A stretch of 64,000 bases of DNA from Trissonchulus latispiculum (lineage: Eukaryota > Nematoda > Enoplea > Enoplida > Ironidae). Positions 1 through 64,000 of the stretch are shown piece after piece. Position numbers and translations under genes: made by a program. Location of the stretch: the NCBI GenBank assembly GCA_030248195.1, contig JASAND010030764.1, positions 1-64,000 of the forward strand, given 5' to 3'. The notes under the pieces were generated by a model, which ran no database searches, was not told the origin of the DNA, and saw only the letters and a list, made by a program, of their open reading frames with translations. How positions within the stretch are numbered: position 1 is the stretch's first letter; each line of letters begins with the position of its first letter.

Positions 1-180
1 TACCATAGATGCCTAAAGGGTTTACCCCTTTTGGTTTTTAGTCGCTCCAGGTTAACCCTGTTGAGCTGGACTCTTCATAATTTTATTGTCTGCATTTGTT
101 TTAAATTTACTGTCTTTGAATCTCGTACTCTTGTTGATATATTTAGGGTTCTTCTATTAGGGTAAATTTCTCTCTCTAGT

Positions 181-727
181 TTATTTCTTGTAGTATTGTT
201 TGTGTAGTAGAAACCTCTGGATATTCAGTACTTTATTCTCTTTTGTATTATATTGTTTAGTTAGGCTATTTCGTACACTGTACCTTGTATTCAAAATTTT
301 GTACGCATTTTCGGGGTTCGCCCCATTTGTCCAGCATAATTTTCTAGTAAATGTGGTCTCTTTTTGGACCATTTTAGGGTGTCTTCTTAGCCTAGGTTTT
401 TGTATTAGAATTGTATACTCGGTAAGTAGGGTTTTTCTGAGAATATTTGGGTAGGTAATTAGTTCTTTCTTGAGCGTGTACGTTTCAGCAAATTTGGGGT
501 AGGTTACTAATTTGAGTCTTTGCTCTTCATCGGTGGTTAAACTCCATTCGGTAGGATTCACTTAGGTCTTGTTGGCGAGGTTAGTTAGGTCGACTGGAAC
601 TACATCTCCTCCAGGTTCGACGTTCTCCTTGTGCACAGTTTCCCACTCGTAAAGTTTGGTCGGTACACTTCCAACTTTACACTGCTCTATTTCGGCTACT
701 TCTGCAGCAGTTCTTGCAAAAATCAAT
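181..727 (-). pseudogene. Unrecognised Lys/Thr-rich reading frame with one internal stop
   Basis: On the minus strand one frame stays open from about 727 down to 181 except for a single TAA at 562-564. The part upstream of the stop is acidic and mixed in composition; the part downstream (about 126 codons) is rich in Lys, Thr, Arg and Asn. Both halves look protein-like, because they lack the Phe/Cys-rich, low-complexity look of chance frames in AT-rich DNA. I do not recognise the family and see no convincing splice sites, TATA box or poly(A) signal. It may be a decayed gene from a mobile element or the edge of an exon that continues outside the window. The TAA could mark decay or a real end of the upstream part. 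Low confidence. Confidence 0.25.
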
Positions 728-949
728 ATCCTAAATTTTTACCACTTTGTGCCCGCACTTTACTTTGATTTACTTTGACGTTTTGATTAAGTTATTGACC
801 AACTATTATTTCTGTTTAGAACTTTATTAGTCTTAAAATTGGGTTCCATATGCTCACTTTGCGATCAGATTATCGCTTTTTCTATGAGTTCCACAAGGTG
901 AAATGAAGGCTGTTGTACGTTGCTAAACGGTGCTGAACATAGGTTGACA

Positions 950-994
950 CGGGGGGGGGGGGGGTTTGGGGGCTCCAAGCCCCCCCCCAGCCCG
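950..994. repeat. G-run/C-run hairpin
   Basis: A run of 14 G is followed by GGGGGCTCCAAGCCCCCCCCC, which folds back as a GC hairpin. Similar G/C homopolymer junctions recur at 5908, 31194, 56140 and throughout 56.9-59.3 kb, so this looks like a genome-wide habit of the species or assembly. Confidence 0.6.
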
Positions 995-3671
995 TACAAG
1001 GCGCAAGGCCGTCAGGGACAAGGGGTAACAAAAAAACTAGCCAAGGGGTGAGCAAAAATGGCCGGAAAAAATTAGTTTTTACACTAAAATATTAAAAAAT
1101 TTCCGGTTTCACCAGAATCTTGTATCTAAAGTTTTTAATGTTTGTTAAAAATCGGCAAAAATTTGGAAATATCTTAAGAAAATTGAAGTTTTTATTGCAA
1201 ATTTAGAAAAATCGCCAATCTTACTAAATTAGCTTTAATTTTTCGACAAATTTCATTAATTTATCCTTGAGTCACAAGCCCCCTTTGAAAATTTCAGTTC
1301 AAGGTACAAGCCCCCTCAAAATTTTGTGGGCACAAGACCCTTCCCAGGACCCGGCCCTATGGCCTAAATCTCGGTGCATGCTTGACAATATTGCCGAAGT
1401 GATTGAAACTGAAATTAATTTGGGTATAAAACCTAAACTCGGACTGTCTTCCGTCCGTATTCAATCTTTAATCAAAACTTACAGTTTGGAAGGTTTGAGC
1501 TTACAGCTAGTAATGCTAGAAACATTAGTATTTTAACCCTGAAATTCATAAGCTATATTTCGTCGACACGAACAACCTTTGTCAATAACACCCAACAGCA
1601 ATTTTAGCTTCGCAAAGCATACTTTGCGGTTATGACGTTAATAAAAGCCTCAGAATAGCTTGTCAATTTACTGGAAAACAGATAATTTCTATCTAATCCT
1701 GGAATAGCTGCTGAAAACAGTTTCTAGTCAAACTGTCAAAGTCCAGGCACCTATAGCACGACAATAGCTATCTGCTTTCAGACTATCAGCCAAACTATAG
1801 TACGACCAAAAAAGGTGTGTACTAACTTTGACCGTTTCCTGCAAATTAGTCTTTTTTTTAGAAATTTTTAGAATCGTCAGAAACTCGAAATTTCGAATAT
1901 CCAAAAAATCTGGAATTCCGCGTTTCATTTACGGAAAATCTAGTTTTCAGTTTTTCGCCCAATTTTTATCGCAGTCAAAAATTTTGTTTAACAAGCCTTT
2001 CACGAAAATGCACTCATTTTTACAGACATTTTCATGGCAGCCAGACAGACAGATGGATCGTCTTGCCGCTGTAAAGATATGACTGAGCTATCTCGAATTA
2101 AATGGAAGAATTGCAGTTCTAGAGTGTGTGTATGTCCGACTTAGCTCATCCGAATACCTAAGCAACCACTGCAAAACAGGCAAAAGCGAAAGTTTAATAC
2201 TGCGAGTTTATTTCAGCAATAAAAACATTCAAAAATCAATTTCTAGCATAACTTTTTACAACAGACAATTATGCACAGGCACCAGCAAGTTTTAGAATTG
2301 AACAAACTCGTCACTGAAGCAAAAGACAAACCTTTCATAAACTCCCCCAAAGGAGTGGGAAATCATCCATAAACCCAAGAGGCACGAAATTAGAAATGCC
2401 ACCGGAACATCTCCCCACCCAAAACGCGCAACTCCCGACTTGCCCAACTATAAGACTGAGATGAAAATTTGTCTACACGCCCTTTATACTGTTCATGTAG
2501 CTAGCCAAGCCAAGAACTGTACACAAAACCTTACATTGACTGGTTGCATAGAGTTTCTCTAATTTGAATAGAAATTGGCTGAAATAGTAGAAATATCTTC
2601 ACACCGCCATTCATTTTGCCCATATGAGCTGGTACCAGCCCTGTCGTGGGAGCCTGGGCATAGTGAGCCGTTGTTCCATTTCATCATTGATCCTGCGGCA
2701 TTGGTCAGATTGCCAGCTCTTAGGAACACCTAACCGTAGTGTTTATATCTGTTTGTTTTTGATACTAATTCCACAGTTTGTCAGACGCTGCCACCTTACT
2801 ACACAAGACTGTTTAGGACAGACGACATTGGTCTTTGAAGCCTGCCTAGCACATAGTCATAGCCATCATGCTGCCTAACAAATTCTGCTTTGTCTCCAAT
2901 ACGAAAAATAAACAAAATTGGATTAAATTTATCAAATTTCACAAATTCATCAGCTGAGACAAGAAAAGGCTGCTACTTGTCAATCCGAAAATAATTTTCC
3001 GTGGTCAGAACCAAAAGTTTCCTGCGACCTTCTCTTAGTTTTTATTTGGATCAGAGAATTTTGTGCGATATAACAAGAAGTCCGTATAACAAACCATTCT
3101 ACGATGTACACAATTGTTTAAATGGGGGTAGGTCAATTTGACCTAGGTTATGCATTTACGGGCTAAAAACTGAATCTGAAATTCCGACTAAGACTGAAAC
3201 TGAAATAATTTTAAGTTACCGACTGAAACGCTTACTGAAACGAATTATATATTTTGGTTTGCCGAATGAAACTGAAATTATTTCGCAGCCAAAGTTGTCA
3301 AATGAAACAACGCTGCTTAGAACAGACATGTGCTCATGTCCTAAAAATATCTTAGGAGGAAATAATATCCAAGGAGCGAGTTGAGTAGTATTAGTATTAG
3401 TAGTAGCAGTAGTAAAAAGTATAAATTTAAAAATTAATGTTCTCACTTGACAACTATTCAGCACAACCAGAAATATGCCCAACTGTTATATCTAATCGAT
3501 CATAGCCATCTAATCTCAAGTCCAGAAGCTTTATCTCAAAACTTCATTTGGTTAGTTACCCTCCTATGAATCGAATCTAATTCTTAGCGTGGTAAATCTG
3601 AGAGGAAGGCCAATCTGGTGAGCAGAAACTCATTTTAGTTCATTCGCATATAAACGGTTAAGTGTAAGTTG

Positions 3672-3804
3672 CAGCACTGCCAGCAGTGCTCTCAGAGATT
3701 TGTATGCACACTAGCAGGCGAAGCTCCGAGTGAAGGGCACGAGTGCGCGAAGCGGCTCGCCTGCAAGTGAGCTCACAAATTTCTGTGAGCACAGCAAGCA
3801 GTGC
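3672..3804. repeat. Short foldback element
   Basis: The left part (GCACTGCCAGCAGTGC, then an ACAAATCTCTGAG-like stretch and GCAGGCGAAGC) is mirrored at the right (GGCTCGCCTGCAAGTG, CACAAATTTCTGTGAG, AGCAAGCAGTGC). This makes an imperfect ~130 bp palindrome, probably a MITE remnant. Confidence 0.5.
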
Positions 3805-4039
3805 GACAACTGGCTTGTAATATGGCTCAAAAAATAGAAGACATTTCGTCTTCTATATGTCAGTTCTTTAAAGACTGACATTTGGCTTCAAGTTCCAGTC
3901 GTTTATATACTATTCAACCTAATTTGCATATTTCTTTCTGCAGAAAGTATATAAGGGGGAGAAATTCGTTATCATTGCAGTCAGTTCTGCTGGCTGCCAG
4001 CAGCCTCGCTGCATACTCCGACAGGAGAGCAGCGAAGAC

Positions 4040-4120
4040 TTATGCAGTACAATTGTACTACATGCTACACCGTGAGTACAATTGTACTGCACGGTGTAGC
4101 GTGCAATTCAATTGTACGCA
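4040..4120. repeat. Nested palindrome around GTACAATTGTAC
   Basis: GCAGTACAATTGTACT occurs twice within 45 bp, separated by complementary CTACACCGTG and CACGGTGTAG. The stretch can therefore form a perfect-looking cruciform or hairpin. No coding function is apparent. Confidence 0.55.
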
Positions 4121-5593
4121 GGCGGTTGTAACATGGTTTGATTACACTGAGCCATGCCACTATATTTCATATTGCTAATCAGACCCCCACCGAGATCGCG
4201 GAGTGGGTGCACTTAACACATGCAATTTTGACATGAAGTAAAGCTATTGGCATAGCATCTCAGATGCTTTTTAGTTAAAACGAATAGGTATGTTAGTAAA
4301 CGTAAGCAGTACTACCACAGAGATTTTGACCTTGATGTGTCCAACATGGGGATGGCGTACTGTGTTCACTCCTCCTATTATAGAGTCCTGGTAAGAAAAG
4401 AAAAATTCTATGAAGGGACCAAGAAAGAGTAGCGAACGATTGGGTAAATGATTATGACCATACAATAGGAAAACCTTAGTTTTTAGTACACTTTAAAAAC
4501 GGTCATTGTATATGTGTAATATTGAGTTTAAAAGCGACTGTGAATTGGCAATATGGTATAAGAATACGGCGGATTTTTAGTTGTTGACTTTAAATATTAC
4601 CGAACTCAGAACACTTGCAAAGGTCGCTGCTCGAACCACTGAAACGTACCGTGACTTACAAGGCCACTGACTGAGACAGGCTATTCTAGTCAACAGATAT
4701 AGGCAAAACAATTCCTGCCAACAAACTAAACCGACACTAGGTAGGTTAGTTTCTTGCCCAATGGAATCGGTGAAAGCTTGTGAAACTGGGGATTTGGCCA
4801 CTTATCATTGGATTGGATATTTACCTGAAAACCTTAGCTACTGGACTGTCTCAATGTTGCAAAAACATGATTAAAAAGGGAATTAGCGCCCTTTGTCTTT
4901 TGCCAGAATTTGAGGGTCGTGTCGGCGTCAATGTACCATCTCCAAGTGGCGGATGATAGTTGGATTCTAATTGCTGACTGCAGGCGGTAAATACATTGGT
5001 GCGAAAACAACTAATCCAACGGTCACATTAGGCGATAAGTGTTTTTATCGTACTTCATATTTTAGAGGTTCTACTGAACCGTACCATAATGTTTGAAAAC
5101 ATTTACTGGCATCTAATTCTATTGCAACTGTCACTGACGACGCTTCCTGTTGTATTTTGCGAGAAGGACTATTTTGGGGGAACGATCATAGCAAATGAAG
5201 CAGGCGGAGCAGAAGATGCGGACAAGGTTGTAACTTGTAACAGTGTTTTTATAGTTGACACCTGACGGTCTTGATTTTTTGGCGATAACATTAGAAATCA
5301 ATAATTAGGTACCAAAATGAAGCAAGGACAGTATTCTTGCAGCAGCCATATACTACTAACCATATAGGATTTCAAATGGATTTTTGGATTTTTGGCGATA
5401 ACAATAGATATCAATAATCAGGTACCAAAATGAAGCAAGAATAATACTGCTGCAACAACTAACCATATAGAATTTGTGGGGGACGTCTTGCTTCAAGAAA
5501 ATTTTAAGGGGTCTTGTACCACAAGCATTCGTTGGCCTAGACTCAAGCTTATTAAAAACAAAACCACTGTTTATATATAATATAAATTCTCGA

Positions 5594-5907
5594 GGGGCCT
5601 TTTCAAGAAAGGGTAGAGTAGAGTTAAAATTAACTCGATCCTTTTCAAGAAAGGGTTAAACGAGTTAATTTTAACCCTGCGAGTTATAGAGAGTTAAAGT
5701 TTTTAACTCTGCGTTGTTTCTTTAAAAGAGTTAAAATTGACTCGGTCTAACTCTACCCTTTTCAAGAATCGCTGCAAGAGTTAAATATTTGCAGAGTTAA
5801 ATTTAACTCTACCCTTTTCATGAAAGGGTTAAATTTAACTCTGTTTAATTCCCTCAAAGCTTTTTCCATTGAAATTTAACCCCCGTCAAAACACGCGGGT
5901 TAAGGGG
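5594..5907. mobile_element. GAGTTAA-palindrome MITE, copy 1 (truncated)
   Basis: It begins GGGGCCTTTTCAAGAAAGGG and contains repeated GAGTTAAAATTAACTC palindromes alternating with CCCTTTTCAAGAAAGGG-like blocks. It matches 26386-26903 in order but stops after GGGTTAAG, where a G-run begins. It lacks the right terminal inverted repeat. Confidence 0.65.
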
Positions 5908-6254
5908 GGGGGGGCTACGAACGAGTTGGCACAACATCGTCGGAGAGAGCTACTTTTGCCCCCAACATTAGCCAACATATCAAAGTAAAAAAGTTTAGGG
6001 TGGGCAATAATATATCTCATATACACCGTTTTTGGCAGGACGCCAAAGTACAAATTTTGGTGCGAAAAATGGGATTTTCCAAAAAGGCTCTTTCAGATCT
6101 GGCGGATTAACGGTTTGACCAATTCTGAAACCTTCAGCCATAAATGTTAATTGTTACTAGTTAAAAGTATTCCGGCTTTCGAGCGCTGCTTCATTCATCA
6201 GCTATAACAGCTCAAAGTTTGAAATTTGGCGAAAAGTTGCGATGTGACCCTGCG
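5908..6254. other. Interval without a recognisable gene
   Basis: A G-run is followed by unremarkable AT-rich sequence up to the start of the large palindrome. No feature could be supported. Confidence 0.4.
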
Positions 6255-6289
6255 CCGTTAGTAGTAATAGGCCAGCACCACAGGTCGCG

Positions 6290-6500
6290 CCTGGGGGTGG
6301 AGGAGGTGGAGGGAGCGGCTCAAGCGGCTCAGCGGCTCAAGCGGCTCTGGGGGTGGAAGAGGTGGAGGGAGCGGCTCAGCGGCTCAAGCGGCTCTGGGGG
6401 TGGAGGTGGTGATGGAAGCGGCTCAAGTGGCTCTGGGGGTGGAGGAGGTGGAGTGAGCGGCTCGGCGGCTCAAGCGGCTCTGGAGGAAAAGGCTCAGCTG
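6290..6500 (+). repeat. GGCTCAAGCGGCTCTGGGGGTGGAGG minisatellite, left arm
   Basis: Units of the form GCGGCTCAAGCGGCTC alternate with TGGGGGTGGAGGTGG. In one plus frame this would read as Gly/Ser-rich linker-like protein, in another as Ala/Leu/Arg repeats, so openness in several frames follows from the repeat. I do not call it a gene. A mirrored copy lies at 14755-14960. Confidence 0.75.
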
Positions 6501-6518
6501 TGGCTTCTGGGAGACCGG

Positions 6519-7250
6519 AACCATGGCTGACCCAAGCTTAAATTTGAAAATTGTTTATTCTTAACGGGAAAAACTTATCTAGGGGGTTTACGACCATGTA
6601 GAATTCAAATATGAGCTTAGTTTTCTTGGATTAGCTAAGCTCCAATCTGTATCCAGCCCTAGACCGGTACCACGGCTGACCCAAGCTTAAATTTGAAAAT
6701 TCGTTATTCTGAACGGGAAAAACTTATCTAGGGGGTTTTCGACCATGTAGAATTCAAATATGAGCTTAGTTTTCTTGGATTAGCTAAGCTCCAATCTGTA
6801 TCCAGCCCTAGACCGGAACCACGGCTGACCCATGCTTAAAATTAAAATTTCGTCAATTTTCGACGGGAAAAGTTTGTATATAGGGGTTTCAAGCATGTAG
6901 AATTCAAATATGAGCTTAGTTTTCCTCTACAACCTAAGCTCCCGCTGCAAGGGACCCTCGACAGGAACCATGGCTGACCCATGCTTAAATTTGAAAATTC
7001 GTTATTCTTAACGGGAAAAACTTATCTAGGGGGTTTACGACCATGTAGAATTCAAATATGAGCTTAGTTTTCTTGGATTAGCTAAGCTCCAATCTGTTTC
7101 CAGCCCTAGACCGGAACCACGGCTGACCCAAGCTTAAATTTGAAAATTCGTCATTCTTAACGGGAAAAGCTGACCTATAGGGTTTTCGACCATGTAGAAT
7201 TCAAATATGAGCTTAGTTTTCTTACATTAGCTAAGCTCCAACCTGTACCT
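6519..7250 (+). repeat. Tandem array of a ~146 bp unit, five copies
   Basis: Each unit starts near GACCGGAACCACGGCTGACC and runs through AACGGGAAAAACTTATCTAG. It ends with GAGCTTAG-TTTTCTTGGATTAG-CTAAGCTC, itself a small stem-loop. Copies start near 6519, 6662, 6810, 6960 and 7105; the third is the most divergent. The inverted arm holds four copies at about 14150-14745. I checked the unit for a hammerhead core (CTGANGA...GAAA) and did not find one. Confidence 0.8.
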
Positions 7251-7782
7251 AATTTGTGCGACCAATTTGCTTTACTCAAAATGCAATTGCTCTTTTCCTA
7301 ATACACAAACATCTCTTAGTGTAAAATCTTAAGATTTTATCTATTCCTTTGCAATATGGTTATCTATGAAGATAAGATTAGCTACGCCATAATTTTAACT
7401 AGGACAACAGTGCTGTAAAATATAGGATGCTTCGATTGTCATCGTTGCAGCTCGCTTCAAAAATACACTTAACGCAAAATCTAACTTGTCACTACAGCAG
7501 TGTAAACTAACACAGTGTTGACGACCGTTACGAAATCTAACTGTCAGGATTCCTGCTGAGAAAACACCTGCTCAATGATTTCCAACGATAATTTCGGAGT
7601 CTATTGTTTTTGTTTCTATGCCTTACAACTTTAGACAGAAAACAGAGATGGTTTAATTATTGTAGTAAAATGATTGTGCAAAGTCCACAACTATACAACC
7701 AACAATTCTGTATTGAAGTACAACAACATTCAAACAGTGCAATTGTTTGCAATACTGACATACGGATTTTGTTGAAGAGTCA

Positions 7783-8331
7783 AACAGCAGAATTAGCCGC
7801 AGAACTTGAAAATCTCTTCACCAGCTGTGCAGCTCGGTGTAGGGAGCAAGAAGGCTTGCATCTCGATGTAATGACTTTGGGGACTGAGCAGCACGGAAAA
7901 CCTACCACGTCTCCCATTTCAGCAAAAGATGGAAATCCCAAATGCTCACCGGCGTCATAGATGCCAATGTTCAGGTCGTTCCGCAAGAAGGCCTGCTGTA
8001 TCGATTCATGGTTCCCTTTTGTAAATACAACTTCAACCGAATACTGGCGAATCATAGCAGAGATTTGGTCCATAGTCGCCCATTTCGCCTTCATGGAAGA
8101 GAGAAATTTCCACGGGAGCCCATTATTTGCTTTCGCCAGATAGAAATGGGCTTGCTGTTGAGGGTTCAAGAAATTAAAAGGGACCGGGGCTCGTGGGTGA
8201 AAGGTTCTCTGGGCAATATTTCCACAGGGAAAAAGGATAGCCAATGTAATTTCCATAATGATCTCGCCCATATCAGGAATATAATCAGAAGTCACAGTAA
8301 CAAAACCAACAGTTGCCACAACGAAACACAC
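7783..8331 (-). CDS. Conserved element ORF, left-arm copy (183 aa), function uncertain
   Basis: A minus-strand ORF of 183 codons begins with a hydrophobic stretch and continues with PFNFLNPQQQAHFYLA, LPWKFLSS, VEVVFTKGNHES, and a Cys/His-bearing tail (GFPCC, SRCKPSCSLHRAAQLVKRF). Its near-identical twin lies in the other arm at 13159-13635, with only a few substitutions. The pattern F-x-KG ... LGFPSF ... C-x-L-x-x-A-x-x-L recalls small ORFs that accompany capsid and C2H2 genes in Polinton-type elements. I offer this only as a possibility. The opposite strand is also open for 118-139 codons, but the minus-strand product looks more like a folded protein. The N-terminus differs from the twin because the two arms diverge upstream of the shared Met-Glu-Ile start. 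Confidence 0.5.
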
Positions 8332-8499
8332 TACTTTCGAAAAGTGTACAAACTAAACTGAAAGTTGATTGTGCAATACTAGCTAGGGCATGTAAACACC
8401 TGCTCACCCTAACCGTTATTTCAAACGCCTGCGTTTCCTAAAACTGATGCGTTTAGGATCCCTGCTGTGAAACACCTGCTCCTTCGAAAGTCAGAATCT

Positions 8500-8745
8500 T
8501 TGGAGTCCTGCTCTTTGAAAGTTTTGAGGTCTGAAATTTGAGGTTCTGAGGCTTGAGGTGTTGGAGTTTGCGGTTGTGAAGGATTGAGGTTTGAGGTTTT
8601 GAGGTTAGAGGTTTTTGAGGTTTGAGGGTTCAGCTTTTGGGGTTATAATGTTGGCGGCATTGAGGTTTGAGGCTTTGAGGTAAGAAGCTCTGAGGTAAGA
8701 GGTTTTGAGGTAAGAGGTTTTGAGGCAAGAGGTTTTTGGATGAGA
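8500..8745 (+). repeat. TTGAGGT minisatellite
   Basis: Degenerate tandem repeats of GAGGTTTTGAGGTAAGAG fill this stretch. It is purine-rich on the plus strand and has no coding potential of interest. Confidence 0.7.
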
Positions 8746-8819
8746 GGGATCTCTTACTTGCTCTGAGTTACTCCTACATTGTCCGAGTTTGCTTTTTATC
8801 TTCTGCGTGCTTCAGGATT

Positions 8820-10090
8820 CAAGCTTCAGACCAGCAAATATCAATAATCAGTATAAAGAAAGAAACCAACAGAAAACAATCCAACAAACAACTACTCAAA
8901 ACAAACGAACCAATCGTAGCAGCAGAAAACAGCCGAACTGACAACAACTCAAAACAACTAACCATAGAAAACCACCAGATCACAGTTCAACTAACAACTA
9001 CGAAACAACCGAAACAATGGGCACCACCGAACTATTGCTTCATTCGAGTTTACAGGCTCCAGAGGACTTCCTGGTTTGCTCTATGTACTCCGCAACTCCT
9101 GATAACCTGCTCTTGCTTGCTCCTATCATGCTTTCGTGTTGTTCATAGTATGCTCCCGACTTGCTCCTGACTCGCTCCAGGATTATACATTGTGGGCTAT
9201 TAGCAGACCCTGACCTGCTCTATGCCTGATCCGTGCATGCTCCGAGTCAGTTGTAACCCGGCTTTTGCCTGTCTTAAATTGTTTCCAGCTCGGTTTTCGC
9301 TGGGTTTCATCGTTGGTTTCGTTCTTTCGTTGTTGGTGTTGAGGTTGTTGTTTGTTGTCATTGGTTGGTTGGTTCACGTGTTTGAATCAGAGTTTGACTG
9401 CCTGCCTGTGCTCCTGATTCGCTCCCAGATTGCTCTTACTAGCTTCGAGCTACTCTGATTGCCTTTTACTTACTCCCAGTTACGCCGACATTCTCCCAGT
9501 TGGCTTTTTGCTCCCAACATACAGTGGACAAACCAACAGAAAACAAGACAACGAACAGCAACTTAGAACAAACAAATCAAACTAACCTACGGAACACAAC
9601 CCAACAAACAACAACTCAGAACAAACCGACCAAACAAATCAGCAGAACTCAAGACAACTAACAACTACGAAACCACCAAACTGGGCACCACCGAACTGTT
9701 GCTTGCCCTCGAGTTCAGAGAGTAGCTCTTGTCTTACTTATAAAGTGCTCCGCATCTGCTCTTGCCCGCTCGTACCTTGCTCAGTTCTTGCTCCTAGTCT
9801 GCTCTTCACGCCCACCTAGCCTGCTCTTCCATCTTTTACCTGCTCTTAAATTGTTTCCAGCTTGGTTTTCGCTGGTCTTCGTTGTTGGTCTCATTCTGTC
9901 GTTGTTGGTGTTGTTATTTGTTGGTATTTGTTGGTTTGTTCACTTGTTTGAGTCAGAGTTTAACTTAAACTGGCTGTGCTCCTAATTCGCTCCTTGTCTG
10001 CTCTTCCATGTTCCTTGCATGCTCCTGACTTTCTCATAGCATACTCCTGACTTCCTCTTGACTGGTTCTAGGATTTTACATTGAGTGTTA
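8820..10090 (+). repeat. Duplicated ~600 bp segment
   Basis: Blocks recur in the same order. AACCAACAGAAAAC...AACTACGAAACAACC and GGGCACCACCGAACT(A/G)TTGCTT appear at 8865-9040 and 9525-9710. AAATTGTTTCCAGCTCGG...GTTTGAATCAGAGTTTGA appears at 9275-9395 and 9845-9960. The two units are diverged. Their AAC-rich and GTTG-rich halves are partly complementary and could pair. Confidence 0.6.
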
Positions 10091-10489
10091 CTAGCGGAGT
10101 TAGAGTTAAAGGGGTTCCGGTTGTGATGTTTTAGGTCTTCGGGTTTGTAATTGTGAGATTTGGGTCTGGTGTTGAGGTTAGAGGCAACATGGATTTGAAG
10201 CTAGCGATTTGTGGTAAGGGGTTTGGGGGTTCTCCGGTTTCAGGGTTGAGATGTCGTTTTCGCCAGATAGCTATCTGCTCTTGACCTGCTCCACGATAGG
10301 GAACAAGCTCAGAGGAAGCTACGAGCTACAGTGGAACCAACAGAAGAACCCAACCTAAACAACAACACCCCAACATCTGGCACCGTGAAGAGTTGCCCCG
10401 CGCTTGCTCATTACTTCTTGTTTCAACGTGCTCATCACTTGCTCCTTATGCGGTTTACTGATTGCAATAGTTCCCAACTTGCTTTTAGA

Positions 10490-10615
10490 CTGCTCCTTAG
10501 CTGCTCCCTACCTGCTCCTTGACTGCTCCTTACTTGCTCCTTATTTGCTCCTTACTTGCTCCTTATTTGCTCCTTGACGGCTTCTTGAATGCTCCTTGCT
10601 TGCTCCTAGTCTGCG
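10490..10615 (+). repeat. 10 bp minisatellite TTGCTCCTTA
   Basis: At least ten consecutive units of (A/T)(C/T)TGCTCCTTA occur with a 10 bp period. Scattered TGCTCC units extend from 9700 to 11165, and complementary GGAGCA units lie at 12358-12510. The period is close to one helical turn. Confidence 0.75.
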
Positions 10616-11159
10616 TTCACTTGCTCACGTTTGGCATGTTGTAGGCTAGTGCTTGAGTGATTGAGGCTTTCACGCGTGACGCATAAGGTTCTTGGGATTG
10701 TGAAGATTGAGGTTCTGAAACATTCGCCGTCTGAGACTGCTCCTTATCCACTGTGGGCCTGCTCCATATGTGCTACGAAGTTGCTCCTTGCTTACTGTTC
10801 AATGCTTCCAGAGTATTCTTTCCTGCTTCTAACTCACCCCATATTTGCTCCTGATCCTAAACTCTTACGAGCTAGGAGCTATACCGGTTGCAGTTGTGCA
10901 GATCCGTCCCTCTTTAACCTTTCCTAGCTTATTCCATGTTATTCTGACCACTCCAGTTAGGCTTAATCTGAATTGTGCCGCTTCCTTCCCAGAGAGCACT
11001 CTCAACTTCATTCAACCTAGCACTTAGGACTGCCTACCTGATAGAGTAACCCGACATAGACTACTAGTTCTGAGACAACCCCTTCCTACCTAAGATGAGT
11101 TGTCCCGACTTGACCGAACTGTATATTTGAGACTGCTCCTAGCTTATCCCATATTTGCT

Positions 11160-11600
11160 CCTGATCTACTCCAAACCAACTCTTGCGTGCTTGGAGCTAC
11201 TCTTAAACCTTTTTGAAGTTACGAAAATCCGTTTCACCTTTTTCCTAACTTATTCCACGTTATACTCCAGTCTGTACCTGCGTTGGGAGTGCCTCTCCCG
11301 TCCTGAAGAGAGTGTTCCCAATTTCATTCAACCCAATATTTGAGACTGTTCTTAGCGTCGCCTACGTAAGAAAGTAACCCACCTAGAGCTATGAGTAACT
11401 CTTCCTGCCAAATGAGTTGTCTCAACGTGAATCTGCACTAAGACTGAGAAGCTCAAATTGAGTAACAGAGCAACCCAATCAGTAACTAACCACACAACGA
11501 CACCGGAACAAACACCAGCAGGAAACCACCTAAAAACAAACACACAACATACAACATACACACTCACACACAAACGCACACACAAAGCCCAACGATGCAA
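11160..11600. repeat. Inner inverted repeat, left arm
   Basis: CTGATCTACTCCAAACC...GGTGTCGTT... is the reverse complement of 12715-13150, including an AACACACAAC/CACACAAACGCAC stretch that appears as a GTGTGTTTG stretch on the right. The ORFs called on either strand here are mirror images caused by the repeat. Confidence 0.75.
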
Positions 11601-11778
11601 GCTACCAAAATCGGAAAGTAATTGCACTAAGGCTTTACTTGTGCGCCTACTAGTATACATGCAATAAGAAGAAAACAGCCATTCGCCATGTAGTAGCTTC
11701 AGGCGGAACCTCCGAAGAGGTTTGAGGAGATCCAGGTTTGTTCCAATTTCCGAATCATCTGGTACCTCACAGGTGCCA

Positions 11779-12273
11779 TCATAGCTCTGATTTTTCCGGC
11801 AATATGTGCGTATTGATGACTTCATTCTTTTCTATCGCACGCTTGAGAGCTTTGGCAGTGGAAAGTCGTTTTTCGTATACTGCCTGCTTGTCCACGATTT
11901 GTTCAATGATTGGATCTTTCATCAAATCACTGCAATGAACTATTTCGTCGTACAGCATCTTGTTCAGTTCCGATCTGATTTCAGGTCTGACTTCGTTATA
12001 AGCTTCAACTTTTGCTGGATCAACACTGAGTCCATCTTGATGGTACTCTAACCTGCGAGCTCGTGGTGCAAGCTTTTGCTCAGCTTTCGCAACAAGATCT
12101 TCCCAGAATGATCCAATTTATTCTTCGTTGCTGGTACAGGAGCCGGTACTTTCCTGATCACTATTTCCCTCTGATTCCATGTCTTCAGTCGTTGCTTCAT
12201 GAATGTTTCGTATATGGCGCGTCAAGTTGAACGCTCTGCTGAACTCTCCACCGCAATAACCACACGTGTGCAT
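11779..12273 (-). pseudogene. C2H2 zinc-finger element ORF with one TAA
   Basis: The minus-strand ATG at 12273 opens with a single C2H2 finger: C-G-Y-C, a 12-residue loop with Phe and Leu at the usual hydrophobic positions, then H-x4-H. A Ser/Glu/Thr-rich linker follows, then a TAA at 12118-12120, then the same frame stays open for about 112 more codons to TGA at 11779. The second part has FWEDLV near its start and a basic end (STAKALKRAIEKNEVI). A single N-terminal finger with a helical basic tail is a layout I associate with ORFs accompanying Polinton-type capsid genes in aquatic invertebrates; that link is inference. The TAA suggests decay. Confidence 0.55.
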
Positions 12274-12357
12274 TTTGCTTCTTCTCTTTGTATCAGTTTA
12301 TCGCGTACTATCACAATTACACGAATCCTTTATATGAATTAAATGTGCGAATTCCAA

Positions 12358-12540
12358 TTTGGAGCATTTAGGAGTGACTCAGAGTGACAAAGAGCACGTA
12401 GGAGTAATAAAGGAGCACATACGGAGCATACATGAGCAGTTGAGGAGCACATACGGAGCAATCTCGGAGCACACACATACAACAAAAGAGCACATAAGGA
12501 GTATTTCGGAGTAACTTACAGGAGCAACCATAAAAAGTAT
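12358..12540 (+). repeat. GGAGCA/GAGCACATA repeat patch
   Basis: Units such as GGAGCACATACGGAGCA recur every 10-20 bp. They are complementary to the TGCTCC minisatellite of the left half and so form part of the palindrome interior. Confidence 0.55.
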
Positions 12541-12619
12541 GTAACAGACTGAAGCAACACACATTTATGCAAACCAATAACACAGGTTACAGGTTACCTT
12601 TCGGTTTTGGTGGTTTCCA

Positions 12620-12780
12620 TCGTTGTGTGTTTGTTATATGTTGTGTGTGTGTTGTGTGTTTTGTGTGTTGAGAGTGTGTTTGTGTGGGTGTTTGTGTGTG
12701 TTGTATGTTTTGTGTGTTGAGTGTGTGTGCGTTTGTGTGTGAGTGTGTATGTTGTATGTTGTGTGTTTGTTTTTAGGTGG
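12620..12780 (+). repeat. GT-rich low-complexity tract
   Basis: TGTGTGTTTTGTGTGTTGAG-type units dominate. The right end is the complement of the AC-rich tract at 11520-11590. Confidence 0.7.
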
Positions 12781-13150
12781 TTTCCTGCTGGTGTTTGTTC
12801 CGGCGTCGTTGTGTGGTTAGTTACTGATTGGGTTGCTCTGTTACTCGATTTGAGCTTCTCAGGCTTAGTGCAGATTCACGTTGAGACAACTCATTTGGCA
12901 GGAAGAGTTACTCATAGCTCTATGTGGGTTACTTTCTTACGTAGGCGACGCTAAGAACAGTCTCAAATATTGGGTTGAATGAAATTGGGAACACTCTCTT
13001 CAGGACGGGAGAGGCACTCCCAACTCAGTTAAAGACAGGAGTATAACGTGGAATAAGTTAAGAAAAAGGTGAAACGGATTTTCGTAACTTCAAAAAGGTT
13101 TAAGAGTAGCTCCAAGCACGCAAGAGTTGGTTTGGAGTAGATCAGGAGCG
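12715..13150. repeat. Inner inverted repeat, right arm
   Basis: This is the mirror of 11160-11600. It ends at GGAGTAGATCAGGAGCG, directly before the truncated right-arm copy of the 183-codon ORF. Confidence 0.75.
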
Positions 13151-13158
13151 AGATCATT

Positions 13159-13635
13159 ATGGAAATTACATTGGCTATCCTTTTTCCCTGTGGAAATATT
13201 GCCCAGACAACCTTTCACCCACGAGCCCCGGTCCCTTTTAATTTCTTGAACCCTCAACAGCAAGCCCATTTCTATCTGGCGCAAGCAAATAATGGGCTCC
13301 CGTGGAAATTTCTCTCTTCCATGAAGGCGAAATGGGCGACTATGGACCAAATCTCTGCTATGATTCGCCAGTATTCGGTTGAAGTTGTATTTACAAAAGG
13401 GAACCATGAATCGATACAGCAGGCCTTCTTGCGGAACGACCTGAACATTGGCATCTATGACGCCGGTGAACATTTGGGATTTCCATCTTTTGCTGAAATG
13501 GGAGACGTGGAAGGTTTTCCGTGCTGCTCAGACCCCAAAGACATTACATCGAGATGCAAGCCTTCTTGCTCCCTACACCGAGCTGCACAGCTGGTGAAGA
13601 GATTTTCAAGTTCTGCGGCTAATTCTGCTGTTTGA
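13159..13635 (+). CDS. Conserved element ORF, right-arm copy (158 aa)
   Basis: This plus-strand ORF is the inverted duplicate of the ORF at 7783-8331. It starts at the internal Met-Glu-Ile-Thr-Leu and lacks the ~25-residue hydrophobic N-terminus of the left copy, because the sequence just upstream (13100-13150) belongs to a different repeat. Only a handful of residues differ (for example T/R after NIAQ, Q/K in AHFYLAQ, E/V in GDVEGF, D/V before PKD). The reading frame is undisturbed in both arms, which suggests either recent duplication, gene conversion between arms, or selection. Function uncertain, as for the other copy. Confidence 0.5.
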   Translation: MEITLAILFPCGNIAQTTFHPRAPVPFNFLNPQQQAHFYLAQANNGLPWKFLSSMKAKWATMDQISAMIRQYSVEVVFTKGNHESIQQAFLRNDLNIGIYDAGEHLGFPSFAEMGDVEGFPCCSDPKDITSRCKPSCSLHRAAQLVKRFSSSAANSAV

Positions 13636-14149
13636 CTCTTCAACAAAATCCGTATGTCAGTATTGCAAACAATTGCACTGTTTGAATGTTGTTGTACTTC
13701 AATACAGAATTGTTGGTTGTATAGTTGTGGACTTTGCACAATCATTTTACTACAATAATTAAACCATCTCTGTTTTCTGTCTAAAGTTGTAAGGCATAGA
13801 AACAAAAACAATAGACTCCGAAATTATCGTTGGAAATCATTGAGCAGGTGTTTTCTCAGCAGGAATCCTGACAGTTAGATTTCGTAATGGTCGTCAACAC
13901 TGTGTTAGTTTACACTGCTGTAGTGACAAGTTAGATTTTGCGTTAAGTGTATTTTTGGAGCGAGCTGCAACGATGACAATCGAAGCATCCTATATTTTAC
14001 AGCACTGTTGTCCTAGTTAATCTTATCTTCATAGATAACCATATTGCAAAGGAATAGATAGAATCTTAAGATTTTACACTAAGAGATGTTTGTGTATTAG
14101 GAAAAGAGCAATTGCATTTTGAGTAAAGCAAATTGGTCGCACAAATTAG

Positions 14150-14745
14150 GTACAGGTTGGAGCTTAGCTAATGTAAGAAAACTAAGCTCATATTTGAATT
14201 CTACATGGTCGAAAACCCTATAGGTCAGCTTTTCCCGTTAAGAATAACGAATTTGCAAATTTAAGCTTGGGTCAGCCGTGGTTCCGGTCTAGGGCTGGAT
14301 ACAGATTGGAGCTTAGCTAATCCAAGAAAACTAAGCTCATATTTGAATTTTACATGGTCGTAAACCCCCTAGATAAGTTTTTCCCGTTAAGAATAACGAA
14401 TTTTCAAATTTAAGCTTGGGTCAGCCGTGGTTCCGGTCTAGGGCTGGATAAAGATTGGAGCTTAGCTAATCCAAGAAAACTAAGCTCATATTTGAATTCT
14501 ACATGGTCGAAAACCCCCTAGATAAGTTTTTCCCGTTAAGAATAACGAATTTTCAAATTTAAGCTTGGGTCAGCCGTGGTTCCGGTCTAGGGCTGGATAC
14601 AGATTGCAGCTTAGCTAATCCAAGAAAACTAAGCTCATATTTGAATTCTACATGGTCGTAAACCCCCTAGATAAGTTTTTCCCGTTAAGAACAAACAATT
14701 TTCAAATTTAAGCTTGGGTCAGCCATGGTTCCGGTCTCCCTGAAG
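14150..14745 (-). repeat. ~146 bp tandem array, right arm, four copies
   Basis: This is the reverse complement of the 6519-7250 array, with four units rather than five. The arms therefore differ in copy number. Confidence 0.8.
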
Positions 14746-14754
14746 CTACAGCTG

Positions 14755-14960
14755 AGCCTCCTCCTCCAGAGCCGCTTGAGCCGCCGAGCCGCTCACTCCA
14801 CCTCCTCCACCCCCAGAGCCGCTTGAGCCGCTTCCATCACCACCTCCACCCCCAGAGCCGCTTGAGCCGCTGAGCCGCTCCCTCCACCTCTTCCACCCCC
14901 AGAGCCGCTTGAGCCGCTGAGCCGCTTGAGCCGCTCCCTCCACCTCCTCCACCCCCAGGC
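14755..14960 (-). repeat. Gly/Ser-type minisatellite, right arm
   Basis: Mirror copy of 6290-6500. Homology with the left arm continues a further ~40 bp (CTGGCCTATTACTACTG) and ends near 15001. Confidence 0.75.
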
Positions 14961-15001
14961 GCGACCTGTGGTGCTGACTGCTGGCCTATTACTACTGCCG
15001 T

Positions 15002-16005
15002 TTTCGATCTAATAAAATTAACAGCCCCTAGCCTACCCCAGCTTTTTAGCAAATATTAGGCTCTAATAGGGGCAAACTGTCTGTAGGTTTCGAGGACTTT
15101 GGCTTTCTGGTTAGTGTGCTAAGAAATAACCCTTATTTTTAGGCCTGAAAGGCTATCTAAGCGCAGTAAAAATGGGGTCAAAAAATTTTTTGCCTCCGAT
15201 TTCGCCGAAAAGGCGGTTATAGGGTTATTTGACAAGCTGAATCCGAATATGAAATCCGTTTTTCGATATGACGCTTCCTTCGTTCAGTATGCGCTTACAA
15301 CTGTCTTAGAGCTTTTTGGAGCGATAGCCACCCATACTTCGAGAAATCAATCTTGCATTTCTAAACACTGGAGCGAGGTTTAGTGACATAGCTTTCGGCA
15401 CATCTTGGTGCACTCACTGGCCTGTAATGCGCAAAGTTTCAGCCGATTCTGCCACAGTAATTTGGAGTAATTGGCTCACATCTTCGAAATGGCACCAAAT
15501 TACAGCGACAATATCGATAATGTAATCTAGCACTGATTAATGAAATCGTCATTTTTACATAAGTTAAGACAGACACTTGGAGTATTAATTGGAGCAAAGT
15601 TGGGTTCATTTGGTAAACCACAGCTCATTAGACGTTAGTTAGCCTCCACCCGTATAGACCTACAACACCCAACTTTTCGCACTTTTATTGTATCTCACAG
15701 AAAAGTATACATTGATCTAAGGCTTATTTTACACGATATCAAAGCGCTATATGTCAGAACTATTTCTGGAAAATTTGGATACCGTACCTCGCCGATAGCG
15801 ATCAGGGCGAGGCAAAGTTTGTGTACGTGCCATGTCGAGCTTTGCACCGACAACACCAACTTCTGATGGCTCCACAGGACGCTATGCTGCATGGAATTCT
15901 TTCAAACTTTAAACTATTTTACACCAAACCTAATACTATTATGTGGCAAAAGACTAGCCTAACTTTTCCAACATCGAAATTTTAGTGAAATTCGTAGCCC
16001 CCCCT
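15002..16005. other. Interval without a recognisable gene
   Basis: AT-rich single-copy sequence. The open frames of 60-65 codons on the minus strand have no family resemblance. Confidence 0.4.
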
Positions 16006-16009
16006 TTAA

Positions 16010-17233
16010 GGTGCTGGTATCGTTTACCTTATTTTGAAGGCTAACTTTATAGCAAATGATCCCAATGACCTGAAATATCGCTTAACGACCTTACTAGTGT
16101 TCCCAATCGTGCTGATAAAACTTTTAATCGTGTATGAAAAAATTTTATTTTGACCAAAATTCCACATATATTTGACAAAAAATTGTTATGCAGAGTTTTT
16201 CAATTTTAACTGGTTTTCGAATTTTTTAGTAATTATTAATATAAATAGGCACAACCCAGACTAGAAACTGCAAAAAATAAAAAATTTTAAGTCCTTGACA
16301 TTTAAGCTCGAACCAGACTACTTTCGGTGAGCGGACAGCCTGCAGATATATCTACTGCTACGAAAAATCGAGATTTACCAGAAAATGCCATTTCTTTCTT
16401 TTAATGTCACTTATTCATGCATATTTAATGACTGTGGATATCTGGCAACTTAAAGTAATCCATAATAGCAGTGTTCAGACATATTCTAGGCGTGAAGAGT
16501 GCCGGGGGAGTAAAATTACGAAAGGGGGGAGTACAAATAAAACAACGTTATTCGTCCCAACCGCAATTTCCAAAGCGTCTGTAAACACATACGGAAATAA
16601 ATATCTCCGCCCCACCCGTTTTCGTCCTCCCCCAACCAGTTTGTTTCATTATTTTACGATAATAAAATCAACAATTCTTTTTGGTCACTGCAGCGCCCTT
16701 GTAATGGCAAGCCAGCAGTTAGCTAAGAACCAATTACGTTGATCGTTAAATACTGAAGCAATTTTATGTTTTAAACAAGGTTTTCTCATACTTCGAGTAA
16801 TATTGTATTTTCTAATTTGGCCTACGAATTGACCAAAACCTACTGCAGGGTCATTTTTACTAGTTTTCCGTTTGAGTCAAGAACAACTGAGATATTGCTT
16901 GTTGAATTTTGAAAAAAGGCATCAATGTGCGTTTTTATTAGTTTTCTCTCGACGTGCTAAACAGTAACTAAAATTCTGAAAAATGACCCTCGGCAAGATA
17001 TTCCTGTCTCCTCATATGGAATTTCAGCTCTCTAACGTAATTTAATTGAAAGTTATCCTTGTTCAAAATTTTAAGTTAATTTTTTCAAATTGTGTGTTAC
17101 CGCCCAACAATGAAAGCTACATTTTCTGGGAATATGCAAGTTTTTGGTTATTTAATGCTTTAAAGAGGTCAAATATAAAGGTTGCCATTACAAATTTTCA
17201 GTCTACACTGGTGCGGTAAACGATACCACCACC
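16010..17233. mobile_element. TTAA-flanked non-autonomous DNA transposon, copy A
   Basis: The ends GGTGCTGGTATCGTTTACC and GGTAAACGATACCACCACC are inverted repeats, and each is flanked by TTAA (16006-16009 and 17234-17237). This matches the TTAA target choice of piggyBac and Kolobok superfamilies. No transposase is readable inside. The 112-codon ORF at 16404-16742 lies within the element and looks spurious. Confidence 0.8.
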
Positions 17234-17753
17234 TTAAGCAGAGTTAAAACACAAGGGAAGGTTCAATTAATGGTCTCATTGAAATTTGACAAGTCTGACG
17301 TTTGTTAACTCATTTTTCCCGTGACCGATGTTTTATTATTTGATTATCAAGTATTTTATTAACAATTTTTGATAACTACGTACATCTGTTTTTATTCTTC
17401 ATTTAAATTAGTTTCACTGCTGCAATCAGAATATTTTTGGACCTTGATTCGGTTGTATAAGTAATGCACCGACAGTTTAAACGATTCCATTGTATAAAAA
17501 CACCGTGTTTTGGCAATCTTTTCAGCAGATAAGCAGTCAGAAATGTAGTTAGCCAACATAACCAATTAGCAACTTTCTTGATATGTGGTTATCTGACGTA
17601 GCCAATCAGTAACTTGTACACTGGATCTCATTGGCTACTGCATACTGTGCTTTATTTTCATTGGTAGTTTTAAAACATACTGAGAACATTCTTGAAATTT
17701 TAAGGCTCCGTCTAGTTAACGGAAGCAGAAACGGAAAAAGTGTTTAACAACAG

Positions 17754-18660
17754 GGCTTCTGTGCCTCTCGTGGGGACCCAACAAAATTTAATCCTTAATG
17801 ACTTTTCTTCCAACGTTAAGTGGCTCCCTGCTGAGTTGAGTTGGACTCACTTAACAATAGAGAAGGTCAATTCAAGGTCAAATTGAACTCTTGACTATTT
17901 AGGTCCCCACACTAGCACAAATGTTACCGTAATCTAAAGATAAAGTTTATTCATTATCTAATATATATATCTAATCTAATCTATTCCAAGAAGAATAATT
18001 CTTAATAGTTTCCTTGCATTGACTGCTAAAGTTTTTAAACAATTAGATAAAAGTAGAGGAAACACGAAAAACTTTAATTTTCATGACTTTATCTTAAAAC
18101 ACTTTTATTCAAGAAAAATCATTTATATACGAGCGCGGTTTTATAGCAACTAAAAAGGGTACCCAGATATTTGATAGAGGTATCGAATGATATAACTAAT
18201 GTCTCTCGAAAAATTTACTTCAGTCTGCCAAAAATGAGAGAAATTGCACTTCAAAATCCGTTAAATTTTTTTGGAAATCCAAATTAGTTTTATTGTATTC
18301 ATTAAAAATTGAAAATGTTAAGCTCCATTTCGATATAAAGATGGCTTCTTAACTCTAAATAATGAATAGGCAATCATGCTTTAAAATTGATGTCTGCAAA
18401 AATGATCACCATCTTAAAAACTTTCGCAGTCAATAGGTAACTTATCAGGAATTATTCTTCACTAACTAGCATTAACATCATCTGTATATTTATTACGGTA
18501 ACATTTGTGCTAGTGTGGGGACCTAAATAGTCAGAGTTCAATTTGATTTGGAATTGACCTTGTCTGTTGTTAAGTGAACGCAGCAGGGAGCCACTTAACG
18601 TTGGAAGAAAAGTCATTAAGGATTAAATTTTGTTGGGTCCCCACGAGAGGCACAGAAGCC
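17754..18660. mobile_element. Non-autonomous element with 8 bp target duplication (hAT-like)
   Basis: Ends GGCTTCTGTGCCTCTCGTGG and its reverse complement extend into ~180 bp inverted arms that run to the ATTACGGTAACATTTGTGC block. The flanks are a perfect direct repeat AACAACAG at 17746-17753 and 18661-18668. An 8 bp duplication is typical of hAT and P elements. The internal ~540 bp is AT-rich and non-coding. Confidence 0.85.
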
Positions 18661-19124
18661 AACAACAGAAAATAAAATCAAATCAATGTCTAAAAACTGG
18701 AAGCAACAGCCTAATAAACTCATTATCTAGTGAATTCATTGCTATAAATCTCGGCAGCCTACACACTTTACAACGTTTTTGAATGGTTGCCTTCGAATCG
18801 AACATATTTTTACTCAATAAAAAATTCATCATTTTTAAAATGTTAAAAACAGTTTACCATGAAGGGACCATTCAGAGAACCGAACAGGGTTTATACTACC
18901 ATTTTGTTGAAACGTTGAATGCAGGTTTTGTCAAGAAAAAAATTGGAAATCTCCAGATTTAAACCTATTAGACTAAATATATTATTTTTCCTCAAATTTC
19001 TTCAAAAATGGATTTAATTTAGGAGTATTTACAAAAGTTTACATATGACAATGACAATGTTTGTTTACTACTATAATGATTCTATATTGTTGTAGTCAGG
19101 ATATTTATATAAATCTACTTCAGC

Positions 19125-19390
19125 GTGGCTAGTTCCTTTTTCAAGGAAGCCGGAGTAGAGTAGAGTAGAGTAGAGTTAAAATTAACCCTTTTCATGAATG
19201 CATAGAGTTAATTTTAACTCTGCCGTTTTTAACTCCCTTTAACCCTGCTGTTTTTATAACCCTGCAGGGTGAAAGGTAGTTAAAACACGCAGAGTTAAAA
19301 TTAACTCCACGGTTTCATGAAAAGAGTTAAAAGGGTTAATTTTAACTCTACTATACTCTACTCTACTCCACCCTTTCTTGAAAAGGCCCG
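19125..19390. mobile_element. GAGTTAA-palindrome MITE, copy 2
   Basis: It runs from CCTTTTTCAAGGAAGCCGG through GAGTAGAGTAGAGTTAAAATTAA to a right end TTTCTTGAAAAGGCCC. It is shorter than the 26386-26903 copy and ends about 150 bp upstream of the big exon. Confidence 0.7.
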
Positions 19391-19529
19391 AGGTTTTAAG
19401 AATTTCCCACAAAAACTTAAGATAGTATTAAATTTGACTACATAGATCAGTAGACAGTTTTTAATCCGTGTAAAGATATTGAATTTAAAAGCAAACTGGA
19501 ACGGCAAAGCATCATTTTAAACCATTTTG

Positions 19530-19544
19530 CACACTTCTTTTCAG
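19530..19544 (+). promoter_or_regulatory. Splice acceptor of the giant exon
   Basis: A CACACTTCTTTTCAG tract (pyrimidine-rich followed by AG at 19543-19544) immediately precedes the first convincing coding residues. The codon-preferred frame has no ATG near this point, so the protein must start in an upstream exon that I could not locate. Confidence 0.7.
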
Positions 19545-22500
19545 ACTCTAGTCAACGTCTACTACGAATTGTCCTTTCGTCGAGACTCCGTGAAGGGAGG
19601 AAACTGCGATTCCAGTACCATCGCTGAGCACACTCCTCTTCCTGCCGGAGAACTGTGGTGCATCAGAGGATGCAACGAAAAATTAGCTGATCTCACCTAC
19701 AACTGTACTGACTCCAGCGCTTCGGTATACTGGTCTTACGGTAACGGGAGCGCTGTGATTGCGGTGCCGACGTCCGCCAAGGTCTTGGCAATCAAAGGCA
19801 ACTCGTGGATTCACACTGACGAGACTTACCCGTTAACTACTACTATCCTTCCGAATAGTAACCGGCCCTCCATAACCTTCCTTCCCTTACTTAACTTACT
19901 CCAGGGCTGTGAGTCCATTGTCCAGGTGAGCGCTTACGCACCAGGGTGGGGAGACGTGACCGATTGCCGGTGGCCTACAAGCGAAGACGGATGTGAGACA
20001 GGAGAGAACTGTGACCAGATCTTAAATCAAATGAATGCCCGGTTGAATAAGACTACTTGTATGATTACTCTGAAGCCTGAACACGTCGGAACCTTTCCCG
20101 TCTGGATTGTGGTGAACACGACCAGTGGATGGGGTGAAGCTGGTTATAACACGTCCGTTCACTTTACACTAAGTGTGGAGAAGCGGGAGCCAGGAATGCC
20201 TTGTGAGGTGGATGTCCAGTTTACAGATACTCTAGACCAGTGCACCAAGCATTACGGCCGGATCGAAAGCAAGATTGGAGCGAGTGGGGGTGGCGCCGAA
20301 GGCGGCGAAATTGTCCAAATCTTGGCCGAATTTCAAGCATCACAAGGAGGTTTAAGCATCGGTAAAGTGGAATCTACGGGGAACACTTATTCAGCGTCCT
20401 TTCTTATGGATAGATCCTGGTATGCCGAAATGTTACCCTGGGATGAAACACAGGAAGATACCATCTGTTTCAGAGCACTAAACAAACGCGGTCAGACAAG
20501 TCAAAAAGTGTGCTACCTTTTCCGAATTTCCAGAGGTTACGATGTCAGTATTGTTGGCTACCAACCAAACGACACCTATATTGACAATGCGGCAAACGAA
20601 GAGTGGAAAGTAATATTCAAGGAGAAAATTCAAATTCCTACAACCGTTTTGAAAAACTTTCAATTTAGAAATGCCTCAGACAATTCAATTTTGGTGAATG
20701 TGAGCAACCAAGAATTTCAGCTCTGCTGTGACGGCTACGGGGTCCATTATCAAGACGCTACTTTGAGGCTGCCTGACAACACTAACATTACAATTTCCAT
20801 TGAAAATGGTTTCGTTGAGCCGATAGAGCCTTGCTATAGTCCTGGACAACAATCCTCAACAATAGGGCACCTACTCAATTCCTACATTTTTGAGACGCAT
20901 GACTCCATCCCTCCAAACCTAACACTGGTGGGCCAACCCCCGAAAATTACCAACGGCACTCAGAATATCACCTGGACTGCCTCAGAACCAGTCAACACCA
21001 CCTGTTTCCTTTTCTACCAAGGTTCTAACAGAACCCAGCCTTGTAACTCAAGTAGAAACGGATTCTGGGCCGAATCTGTAACTGGACATGGTTTCTACCG
21101 GCTGACAATCGTAGCCAAGGACAAAGGCGACAACCAGGCTTGGTTGGACCATGAATGGGAAGTGGACCAGAGACCGCCAGTTTTCTCACCCAATATGGAT
21201 TTGTACGGTTTGGGCAACCGGAGTCTGTTCTACGATGCCAACAGAGTGACGCTGTGGAATTTTGACCGATTTGACTTTGAAGTCAAATGCGATGAAGACT
21301 GCGTGGTCAATGCGAGCATTTATGTCGTCGAAGATTTTGAAGAGGAGACCCTAGCAGGGTTGAAACCGATGCATCAAGTCCGATACAACTTTGACATTGG
21401 AAGTTATGAACTAATGGAAGGAGGGGGTGACTTTAAGCCAAATCGAAAGCATGTACTGGTTATTAATGCCAGGGACTGGTTTGGAAATACTGCTGTTGCT
21501 CAGTATTACAAATTCCAACAAGATAATGAGCCTCCTGTATTTCAAAATCCCGCTGAAACTTCAATCGCTTGCGATACAGTGAACGGTAACCCACCTATCA
21601 CGCTAACCGACAACTACAGTCCTCCAGATAGAATTATGCTCGAAACCTATTATCACCAATCCAAATCCTGCTTCAACGAGACCAAGTGGAAAGTCACCGA
21701 TGAAGCTGGGAATACTGCTGACCAGATCCAAAAAATCAATCTACTTTTTACTCCCCAAATAGTTCTATTGAGTACTGTCAATGTGGTGTGCGACCCCTTG
21801 AAGGGTACTCCACAGATCCCCTCCAACAGTGCATCAGCACCTGACCCCTGTAAACGCGGCTTAGTGCTGACCTACACTGACTCTGTCGAGGCTCCACCTT
21901 GTCCTGGTCGATTTGTGCGCACTTGGTCAGTTACCGATCCTTGCAACAACACTGGAAGCCCCGTCACCGCCAACCAGACGTTCATTTTGCGCAACATTTG
22001 CGCTGCCGATGCTTGTGGGAGTGCGCTGAATCCGCCGCACGGCGTTTGCGTTTCTGGCACTTGCAACTGTTTCAGTCGCTACAGCGGGCCCAACTGTTCG
22101 GTTGAACTCCGCTTCCCCGAAGTAGTGATTAACGAAGTTGACTTGAACATTGAGGAAGGTGCAGAATTAGTAATCCAATTTAGCATTCAAAACGACGCTG
22201 ATCCGCTTACTTTGGAGACTGAAGGGATGCCTAGATATATGAAGCTAGATCGAGTCAAGAGAGAACTTCAGTGGAATTTTGCTATAGCGGGGCAATACAA
22301 TCCCAAGCTGTTGGTATCTAATACTGTCGGTTCTACAGAAAAGATACTTGATATAGTGGTGAAGCCTGGTTATTCTGTAAAGGCAGAGTCAAGTTCGCCC
22401 ACAAAAACCCATAAACCAGTTCAGATTTTAATTAGCGGCTCAGTTCAGTTGAAACCGGGGAATAAAGTTGACGCTAAGCTAAACAGTGTGCTCCCTGTCA

Positions 22501-25500
22501 ATGTTCACATTCTGCGAAACGATGGCTACAACCGCACGTTTTCGACATATTCCAGAAGCGAAAGGTTTCAGTACACGTTTACTCCATCGGCAAACGAATT
22601 TGGAACATACGATGTAGTAGCAACACATCCTGCTGAAAACATCAAGCAGTCGGATCAAAGGTTGCAATTTCAAATCGGTGGTTTTTCGCTAGAACCTAAA
22701 ACCATTTCGCTGACCGGAGAAACGGAGAAAGAAAGCTTTCAGAAATCCTACAAGCAAATGTTCAAAATAATCAATTCCAGCCCACTGCATTATAACAATG
22801 TGTCCGTATCAACGGACATAGGCAGTATTCCTAATCTGATTTTCAATGCCACTCTTCGTTTTAAGGTTTTGCAAGCAGGGGAAAGAGCTTTTGTTGACTT
22901 GTACATATCTGCTATCACCCCATTCAAAGCTGTTGTATACATGAAGATCACGGCAGACAATGACTACAAACGGTATTTTCCTGTGTCGATTTCAATTGAC
23001 AAGCTGCTTCCTCAATTGGTTCTGAATCCTACTAGCTTTGCTGAACGAATACCGATGAAAAAATCTAAAGTTTCAGAGTTGTAGATAACAAATGAAGGAA
23101 GAGTAGAAGCGAAAAATTTAAAAATAATCCTTCCACCGGAGTCGCCATTTGTCAAACTGGCATCCGCCTCTATGAAAGGTGCCGAATGGTCCATTCCGCC
23201 GAATACTACTAAAACAGTTTCACTACAATTTGCAGTTCCTGACAACACTTCGCTGGGAACAATAGAAGGAGCGATCGGGGTTGTTTGCGACAAAGTGCGA
23301 CCAATCAAAGTCCCGTTTACGACGGTAGTGTCAAGTGAAACAAAGATTGACTTTAGTGTAACGGTGGAGGACGAATACACCTACTTTGCTGAGAATAAAC
23401 CCAATCTTGCAGGAGCCAGAGTTCAGATATCCAATGCGTATACACATGTACGACTTGTGAAGATCACAAATGATGAGGGTTCGGTCACATTCGAAGACCT
23501 GCCTGAAGACCAGTACGAAATTCAAGTCACTGCTGACAAACACAAATCCTATCGAGCGCTGATCCTAGCATCATTCCAACAACCTAGTCTCACAGTGTTC
23601 CTCGAGCGCACTTCAGTTAGCTACAAATGGGAGGTCACCCGGACAACGATTGAAGATAAATATGAGCTGACGTTGGAGGCTAACTTTGAGACCAGGGTAC
23701 CCATGCCTGTGGTTACGCTCGAGCCGAAAACGTTCGATCTCGAAGCACTGGAACTGGGTCATGTGACAGAAATTCAATACAACATAACAAATCATGGCCT
23801 AATTCGAGCCGAGAGAGTCAACTTCACTCTTCCAGATGATCATCCCTTTCTAGAGTTTACCACGTCCACCGAAATTCCCGACAGCATTGAGGCACTCAGC
23901 TCCTTCGTCGTACCGGTAAAAGTAGGTCGTCGATCCAGACAGAAGCGAAACCCCGCCTACGTCGTAGTCTCCGTGGTCAAACTGACATACCAGGTCCTGT
24001 GCAGTGAATGGTTCCAAAAGCTGGTCACTGCAATCTTAAGCAAATCCTCTGCTGGTCCCCTTTTTACCTTGGATACCGAAGACTTGTCTACCTGTTTCAG
24101 CTGCGGTGGTGGGAGTGGGGGTGGAGGCGGCGGCTTCGGTGGATTTGGCAACTTCCGCAGCTTCGACATCAGTCCTCCACAGCTGTGCGACAAATGCACA
24201 CAAGCCATAGTAAGCTGTCTGCCAGGACCAAGTCTACCGTCACCACCTCCGTGTAGTAAACCTATTCCAAATGCTAATGAAATTGGCACATCTGACGTTG
24301 TGGACATGGTCGAATGTGCCAACAGCTTACAACCCAAGGGCCGACGTCTCAAGATCCCCAAATGGGTCGGGTGCGTTACAAACATAATTGATAATTGCAT
24401 CGGAGGTGGAGGTGGAGGTGGAGGGTCAGGCGAGCAAAGCCGTCGGAAGAGAAGCGTTGTCAGCGAAGTAACGCGAGAGTACGCCAAGACACTGAAGTGG
24501 GTTAGCGAAATGCAAGCTTTGACGACAGAGTTCTTGGGCAGCCAGTACTGGATAAACAGCAGCGCCAACGCTTCACTCTGGACGGACGCCTTCAAACAGG
24601 GACTGGGAGACTCAGGGCCCCTAGAAATGCTTATTTCTGCCACTGAAAAAGAGTACATTTTAGCCACAGTGGTGGATGAGACACACAGAGAAGAGTTGGA
24701 TAAAGCCATAGATAGGGTAAATGGCTCGCTGGCAGCATGGAAGCAGTCAAACTTTTCCGATGTACCAGATAGAATCTCCTTCGCAAATTACGAAGCTCTG
24801 AAAGCAAAAATTGTGGGCGCCAACCGTCAAGCCGTAAAAGACGGTTTTGGCGACTTTGTTGAGCAGTACATTTACGCCATTGACCAAGTTAATAGTGTGG
24901 ATTTGCTGAAGGAGGAAGCTGGGGTTTGCGCAGTGGTGCGAATACGAATTAGCCAAAGCCTGGCTGTAACTCGCGAAGCCTTCACTGCCCACCTCGAGCT
25001 GGTGAACGACGAAAATTCGGTATTAACAAATATTTCAGTTGAGATCAGTATTTTCAGTTACAAAAATGGATCTTTTGATGCTACCAGTCTTTTTGCAGTG
25101 GGCAACCCAGATATGCTCTGGGATCTGTCGACATCCAAATCCATCAGTCCCGGGAAACGTGGAGGAATGGAATGGCTAATAGTGCCTTATTCGGATGCCG
25201 CACCAGTTAAGCGGACAAGATATGAAGTGTCTGGAACCCTGTTCTACGACCTAGAAGGCGAAACAGTAACCATTCCACTGCAGGGCGAAGAGATCTACGT
25301 CGACCCCGACCCAAAACTGGAGATAGACTATTTCTGGGAAAAACATATCCGCTCCGACGATGCCTTGACATCTGCTATCGAACCGACGATTCCATTTTCA
25401 CTCGGCGTCGCCGTCCAAAACCGCGGCCATGGAACGGCTTACAATGTGCGACTGTCGTCCTCTCAGCCTGAGATCATTGAAAACGAAAAAGGTCTGCTGG

Positions 25501-26267
25501 TGGACTTTATGATAATTGGGACGAGTTTGGGAAAAGAAGAAAAGGAACAGTCTCTTACCCTGAACTTTGGTGATATCGAGCCGAATCAGACACTAATTGC
25601 TCGGTGGTGGATGATTGCATCGTTGCGAGGAACGTTTTCAAACTACTCAGCCACGTTCGTGAACAACAATCCTCTCGGTGATCCAAAACTGTCCATCGTC
25701 GATTCTCTCAACATTCACGAATTGATACGTAACATCAAAATTTATGATCAGTCCATCGATGACGGGATCCTGGATTTTCTTGTCCGGGAACGAGTCGATG
25801 CCCATGTAACACCAACAGCTATTTACAGCAGCAAAGATATGACCAAAGTGTCTGTCAGACGTGAGTATACCACCAACTTTACAACGAAATTTTTAGACAC
25901 AGACCGTGTTGAATATTCAGTCTTGGTGAATGTGACGAACGATGCCGAATCTCTGAATGCCACTTGGTCCTATGTTAGATTTTTGACAAATTACGATAAA
26001 AACGACTATGTCGTTCCTGTTAGTTTTAAAAAGGCGCACAACAACAAAACCATATCGTTACCGTTGGAAAACGTTTGGTTCCAAACTGTCACTGTCGAGG
26101 AGTTGCTTCAAGGTCATTTTGTAGACCAGATCCATCCTGGACTAACCAATTACACAATTATAGCAGAGAAAGGAGAAGCAAATACGACACTCAAAGTGAT
26201 ACAGAAAACCATCAAAATTGACGATGACGTGAACACGTGGGACAACGTCACAAATGCAACAGGTTAG
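19545..26267 (+). CDS. Giant exon of a modular extracellular protein (HYR/EGF-like), with one in-frame TAG
   Basis: One frame is open for about 2,240 codons except for TAG at 23082-23084. The N-terminal ~650 residues are a Cys-rich, heavily N-glycosylatable ectodomain. Two HYR-like segments follow (about 21520-21760 and 21765-21985; motifs DNEPPVF, WKVTDEAGNTA, WSVTDPCNNTG), then a six-cysteine EGF-like module (about 21990-22095, ending GTCNCFSRYSGPNC), then repeated Ig-like beta domains. Dibasic RQKR (about 23937-23948) and RRKR (about 24442-24453) flank a Gly-rich, Cys-rich insert and look like furin sites; a helical segment and more beta domains follow. No membrane segment is visible. The frame closes at TAG 26265-26267, but ACAG-GTTAGC at 26259-26268 could instead be a splice donor. 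Signal peptide and start are upstream. The family is uncharacterised to me; a secreted matrix or adhesion protein is inferred. Confidence 0.8.
23082..23084 (+). other. In-frame TAG inside the giant exon
   Basis: TTG-TAG-ATA interrupts a repeat-like beta domain. The same frame continues at once with ITNEGRVEAKNLKIILPP, which parallels YNITNHGLIRAERVNFTLP in the next domain, so nothing is missing. A short intron is unlikely, because the nearest GT..AG would be 15 bp. Candidates are a nonsense allele, a base-call error, recent pseudogenisation or readthrough. Confidence 0.85.
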
Positions 26268-26385
26268 CACAAAAATATTAATGATTAGCATAAATTATCG
26301 CGAGGGTCGGGTTCTGGTGCGACTATACATATTTCAGCAAATCCTTGAGGGGCTTTTCTCAAGTAAGTGGAGGAAGCTTGAACTA

Positions 26386-26903
26386 GGGGCCTTTTCAAGA
26401 AAGGGTAGAGTAGAGTTAAAATTAACTCGACCTTTTCAAGAAAGAGTCAGAAGAGTTAATTTTAACCCTGCGAGTTAGAGAGGGTTAAAAATTTTAACTC
26501 CGCGTGACATGAAAAGAGTTAAAATTAACTCGCTTTAACTCTGCCCTTTTCAAGAATCGCGTGCAGAGTTAAAAACCTGTGGAGTTAAACTTAACTACCC
26601 TTTTCACGAAAGGGTTAAATTTAACTCCTTTTAACTAGCATTTTCTATTGAAATTTAACCCCAGGCAAAACACGCAGGTTAAGCAGAGTTAAAATTAACT
26701 CAATTCATGAAACCATGGGGTTAAATTTTAACTCTGTCATTTTTAACTCCTTTTAACCCTACAGCTTTTAACCCTACAGGGTGAAAGAGAGTTAAAACAC
26801 GCAGAGTTAAAATTAACTCTGTGCTTTCATGAAAAGAGTTAATTTTAACTCTACTCTACTCCACTCCACTCTACTCTACCCTATCCTTTCTTGAAAAGGC
26901 CCC
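26386..26903. mobile_element. GAGTTAA-palindrome MITE, copy 3 (complete)
   Basis: Terminal inverted repeats GGGGCCTTTTCAAGAAAGGG and CCTTTCTTGAAAAGGCCCC are flanked on both sides by CTAG. The interior is built almost entirely of GAGTTAAAATTAACTC and AAGAAAGGG blocks, so it can fold on itself at many scales. It begins 120 bp after the end of the giant exon. Confidence 0.8.
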
Positions 26904-27400
26904 TAGACTTCAATTTTTTGCAAAAATAGCTAAAATGAAACACAGAATATTCTAAAATTTACAATCAAATTTCCATTTTGTAGCCAAAATTTCAGAATGT
27001 CAATTTTTGCAGGAAGCTTAGACGTTTGTTGAAAAATGTCTGCAACCCGAAAAACATGTCAAATTCTTCATATTAAAACCCGATTTTTAGGTAATTTTTT
27101 GCTCATACCTTTTTTCTGTACCGATCACGATCGTGTTTTTCCTAATCCGATTGATGATTTTCGATAGGTTGATATCCATACTCCTTATCTTGTCTGAATT
27201 CCAATGTTAAGTCTGGATCACGCTGGGACGTTGCAAATGGAAAAACAAAATAATCTAGTAAAAAGCGTCGGCGAGACCGGAGGCTACCAATTCCCCTTTT
27301 CATTCTTCAAAGCAGAAACGGAGTAACCGAGAAACGCAGATGAGCGAGTCAAAAATTTTAATGCATTTTAGTTTATTCCATTGCGCTTAGCTGAATACTG

Positions 27401-27612
27401 AGAATTCGGGGAGGGCTAAGCTTAGCGTTGTTAGGCATATGTCATATGCGTTTGACCTCGAATATACTTGATTGGGTACTTAGCTACCTTAACCTTCATC
27501 AGTGCACTTCAGCAGCAGTAGCTAAGTAGCCAATCAAATGCATTTCAGTTAAAACGCATGTAAACACGTGTTTAACAACGCTAAGGTGACCCCCCCCCTT
27601 CCCGAAATCTTG
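27401..27612. mobile_element. Short MITE with nested hairpins
   Basis: The left end TTCGGGGAGGGCTAAGCTTAG / CGTTGTTAGGC is mirrored by GTTTAACAACGCTAAGG / CCCCCCTTCCCGAA on the right. A second palindrome lies inside (GATTGGGTACTTAGCTACC with GTAGCTAAGTAGCCAATC). Confidence 0.6.
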
Positions 27613-27690
27613 GGGGGTCACCTTATATACATAAATTTGACATAAGGTAGGCGATTAACCAATCAAATTCGTTTAATTAGGTTATTCGAA

Positions 27691-27698
27691 TATAAATA
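27691..27698 (+). promoter_or_regulatory. Candidate TATA box of the small Ser/Thr-rich gene
   Basis: TATAAATA lies about 520 bp upstream of the first usable ATG. An initiator-like CTTCTGTGATTCACG follows about 25 bp downstream. It is the best promoter candidate between the MITE and the gene, but leader introns cannot be excluded. Confidence 0.35.
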
Positions 27699-28209
27699 CA
27701 CGGTTAACTGTGTTATCTTCTGTGATTCACGACATTTCAGCAGTCATAGGGTAATTCTGCTAGGAAAGTACAGTGTCGTACTCTTCCTATCATTTACTGT
27801 TGCTACAATCTAAATGCAAACCTATACAGATTTATAACTGTTCAACAACAAATTTTTCGACCCAAGAATTTTCCGTTTCCCATTGCACACGGAGACGCAA
27901 ACTTGGTCAAATTACTCAAAAGAGAGAGAGAGATCCTACATTAATTTTAAAACTTCTTAAAATATCCAACTCAAACAGCATTACATGTGAAAATCAGTAA
28001 AATCGGAGATGGTCGAAAAGTCGGCCAAACACGGACCTCCACCTTAAGTCAATTAATTTAACAGTAGTCAGAATAGTAAGAATAATTCCTATATTATATT
28101 ACACCTTTCATATCACTCAGCCATTCAAGGATATCTATATCAAATAATTAAGTTTCACAATCTTCAACTCACACACACACGGACCTTGTGAAGCGAAGCT
28201 TACAGTTAA

Positions 28210-29002
28210 ATGAACTTACTACTCGAAATCGGACAACTCGGGCTCAATTTGCTCCCTCTTCCTGCCAACATATTATATCCGATTCCAGCATTCACATCTG
28301 CATCAGTATTTTTGGCAAGAGCTTTTCACGGTAACATCGTAACTATGCTTCTTTCTAAAATACATAAAAACACCATAAGCTTATAACACTAACCACATAT
28401 ATAACAGTAATGTATTATTTACCGAAATGGTCAATTTTATAGACGCATCATTAACGAAAGAGCAAACTCACTTCCTTCCAGAAGACTTTGACTCCACTGT
28501 TCATATTCCTGGAACCGAAACCAACAATTCTAATGACGGACTTGGTATCTCGCCAACATCAGTTCCCACAACAAACGAAGTAACCCTTACCACTGGTCGT
28601 GCGACAACCCAAAGAGGTCAAACTACCACAACAACGGAAGCAACAGCAACCGAGCAGCATATGAATACCACAACAGCATTTAGTGCTGCAAATATTTCAG
28701 ATACGACGAATGACCTGATACCAACAGGAACTTCCATCATCCCAAAAGTATCCACGGAGGCATCTTCCACAAAATCACCCTCCAACGCTACAACTGACTC
28801 TGTCCTTGATATTGATACTACCGCACTACCGAACACAACGCCGGATGAAGCAACTACACAAGCTGCCAAAAAGTGTCGTAATAGCAGGATTAAATGTACA
28901 CTGGAAGCACTTATGCAAAATGGCAAACAAACAATCGCTGATATTAAGAAGAAGCTGGAAGAAGGTGTTAATTGGTTGAAGAAACTGTTTGGGCAGAGCT
29001 GA
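28210..29002 (+). CDS. Small two-exon Ser/Thr-rich protein
   Basis: Exon 1 starts at ATG 28210 and encodes a Leu-rich, mostly hydrophobic 40-residue start (MNLLLEIGQLGLNLL), ending at donor CACG-GTAACA (intron from 28331). The acceptor TTTTATAG at 28435-28442 opens exon 2 in the matching phase: the lone G plus AC completes an Asp codon and the frame continues to TGA at 29000-29002. Exon 2 has an acidic start, about 110 residues dominated by Thr, Ser and Ala with mucin-like clusters (TTTTTEATATE), then a basic two-Cys patch (KKCRNSRIKC) and an amphipathic Lys/Leu helix at the C-terminus (LEEGVNWLKKLFGQS). An O-glycosylated secreted product is a reasonable guess. I do not recognise the family. 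It might instead be the 3' end of the giant gene, whose possible donor at 26263 points this way, but the phase-perfect exon 1 argues for its own gene. Confidence 0.55.
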
Positions 29003-29067
29003 CTGTAACACAGTTAAAACAGTTTTATTTGAAAGACGCGATTCTGATATCCCCTGCCTGTTATCCT

Positions 29068-29073
29068 AATAAA
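29068..29073 (+). terminator. Poly(A) signal
   Basis: AATAAA lies 66 bp after the stop codon, followed by a T/G-rich stretch (GTATTGTTAATCTATTGTGG). It supports a transcript ending near 29090. Confidence 0.65.
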
Positions 29074-29308
29074 GTATTGTTAATCTATTGTGGAAGACTA
29101 TTTAGGAAGCCATTTTTTAGAGTGGCCCAGCATTACTTTGCTTCTCCTTAGAGAACCGAAAAATGCTGGTCTCCGCAGACCATTTTCACGGACAAAGGGC
29201 GGACAAGCGAAGACCATGGACAAAAAAGATGGTCCCCATTAGCCATCACGCCTTGCAGTTGCCCCAACAACAGTGACAACGGTGACTAAGATGGCTTAAA
29301 GTTATTAA

Positions 29309-29470
29309 GGTGCATTCATAGTTCCAAACGCAAGCAGACGCGCGTACGTAAGCGCCTGCATGCGTTCTTGAGCATGAATACGCTACAATTATTTTTAAAC
29401 GGTTAAAACGGCATGTCGCAATCCGAGGCGTCGACGCGCGTCTCTCTGCTTTCGCGACTATGACTGCACC
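29309..29470. mobile_element. 162 bp MITE, family GGTGNATTCATAGT, copy 1
   Basis: GGTGCATTCATAGT at the left and ACTATGACTGCACC at the right are inverted, with TTAA directly upstream. Inner GCAGACGCGCG and CGACGCGCGTC blocks are also complementary. A relative lies at 59495-59681. The open frame on the minus strand here is spurious. Confidence 0.7.
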
Positions 29471-31109
29471 TTTTAGGCTTGCTCGGTAGCCGTGCGTAAA
29501 GAGAAAATAGGCTGCAGAAAGGCGTCGGAGAAGAAGGGCGAGCACTCAGATAGAAAATATGGAAAATGTCCGTAGGCTGGAAACAAAAGTAGTCAAGTAG
29601 GTTAAGACTATCCCAAATGATGGTGGTAGTTTTAAGAAAATTTGTCTTTAAAAATTAAAGTATTAAAGCTAAATTATCTAGGTTGAGACATAATAAGCTC
29701 AGGGAGTACTTTTTCGTCCCCCCTATCCCAAACTCAACCTACAAGGTAAAATCAAAAGTTGCCAGCCGATGCTGGAAAAATTAGATAAACATCTCAACTA
29801 CTTAGCTTAAATATCCTTGGATCTTTTGTTCTTTTGAACTCATCTCGAATGAAACTTAACTGATTGTTGGACACAGAAGGGACTACTCACGCCTCCTGTC
29901 GATCTTCCTGAAACAAAAGAATGAAATATTCTTTTTTTATATTTGAAATGGAATAATAAATATTTTAAATATTTTAAATATTCAAAAGAACTTGCTGCAT
30001 AGCAGTCGATCTGCTCTTCCTAATCGTAAACCGGTTTGACAAAACTCTATACGACGTGTACTGAGACTCGGTGTGTACCGCCAAGTTCTATATTTTGAAA
30101 AAGAGTTAACCTAGAAAACGTAACTTCAAGGTAATGAAATCGCCTAGAATAATAATTATTAGAATTATTATTATTTTTACTAGAATGGCTTGGCTTCATT
30201 TAAGCTTCACAATAATACTAATGTAGGCTGAAGTTTTACACGCCATACGGTAACAGACTACGAAATATCCGCAAACAGTGAAAACTAGAAACAGAAGCTT
30301 ACCATAGAAATAAATGTAGCGAGGAACCAGCTTAGACTAAACCTGGCCCCAAACTACAAACCCAACGGTTTGTTACACTTATGCCTAGTGGAATTCTGCC
30401 TACTCACCATCAAAACTCGAAAGTGGAAACATTCCCACTCGAAATTGGCAAAACTTGTGCCTACTGCTATTCGAACTAGTGGAATAGTGCCTACCATACC
30501 TGAACGGGAGGTCAAATTTCACTGACCCTTGTACCTAGAAGCAAATTTGGGTACCCCTTCTGAGAGCGATTTTTCTTAGGGGTACTTTTGATAGCGATTT
30601 TTAAGCGATTTTTGCTATTTTTTAAGAAAAAACAGCTATTTTTTAGCAAAAAATAGTGATTTTAAGTGACAAACTCCGGCAAAGCCGAAAAATTTGTAAA
30701 AATTTTGGTCTTAAAACCTATTTTTTGGCCAATTTTCTAACCCCTTGTGACCAATTTTCTTACCCCTTGTGGGAGCAATTTTGCGACCCCTTGTGGACGA
30801 CTTCGCCGAGGGGGGATTCCCCCCCCCTTGTCCACCTGTGGTGCCTACTAAGTAGTTAATCGTGACCTTAAGCATTGCAGTTCATGTTTTCATTTTACCA
30901 TTTTATGTTTATGCACTTGCAACATGAAATAAAAAAACTGATAACTGTAAAACAAGTTGACACATATTAACAGTACTGCAGTTAACAACATATACAAGCA
31001 AACAATAAACAGTAAGTGATTATATCATTGTTATTAAATATAAGCAGATATTTTACAGTTAAACATTATATATTACCTAACTTTTATAATAGGAAGTTTA
31101 TAGGAATAG
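29471..31109. other. Interval without a recognisable gene
   Basis: AT-rich sequence. A patch at 30540-30840 contains repeated AGCGATTTTT and CCCCTTGTGG units and a G/C-run, resembling the debris at 60250-60550. No coding region supported. Confidence 0.4.
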
Positions 31110-32321
31110 GAGTTTATAATAGGAAGAAGACGCTCAGCTCTTCCTAATGGAATAAGCTTGCGAGATGCTCGACAAATTAAGACCGAAATCTCGGGGGGGG
31201 GGGGGGCTTCTCAGTAAACATACAACGACGACATTTTCAAAAACAGGCATTTTCGACAAATTAAATACTATAACTTGAGCTGGGAAAGTCGTACAGTACA
31301 ATTTTTATATCATTATGCTGCGTAGAATGAGATCTTTTTAACGATATAAAAACTATGTAGTTAGGTTTTGGTAATCCCTTACAAATCCGGCAATAATACA
31401 TCCTTTCCACGAAAATTTTAGGAATTTCATCATTTTGTGAAGTTCGAGTCTTGAGAGTTAGTAAAACACTGTTGTCTATTTGACTATTTGATTAAGATCC
31501 TAAATTATAGGTGAATCCCGGTGGTGTGCGACATTGTAGCAATGGACGATCCTGACCGACTAGAAGACGAGAAGGCTATTACAACAGTTTATTCAATAAT
31601 TATGGCAAACTCAATGGCAACTATTCTGGAATACAAAATGTTGAGCAAAACAAGAAACTCACTCAAAAACTAGCAAGGACCAATAGCCCGCGAGAAGCCG
31701 ACAAGCGACAGAAGACCTACCCAAACTTTGACAATAACTCGTCAAAACTACCGAACCCACTGATCTCAAACAATTCTCAAACCCAACTTATAGAACCCAA
31801 CTTTTCTCGCATAAATCCCAGCCACAACTAACTAAATTTACCCCAGTATGGTCGATAATAAATATTAGCTAAGTAACCTACAATTTTAGACAAGAGTAGC
31901 AAAAACCAATGAGTATTTCCCCAAATTTATTAAATTATGCTTACGATTGAACATCATCATTAATTTATATATTTCCTGCCGGTGCTAATTTCACAATTTC
32001 TTCAAAATGCGTTACGTTGTTGCCAGATTTGTAGAGATAGCCAGAAGCGAGCAACATAACTTTTTATATCGTTGAAAAGATCTCATTCTGTGCAACATAA
32101 TAATATAAAAATTATCGCTGTACGACTTTCCTAGCTCAAGTTATCGTATTTAATTTTTCGGAAATGCCCGTTTTTGTAAAATGTCAGCGTTGTATGTTTA
32201 CACGCTGAGAAGCCCCCCCGAGATTTCGGCCTTAATGTGTCGAGCACCTCGCAAGCTTATTCTATACTCTTGATTCTATTAAGAAGAGCTGAGTGTCTTA
32301 CTCTTCCTTTTATAAACTCTT
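31110..32321. mobile_element. Foldback element with ~230 bp inverted arms
   Basis: AGTTTATAATAGGAAGAAG at the left is mirrored by CTTCCTTTTATAAACT at the right. The arms include CTCAGCTCTTC/GAAGAGCTGAG, the motif GACCGAAATCTCGGGGGGG/CCCCCCCGAGATTTCGGCC, and a GAGATCTTTT/AAAAGATCTC block. The left arm has a longer G-run than the right. The ~750 bp centre is non-coding. Confidence 0.75.
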
Positions 32322-33119
32322 GCTAACAGTTATTTGCACTTTTGTGTAAATAAAGCTTTATTCTTGATATTCAATTCAAATGGCAATTTCTACAAATTTG
32401 TCAATTAAATCTTCGCTATTGCTTTTAAAAACAGACATTGTCTTCCTTGCCACTTCCTTTTTCTGAATGTCTGAAATTTGAACTTCTTAATCTTATCTGT
32501 GCTGTTTTTCTTAATATAGAAAGGCGTAGCACCAAACCTACAACTTTGCTCTTAAAAAGTATTCTTCGATTCCTTACGCTTAAAGAGATAATAACAAAAA
32601 TCGGTTTTCAAAGCTTTTTATCCCGCCTAAAGGCGGGATAGCTGTAATCGAAACTGAATCAAAGTGAACTGCGTCGAAACAACACCAAAATTTCACCGTA
32701 TGCTTATCATAACGCCTAGCTAATGGTTCCGTTTTTGTGCGGAGGAGGCATTGGCGAAAGCGATTCAACCAGGACCTTTATGCTAGCTTAACTTATTGCA
32801 ATCTACTGCTTCAATATATGCTTAGTTAGAAATTGACAAGATTAAAAGGAAAACCCCCTCTTTCCATATTTTATTTGTATTTTACATGCCATTTCTTGCA
32901 GATCCCCCTCCGGTTGAGATGAAAAATAGAAAAAATTTACACCAGTTTTATGCACAATATGCAAATTAGGTGCTGGAAGTTTCTTCAGTCGCACACTTCG
33001 TCCCGCACTATGCGGTAGGCGTTGTGGCTAATCCAAGATACACACATACAAAGCCTTGTAGAGCTGTTGTCTTAGAAATTTACATCCTGTTGTTAATGCA
33101 CTAAAACCAGGCTCTTTAA

Positions 33120-33822
33120 AGGGGGGCTACTTGGGTCGAAAATTCTACCCTCATCGATTTGACTCAAATTGTGCTCATTGATAGATCTTATGGCCCTACA
33201 CAATCCGTTGAAATTTGGAATGATTTCATCCAGAAATAAAAAAGTTACAGCCATTCAAAATTCCTAATTCCTATTGAAAATGGCCTAAAATCAAACAGAG
33301 TTTTCGGTTCTGACAACGATAACTTACTCAAATCAAAACTGTTTGAAACGTTCTAGCTCATTTTGGAGTTAAAAACAATATCCAAAACTTGTCGAAGAGC
33401 TTTTTTCGAAATTAGGTTTCTAAATTTTGTAGCTATCCTTTTTGTGTCAATTTTGAAAATTTGACAAAATGTCAATTTTGACTTGGGGTAGTCTCACGGA
33501 AACGATTACTGCAAAAGTTAGAAACCGAATTTCAAAAAAAGCTCTTCGACAAGTTTTAGATATTGTATTTAGCTCCACAATGAGATATAGAAAGTTTCAA
33601 ACGGTTTCGATTAGTGTTATCGTTGCCAGAACCGAAAAATCTAAAGTTTCGATTTTAGGCCATTTTCAAAAAATCAGAAATTTTGAATGGCTGAAACTTT
33701 TTATTCCTGGACGAAATCATCCCAAATTTCAATGGATTGTGTATGGCCCTACGGACTATCAATGAGCACAATTAGAGCCAAATCGGTGAGGGTCGAATTT
33801 TCGACCTAAGTAGCCCGCCCCC
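33120..33822. mobile_element. TTAA-flanked foldback element
   Basis: Nearly the whole element is two inverted ~340 bp arms (GGGGGGCTACTTGGGTCG left, CCTAAGTAGCCCGCCCCC right), flanked by TTAA at 33116-33119 and 33823-33826. The 98-codon ORF at 33469-33765 lies in the right arm and is a by-product. Confidence 0.8.
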
Positions 33823-33826
33823 TTAA

Positions 33827-34436
33827 GGACTTACTACTCCGGGCAATGGTCTCAGTTTTCAATCCAAATTAAAACAAAAACGTAAAAATATTTATTATAT
33901 GTTGATTTTTAATTTTATTTTATTTAGGTAATTAAGCAAAAATTTTAAAGTAGATTGTCCATTTTTTCATGCCATACCAGATAGTTTGAGCAAATTTGAT
34001 TTAATTCTATTCGGATATTAAATAAACTGAAATGCTCCGCGGATATGAAACCAGGACGCCCCGGAATTAAACAGAGTGCAGGCAACTGTCTGCTTTAATT
34101 AGATATGAGCAGGATTTGAAGAGGAGTAAACCGGCGGGGGAAGTCACCGCGGAACCGGATTTCCTAGCATTGATATAGCAATAGCACACCTTTATGAGTG
34201 GGTTCAGGCATTAGGCACTGCTGTCCATGCACACGCATGGACTAGGCAAAACACCTAAAAGCTCCAGCAGGAATGCAAAAGCACACAACCGGTCTTAATA
34301 TTGCCTAAACTATACGTAGTTACATAGGGGTATATAAACATTTTACTAAACTCGACGTCGGGATAATGCTCCTTTTAGGGGCCGACTTGTTAATTTTGGT
34401 TTGAGTTTCAAGTTTGGTGTCTCTGCTCTGCAGCAT
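33827..34436. other. Interval without a recognisable gene
   Basis: Single-copy AT-rich sequence between the foldback element and the large palindrome. No feature supported. Confidence 0.4.
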
Positions 34437-34659
34437 CTGTGCCTAAACACTACAAAGTACGAATGGGTATGGCAGCTAGGTTGTTTTTCAGATTTCTCAC
34501 AACTCATGCAAGCAATTGGAAAGCGGCTTTATGCACACATTTCTGAAAAAACTGTTGAGGGAAATTTTAAGTTTTGAACTTAGCCATTTTAGTAGCTAAA
34601 AAATGGCGGTTCTAGAATAGCTGCAATTTCAAGTGTTAAAGATGGATGTAAAGTAAATT

Positions 34660-35715
34660 TGCTGCATTACAAATTGTATTTTTCAAAGAAACCGTGAATA
34701 TTGCAAAGGAACCAGTTCGTCCTGTATCAGCTGCAGTATACTAATCATTAAACTAGATATGGCTAATGGAAATGTGCTCGTCCTATGATTTCAAGACCAA
34801 TCATTGACAATCAGAACCTGTGAGAATTGAAAATATAAATATATATGTTTGGGAAATACTTGCAAGATTTAATGGCACCAGCGGAAATCTATTAATTTTC
34901 ATGTCGAATCAAGTTAAGCGTAAAGACGTTGCAAATTGTTATACAGTTTCTAATTATACTATCAATCAGTTTATTGTAAGAGTTTTCAATTAAACTATCA
35001 ATCAGTTTTATGTAAAATTATGTTCAACTGGAACCAAATGTTGAAAATGGCATTATCAGATTAAACGCATGATAAAATTATTTTCAAATTATTGCAATCA
35101 ATGTCATCCTAAATGGCGGTTCTAGAAAAGCTGCAATTTCAAGTGTTAAAGGTAGATATAAAATAAATTTGCTGCATTACAAATTATGTTTACAAGAAAC
35201 TGGTTCTGGATCAGCTGCAATTTCATGTGTTAAAGATGGGTGTAAAGTAAATTTGCTGCATTACAAATTGTATTTTTCAAAGAAACCGTGAATATTGCAA
35301 ACGAACCAGTCCGTCCTGTATCAGCTGCAGTATACTAGTCATTAAACTAGATATGGCTAATGGAAATGTGCTCGTCCTATGATTTCAAGACCAATCATTG
35401 ACAATCAGAACCTGTCAGAATTGAAAATATAAATACATATGTTTGGGAAATACTTGCAAGAGTTAATGGCACCAGCGGAAATCTATTAATTTTCATGTCG
35501 AATCAAGTTAAGCGTAAAGACGTTGCAAATTGTTATACAGTTTCTAATTATACTATCAATCAGTTTATTGTAAAAGGGTTTGCAATTAAACTATCAATCA
35601 GTTTTATGTAAAATTATGTTCAACTGGAACCAAATGTTGAAAATTGCATTATCAGATTTAACGCATGATAAAATTATTTTCAAATTATTGCAATCAATGT
35701 CATCCTAAATTAGTC
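34660..35715 (+). repeat. Tandem ~600 bp element segments with a recurrent short frame
   Basis: Two diverged units share AAAGAAACCGTGAATATTGC and a frame reading ENINIYVWEILARFNGTSG and NQVKRKDVANCYTVSNYT. The same frame is found at 37160-37350 (+), 39425-39640 (-) and 51345-51535 (-). It is short, has no start context and is interrupted after about 60 codons. I do not recognise it; it is probably a decayed gene segment of the element. Confidence 0.6.
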
Positions 35716-35845
35716 TTTGCGGTTTCTAACAGTTACGAAATGGTTCAGTTTCAAATGAAATAATTAGAACTCAAACACCAAACATCAAATATTATTATTT
35801 CAAGCATCAAACATCAAACATCATTATTTGAAACGAAACAATCAG

Positions 35846-36138
35846 TATTCGCCACATACAATAGTATCAAAGTCCTGCAAGCTATAGTACTTAAATTTAT
35901 CCATTTTATATGCTTCTTTACATTCTTCGACAGGATCCAATCCATGGCTATTAAAATACTCTGTATATTGATCAAAAATACATTGCAATCCATTGTCGTC
36001 CAGGAGCTACTGCAAGATCAGTATTGAGAACCAAACATGCCGGTCTAGCCTTTATGACAGGTAATTGATCACTCGGAAATACCCCCAGGAAGCATCTTTT
36101 AACCGAAGAATTCCTTGTTAAAGTTTCTAGACTCTAGA
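35846..36138 (-). pseudogene. Adenain-like protease fragment, copy 1
   Basis: The minus strand carries the same protease-like fragment as 38919-39212, with stops between short open stretches. Readable motifs are FLGVFPSDQLP, LVLNTDLAV, FNSYGLDP and TIVCGEY. Where Polinton and adenovirus-type proteases have a catalytic His before Trp, this copy reads PGRQW. It ends at GGCGAATA, where a terminal repeat begins. Confidence 0.5.
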
Positions 36139-36156
36139 GTTAAATCTCTCGACTAT

Positions 36157-36626
36157 TCATATTGTGTAGTCAAAGAACGGAGTCCGACTCTGATCGATGG
36201 ATATTAAGTTATCAAATTCTCCATATACGATGATTTTCAGAGGAGTTGGAGTTGAGTGGTTCCTTAAGTTGCATATATGGAGATAGGTCACCTCTAATGA
36301 ACTCCATTGCTCCCCCATCCACACAATCTGCTATCAAAGCAAATACAAAAACTGTGTATCATTTTATATTCATCATAAGAAATATGGATCCCTCTATCGC
36401 TTTTAGCTAAATTGATCACTTCAGATAGATACATGATAGTGTACCGGAACTTGTTCCAGTTCATTTTCATAGGATGCTTAGGAATGTATTCATCTCCACA
36501 CTTTAAAGATAATTCACTAATGTTACATTTTTCAAACTGGGACGGATGCTTGGTAAAAGAACCAATGAATGCTTCGGAATCGACCATAAACATGACTACC
36601 CTTCTAGGAAGTTGACCGGAAAATAT
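36157..36626 (-). pseudogene. Polinton-type major capsid protein C-terminal fragment, copy 1
   Basis: The minus-strand frame reads GQLPRRVV, then MFMVDSEAFIGSF and CNISELSLKCGDEYIPKHP. It shifts frame near 36345 and carries on to a natural-looking end at TGA 36157-36159 after FFDYTI. The pattern (GQLP+R, D-x-AF-x-GS, I-V-Y-x-EFDN-I-I-D) is characteristic of the double jelly-roll capsid family of Polintons and adintoviruses (annotated in animals as F54H12.2-like). Only the C-terminal third is present. Confidence 0.6.
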
Positions 36627-36848
36627 CTAATTTTCCACGATTGTTTGAGACTTTGGTGCAATATGTCGGGTTACGATTTTGATAAGTCGAACAGGATATT
36701 TTGCTGTATTGTTGTTTCTTAAAATCTTTTCGAAGTTAAATTCTTAAATCTTAAATTCTTACAAACTAATAAATGTGATGCTTATAGTATTTTATCTGAA
36801 GTGTTGTAATGTATGTCATACGTTGAAAAAATAAAGAAAACGAAGAAA

Positions 36849-36902
36849 ATCGTAACGGTTGCCTAGCCGTCTGATGAGGCGCTGAGCCGGGGCCGAAACG
36901 GT
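36849..36902 (+). ncRNA. Type III hammerhead ribozyme, copy 1
   Basis: All conserved parts are in order. Stem III 5' strand is ATCGT, followed by the cleavage nucleotide A (GUA). Stem I is ACGG/CCGT around an 8 nt loop. The core CTGATGA is followed by stem II GGC/GCC with an 11 nt loop and core GAAA. Its last A starts the stem III 3' strand ACGGT, which pairs ATCGT with one G-U. Stem III is the open end, hence type III. The predicted cut lies after A36854. The site is on the strand opposite to the neighbouring capsid fragment and 223 bp beyond it. Confidence 0.8.
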
Positions 36903-37019
36903 AAATTGCAGCTATTTTGTAGTACTCAAAATATGCGTTATTGCCTTTAAAAGAGAAAATGAACCAAATGTAACAGAAAAACTATCACTAAAATCAGTTT
37001 TAAATATTCATTACACCTG

Positions 37020-37550
37020 CAACCTGTATTTTTCAAAGAAACCGTGAATATTGCAAACGAACCAGTCCGTCCTGTATCAGCTGCAGTATACTAATCATTA
37101 AACTAGATATGGCTAATGAAAATGTGCTCGTCCTATGATTTCAAGACCAATCATTGACAATCAGAACCTGTCAGAATTGAAAATATAGATACATATGTTT
37201 TGGAAATACTTGCAAGAGTTAATGGCACCAGCGGAAATCTATTAATTTTCATGTCGACTCAAGTTAAGCGTAAAGACGGTGCAAATAGTTATACAGTTTC
37301 TAATTATACTATCAATCAGTTTGTTGTAAAAGAGTTTTTAATTAAACTATCAATCAGTTTTATGTAAAATTATGTTCAACTGGTACCAAATGTTGAAAAT
37401 GGCATTATCAGATTAAACGCATGATAAAATTATTTTCAAATTATTGCAATCAATGTCATCCTAAATGGCGGTTCTAGAAAAGCTGCAATTTCAAGCGTTA
37501 AAGGTAGATATAAAATAAATTTGCTGCATTACAAAGTATTGACCTTTACG
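37020..37550 (+). repeat. Third partial copy of the ~600 bp element segment
   Basis: It matches the units at 34660-35715, including the VWEILAR-type frame, and lies in the spacer of the palindrome. With 37550-39215 it forms a ~2.1 kb block whose reverse complement is at 49487-51600. Confidence 0.7.
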
Positions 37551-37739
37551 TCTGACCTTTCCATTTCTCTTTAATACAGACCAACGTCTCAGCAGGAGAG
37601 CAAATAAAAGGATTAATTTTCTCTTCCACTTTTGGGGGCCCACCAGATTCCTACAAGCCAACACCAAACACGAAATATTATTATTTCAAGCATCAAACAT
37701 CAAACATCATTATTTCAAACGAAACAATCAGATTTCTTG

Positions 37740-37747
37740 TATAAATA
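37740..37747 (+). promoter_or_regulatory. TATA box in the element leader
   Basis: TATAAATA is followed by GGGATGCATCAACTATCAG, just inside the left terminal repeat and oriented toward the capsid fragment. The same block on the minus strand at 50957-50964 belongs to the copy at 49.4-51.0 kb, so the promoter-like region is a conserved part of the family. Confidence 0.5.
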
Positions 37748-38149
37748 GGGATGCATCAACTATCAGAGAATCAGTTACAAAGGTTACCAACAAAATGCTG
37801 TTCATCTATCCTGTTTTTTGCATATACTTGTAATAGAGATAGTAGCAGATACTTGAATTAGCCAATTAACACGTGGGTTAACATAATGTCAACATCAGTC
37901 AGTAGTTAGTAAGCATGTGCAGATCCTCATTTGGGGCTACCGATTTTTGTGACTATTTGTTCGGTTTTTAATGCAGTTTTTACGAGCTAACGCTTTGTAA
38001 GGTTTTAGGGATTGCTATTTGTTAATAATTTGCTGGTGTAATGAATTTTTAAAACTGATTTTAATGATATTTTTTCTGTTACATTTGGTTCATTTTCTCT
38101 TTTAAAGGCAATAACGCATATTTTGAGTAGTACAAAATAGCTGCAATTT

Positions 38150-38203
38150 ACCGTTTCGGCCCCGGCTCAGCGCCTCATCAGACGGCTAGGCAACCGTTAC
38201 GAT
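38150..38203 (-). ncRNA. Type III hammerhead ribozyme, copy 2
   Basis: This is identical, base for base, to copy 1 over the 54 nt ribozyme, on the minus strand. It lies between the TATA-containing leader and the capsid fragment, antisense to both. Confidence 0.8.
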
Positions 38204-38425
38204 TTTCTTCGTTTTCTTTATTTTTTCAACGTATGACATACATTACAACACTTCAGATAAAAGACTATAAGCATCACATTTATTAGTTTGTAAGAATTTA
38301 AGATTTAAGAATTTAACTTCGAAAAGATTTTAAGAAACAACAATACAGCAAAATATCCTGTTCGACTTATCAAAATCGTAACCCGACATATTGCACCAAA
38401 GTCTCAAACAATCGTGGAAAATTAG

Positions 38426-38898
38426 ATATTTTCCGGTCAACTTCCTAGAAGGGTAGTCATGTTTATGGTCGATTCCGAAGCATTCATTGGTTCTTTTAAC
38501 AAGCATCCGTCCCAGTTTGAAAACTGTATTAGTGAATTATCTTTAAAGTGTGGAGATGAATACATTCCTAAGCATCCTATGAAAATGAACTGGAACAAGT
38601 TCCGGTACACTATCGTGTATCTATCTGAAGTGATCAATTTAACTAAAAGCGATAGAGGGATCCATATTTCTTATGATGAATATAAAAATGATACACAGTT
38701 TTTGTATTTGATTTGATAGCAGATTGTGTGGATGGGGGAGCAATGGAGTTCATTAGAGGTGACCTATCTCCATATATGCAACTTAAGGAACCACTCAACT
38801 CCAACCCAAAAGGGGTGGAAATCATCGTATATGGAGAATTTGATAACTTAATATCCATCGATCAGAGTCGGACTCCGTTCTTTGACTACACAATATGA
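38426..38898 (+). pseudogene. Polinton-type major capsid protein C-terminal fragment, copy 2
   Basis: It opens after TAG 38423-38425 with IFSGQLPRRVV, then MFMVDSEAFIGSF at 38459. It breaks near 38700 at CAGTTTTTG, where the homologous continuation lies in the -1 frame, and ends at TGA 38896-38898 after FDNLISIDQSRTPFFDYTI. The family product is the double jelly-roll capsid subunit of Polinton/adintovirus particles. The other two copies share both the upstream stop and the frame break, so the fragment was already defective before it was multiplied. Confidence 0.65.
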
Positions 38899-38918
38899 AT
38901 AGTCGAGAGATTTAACTC

Positions 38919-39212
38919 TAGAGTCTAGAAACTTTAACAAAGAATTCTTCGGTTAAAAGATGCTTCCTGGGGGTATTTCCGAGTGATCAATTACCTGTCA
39001 TAAAGGCTAGACCGGCATCTTTGGTTCTCAATACTGATCTTGCAGTAGCTCCTGGACGACAATGGATTGCAATGTATTTTTGATCAATATACAGAGTATT
39101 TTAATAGCTATGGATTGGATCCTGTCGAAGAATGTAAAGAAGCATATAAAATGGATAAATTTAAGTACTATAGCTTGCAGGACTTTGATACTATTGTATG
39201 TGGCGAATACTG
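38919..39212 (+). pseudogene. Adenain-like cysteine protease fragment, copy 2
   Basis: It begins about 20 bp after the capsid stop. One frame holds FLGVFPSDQLP, LVLNTDLAV and PGRQWIAMYF before a stop; a shifted frame continues with EYFNSYGLDP and TIVCGEY, then stops at the terminal repeat. Maturation proteases of adenoviruses and Polintons use a His in a G-x-HW context, an Asp in a D-S-x-G context and a Cys in a CG-x-YC context. Here His is Gln, Asp is Asn, and the catalytic Cys is lost with the truncation. Capsid followed by protease is a plausible virion-gene order. Confidence 0.55.
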
Positions 39213-39299
39213 ATTGTTTCGTTTCAAATAATGATGTTTGATGTTTGATGCTTGAAATAATAATATTTGATGTTTGGTGTTTGAGTTCTAATTATTTCA

Positions 39300-40165
39300 T
39301 TTGAAACTGAACCATTTCGTAACTGTTAGAAACCGCAAAGACTAATTTAGGATGACATTGATTGCAATAATTTGAAAATAATTTTATCATGCGTTTAATC
39401 TGATAATGCCATTTTCAACATTTGGTTCCAGTTGAACATAATTTTACATAAAACTGATTGATAGCTTTAATTGAAATCTCTTTTACAATAAACTGATTGA
39501 TAGTATAATTAGAAACTGTATAACAATTTGCAACGTCTTTACGCTTAACTTGATTCGACATGAAAATTAATAGATTTCCGCTGGTGCCATTAAATCTTGC
39601 AAGTATTTCCCAAACATATGTATTTATATTTTCAATTCTCACAGGTTCTGATTGTCAATGATTGGTCTTGAAATCATAGGACGAGCACATTTCCATTAGC
39701 CATATCTAGTTTAATGATTAGTATACTGCAGCTGATACAGGACGAACTGGTTCCTTTGCAATATTCACGGTTTCTTTGAAAAATACAATTTCTAATGCGG
39801 CAAATTTACTTTACACCCATCTTTAACACATGAAATTGCAGCTGATCCAGAACCAGTTTCTTGTAAACATAATTTATAATGCAGCAATTTTATTTGATAT
39901 CTACCTTTAACACTTGAAATTGCAGCTATTCTAGAACCGCCATTTTTAGCTACTAAAATGGCTAAGCTCAAAACTTAAAATTTCCCTCAACAGTTTTTTC
40001 AGAAATGTGTGCATAAAGCCGCTTTCCAATTGCTTGCATGAGTTGTGAGAAATCTGGAAAACAACCTAGCTGCCATACCCATTCGTACTTTGTAGTGTTT
40101 AGGCACAGATTGAAATTGCAGCTATTCTAGAACCGCCATTTTTTAGCTACTAAAATGGCTAAGCT
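39300..40165 (-). repeat. Inverted element segment, right side of the palindrome
   Basis: Reverse complement of the 34.5-35.7 kb segment, including the VWEILARFNGTSG frame at 39425-39640 (-) and the AACCGCCATTTTTAGCTAC block, which is repeated 175 bp further on (39950 and 40130). Homology to the left arm ends at GTAGTGTTTAGGCACAG (40109). Confidence 0.7.
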
Positions 40166-42250
40166 GTCGGCTAAGCGGTCCTCGCCTCGTTTGGTTTTTC
40201 TAAGGAAATCTTGTCTGTTTGGATTGGTCATCCAGCCCCATGGGATGCTATTGAAATTGTTTACGTTTTGATGTCGCGCGCTGATTTTTCTATGACTCAA
40301 CTTTTGCAAATTATTTTTCCAGGTTTGACTTTTCCGGAGCAAGGGGGCGTCCCGCCTGTCGGCACTCCATCTGCAGGCTTGGGATTGTCTCCCGACCCTA
40401 TTTTTGCTCCTACACCGCGCACAAATCGACCTTCTCGTTCATCTTCAGTCCCGGCTTCACGTACTACGGTACGTTTAGCTCGGACGAGGCCTCGTCCATT
40501 TCTGGACAACCTGGGACTTCCGGATCTGCGGAGGCTCAGGAGGCCTCACAGCCTGTTTCGAGTGATCCTAGGTATGCTAAACGGGCTTTTCCACTGCATA
40601 AAGATGAACATCTTCCTCCTTTAAAATTGGACATTCCCTTGCAGACCTTTTCATTGAAGGATCCTGCAACAATTCCACCGTCTCATACGATTCGGTGGCC
40701 TGACGAACAGTTTTTGTCTTTTGCGAGCGTGAATCAGCAGTTTGAGTGTTCGGCAGCCCCTTGGGAACATCCTGCAAATTTGAAGCAAGTTTTGTATAAG
40801 TATTCTGCGCGTTATCTAGTGGGAAAACCGGTTCCTCGTTTTCATGCGAATCCACCGCCGCACATTACGCATCGTAGCGGGTTTGCTTTAAATCGGGAAA
40901 TCAAGTCTATGAAACCTCCGTCGCCGGACCTTACCACTGATGACGGTGCCCTTTTGGGGGCTCCTAAGTACGAAGGTCCGCAGGAAATTGACCCGCATTA
41001 TCATCAAGCAGTTTGGTCAGTTATGCTAAATGACCGCAGGGTTTACTCGGAATTTGAGTGGCAGGTTGTGACCTTGCCTGATTTTTCCTCAAAAGTGGAT
41101 CCTACACTTATGAATCCTTATTTCACGCATTCTTTCAAATATTGGGATAATTATTTGAGGACTTTGAAATATGCTCCATTTTCACTGACTGATTTTGCAA
41201 TGGAAAAGTATTTCAATATTATAAAGACTCTTTTTCCTGAGGCAAGTCCTGTTATCACATGGGATAAATTGGAGCCTTTTTCGCATCCTTCCTATCGCAT
41301 TCAGTTGGAAGAACCTGAATATTGGAAGCTTTCTATCAAATTTCCAGCTATTTTGCGCGATGGTGAAATTCTTTTTGAGTCTTTTCAAGTTGTTGGTTTT
41401 GCTCCTTACAAAGTTGCCGCATTAGCTGATCTTTTTCGCGATTTTTTCCATTTCTCAATATCTATCCATCTGTTTAGCGCTTCCAGCAGTCGGAAGATTT
41501 GCTTAGAGTCTGGTCAGTAAGTTCTAAGAAAATGGTTCAGGTGGCGAAGGAAGTCACGGATGAGTGTTTGGGACATGTTTTGATGCGTGCATCAAATTTT
41601 AATTACTTTCACCCGATTGCTAGTTTTCAAGGTGCTTATGACCCGGCTTCTAATATGTTTCGTCTTGAGCCGAAAAAGGTTCCGGGTGCAAACGGGTGGG
41701 TCGAACTGTGGGGTTTATATTTTCAAACATCTGAGCAAGCTTATCAATTCCGAAAACTTTTCTTTTTCGCTTGCTGGCACGCCCCAGCCGAGGCCTGCGC
41801 GCAGTATTTGAATCCATTCTACTGCAAATTTGCAGCTGAACAAATTTTGGGCTGGTTGCCACCTGATTCGGTTATTCGCAAAATGTGGCACGGCAAGGAT
41901 ATGCATGTACCGGCGTTTGTTAGCTTGAGGTTCTTCGTGCTAAGGCCAAATCCTGACCAGATTTTGTAGCTTTCTTGCGCGACTCTGGTTGCCGACTGCT
42001 GGTTGAGGCAACCCATGACCCTTATTTGGGAATTGGGTTGAACAAAAACCAATTGAACAATTTGTCGCATAATCAGATTATCAGCGAGGTTATCAGCGTG
42101 CATAAGGAACAAAATCGCAACTGGTCAGGAAAGGTTATGATGATTTTGCGCGCCGAATTGTTTCCAAATTTGAATCGTGAAATGGAAGATCTTTGGAATG
42201 AGCGGCAGCAGGCCCACCGGGCGGCGATCGGTCGGATCGTCCCGCCCTGA
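40155..42250 (+). pseudogene. NADAR-domain protein, decayed ORF
   Basis: Four overlapping plus-strand frames form one protein-like path: 40211-40624 (Pro/Ser/Arg-rich), 40627-41520 (about 300 residues, unrecognised, Pro/aromatic-rich), 41499-41969 and 41975-42250. The last two match a NADAR (DUF1768/YbiA-like) domain: SNFNYFHPI near the start, W-x-TSEQAYQF+K in the middle, and LLVEATHDPYLGIGL ... NWSGKVMMILRAEL at the end, with the usual E and D-x-x-x-G-x-G positions intact. NADAR enzymes are N-glycosidases or ADP-ribosyl hydrolases acting on NAD-derived substrates or ADP-ribosylated guanine. Frame changes near 41480-41500 and 41925-41970, plus a TGA in the best C-terminal frame, show decay or sequence errors. 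It sits between repeats of the palindrome element, so it may be cargo of a mobile element. Confidence 0.7.
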
Positions 42251-45200
42251 GTTCTCAGGCAGTTTTCTTGTGTATATTCTTGCCCCTTTCTCTACGGGTT
42301 GGTGCTAAAATTTGGTGCTTGAAAGTCTTTTTACCTTTTTCTTTCATTTTTTACTGTTTTATCATGGGGGGTGGGGGGTTTTTCCGTTTTCTTTTCTTTT
42401 TACTATTTTTACATTTAGCTTTTATCTGCTGATTCTACTTGATTTCTTGATGTATGTCGTTCTCGTTTTGATTCTTTTAGATGATTTCTTTACAAATGAA
42501 TTGGAAAGTCCTTTGATAAATTTCTCTTCTTTTTCGGTTTCTTGATTTAACTTATAAATTCTTGTTCACTTGAGTATTCTATTTATTGGATCCTTTGAGT
42601 TTTAATGATTCAAAAATTATCTTCTTTTTTCTTTGATTCTAGTACGTATAAATATTTCTCCTTGATACTTTAAAGTCAACTTTCTTGACTATTTCTTGTT
42701 TGAATTTTCATTTTCTCACTGGAATAAACTTTAATCTCTGCTTTTCGTTGCTTTCTCTAAATTCCACACAGCAGATTGGACTTTTTCTTTTTAACCTTTT
42801 TACAACTTTTAACTTTTGGTGCTCCTACCTTTTTCACACTCTCTTTTGGAGTGTTAAGTTGCGGGCCGCTCCGGTCTCCGCACACCGGGTGAGGTGGGCC
42901 GCACGCTCCTTAACATTCTTTTTCCTTTTTGGTCCCGTTTCATTTAGTTTAGCCTTGAGATTCTCTTTGATGAGCACAGGCCTATGGGATCTCTCCTCCG
43001 CTAAGCGGGGCTGCGTCTCTCCCATTGGTTCTGGAGCTACTAAAGTCATAGGTGGGGCTGTAACTATGTATCGGCCATATTTCGTTTTGCTTAATTTTGC
43101 CATTTGCTAATTATGATTCTTTCGTGCTTTATTTGATTGCCTTAATTTTTGTTTTTGTGTGTTTTAGCTAACCTTTTGTCTGCTGTGCCGCGGTGCCGAC
43201 CCCCCATCCTCAGTGCCGGGTGTGCTCTCCAGGAATTGTGTCAGCTGGTTTGGGTTGGATCCTACTGGCCATTTGCTTCGGCGCTGGGTCTGGCGCGGTT
43301 GGGTACCGCCGTGACTGGTCGGTGGTTGTAGGTGCTGGGTCCCTACTGGGTTCTCTTCTTGCCAGGCCTTTGACTTGCTTGCTACGGCCATGCTCTGGTC
43401 CTGGATTGTTTGGTTGGGCGGCCGAGGATTTGTTTCGGTCTGGTTGGCCTTCGGTTCTGACTCTGGGCCGCACAATGTTTGGTGTGGCAGCCATTTGGAT
43501 TGGCACCATGTGGTGGTGGCCGCTCTTTGGCCACCTCTTTGGACTTTTTGGGGCGCCTTGCGTCCTTTGCCTTGATTCCATCTGGGATGGTGTCTGGCCC
43601 AGTGCTTTGCCTGTGGCTTTCCGGCCACCCTTCTGCGTCGGTGGGCATGCCTTGCCTGCTCACCTGTTCCATCTTGGAGCGCGCTGCTCTACTGGCCTCC
43701 TTGGTTTGGCTCTTTTGGACTTTTGGGGCGCTTTGCGTCCTTTGTTTGCTTCTCTGGTGACTGGGGCCATGGTCGTTCTGGTACCTGTGGCTCTCCTGCC
43801 TATTTTGCCGTGGGGCAGGCTTCTTCTGCCTGCTTCCGTCTGCCATCTTGCCGGCTCTTGGTCAGGTTTGGCCGTCGGTTTTCCGGCCTTTGGAAGGTTC
43901 GGGGGCCTATTGCCTCTGCCTTGTGGCCTTGTTGGTATGTGAACTTTTCCTGGTCTTCCTGCCGCCATGGGGTTGCTGGGCCAGGCGGTGCACGGCTTGC
44001 TTGGCCATAATTTGCGCCTGGTTCCAGTCCCGCTTGACTTTGGTCCTGGTTCGGTTGGGTTAGACTCAGTGGATTTTGACAGGAGACCCTTCGAGGCCTG
44101 GTACGGTTCGCTCTGGTAGGGTCCGGCTGGAGGGGTTTTTGGTTCAGTGATTGTTTGTCCGGAATTGCATTGTCTGCGGTGCTGGGGAGTATACCGCCAG
44201 TGTCCCTTCCATCGCACACCTGTGACACTGTCCCCCCATCCTAATCTTGTGATTTTTGTGTTGTTGTTTAATCAGTGTCTTGGTGATTGGTATTTCTTTC
44301 GGGTTCTATTATATTGGTTGTGATTTGAAGGGAGGGAGCCGCAGGGATCAAATTCTAAAATTGGGGTTTCAGTTGATTACATTTTCTTTCTTTTTCGTCA
44401 GTGTGCCCGCCACCTCGGTATAGCCGTTGTAATCGTCGGTGTCGGTATAGCCAGTTTTTCACTATCACTTTTCTGTCTGTTTTGTTTTTCTACTAAAAGC
44501 GGTTACACGGTTTGTTCTTTCTTTGACATTTCAAATTTTCTTTGTTCTTTTCTTGAAAAACTGCAATTCTTTGATGACATCATTTCTTCTTGCCTTGTTC
44601 TTATTAACCTAGTATTTTTTTGTCTGGCATTGTATGTTCTACTTCATTCCATTATTGGCTGCTACAATTACATGTACAATTTTTGATTTCTTGCATTTTT
44701 GTTTGATATCTACATGCATAATAACTTTTCTTGTCATATCTATACATATTTACAATAGGGTCTTGTTCTCTTTTTCTGACTCTGTTTCCTGTCGGTGCAC
44801 CCTACTCTTTTGGTAGCTGGGTGATTTCGGGCGGGAATTTAAAAATTTTTTACGTAGGCTTTGAAGTAGGTAAGTAAGTTTTTGCAGTAGTTTGTCAAAA
44901 ATGTCTCGATTCAGTTTTATCGTTGGCCGGTTAGCATGTTAGAAAAGTTGTGTGCTCAACCGTGGTATGGTGTATGTTCACCACTTGTCGTTTCATTTTA
45001 TCCTTACGTAATTTTCACAAATGTTTTACCTTTACTAGTACCTAAGGTACCTGTGAGTAACATTCTTTTTATCGAGTTTTCTAACTGAGTGGACCCATCC
45101 GAGGCCGCCCGGGGCCAAAAGACGGGTATTATGTGAAGTTAGCACCGACAGGAAAGATATAAATTATATTCGAGTTGCTAAGCCTAAGTAAATTAGTATT

Positions 45201-45673
45201 GCATTTCGACAGACGTTCAATGATTTTACATCACTCCTGTCTAAATTCATAGGTCTGATTAGCTAATAGTTGTTATTCGCCATATTGGGTAGGCTTGTGA
45301 ACAGTTGTGGGTGTAAGTTGGCAAAGAAAGGTTGGGTAGTGACGCTTAGGTTCGATTTTGGGGTAATTAACATTGGGTTTTGGTCAAGTTTCCCTTGTCG
45401 CTCTGTCGGCTTCTGCCGGGCTTTTGCGGTTTGTTTTGGTATTTTGTCAAAGTTTATACGTTTGGTTAAAAATAATGTTTTGTATTGCTTTCGTCATCAA
45501 GTTTTGCTTAGAATTTAATAAACCGTTGTGATCGCCAAATTTATCCTTAGTCGGTCAGGATCCTCTGTTTCTCCAACATCACACACCACCGGTATTCACC
45601 TGTAGTCTAGTCTTATCCTAGTAGTCAAAAGTCACACAACAGCATTTTTACTAAGATTCATATAGTCAAACTC
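42251..45673 (+). other. Long T-rich and A-poor tract downstream of the NADAR ORF
   Basis: No convincing gene. 42300-42830 is very T-rich, like a 3' untranslated region; 44230-45500 is again T-rich. AATAAA at 45517-45522 may end a transcript. The right edge is where homology to the hammerhead-bearing repeat resumes. Confidence 0.45.
43190..44230 (-). other. A-depleted block with overlapping open frames
   Basis: The plus strand is poor in A and rich in G, T and C, so stop codons are rare on the minus strand. All three minus frames are open for 120-185 codons with Pro/Gln/Lys/Arg-rich products, and two plus frames are also open with Trp/Leu/Gly-rich products. A near-repeat TTTTTGGGGCGCCTTGCGTC / ACTTTTGGGGCGCTTTGCGTC occurs at about 43547 and 43720. 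I think openness follows from composition and do not call a gene. Confidence 0.4.
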
Positions 45674-46112
45674 CACACTTGTATTGGCCAATTAACACGT
45701 GGGTTAACATAATGTCAACATCAGTCAGTAGTTGGTAAGCATGTGCAGATCCTCGTTTGGGGCTACCGATTTTTTGTGACTATTTGTTCGGTTTTTAATG
45801 CAGTTTTTACGAGCTAACGCTTTGTAAGGTTTTAGGGATTGCTATTTGTTAATAATTTGCAGGTGTAATGAATTTTTAAAACTGATTTTAGTGATAGTTT
45901 TTCTGTTACATTTGGTTCATTTTCTCTTTTAAAGGCAATAACGCATATTTTGAGTACTACAAAATAGCTGCAATTTACCGTTTCGGCCCCGGTTCAGCGC
46001 CTCATCAGACGGCTAGGCAACCGTTACGATTTTCTTCGTTTTCTTTATTTTTTCAACATGTAACATACATTACAACACTTCAGATAAAAGACTATAAGCA
46101 TCACATTTATTA
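45674..46112 (+). repeat. Partial copy 3 of the ribozyme-bearing repeat
   Basis: It matches 37845-38280 from GCCAATTAACACGTGGG to CACATTTATTAG, then stops abruptly at the end of the TBP-like frame. No capsid fragment follows. Confidence 0.75.
45977..46030 (-). ncRNA. Type III hammerhead ribozyme, copy 3
   Basis: It differs from copies 1 and 2 by one substitution in the stem II loop (GCTGAACC instead of GCTGAGCC on the ribozyme strand). All core and stem positions are kept. Confidence 0.78.
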
Positions 46113-46113
46113 G

Positions 46114-46455
46114 TTAACCCAACAATGAAAAGTTTTCCATTATGAATAGTCTAATAGTACCTCCTTTCATTTTTGAGATAATTCCACTGCAAAGTTCCAG
46201 CTCATAACACACATTAGTGCAGACCTTTCTTAGCTTTTCGTACAGAGCTTCCAGGTTCACTTCATATCCCAGATGATGAGATACAACCAAATTGCAAACT
46301 GTTTGTTCCTTCACAGATAGTTTCAAAATTTTGCTCAAGACAGAAATGCAAGTATTAGCATCTTGTTCAGATTTAGCTCCCAGACATAGAAAACTTCCAG
46401 TAGAATACAACAAAATGTGCAAGGTTTTAGAGATAGTATGGCACCACTAAACAAT
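46114..46455 (-). pseudogene. TATA-binding-protein-like fragment
   Basis: A minus-strand frame reads LHILLYSTGSFLCLGAKSEQ, a short helix, NLVVSHHLGYEVNLEAL, then CYELELCSGIISKMKGGTI and RLFIMENFSLLG before TAA. This follows the end of the first and most of the second TBP core repeat (hydrophobic strand then TGAKSE; N-x-V-x-S then LE; YE-E-L-x-x-G-I-x-x-M; F-x-x-h-x-LLG). TBP binds the TATA box in all three nuclear polymerase systems, and divergent relatives occur in large DNA viruses. The frame is blocked by TAG about 12 codons upstream of LHILLY. Its end coincides with the repeat junction at 46113, so both ends are broken. It could be a viral or element gene, or a host TBP-related pseudogene. 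Confidence 0.5.
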
Positions 46456-46695
46456 ATAGGATAATAAACTGCATCGGAAATCGTAAGTAAGTCAAGCTTC
46501 GAAGTCAAGTTTCGAGTCAAATTTGACTTTCAAAGCCAAATTGACGATCTTCATAGCCCTGCTCTGACAAGTCTGTAGAGGTGGATAGTGCGTATAAATT
46601 CGTAATTTATCAACTAACTATTTTACAATGGAATCATTCTTTTCACTCCTTTTTCTTAAATAGTCTATGATTTCATTAAAACTCCAACCTCCCAA

Positions 46696-46850
46696 CTGTC
46701 GCGATGAACGCGATTTCAACCAAGAAAACTGAAACTTTGATAAAGTAGAAGAAGATTTGAACACATACAAAAACCTAAGTACAAACGTTCTCTATAAAAG
46801 TAGTAACTTTCATTACGAAAACCTACTATATACGGTTTTCCACAACGTGC
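46696..46850 (+). repeat. BEL-associated 3' segment, copy 1
   Basis: GATGAACGCGATTTCAACC through CTACTATATACGGTTTTCC is repeated in the same orientation at 49224-49374, where it directly follows the BEL/Pao pol remnant. It may be a piece of the long terminal repeat or 3' untranslated region. Confidence 0.65.
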
Positions 46851-47135
46851 AATGAAACGTCTAAAGCACAAAAGGAACTGTTCTGTGGCCATATCTTCTA
46901 TAACTTCTAGATGAACGGCTCTTGTTACCGCACAGGTAAACAGACAAATCCAAACTTTGATTATTCTCGAGTGATACACATACATGGGTCCAATATAATC
47001 CAGTCCCGTGTATGTAAATACAGGGCATTCTTCTAGCCGGAATCTAGGAATTTGTGGAATTTCAGAGTACTTGTAAGATCCTCCTTACCATCTGCGGCAG
47101 ATTAGGCACTTTTTCAAGACATTCTTCGTGACAGC
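46851..47135 (-). pseudogene. BEL/Pao integrase fragment, inverted duplicate
   Basis: The minus strand repeats part of the integrase at 47940-48190, around CAVTRAVHLEVIEDM and FLLCFRRFIAR. Here the reading frame runs through Phe-Arg-Arg, whereas the plus-strand copy has one extra T at that point. The fragment starts at the junction near 47135 with the plus-strand pol. Confidence 0.7.
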
Positions 47136-47149
47136 ACGTCCATGGACGT

Positions 47150-49169
47150 CCAGAACCGCAGCACGTCCAGAACCGCCTCAATGAAATAAGGAAGTTAGAA
47201 GGTGCAGAATTCAAATATGTTCCTTCAGAGGAAAACCCAGCGGACTGCCCAACCAGAGGAAAAACCGTTGAAGAATTACAGGCAGAATTTTGGTGGAATG
47301 GACCACAATGGCTGCAAAGATTTGAATTAGATTGGCCTGATCAAGATATGGATTTCGAACCCGACAGCATTCGAGAAAATGATGTCACACCTAGTACTAC
47401 AACTACAAAGACGATGATAGTGCCGAAGGTAACGACACCGATGGTTATCAACTATGAAAATTTTTCAACCTTGTCGAGATTATTACCACAACAGCTTGGG
47501 TACTACGATTCAAGAATAATCTACTTAGTAGTGCAAAGCAGTCAGGAACATTAACCAAGGTCGAGGTTAACGATGCCAAGACATTTGGAAAAACTAATTC
47601 AGCAGCTTTACTTTTCGGAAGTGATAGATGAACTTACAAGGAAAGAACAGTACACCAGTAGTATGGTTAAGAAACTACGACTCTTTTTGGACGATAAAGG
47701 AGTTATTGGATGCGGAGGAAGAATAGCATATTACACTCTGACATTCGAATCGAAATTTCCGGAGCTGCTTCCTAAGACCGACTTCTTCTCTTTCCTCATC
47801 ATTGAAGACTTTCATCGAAGATTCGGCCATGCTGGAGTATATCACACCTTGGCTGATTTGAGGAGTGAATATTGGATTCCCCATGGACGTGCTGTCACGA
47901 AGAATGTCTTGAAAAAGTGCCTAATCTGCCGGAGAGGGGAAGGAGGATCTTACAAGTACTCTGAAATGCCACAAATTTCTAGATTCCGGCTAGAAGAATG
48001 CCCTGTAGTTACATACACGGGACTGGATTATATTGGACCCCTGTATGTGTATCACTCGACAATAATCGAAGTTTGGATTTGTCTGTTTACCTGTGCGGTA
48101 ACAAGAGCCGTTCATCTAGAAGTTATAGAAGATATGACCACAGAACAGTTCCTTTTGTGCTTTTAGACGTTTCATTGCACGTCGTGGAAAGCCATCAATG
48201 TTAATCTCGGACAATGCTACAATATTTAACTTAGGATGTCAAACAGTGAAGCAGATCTGGAAACCGGGAGTTGGAAATGCCGAACTAGAAGGATATATGA
48301 GTTCAAAAGGTATTGATTAGAAGTTTTTACCTGAATATTCTCCATGGATGGGAGGATTTTACGAACGACTTGTTGGAGTTGTGAAGCGATGCCTAAGAAA
48401 GATCATCTGCAACCGCCGCTTGACCTTGACGCAATTGTGGACTGTGGTAACGGAAGTAGAAGCTATCGTGAACTCACGACCATTAACATTTGTAGACAAC
48501 GAGGACGGGATGTTTGATAAAGTTTTGTCTCCTTCGGATTTTTTAACTCCTCTCCGAGGAAACGGAATTCCGGACGTGCCTAATCCTGAAACTGAGTACA
48601 GACCAGGTATGCCCAGTTCTTCCGAACAGCTTCTGAAACGCTGGCACAAAGGTCAGAGACTCATTAATTCCTACTGGGAAATGTGGAGAAGAGAATATCT
48701 TCAAAGTCTCCGAGAAAGAAATAACCGCTCACGTATGCGAGGAGAAGTGGACATATTCCCCATGGTGAATGATGTTGTCCTCATCAAGGAAGATGGTCAG
48801 AAAAGAGGGCAATGGAAATTAGGAAGAATACAAGAACTGGTGATCAGTTTTGATAGTAAGACAAGAGCTGCCATCGGTCAAACTCGTTTTGGAAAGACAA
48901 TACAAAAATCGCTAAAACTTTTGTATCCCCTAGAAACAGGAAAGGCTTCCCGAAACGAGCAAGGTGACAAAGGACCTAAAGGAAAGGAAAGAAGCCTGCC
49001 TGAGGTGCATGCAGATGGGGTACGGCTATGCCTGGGCCTACTGAGAGTCCCGAATTTGGTGGTGTTCCGGATGGATCGGGAACGAAGGGGAAAGGGCCTG
49101 CTCAAGACAATAAAGCACCAACTTCAAGGATTGCCGATCCAAATAAAGGAAATTGTGCTCACGCCATAG
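47150..49169 (+). pseudogene. BEL/Pao retrotransposon pol remnant (RNase H linker and integrase)
   Basis: 47190-47320 holds the post-RNase H signature (KYVPSEENPADCPTRGK ... FWWNGPQWLQ). From 47573 the integrase begins: an HHCC zinc module (FHRRFGHAG ... CLICRR, about 47807-47932), catalytic Asp in TGLDYIGP (about 48017), a second Asp in the segment after 48190, and Glu in GGFYERLVG (48351 on). The C-terminal part continues through VNSRPLTF and WRREYLQSLRER to TGK. Integrase joins retroviral-type cDNA to host DNA. Breaks: an extra T at about 48163 that creates TAG, and TAG at 48318-48320 where a Trp is expected. Reverse transcriptase, protease, gag and 5' repeat are missing. This is a dead copy. 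Confidence 0.8.
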
Positions 49170-49223
49170 CAGACGGAAGGCCGCTAAGAAGGCAAGAAAG
49201 CAAATTCGGGAGATTGCCGCTTG

Positions 49224-49374
49224 GGAATGTCGCAATGAACGCGATTTCAACCAAGAAAACTGAAACTTTGATAAAGTAGAAGAAAATTTGAACACATACA
49301 AAAACCTAAGTACAAACGTTCTCTATAAAAGTAGTAACTTTCATTATTCAAACCTACTATATACGGTTTTCCAC
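49224..49374 (+). repeat. BEL-associated 3' segment, copy 2
   Basis: Same sequence as 46696-46850, 55 bp after the pol stop. The two copies bracket the BEL remnant and its inverted fragment. Confidence 0.65.
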
Positions 49375-49438
49375 AAGTTTACAGAACAGTCGTTTGATAT
49401 ATCTATTTTGCTTTTTGACATTACATTTATTCTTTAAT

Positions 49439-49783
49439 CTACCTGCTCTGTAAGAAAATAGTCACCGACCTTTTTATCAAAAAATAAATACAATATTCGC
49501 CACATACAATAGTACCAAAGTCCTGCAAGCTATAGTACTTAAATTTATCCATTTTATATGCTTCTTTACATTCTTCGACAGGATCCAATCCATAGCTATT
49601 AAAATACTCTATATATTGATCAAAAATACATTGCAATCCATTGTCGTCCAGGAGCTACTGCAAGATCAGTATTGAGAACCAAACATGCCGGTCTAGCCTT
49701 TATGACAGGTAATTGATCACTCGGAAATACCCCCAGGAAGCATCTTTTAACCGAAGAATTCTTTGTTAAAGTTTCTGGACTCT
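49439..49783 (-). pseudogene. Adenain-like protease fragment, copy 3 (longest)
   Basis: This is the only copy that continues past the repeat junction. After TIVCGEY it reads CIYFLIKR and then about ten more residues to a stop. That supplies the CG-x-YC catalytic-cysteine context of the adenain-like family and supports the assignment. The upstream part carries the same frame breaks and the same Gln in the expected His position as the other copies. Confidence 0.6.
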
Positions 49784-49804
49784 AGAGTTAAATCTCTCGA
49801 CTAT

Positions 49805-50280
49805 TCATATTGTGTAGTCAAAGAACGGAGTCCGACTCTGATCGATGGATATTAAGTTATCAAATTCTCCATATACGATGATTTCCACCCCTTTTGGGTT
49901 GGAGTTGAGTGGTTCCTTAAGTTGCATATATGGAGATAAGTCACCTCTAATGAACTCCATTGCTCCCCCATCCACACAGTCTGCTATCAAATCAAATACA
50001 AAAACTGTGTATCATTTTTATATTGATCATAGGAAATATGGATCCCTCTATCGCTTTTAGTTAAATTGATCACTTCAGATAGATACACGATAGTGTACCG
50101 GAACTTGTTCCAGTTCATTTTCATAGGATGCTTAGGAATGTATTCATCTCCACACTTTAAAGATAATTCACTAATGTTACAGTTTTCAAACTGGGACGGA
50201 TGCTTGTTAAAAGAACCAATGAATGCTTCGGAATCGACCATAAACATGACTACCCTTCTAGGAAGTTGACCGGAAAATAT
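49805..50280 (-). pseudogene. Polinton-type major capsid protein C-terminal fragment, copy 3
   Basis: It is nearly identical to copy 2, with the same start after TAG, the same frame break beside CAGTTTTTG and the same FFDYTI end. Substitutions are few (for example DQYK for DEYK), so the duplication is recent or maintained by conversion. Confidence 0.62.
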
Positions 50281-50502
50281 CTAATTTTCCACGATTGTTT
50301 GAGACTTTGGTGCAATATGTCGGGTTACGATTTTGATAAGTCGAACAGGATATTTTGCTGTATTGTTGTTTCTTAAAATCTTTTCGAAGTTAAATTCTTA
50401 AATCTTAAATTCTTACAAACTAATAAATGTGATGCTTATAGTCTTTTATCTGAAGTGTTGTAATGTATGTCATACGTTGAAAAAATAAAGAAAACGAAGA
50501 AA

Positions 50503-50556
50503 ATCGTAACGGTTGCCTAGCCGTCTGATGAGGCGCTGAGCCGGGGCCGAAACGGT
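50503..50556 (+). ncRNA. Type III hammerhead ribozyme, copy 4
   Basis: It is identical over 54 nt to copies 1 and 2. As in the other copies with a capsid fragment, it is ~223 bp from the capsid fragment on the opposite strand. The predicted cut lies after A50508. Confidence 0.8.
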
Positions 50557-50649
50557 AAATTGCAGCTATTTTGTAGTACTCAAAATATGCGTTATTGCCT
50601 TTAAAAGAGAAAATGAACCAAATGTAACAGAAAACTATCACTAATATCA

Positions 50650-51600
50650 GTTTTAAAAATTCATTACACCTGCAAATTATTAACAAATAGCAATCCCTAA
50701 AACCTTACAAAGCGTTAGCTCGTAAAAACTGCATTAAAAACCGAACAAATAGTCATAAAAATCGGTAGCCCCAAACGAGGATCTGCACATGCTTACCACC
50801 TACTGCTGATGTTGACATTATGTTAACCCACGTGTTAATTGGCTAATACAAGTATCTGCTACTATCTCTATTACAAGTATATGCAAAAAACAGGATAGAT
50901 GAACAGCATTTTGTTGATAACCTTTGTAACTGATTCTCTGATAGTTGATGCATCCCTATTTATACAAGAAATCTGATTGCTTCGTTTGAAATAATGATGT
51001 TTGATGTTTGATGCTTGAAATAATAATATTTCGTGTTTGGTGTTGGCTTGTAGGAATCTGGTGGGGCCCCCAAAATTGGAAGAGAAAATTAATCCTTTTA
51101 ATTGCTCTCCTGCTGAGACGTTGGTCTGTATTAAAGAGAAATGGAAAGGTCAGACGTAAAGGTCAATACTTTGTAATGCAGCAAATTTATTTTATATCTA
51201 CCTTTAACACTTGAAATTGCAGCTTTTCTAGAACCGCCATTTAGGATGACATTGATTGCAATAATTTGAAAATAATTTTATCATGCGTTTAATCTGATAA
51301 TGCCATTTTCAACATTTGGTTCCAGTTGAACATAATTTTACATAAAACTGATTGATAGTTTAATTAAAAACTCTTTTACAACAAACTGATTGATAGTATA
51401 ATTAGAAACTGTATAACAATTTGCAACGTCTTTACGCTTAACTTGATTCGACATGAAAATTAATAGATTTCCGCTGGTGCCATTAAATCTTGCAAGTATT
51501 TCCCAAACATATATATTTATATTTTCAATTCTCACAGGTTCTGATTGTCAATGATTGGTCTTGAAATCATAGGACGAGCACATTTCCATTAGCTATATCT
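50650..51600 (-). repeat. Leader, terminal repeat and flanking segment of element copy 3
   Basis: Reverse complement of 37140-38090. It holds the TATA box (50957-50964), one terminal repeat (50972-51045) and the VWEILARFNGTSG segment (51345-51535). Homology stops at about 51600, directly at the LINE fragment. Confidence 0.7.
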
Positions 51601-51604
51601 AGTT

Positions 51605-52830
51605 TAATGATTAGTCTAGTCAGTGGTGTTCCACAGGGTACTGTACTTGGTCCCTTCTTGTTCCTGATTTACGTAAATGACATACCTGAAGTAATTGTCA
51701 ATTCTAGCATTAGTCTTTATGCTTGTCATGGACGGTCAGGCCACCGTTTCACTAACATTCTTATAAAGTCGCTTACTATTAGGCTATAAGCGCATTTTTA
51801 TAAGCGGTTTATGAGCGCTTTATAAGATCTTGTAAAGTGTTGCACAAAACTCTTGTATGTCGCTTATAATTTTTGTCCTTATAAGCGCTTATAGCTGTCA
51901 AATTCTAACTATTTCTACGCTTTTACGAGACCTATATGCTATATATTGTTATTTCGATTGAAAACACATCATGGACATGACAATACATATTCATATGTTT
52001 CAAATATATATTCATCATTATTGGTGAGGTATTATTCAAATAGTTTAAACCTATATTATTATTATTAGTAAATTTTTTAAAAATTTGAAGTTACTAAACA
52101 TTTACATACGTAGGTTAATTTCGCCAGTTGTTAATCAAGTAATCAGCCTATATGCTGTATATAATACTATTGATCTAATACTTTAATACCAATCAATTTT
52201 GTAATTTTGTTTGTTTTATATAATTCAAATTTCTTCCGTTGATACGCTTGGGAGAACTTAGACGTTAAAGTAGTGCATTTGCTGTGCCCATTGACTTTAG
52301 TCAATAAGCGTAAGCAGAGAACATGTGAAGGATTTGTAGTTATAAGCGCGTTATAAGTGGTCCTTCCTGCTTATAAAATTTATAAGAAATCTCAACTTAC
52401 AAGACTTTCGTGAAACGGTAAAATTTATAAGCTTGTAAAATTGACACTTTTTATAAGTTTATAGCGCTATAAGCGCTTCGTGAAACGGGGCCCAGGACCT
52501 TGAGGTGGTGGATCATGCAGTAGACCTTGGAATTACACTCTCATCCAATATGAAGACATCTATACACTGTAAAATTGCCCAAAAAGCAAATAAAATTTCT
52601 GCCTGTATTTTTAGATCATTCGAAACTAGAAAAAGACAATTTTTAATTGAAATGTTCAATACTTATGTCAGGCCTATTTGGAATATAACTCACCAGCATG
52701 GTCACCGTTTTTATTAAAAGATATCGACATGACAGAAAATGTCCAGAGAAGATTTACTAAGCGTATGCCCGGTATGCAAGCAATTACCTATAAGCAACGG
52801 TTTGAGATATTAGGTCAACAAGGTAACTAT
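51605..52830 (+). pseudogene. LINE reverse transcriptase fragment, split by an insertion
   Basis: 51605-51730 encodes [21 protein letters not shown], a diagnostic reverse-transcriptase block, and stops just where the YADD catalytic motif should complete. After the insert, 52500-52830 continues with VDLGITLSSNMKTS, KANKISACIFRSF, NTYVRPI, a one-frame shift at about 52677, and EYNSPAWSPFLLKDID ... VQRRFTKRMPG. This is the thumb and C-terminal part of a CR1/Jockey-type LINE. About 80 residues around the catalytic aspartates are absent. Confidence 0.75.
51737..52494. mobile_element. TTATAAGCGC-rich element inserted in the LINE
   Basis: CAGGCCACCGTTTCACTAA at the left and TTCGTGAAACGGGGCCCAG at the right form imperfect inverted ends. 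The interior repeats TTATAAGCGCTTATAA-like palindromes near both ends, with AT-rich sequence in the middle. It is probably a non-autonomous DNA transposon; a target duplication was not clear. Confidence 0.55.
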
Positions 52831-53252
52831 GGGCTAATACTGACTTCTGGGATCACGTTTACCGTCGGACGGGCGGACGGACGGAAGGCCCGGCTGGTTA
52901 CCAGGTTGGACTCCCAGAAGTGTCAGGCAACCTCAAAACCAACGTATATAAGGGTTTTCGAGGTCGCTGAGCTCGAATTTGACGTTAGTTTTGCTCTAGC
53001 TGCTGTTCTGACTTCAGTAACAAAACATAAAAATGATTTTTTATTTGTTAAAATTTTAACAAAAAAATCACCCACCCCAGGACGGCTCAGAGGTCCGACT
53101 GGGAACTTCTATATATGTATCGATAGCCCACAGTCAGGGCATGTCACCTGCACAGTATGGGTTGCCTAGGGTTTTCCCTTAGTAAATAGCAGCCGAAATT
53201 CGAATTTCGGTCATTAACGTTTTTGAGGTCACTTTTGGGTACCCTCACTTAA

Positions 53253-54258
53253 GGTGGTGGTATCCTTTTGTGCAGTGCTTTTGTGGTGATTTTTGTGAAA
53301 CGCTATAACTTTCGCAATGTTGGGAGTTGCAAAGAGCTTTATACATCGTTTTAAAGCTTATTATCTGTACATTCACATGAGCTTACAGAACTGGCAAAAT
53401 TTTCTTTTTTTAGCAGAAATTTTCTGACAAGCTGACATCTAACAGGATGAATATAGACCAAAAGTTTTTGAACACCGATTTCTCAAAACTGAAGAATCGG
53501 TCAAAAGTTCTTTTTGTGCCACGATATGAAGGACACATGGGCTGAGGAACTATTTTTCGGATTTGGCTCAGCAGGTCTTAACGTCGAGAAAATCGGCCAA
53601 ATGCACAGTAACAAGAAATTTCGCAACTTCGCATTGAGTTTTCTTGCTACTCAATAAGTTTTAGCCCAAACCAAGAAACACGTCCCCCGCAGAAGTGTGA
53701 ATTTCGATTCTGCCGAAAATCTCCGGAATCCGTCGAGTAGTGTTTGAGAAATCGATGTTCGAAACAAAATAATCGCAGTTTTGCCAAAATGGTTTTTCGG
53801 CCAAATCTCTAGCTGAAAGCAATAAAGTCCGGCTAATAGGTATTCATAAAATGTGCATTTGGACGATGTATCGATAGAGTATAACTAAGCCAATTTTGTC
53901 CTAAACATGTGGCAGTAATTTTGAAAAAACTGATTTCCTCGAAAATGGCCATTTTTTGACCCTAAAAACAGTTTTTTGCTTATACTGACTTAACCACTGG
54001 ATATAGCTCAAAGATTGTAAGAGCAAAAATGTTCATTTTCGAGTCCTCTTTCCAGCCATACCAACCAATCCCGTATCTTGTCTACCTACTGGGAGCTTAA
54101 GGCCAAAAACCAAAACTTTCTTATCTTTTGGCCTAAGAATACGGGACCGGTCCTAAAATGTTAAAGAGCACGAAAATGGGTTATTTCGTAAGTTTTAGCC
54201 CTTTGCGTAAAGGATTAAAGCCGTAGGAGTCAAAAATACCCGAAAGGAAACCAGCACC
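53253..54258. mobile_element. TTAA-flanked non-autonomous DNA transposon, copy B
   Basis: Ends GGTGGTGGTATCC and GGAAACCAGCACC are imperfect inverted repeats flanked by TTAA at 53249-53252 and 54259-54262. The ends match those of copy A at 16010-17233, but the interiors look different. Confidence 0.7.
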
Positions 54259-54282
54259 TTAAAGGTCTGCCATGAACGCATG

Positions 54283-54432
54283 GAGAGGGACTAGGGGCTC
54301 AAACTCACAGGCTGTAATGTCGAGATGTGTGGCTATCACCACGCAAAAAATTGGGTCTCTGCGACTTTCCTGTGAGTCAGGGTTGGGTGATTTTTTTGTT
54401 AAAATTTCGGGTCATTTTTTTGTTAAGCTTTT
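54283..54432. repeat. Dispersed repeat shared with 60793-60942 (inverted)
   Basis: GGGACTAGGGGCTCAAACTC through TGATTTTTTTGTTAAAATTTC is the reverse complement of 60793-60942 with few changes. Function unknown. Confidence 0.7.
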
Positions 54433-55021
54433 TTTTTAGTTCGGACTCAGCCACCGGTTAGGCACTGTAGTAGGCCTGTTAGGTGCTGCTCTCCGCAGTC
54501 CTTTTGCAGAAGGCGGACAAGAAGCGGAGAAGCGAAGTTCACGGATAGAAAACGTGAACCCCAAGCCAAGCCGGCGTGCGGTTATTGGCCAACTTCAGAT
54601 TAACTGAAGTAGCCTCAGTCGCCCCCAAGGCAGCCTGCGTTGTCTGTTAGCAACACAGGCTGCCCCCCGCTTATCTACAGCGACGAAGTTGGCGGAAAAC
54701 TATTTGTGCCTGCTCGGAAGGCATGGGAAGAAAAAGAAAAGGCTGCAGAAAAGGAAGCGAAGGGAGGGGGCGAGCCTTAAATAGGAAAGTATAAAAATCC
54801 GCCTGCTAAAAAGAAAAAATTTGATAATTTAATTTAGAAATAAAATTAGACACAGCGGGACCTTTTTCACCCGCCATGCCTAATATTATTTCCAAACAAA
54901 ATATTATAATAAAACTAATATACCTTCTCAAAGGTCTTACCACTCGCCTGGTAACCCCTGGCGAGTGAGGGGGGCAATCCGTCGTTGGTGTTGTAATGGT
55001 TGTTGCTGCTGTTGTTGTACT

Positions 55022-55022
<1 letters not shown>

Positions 55023-55062
<40 letters not shown>
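55023..55062 (+). repeat. (TTG)n microsatellite
   Basis: About 13 perfect TTG units. The poly-Cys ORF across it is an artefact of the repeat. Confidence 0.9.
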
Positions 55063-55084
55063 GGGCCTGGAGGGGGAAGCTTCA

Positions 55085-55157
55085 AGGGGATGGCTGCGAA
55101 GATAATTCGAAAATATTCGAATTTATCATATGCTGCTAAACTTCGCAGCCATCCCCT
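55085..55157. repeat. 17 bp perfect inverted repeat hairpin
   Basis: AGGGGATGGCTGCGAAG is followed after ~39 nt by CTTCGCAGCCATCCCCT. The loop itself contains ATTCGAAAATATTCGAAT. The transcript would form a long stable hairpin on either strand. Confidence 0.7.
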
Positions 55158-55709
55158 CCAAGCGTTGGATCAGATCTCTTTTGTTAAGCTTGCGATAGCT
55201 TAAAATTGAAACACAACTCTGATAAATTCTGAAAAAAATTATTGACGTTGACAAATAAAAATGACGTTCAGGAAATAAAAATGACGAAAATTTAATGAAA
55301 TCCGATTTGAAGAAACGCTGTTCGCGAAAATCGGAGACCATAGATAGAGACCACCGTCCACCAGTAAAAAGTTTCCGACCGGGCCGGAACCACGACGGTG
55401 GAAGGGCGCCAGAGCACTGTGGAGGGGTCAACGGAGCCCGGATTTGAATTCCTAGTCGCCAAAGCCCCCCTAGGACCCATTTTAACGGATGGAGAACGCC
55501 GGAATAAAAATTTTCCCGCTGGCTCACCTCCCAAAAATCGGGTTCGGCGCTCTACAGTTCGCAGTTCAGCAGCTACACTAAATCTAGTATTTTTCCTGAA
55601 ACCGCCACCCCCGAAATCCTCCGTAGATAAATTTTCGCCAAATTTTATCGACGATTTTATATATATTCAAAACCGTTTTGACCTCTAAAGTAAATGATTA
55701 CCACCAATT

Positions 55710-55815
<106 letters not shown>

Positions 55816-56299
55816 CTTTGGTTTTTTGGCTAAATATATATACTAAATCTGATGCGCTCTTTCACCTGGAAGCATCAAATCTACTCTAGAGTCAATATTT
55901 TTGGGAGATTTTTATACTACAAGCCATTTTTCATTTTGTCGGATACAAAATCACCGATTTTTTATTAATCTCAGAACCTGTGGTGCTGGTAAGGATTTTA
56001 ATACCTGAATTGATAGAGGCCGGTGCCGGGAACTTATTACATGCAAAGCTGCTTCCAGGTTGGCCAACATTTGTGAGAAAGTTAGAGGCTTAAGTCGAAA
56101 AATCATGTTTTCCGGGTCTGAGCTTATTTTTGCTGCCCCCCCCCCATAAATTCCGACATCCCCTCCCATAACCCGAAAAAATTGCCAAATTTCACCATGT
56201 TTACCCTAAATTTTCAAGTGGCACTTCCGGAATTTTAACAAAATTTTCGCTATTTTAGCTTAAAACCCCTACGTAGAATCAGTAATTTTTAGTCAATAG

Positions 56300-56615
56300 T
56301 CATTCGAAAAAAGCTACTTAGATCGGGTTTTTCATTCAAATATAAACTAAAACTTGAATTTCACACGGGAAGTGCCACAATTGAGTATATATACCACAAT
56401 ATTTAAGATATGTGAGGTGTGGGTTCCCCCCGTTTGGGATTCTCTCCAATTGGGTTTTCCCCCGCTACTTTTTTCATTATAACCGGTCTGACGGTGCAAC
56501 CTACACTATGTAACATAAATGGAACTTCTAGGTACGCCTCTCATCTAGATCTAACCCTTAAAATAAAAAAGTCCCAGTCAAAATCCGAAAATGTGGGTTC
56601 CCCCCATGGCTATAA
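56300..56615 (+). repeat. Dispersed repeat shared with 62640-62965
   Basis: Both copies run from CTTAGATCGGGTTTTT-like sequence through TGGGTTTTCCCCC and CGCTACTTTTT to AAATCCGAAAATGTGGG in the same orientation. They are about 75-80% alike by eye. Confidence 0.65.
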
Positions 56616-56654
56616 TTGATAAAAGTGATAAAACTAACGTTATTTTGCGTATCC

Positions 56655-56885
56655 GCAACTTTTAGAAAACAATCACAAAATAATTTCGTTTGTTTTCTAA
56701 TTGTTTTCTAGAACAGAAAACAACAAGAAAACAATTTGAAAATAATTAGAAAATAAAACTTCAAAACTTTCTCATTGTTTTCTAGATTAGAAAACATTAG
56801 GAAAACAATTAGAAAAAACACCTGTGCATTAGAAAACAATTAGAAAACAAATAGAAAAATAATTGTTTTCTAATTGTTTTCTGGA
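56655..56885. repeat. GAAAACAATTAGAAAAC palindromic repeat patch
   Basis: Units of GAAAACAATTAGAAAA and the complementary TTTTCTAATTGTTTTC recur about a dozen times in 230 bp. Confidence 0.7.
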
Positions 56886-56889
56886 AATG

Positions 56890-59330
56890 GGCTTCGTGTG
56901 ACCCCCCCCCCATAGGTGTAATTGGGTAACCCCCCAGCCATTTTTTCAAACCCTTACAAACCCCCCAAAATTTTTGGGGGCCCCCAGCCCCCCCCAACCG
57001 AAAAATTGGCCAAAAATTGGGTATTTTTAGGGTAAATTTTGCAAATTTTTCAAAAGAAGTCCTCTAATTTTTGGCTTAACGTGTGTATTATCGCGAGAAA
57101 TACACGTTTATAACGGTTTTATGGACTTTCTGGCTCAATATTGACCTTATTTTAGACTTAGAAACATGTTGGCAATCAAGTTTTCGAGTTTAAAACCCAT
57201 GTATAATGTCAAAATTACTTCATAGTTGAATGTTTTTTGGCATTAGCAATGGCTGAAAATGCGATTTTTGACATAACAATAGAAAAATTTTTTGGGGGAG
57301 GTTTGGGGGGGTCGTGGGGGGGGGGGTTTGGTGCATAGATGTGGTAGGGGGGGACCCCCCCGCCCACCAAAATGACAAATTTAGGCGACCTCCCCCCACC
57401 AAAGTGACAAATTTTGGCGACCCCCCCCAGATTTTCAGATTTTTGCAACCCCCCCCCCAGATTTTTGGCCAATAAGGCCAAAAATGGCATAAAATCGGAA
57501 ATTTAGGGGGGGGCCCATAGGTGTACCACCTGTTTGGGTTGGCGGGGGGAGTAAAAAGTCCAAATCTGGCTTGGGGGGGTCTGGGTCTCAACAATCGGAA
57601 ATTTTCAAAAAACTGTACCCAAACTGTACCCAATTTTTTCAGCTAAAAATGGCCCTTTTTTGACATAAAATCGACTATTTTCGACATAAATTTAATAAAA
57701 AACCACTCGTATTGCGTTTTAAAACCTATTTTTTAGCGTTTTTAACTGTTTCTAGACAATTTTTTCAGAAAAGTTTTGAAAATTGCCAAAATTTTTACAA
57801 AAATTTAGCATTTTTTCTCTTGTTTGGACCCCATTTTAGGGGGGGAGGGGGGTCTGAGCCCGGCTTGGGGGGGGGGGAGTAGTCGAGGTCGGGTATGGAG
57901 GGTGCAGATGTGGCTGGCGAAAAGTGGGGGTGGGGGTTCAGAAAAAGTAGGGACGGGGGTTTGGCGAAAAAAGGGGGGGGGGGGTCGAAAAACGTCGATT
58001 TGGGGGGAGGGGTAAGAAAAATTTTCGAGAGGGGGGTCGGCGAAAAATTGGTTTTTGGTTAAAAAAATGAAAAATTTTCTCAATTTACAGCTATTTTCAA
58101 CTATTTTTAGCTTAATTAAGCTAATTCTAGCAATTTTTCGCTAATTTTTGGAATTTTGTTGAATTCTAAGCTAAAAATTTTCAAAAATTTAGGTAGGGGT
58201 TAGAAAATTTTTAGGGGGGAGGGGTCTGAAAAAATCGATTTGGGGGGAGGGGTAGGAAAAAATTTTTAGGGGGGGGTCGGCGACCCCTCCATTTGGGGGG
58301 AGGGGTCCCCCCCCCACCCCCCCCCTAACACACCTATGTGGGGGGTGGGGGGTCTGGCCTCTCCGTGGGGGGGGGGTAGCACAGGGGGTAAACTGTTGCC
58401 TGGTACACCTATGGGGGGACCCCACCCTCCGTCGGAACCCCCTCCTCCCAGATTTTTTCCCCACCATGGTTTGGGGGGGGGTCTAAAAAGGGGGCCCCCC
58501 AAATTCCGGGGGAGGGAGGGGGCCATAGTTTCCTTTGGGGGGTGTATCCCCCCCCCAAATTTTTGACCAAATTTACCCCCACCCCAGATTTTTTGACTTA
58601 CCCTCCCCCAACTTTTGGCTACCCCCCCCCCGAACGCCCCCCAACGATTTTTGGACCCAAAAAGTTAGCTAAATTTGGTCGAAAAATGGTCATTTTTTGA
58701 AAATTTTTTCTCAAATTTTGACCTAAAATCGCTTTAAGACGGTGCAAAAACGCCTAAAGCGTTAAGAACAAGCCTTATTTTGATGAAGAAAGGGCTAAAT
58801 TACAGAAAATTTTGCATTTTTTGGCCATTTTTCGAAATTTCTGAGGTCCGAATTCTGGGGGGGGGGTTGGGGGGTACCCCCCATCACATTTTGGAAGTCG
58901 GCCAAGATTTACCCCCCCCCCCAGACCCAAAGTTCCAGGGAAACTATGGAGGGGGCCATAGTTTCCTTAGGGGGGGTATCCCCCCCAAAATTTTCGACCA
59001 AATTTACCCCCCCCCCCCTCGAAAAATGGTCATTTCTTGAAAAAGTTTTCTAAAATTTTGGCCTAAAATCGCTTTAAAACGGTGCAAAAACGCCTAAAAC
59101 GTTAACAACAAGCCTTATTTTGATGAAAAAAAGGCTAAATTACAGAAAATTTTGCATTTTTTTGGCCATTTTTCGAAATTTCTGGGGGGGGGTTGAGGGG
59201 GGTACCCCCATCACATTTCGGAGGTCGGCCAAGATTTGCCCCCCCCCAGACCCAAAGTTCCAGGGAAACTATGGAGGGGGCCCGGCCCCCCAAACCAATT
59301 TCCCGTTACACCTATGCCCCCCATAATACC
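56890..59330. repeat. Homopolymeric G/C block cluster
   Basis: Dozens of runs of 6-12 G or C alternate with AAATTTTTGGCC-like AT-rich spacers. ORFs here (Pro/Gly-rich, both strands) reflect the runs. Strand preference of the runs changes along the block. Many could form G-quadruplexes, and run lengths may be unreliable in an assembly. Confidence 0.75.
58676..59285 (+). repeat. Two ~360 bp tandem units inside the G/C block
   Basis: TGGTCATTTTTTGAAAATTT...GGCCAAGATTT...CCAGGGAAACTATGGAGGG at 58685-58960 returns at 59024-59282 with mainly homopolymer-length differences. Confidence 0.75.
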
Positions 59331-59494
59331 CGCCTTGTTAAAGTGTGGTCTCAGGGGGCAAACTGTAGCCTGGTATACCTTATGCGTATATATACCACTC
59401 GTACTAAACATAATTTTCAGTGGTTTTTGTTTTTGTAACTTTGTAACACGGTGTAGGGCATGTCTATAGAGGTGCCGCTGCTGGTTTCTATCGT

Positions 59495-59681
59495 GGTGAT
59501 TTCATAGTTCTAGCCGCAAGCAGACGCACGTTAACGCGTCTATGTGTATGTCGACGTCTGCATGAGTCTGTGAGCGTGAACCTGTTACAAAGGGACTATA
59601 TATGAAACTTCTAAAACAGCGTGTTACATTCGTAGGCATCGACTCGCATCTGTGACCATTTACGACGACTATGAAATCACC
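59495..59681. mobile_element. 187 bp MITE, family GGTGNATTCATAGT, copy 2
   Basis: GGTGATTTCATAGTTCTAG and the right end ACTATGAAATCACC are inverted; inner GCAGACGCACG and CGACTCGCATCTG blocks are related to those of the 29309-29470 copy. Confidence 0.7.
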
Positions 59682-60229
59682 TTTAATGTTTTTTATGTTT
59701 ATATAATTAGAAATCGGTTTTTGTTTATTGGATCCTTGCCCTTGTGAGTTTTTGGAATTTCTGTATGCATTCATTAGTTGGCGCATCTTTATGTTTTATT
59801 CGTACAACTTGTCTTAACCCCACCTTATCGAGATCGTCGTTAAAAGCCCTTTGTCTTTCTACTCGATCTACTTTTTCCATGTAAGTTCTGCTCTTTTTCC
59901 TTTCATAACTTTAATTGTTGAGACAATACATAATCTACACTTTACTATATTCCTGCCGAAGAGCTGGAGTCTAAGTAGGACTTGTAAAAAAGGTATGAAT
60001 ATTTTGAAATCTTAGAAAATTAAAAAATTTATATCAGCAAATGTAAAATATATATAGATTTGTAATGCGAATGTAAAGTGAGCCAGCAAGTCCGGCTCCG
60101 GCAAAAGTATATAGGCTGCCTGCATATATATAATGTACGTACGTAATGATTTTCAAGTAAACTTAATATTCATTAGATCCCCAAAATGAAATCGAAGCTA
60201 ACAATTCACATGGTTTATTAAGCAATACT

Positions 60230-60572
60230 CTGGGCTTACTCTAGTGGGGGGCCATAAACACCCTTCCCCCCAAAAATCTTTCCCCCCCACAAGTGGGCTC
60301 CCCTTTTGGTACCAAATTTTATTCTGAAAAAATCGCTCAGAAGGCCAAATTTTCAAAAATTTTCCGGCTTCGCCGGAGATTTTTCCTAAATTTTTGCCCT
60401 TTTCATCACTAAATCCTCTTATTTTTGCTATAAAAATCAACTTTTATAGTAGATGCCAGAAAAATAGCGATATTTTTAGCATATTTTTCGAAAAATTTTC
60501 GCCCCCCCCCCAAAATTCCTTTTGGGGGGGCCCAAGGAGCCCCCCCATGAAAAATCCCTAGAATAAGCCCAG
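60230..60572. mobile_element. 343 bp element with 5 bp target duplication
   Basis: CTGGGCTTACTCTAG at the left and CTAGAATAAGCCCAG at the right are inverted. ATACT flanks both sides (60225-60229 and 60573-60577). Inside the ends are G- and C-runs; the rest is AT-rich. Confidence 0.75.
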
Positions 60573-60792
60573 ATACTTAGATTCCGCTTGGTCTTTTCAG
60601 TTGAAGTATATACCAGATTTAGGTGTTGGGAGACATGTGATAAATCATGGCTTTCTTCTTTCTTTCGTTTTGATTCCTTTTTATGCTTGTCGGGTATCTA
60701 AAGTCTGACCAAAAATTCTTGGAACCGAACTGTGTGCACTTGTCCTGAGTTAACCTTTGAACTTAGTCTATATAAAGTATATATATAACAAG

Positions 60793-60942
60793 GTTAACAA
60801 AAAAATCACCCGAAATTTTAACAAAAAAATCACCCCACCCTGACTCACAGGAAAGTCGCAGAGACCCAATTTTTTGCGTGGTGATAGCCACACATCTCGA
60901 CATTACAGCCTGTGAGTTTGAGCCCCTAGTCCCTGTCCGAAT
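60793..60942. repeat. Dispersed repeat shared with 54283-54432 (inverted)
   Basis: Mirror of the 54.3 kb copy. It abuts the left end of the palindrome at 60940. Confidence 0.7.
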
Positions 60943-62008
60943 ATCCGGTCGATTTACGGTTCTGAGCTTTGAAATTTGATATTTCATGGGCTATTATCTC
61001 AGTATCCGGTTGGTCCGGAAGTCAAATTATTTCATTAAAATGATATTTCGTCTATCCCTAACAAGCATCAACCTCAATTTACTTCATATCTGCTGTAACT
61101 TTTGAATGATGGAGTTTTAAAAATGGTTCAAAAATAACATATTTATTGCATGCGACAAAGCTAAGCATATCGGATCAAATCTCATATCCGGTTTAACAAT
61201 TAGACAAAACCAGCAAAATCAGCCCACTTTTAGAATGCTATCATTCAAAAATTACAGCAGATTATCATTTGGCAATCTGCTATAATAATATAATAATACA
61301 GCAGATAATCTGCTGTAATTTTTGAATGATAGCATTCTAAAAGTGGGCTGATTTTGCTGGTTTTGTCTAATTGTTAAACCGGATATGAGATTTGATCCGA
61401 TACGCTTAGCTTTGTCGCATGCAATATATACGTATTAGAGATGCACCGGGGCCGCCACTACCGGGGCCGGGGCCAGCTCTCGGCCCCGGTTAGGACCGGG
61501 GCCGGGGCCAAATCGCGGCCCCGGTGCCGGGGCGGGGCCTTAATGGTAGAAAGTAGCTCAAATTTTTAAAAATTTTAACTGGTCACGAAAATCTGGTACA
61601 AACGCTATATTAATGTAGTTTTCGTTCAGTCAAGTGACTAATCTCCTTGTTTTTATTTATTTTTGCCGTCAAAAGTTGCAAAATTCTAGTAAAAAGACAG
61701 TTAAAACTTCTACGAAGTTAGCTGAGTTCAGGCTCCGGTTGAAGCCGGGGCCTGACCACCGGGGCCGGGGCCGGGCTAGGCCCCGGTGCATCCCTAATAT
61801 ATATATAAGTTATTTTTGAACCATTTTTAAAACTCCATCATTCAAAAGTTACAGCAGATATGAAGTAAATTGAGGTTGATGCTTGTTAGGGATAGACGAA
61901 ATATCATTTTAATGAAATAATTTGACATCCGGACCAACCGGATACTGAGATAATAGCCCATGAAATATCAAATTTTAAAGCTCAGAACCGTAAATCGACC
62001 GGATATTC
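60940..62008. mobile_element. Nested palindrome with TATCCGG motifs
   Basis: 60940-61280 is mirrored by 61300-62008, allowing for a 361 bp insertion in the right arm. ATATCCGGTCGATTTACGG starts the left end and its complement closes the right end. The centre is AGCAGATTATC...GATAATCTGCTG. TATCCGG/CCGGATA occurs at least six times. Confidence 0.8.
61436..61796. mobile_element. GC-rich MITE with TAGRGATGCACCGG ends (hAT-like), inserted in the palindrome
   Basis: TAGAGATGCACCGGGGCC and GGCCCCGGTGCATCCCTA are inverted ends. Flanking AT-rich 8-mers are similar but not identical. A fragment of the same end is at 63832-63850. The element interrupts one palindrome arm and so postdates it. Confidence 0.7.
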
Positions 62009-63188
62009 TATTACTTTGACGCCGGTAAACTGAAGGTAGCTTCCCAAATATTCATTGTGCCAAAAACGAACATTTTTATACGCGATTCCGAGGACCAGAC
62101 CGGAAAAACCGAGTTTTTCCGGTTTTTTTCGCACCGGATACTACCATAAATAATGCAATTTTGGTCCAAATTGGACAAAACTTCGTATTTAGACTACGTA
62201 ATTTCGACCCGCTGAATCCAAAAATTTAATCAGCGAAACTGTACGGCCTAGCCATCTTGCTGTACGGTTTTTGTGACTTAGACATCCGGTTACTGGACAT
62301 GGACCGGATATGACCGGATTTTCGGAGAAGTCTTGGGCCAAGGACCAATATGCAGTATGAATTATATAATTAGCACTCTCTTTCCGTATCTGAAGCTGGC
62401 TAGCTAGGGGCCAAAAATCCTGAAAGTACCATTTCCGTATTGGAGGACCCAGGACAGGTCCAAATGTAGATTTTAACAGCCGATTGAACGTAAAAACCAT
62501 TCTCTACACGATAGGCTAACAAGTTTTATCAAATTATATCGTTTTTAGCATTTTTCAAAAATTGCTCTATGTTTATGTGTTAAACTTTGTGAAACCTGTC
62601 CGTTTGATGCTGCATTTTCAAAATGGAACATGAAAACTCAAAAAAGGTACCTAGATCGGGTTTTTTGATTTATACTAGCTAAAAAAGAGTTGAATTTTAC
62701 ACCGGAAGTGTCAGAATAGCGCTATGACAATTTTTGAGACCTGTGAGGGGTGGGTTTTCCCCCATTGGGTTTTCCCCCCGCTACTTTTTGCGTTATACCG
62801 GCCTAACGGTACAACATAGGGAAGTGCAAATGGGATTAAAAGATAGATCTAAGTACGCCAAGTACGATGGTATATAAAGTTCTCATCTAGCCCTTATAAT
62901 AAAAAAGTTCCAGCCAAAATCCGAAAATGTGGGCTTTCCCCCCCATGGCTATATATATAAAGACCGGATATGATGGTTCTGCCGGATTCTCCTCCTGCTG
63001 AGGTTTCTAAAAATATATACCTTGCATAGACTAACTTCAAAGGTTAACTCAGGACAAGCGCTCACAGTTCGGTTCCAAGAATTTTTGGTCAGACTTTAGT
63101 TACAGAGGTCATGTAGACTCATACCGTTTTCTTGCATTATATGCGTGGTAACATGACCATGATCTATTGACTTGTATATATTTTCCAG
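62009..63188. other. Interval upstream of the IDE exon
   Basis: Repeats (62640-62965, see 56300 copy) and AT-rich sequence; further CCGGATA motifs at 62139, 62300 and 62967. The 103-codon minus-strand ORF at 62189-62500 has no recognisable domain. An upstream IDE exon or promoter was not identified. Confidence 0.4.
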
Positions 63189-63424
63189 ACGGTTAGTATC
63201 GTCCACACCTGGACGCAATAGTGCTCTACCCAAAGCCCAATTAAAGTCAGATAGTGGCACAATGGGGTCGTATCCAAAGCCCAAACTAGTGGTGAACAAT
63301 GTCATACAGTCACCAGAAGATAAACGTTTATATCGAGCGTTGGAATTGGACAATGGAATGCGAGTTCTGCTTATTAGTGATCCGAAAACTGATAAATCAG
63401 CTGCCGCTCTGAATGTAGATGTTG
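63189..63424 (+). CDS. IDE: Insulin-degrading enzyme, early exon (partial)
   Basis: Acceptor TATATTTTCCAG (63177-63188) precedes the exon and G-GTAGGT (donor at 63425) follows it. The reading frame covers a Ser/Arg/Lys-containing lead ([19 protein letters not shown]), an internal ATG at 63262, and then [20 protein letters not shown] and [20 protein letters not shown]. This is the conserved start of the M16A zinc metalloprotease that degrades insulin and other small peptides. The Zn-binding HxxEH motif lies in the next exon, outside the window. The lead upstream of Met 63262 is open to the acceptor, so it could encode a mitochondrial-type extension joined to an upstream exon, with the internal Met giving the cytosolic form, as in vertebrates. 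Confidence 0.88.
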
Positions 63425-64000
63425 GTAGGTGCATTTGTGAAGTTTATTGCAGCGTTCTTTAATACGCTGATGATAATAGTCTCGAAATTTTTTCTTTTGA
63501 AGGGGAAAGGCTCAGGGGGCAAGTACAAGACATTGAGAGGCAAAGACACAGTCATTTTAGCAAAAGTTAAAGATTTGTTTTAATTTATATGCTCTACAAG
63601 CCACTTTTCGTCTCAGTAAGCTGGTCTTGTGAACCGTACTTAAAAAATTGGAGTTGCCTGGCCTTATTTCTACACTAAAATTTGTTAGGGGGCTCAAAGT
63701 TGCCCTCCATAGATGGGGCTCACCACAAATAGGGGGCTTTGAAAAAATTTGCGTATTTTTATGTTCTTTGTATAAAATTGTCAAAAATCTGGCAAAGCTG
63801 TAAAACTTTTTGAAAATCTAGGGTAAATAAATGAGGCCCCGGCCCCGGTGCATCTTTATTATATAGTAAAATTATATATAATATAATATGTATATATGTA
63901 GTAAAAATTATATATACGTGTATAAAATTTGGCAATTTTCGGGTTATGGGGGAGGTCGCCTAATGGTGGGGGCCCGCCCTCGCTCCCTGTGCGAATAAGC
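63425..64000 (+). other. IDE intron (start), with MITE fragment
   Basis: After GTAGGT the sequence is non-coding to the window end. It contains a GGCCCCGGTGCATC MITE end (63832-63850), AT-rich microsatellite-like sequence and G/C runs. Confidence 0.6.

Follow-up and report, generated by a model that had tools for sequence, protein, structure and literature searches.

The four hammerhead motifs found in the window (the whole 64-kb stretch of DNA that was analysed) are read here as decayed copies of a type III hammerhead ribozyme borne by Polinton/Maverick elements, in which it is predicted to cut outward-read transcripts at their 3' ends. We give this joint reading a probability of about 0.6. 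Relatives of the ribozyme elsewhere in the genome have the type III structure, carry base pairs changed on both sides, are placed at the terminal inverted repeats of the elements and face outward. The features of the window are collected in Table 1.

Hammerhead motifs and element remnants in the window

The sequence-only reading had reported four hammerheads with a complete conserved core and three stems, three of them identical. All four positions and strands were verified. The window copies have the CTGATGA and GAAA core, a TA cut site and all three stems; three are identical over 58 nt, and the copy at 45977-46030 is one loop II base off. In a self-comparison the four are segments of one repeat family, approximately 97-98% identical. 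Four independent ribozymes were rejected on this ground, and the copies give no independent evidence because all are segments of one repeat. One of 58 ribozyme columns is variable versus 13 of 203 flank columns (two of these being end gaps), counts too small to indicate constraint. In a search of the 734-Mb assembly the exact window core (up to 3 mismatches) occurred at these four sites only. The window is the beginning of contig C20859 in this assembly.

In the window copies helix I is ACGGU/GCCGU and helix III AUCGU/ACGGU, including a single G-U pair; helix II consists of GGC/GCC followed by an inner part past a G-G mismatch. They carry UGAGCC where relatives carry UGUGGC, and the loop-loop partner is lost. 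The hammerhead is not the minimum-energy fold: free folding gives -20.2 and -18.6 kcal/mol, and enforcing the hammerhead gives -16.2. For a window copy the computed pairing probabilities are low in helices I and II (0.003-0.22) and 0.31-0.99 in helix III. Because the pseudoknot is absent and helix II is shorter, the window copies are probably slow or dead as ribozymes.

A check against the Rfam hammerhead model RF00008 had been proposed. The full model (1-54) was matched, with scores of 26.0-26.1 bits that are below the gathering value of 48.5. E-values over 4227 families were 0.29-0.32 in E-value mode, and no family was listed when the window was searched at gathering scores. By themselves, the 26-bit scores are weak evidence.

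Table 1. Features of the window: positions, strands and supporting matches
Feature	Positions	Strand	Remarks
Foldback, inverted pair of deleted Polinton-like arms	34435..40165		97.7%, 35111-37022 vs 38030-39945
AATAAA	36830..36835	+	19 nt from its end to the copy A predicted cut
Copy A, type III hammerhead	36849..36902	+	RF00008 match, R2 73.4 bits; predicted cut 36854/36855
Copy B, type III hammerhead	38150..38203	-	RF00008 match, R2 73.4 bits
Capsid gene C-terminal part, broken	38426..38895	+	87% to residues 391-459 of L055:7967-9343
Adenovirus-type protease, broken pieces	38922..39210	+	PF00770 via relative L055:9334-9846
Repeat piece with copy C, equals 37851-38288	45677..46115		97% identity
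Copy C, type III hammerhead, on the strand of the TBP-like piece	45977..46030	-	RF00008 match, R2 70.3 bits
TATA-binding-protein-like (TBP-like) piece, directly upstream of copy C	46117..46446	-	PF00352, E 4.5e-11
Inverted copy of 37087-39215 with copy D	49487..51618		98% identity
Copy D, type III hammerhead	50503..50556	+	RF00008 match, R2 73.4 bits

The motifs are accompanied by remnants of an element. The foldback has an unmirrored centre of about 1 kb, and element-end motifs are present at 34591 (+) and 40137 (-). Its broken capsid gene consists of stop-free pieces in different frames (38426-38713 and 38692-38895), with further copies of the capsid piece at 36354-36626 (-) and 49990-50280 (-); the reference frame used for this piece matches PF21738. 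The protease piece at 38922-39080 is 80% identical over 51 aa to its relative, and the one at 39049-39210 is assigned on position only. The TBP-like piece shares 73% over 104 aa with L058:516-1079. Its junction with the ribozyme at copy C was considered as a chance event and rejected, the same junction being found in relatives. Copy C thus appears to keep the TBP-ribozyme end of the element, while copies A, B and D are best seen as putative deletion products in which the end with the ribozyme is joined to mid-capsid sequence.

Other searches gave no lead: protein databases with a 411-aa ORF, the TBP piece and one capsid piece; viral-contig scans and tblastn against phages; and the PDB with the window capsid and protease pieces. 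An AlphaFold model of a capsid piece had a mean pLDDT of 48.1, and a Foldseek search with it returned nothing at E 0.001. A BEL/Pao-like piece is present at 47.6-49.2 kb of the window; BEL/Pao is an animal family, and on this basis the host is read as an animal. An animal LTR retrozyme borne by this piece was rejected, as the ribozymes are inverted and not direct.

Relatives of the ribozyme and their carrier elements

The relatives, 76-89% identical, make a better type III hammerhead than the window copies. A 283-bp query around copy A gave at least 40 matches in the assembly, with 40 of 415 candidates scored. Four of these 40 are the window copies and three align to the end of the query; the other 33 stop at query position 163-170, at or a few bases past the ribozyme's 3' end. 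The stems of the relatives have five pairs each, with helix III ACCGU/ACGGU and helix II GGCCC/GGGCC. Loop I contains GCC and loop II UGGC, so that GCC/GGC can pair as a pseudoknot. Helices I and II are closed by loops and helix III is open, as in the type III architecture.

These features are widely kept. In 42 of 45 loosely matched occurrences (from 44 loci, which overlap, so that sites are partly counted more than once) helices I and III have five pairs and helix II at least four. The GCC/GGC contact is present in all 42 of these helix-keeping occurrences, and the CUGANGA and GAAA core and UH cut site are likewise intact in 42/45. An intact ribozyme site was absent in 7 of 43 loci (L008-L054). 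The hammerhead was the best-energy fold in two of the four relatives folded.

Covariation was measured in an alignment of 16 distinct ribozymes chosen by hand. It omits L008, the degenerate L031, flank-only variants and the second sites of L041 (core deleted) and L046 (a single stem III letter differs); row L015 stops at the contig end and takes its last two letters, in unpaired columns, from L039, which has the same ribozyme. Standard pairs form in 96.9% of pair cells, versus 29.6-50.2% in slid controls and 95.4% in shuffled alignments, none of 500 of which reaches the observed value. The sequence-only reading had held that substitutions which break pairing without compensation would count against a ribozyme; in the relatives, three pairs are changed on both sides, a number reached by 10 of 500 shuffles. 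Two are in helix I (G-C to A-U) and one in helix II (C-G to U-A). Cells with both sides changed number six versus a shuffled mean of 1.3 (0/500 shuffles reach six). Two-sided variation is limited to few pairs, that in helix III is one-sided, and the count of pair types is not above the shuffles, 385 of 500 reaching it. The pseudoknot pairs hardly vary and covariation is silent on them. Core, helix architecture and paired changes in the relatives together support the type III assignment. Sequence exchange between the end repeats could preserve the motif without selection on the RNA.

All six loci of relatives given to Rfam matched RF00008, at 31.6-39.5 bits and with E-values over all families of 2.5e-3 to 1.5e-5. 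At the gathering score none of 18 loci was returned, and by that cut-off they are not members of the family.

The sequence-only reading had assigned the motifs to a mobile family with capsid and protease fragments. This was borne out, and by its genes and inverted repeats the family reads as Polinton/Maverick; a DNA polymerase was not identified. The capsid piece beside copy B has at least 150 matches, with 150 of 900 candidates scored, and many are open frames of 450-461 aa. A 459-aa frame of this kind (C7799) matches the double-jelly-roll family PF21738 (E 1.6e-5, 24.7 bits, curated value 27), and the next frame, which overlaps it, matches the adenovirus-type protease PF00770 (E 1.1e-3, 19.2 bits). 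In C21528 a protease (PF00770, E 5e-4, 20.2 bits, curated value 21.3) is followed by an overlapping TATA-binding-protein frame (E 4.6e-23) and then by the ribozyme on the same strand. The order capsid, protease, TBP, ribozyme on one strand is found in the relatives seen with these genes. In C10754, frames on the same strand as the capsid gene and farther inward include a piece of rve integrase (E 5.1e-7, 30.3 bits, curated 32.6) and a Chromo domain (E 3.9e-6, 27.1 bits, curated 25.1); ATPase matches are weak (Adeno_IVa2 E 0.029, Pox_A32 E 0.1). PDB searches with the full capsid and protease of relatives gave no lead. The TBP-like gene beside the ribozyme hints that the elements may also steer their own transcription.

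The ends of the elements are CATTTTTTAGCTACT or close variants. One capsid-bearing element (C1679) is the only such case in which both ends were seen. It spans 1782-16141 (14,360 bp) and has 150-bp terminal inverted repeats that are 96% alike. One ribozyme per end, including the L013 site, lies within or at the inner edge of these repeats, and both face outward. At the non-capsid end the ribozyme begins about 45 nt past two outward-read frames (844 and 420 aa) with a single stop separating them. These frames gave only weak C2H2 and Endonuclease_7 matches and no DNA polymerase was seen in them; a PDB search with the 420-aa frame gave no lead. Five short elements (C7879, C11841, C14841, C3033 and C4333) also have outward ribozymes at both ends. 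A 6-bp target duplication is typical of Polinton/Maverick elements. Such direct repeats (CGCGCA, GGAGCC, GACGAT and ATGATT) flank four of the six two-ended elements (C7879, C11841, C14841 and C4333) and are absent at C3033 and C1679.

The placement of the ribozyme relative to the end is regular. In 51 of 54 rows (six being window copies, and some representing one site seen in two loci) A(A/G)TAAA ends 14-21 nt before the predicted cut. The element end was located within 260 nt in 29 rows, and in all of them it lies 119-142 nt past the cut.

Predicted role and its rivals

On these placements, each terminal inverted repeat carries an outward type III hammerhead shortly downstream of the gene read outward last in that half. 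This gene is TBP-like at the capsid end and, in C1679, a long uncharacterised frame at the other. An RNA read outward from either half would then cut itself inside the usual poly(A) window. The cut may make or limit the 3' ends of element messages and would keep them from running into host DNA. Whether the ribozyme also acts as a 3'-end former in its own right, so that messages end without the host cleavage machinery or in competition with it, we regard as a tentative extension that falls somewhat short of even odds.

Two other functions had been proposed for the motifs, and neither is supported. Against processing of antisense RNA, the relatives with capsid, protease and TBP genes have the ribozyme after them on the same strand; the best explanation for its antisense position relative to the capsid in the window is a deletion, which probably fused the end to the mid-capsid gene. 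The excision of circular RNA is not supported because it needs two ribozymes on one strand, and in all six elements with both ends seen they are on opposite strands, facing apart. The same opposition makes very improbable a retrozyme-like cycle, known for hammerheads in animal retroelements and plant retrozymes (PMC7229834, PMC7761336, in the parts available), in which the ribozymes set free a unit-length RNA for circularisation and copying back, and the elements are moreover bounded by inverted repeats, with the 6-bp duplications in four of six.

The nearest rival to 3'-end cutting is a damper that regulates the amount of RNA and does not form a normal 3' end. The ribozyme would cut capsid-protease-TBP messages before or instead of polyadenylation and hold expression low except under special conditions. 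The placement data are the same for both readings; a hammerhead cut leaves the upstream RNA without a poly(A) tail, and hammerheads in mammalian 3' UTRs have been reported to keep expression low. However, the ribozyme is not tied to one gene, because short elements that lack these genes have it too, as does the opposite end, and we consider the damper unlikely. Less probable still is a role at the level of DNA, with the stems of the end repeats serving as hairpins in replication, packaging or integration and the likeness to a ribozyme incidental or inherited. The motif does lie within the terminal repeats and is kept by short elements, but the unpaired core letters are retained while the stems change in pairs, the relatives score with RF00008, and some capsid-bearing copies are followed by a different sequence. 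The most remote of these explanations is a chance likeness in the window repeat. It can draw on the 26-bit score and on a strict type III descriptor with 30 matches in 3.912 Gb of Markov-1 sequence. This equals 4.9e-4 per 64-kb window on both strands, a rate that matters once windows are read by the thousand. The null was built on the mean dinucleotide composition of the window and may underestimate chance where an island is GC-rich. The relatives, which fit the hammerhead better and change in pairs, make chance very unlikely, and 3'-end cutting by a Polinton-borne ribozyme remains the preferred reading.

Comparison with known systems

In the literature consulted, the hammerheads known from mobile elements in animals are those of retroelements and RNA circles, and animals seldom have type III; the types were judged against PMC7229834, PMC7936874, PMC3088659 and PMC7761336, all in part. 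We found no report of a hammerhead in a Polinton in open-licence full text, which covers few subscription papers. None is described in the portions available of PMC6431247 and PMC11071296, and a term search of PMC11071308 was empty. The association therefore appears new, provisionally. If true, it would tie small ribozymes to virus-like DNA elements and make it simple to test whether poly(A) cleavage can be replaced or blocked by a ribozyme.

The Polinton/Maverick elements of the literature share the jelly-roll capsid, adenovirus-like protease, rve-type integrase and terminal inverted repeats, and differ in that a TBP-like gene and hammerheads in both end repeats go unmentioned in the available part of PMC6431247. 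The closest ribozymes are atypical type III hammerheads described from HDV-like RNAs of toad and termite and from the genomes of termites and dipterans (PMC7936874, in part). They too have a 5-bp first stem of helix I, and their loop I GCC(R) pairs with loop II (Y)GGC, a contact that the GCC/GGC here resembles. Their long helix I includes an internal loop and an additional hairpin, whereas that of the present ribozyme is short. The termite copies are isolated motifs without recognisable ORFs, in contrast to the Polinton end repeats described here, and such elements could be a home for the orphan type III hammerheads of insect genomes (PMC7936874, in part).

Penelope-like elements and Terminons are also animal mobile elements with hammerheads in their terminal repeats or 3' ends, but they are retroelements and the hammerheads are minimal type I (PMC6431247, PMC7229834, both in part). 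Plant LTR retrozymes are likewise mobile elements whose terminal repeats carry a type III hammerhead; their repeats are direct, with two ribozymes on one strand and a circular RNA intermediate (PMC7229834, PMC7761336, in the parts available). The elements here, by contrast, are DNA transposons with inverted repeats and ribozymes on opposite strands.

Sequences beside the ribozyme copies

The TATAAATA motif stands at two places in the window, each time with the terminal-repeat module on one side and the ribozyme on the other, and is directed toward the capsid piece, through the ribozyme antisense. On visual inspection, a fragment of a LINE-type reverse transcriptase starts where the repeat that holds ribozyme copy D ends. 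The foldback (the inverted pair of deleted Polinton-like arms) is flanked at its right end by two overlapping open frames of 411 and 163 aa; neither has a Pfam match, and a protein database search returned no homolog of the 411-aa frame.

Location of the features described in this part
Feature	Position	Strand
Inverted duplication	6273-8267 vs 13148-14976	
1187- and 1060-aa frames	19521-26267	+
TATAAATA motif	37740	+
TATAAATA motif	50957	-
411- and 163-aa frames	40285-41969	+
BEL/Pao-like piece	46697-49376	
LINE-type fragment	51619-51690	+
TATA-binding-protein (TBP) gene	L058:516-1079	
C2H2/NADAR-like frame	L060:3564-4187 (C10754)	-

Other features of the window

The BEL/Pao-like piece carries Integrase_H2C2 (E 5.1e-11) and DUF5641 (E 1.8e-14) domains, is edged by a 149-bp direct repeat and contains an inverted piece. 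The 1187- and 1060-aa open frames share one reading frame with a single stop between them, and their EGF and carboxypeptidase-regulatory-like matches are weak and under the curated scores. The arms of the inverted duplication are 93-95% identical, with direct repeats nested within.

Genes of the Polinton relatives

At L060, a related locus of the same assembly, one open frame inward of the integrase frame combines C2H2 zinc fingers with a NADAR-like region (E 1.2e-7, under the curated score). A TBP gene is found within the Polinton family at the relative L058, and the solved structures nearest to the TBP piece of the window, directly upstream of ribozyme copy C, are those of archaeal TBPs.
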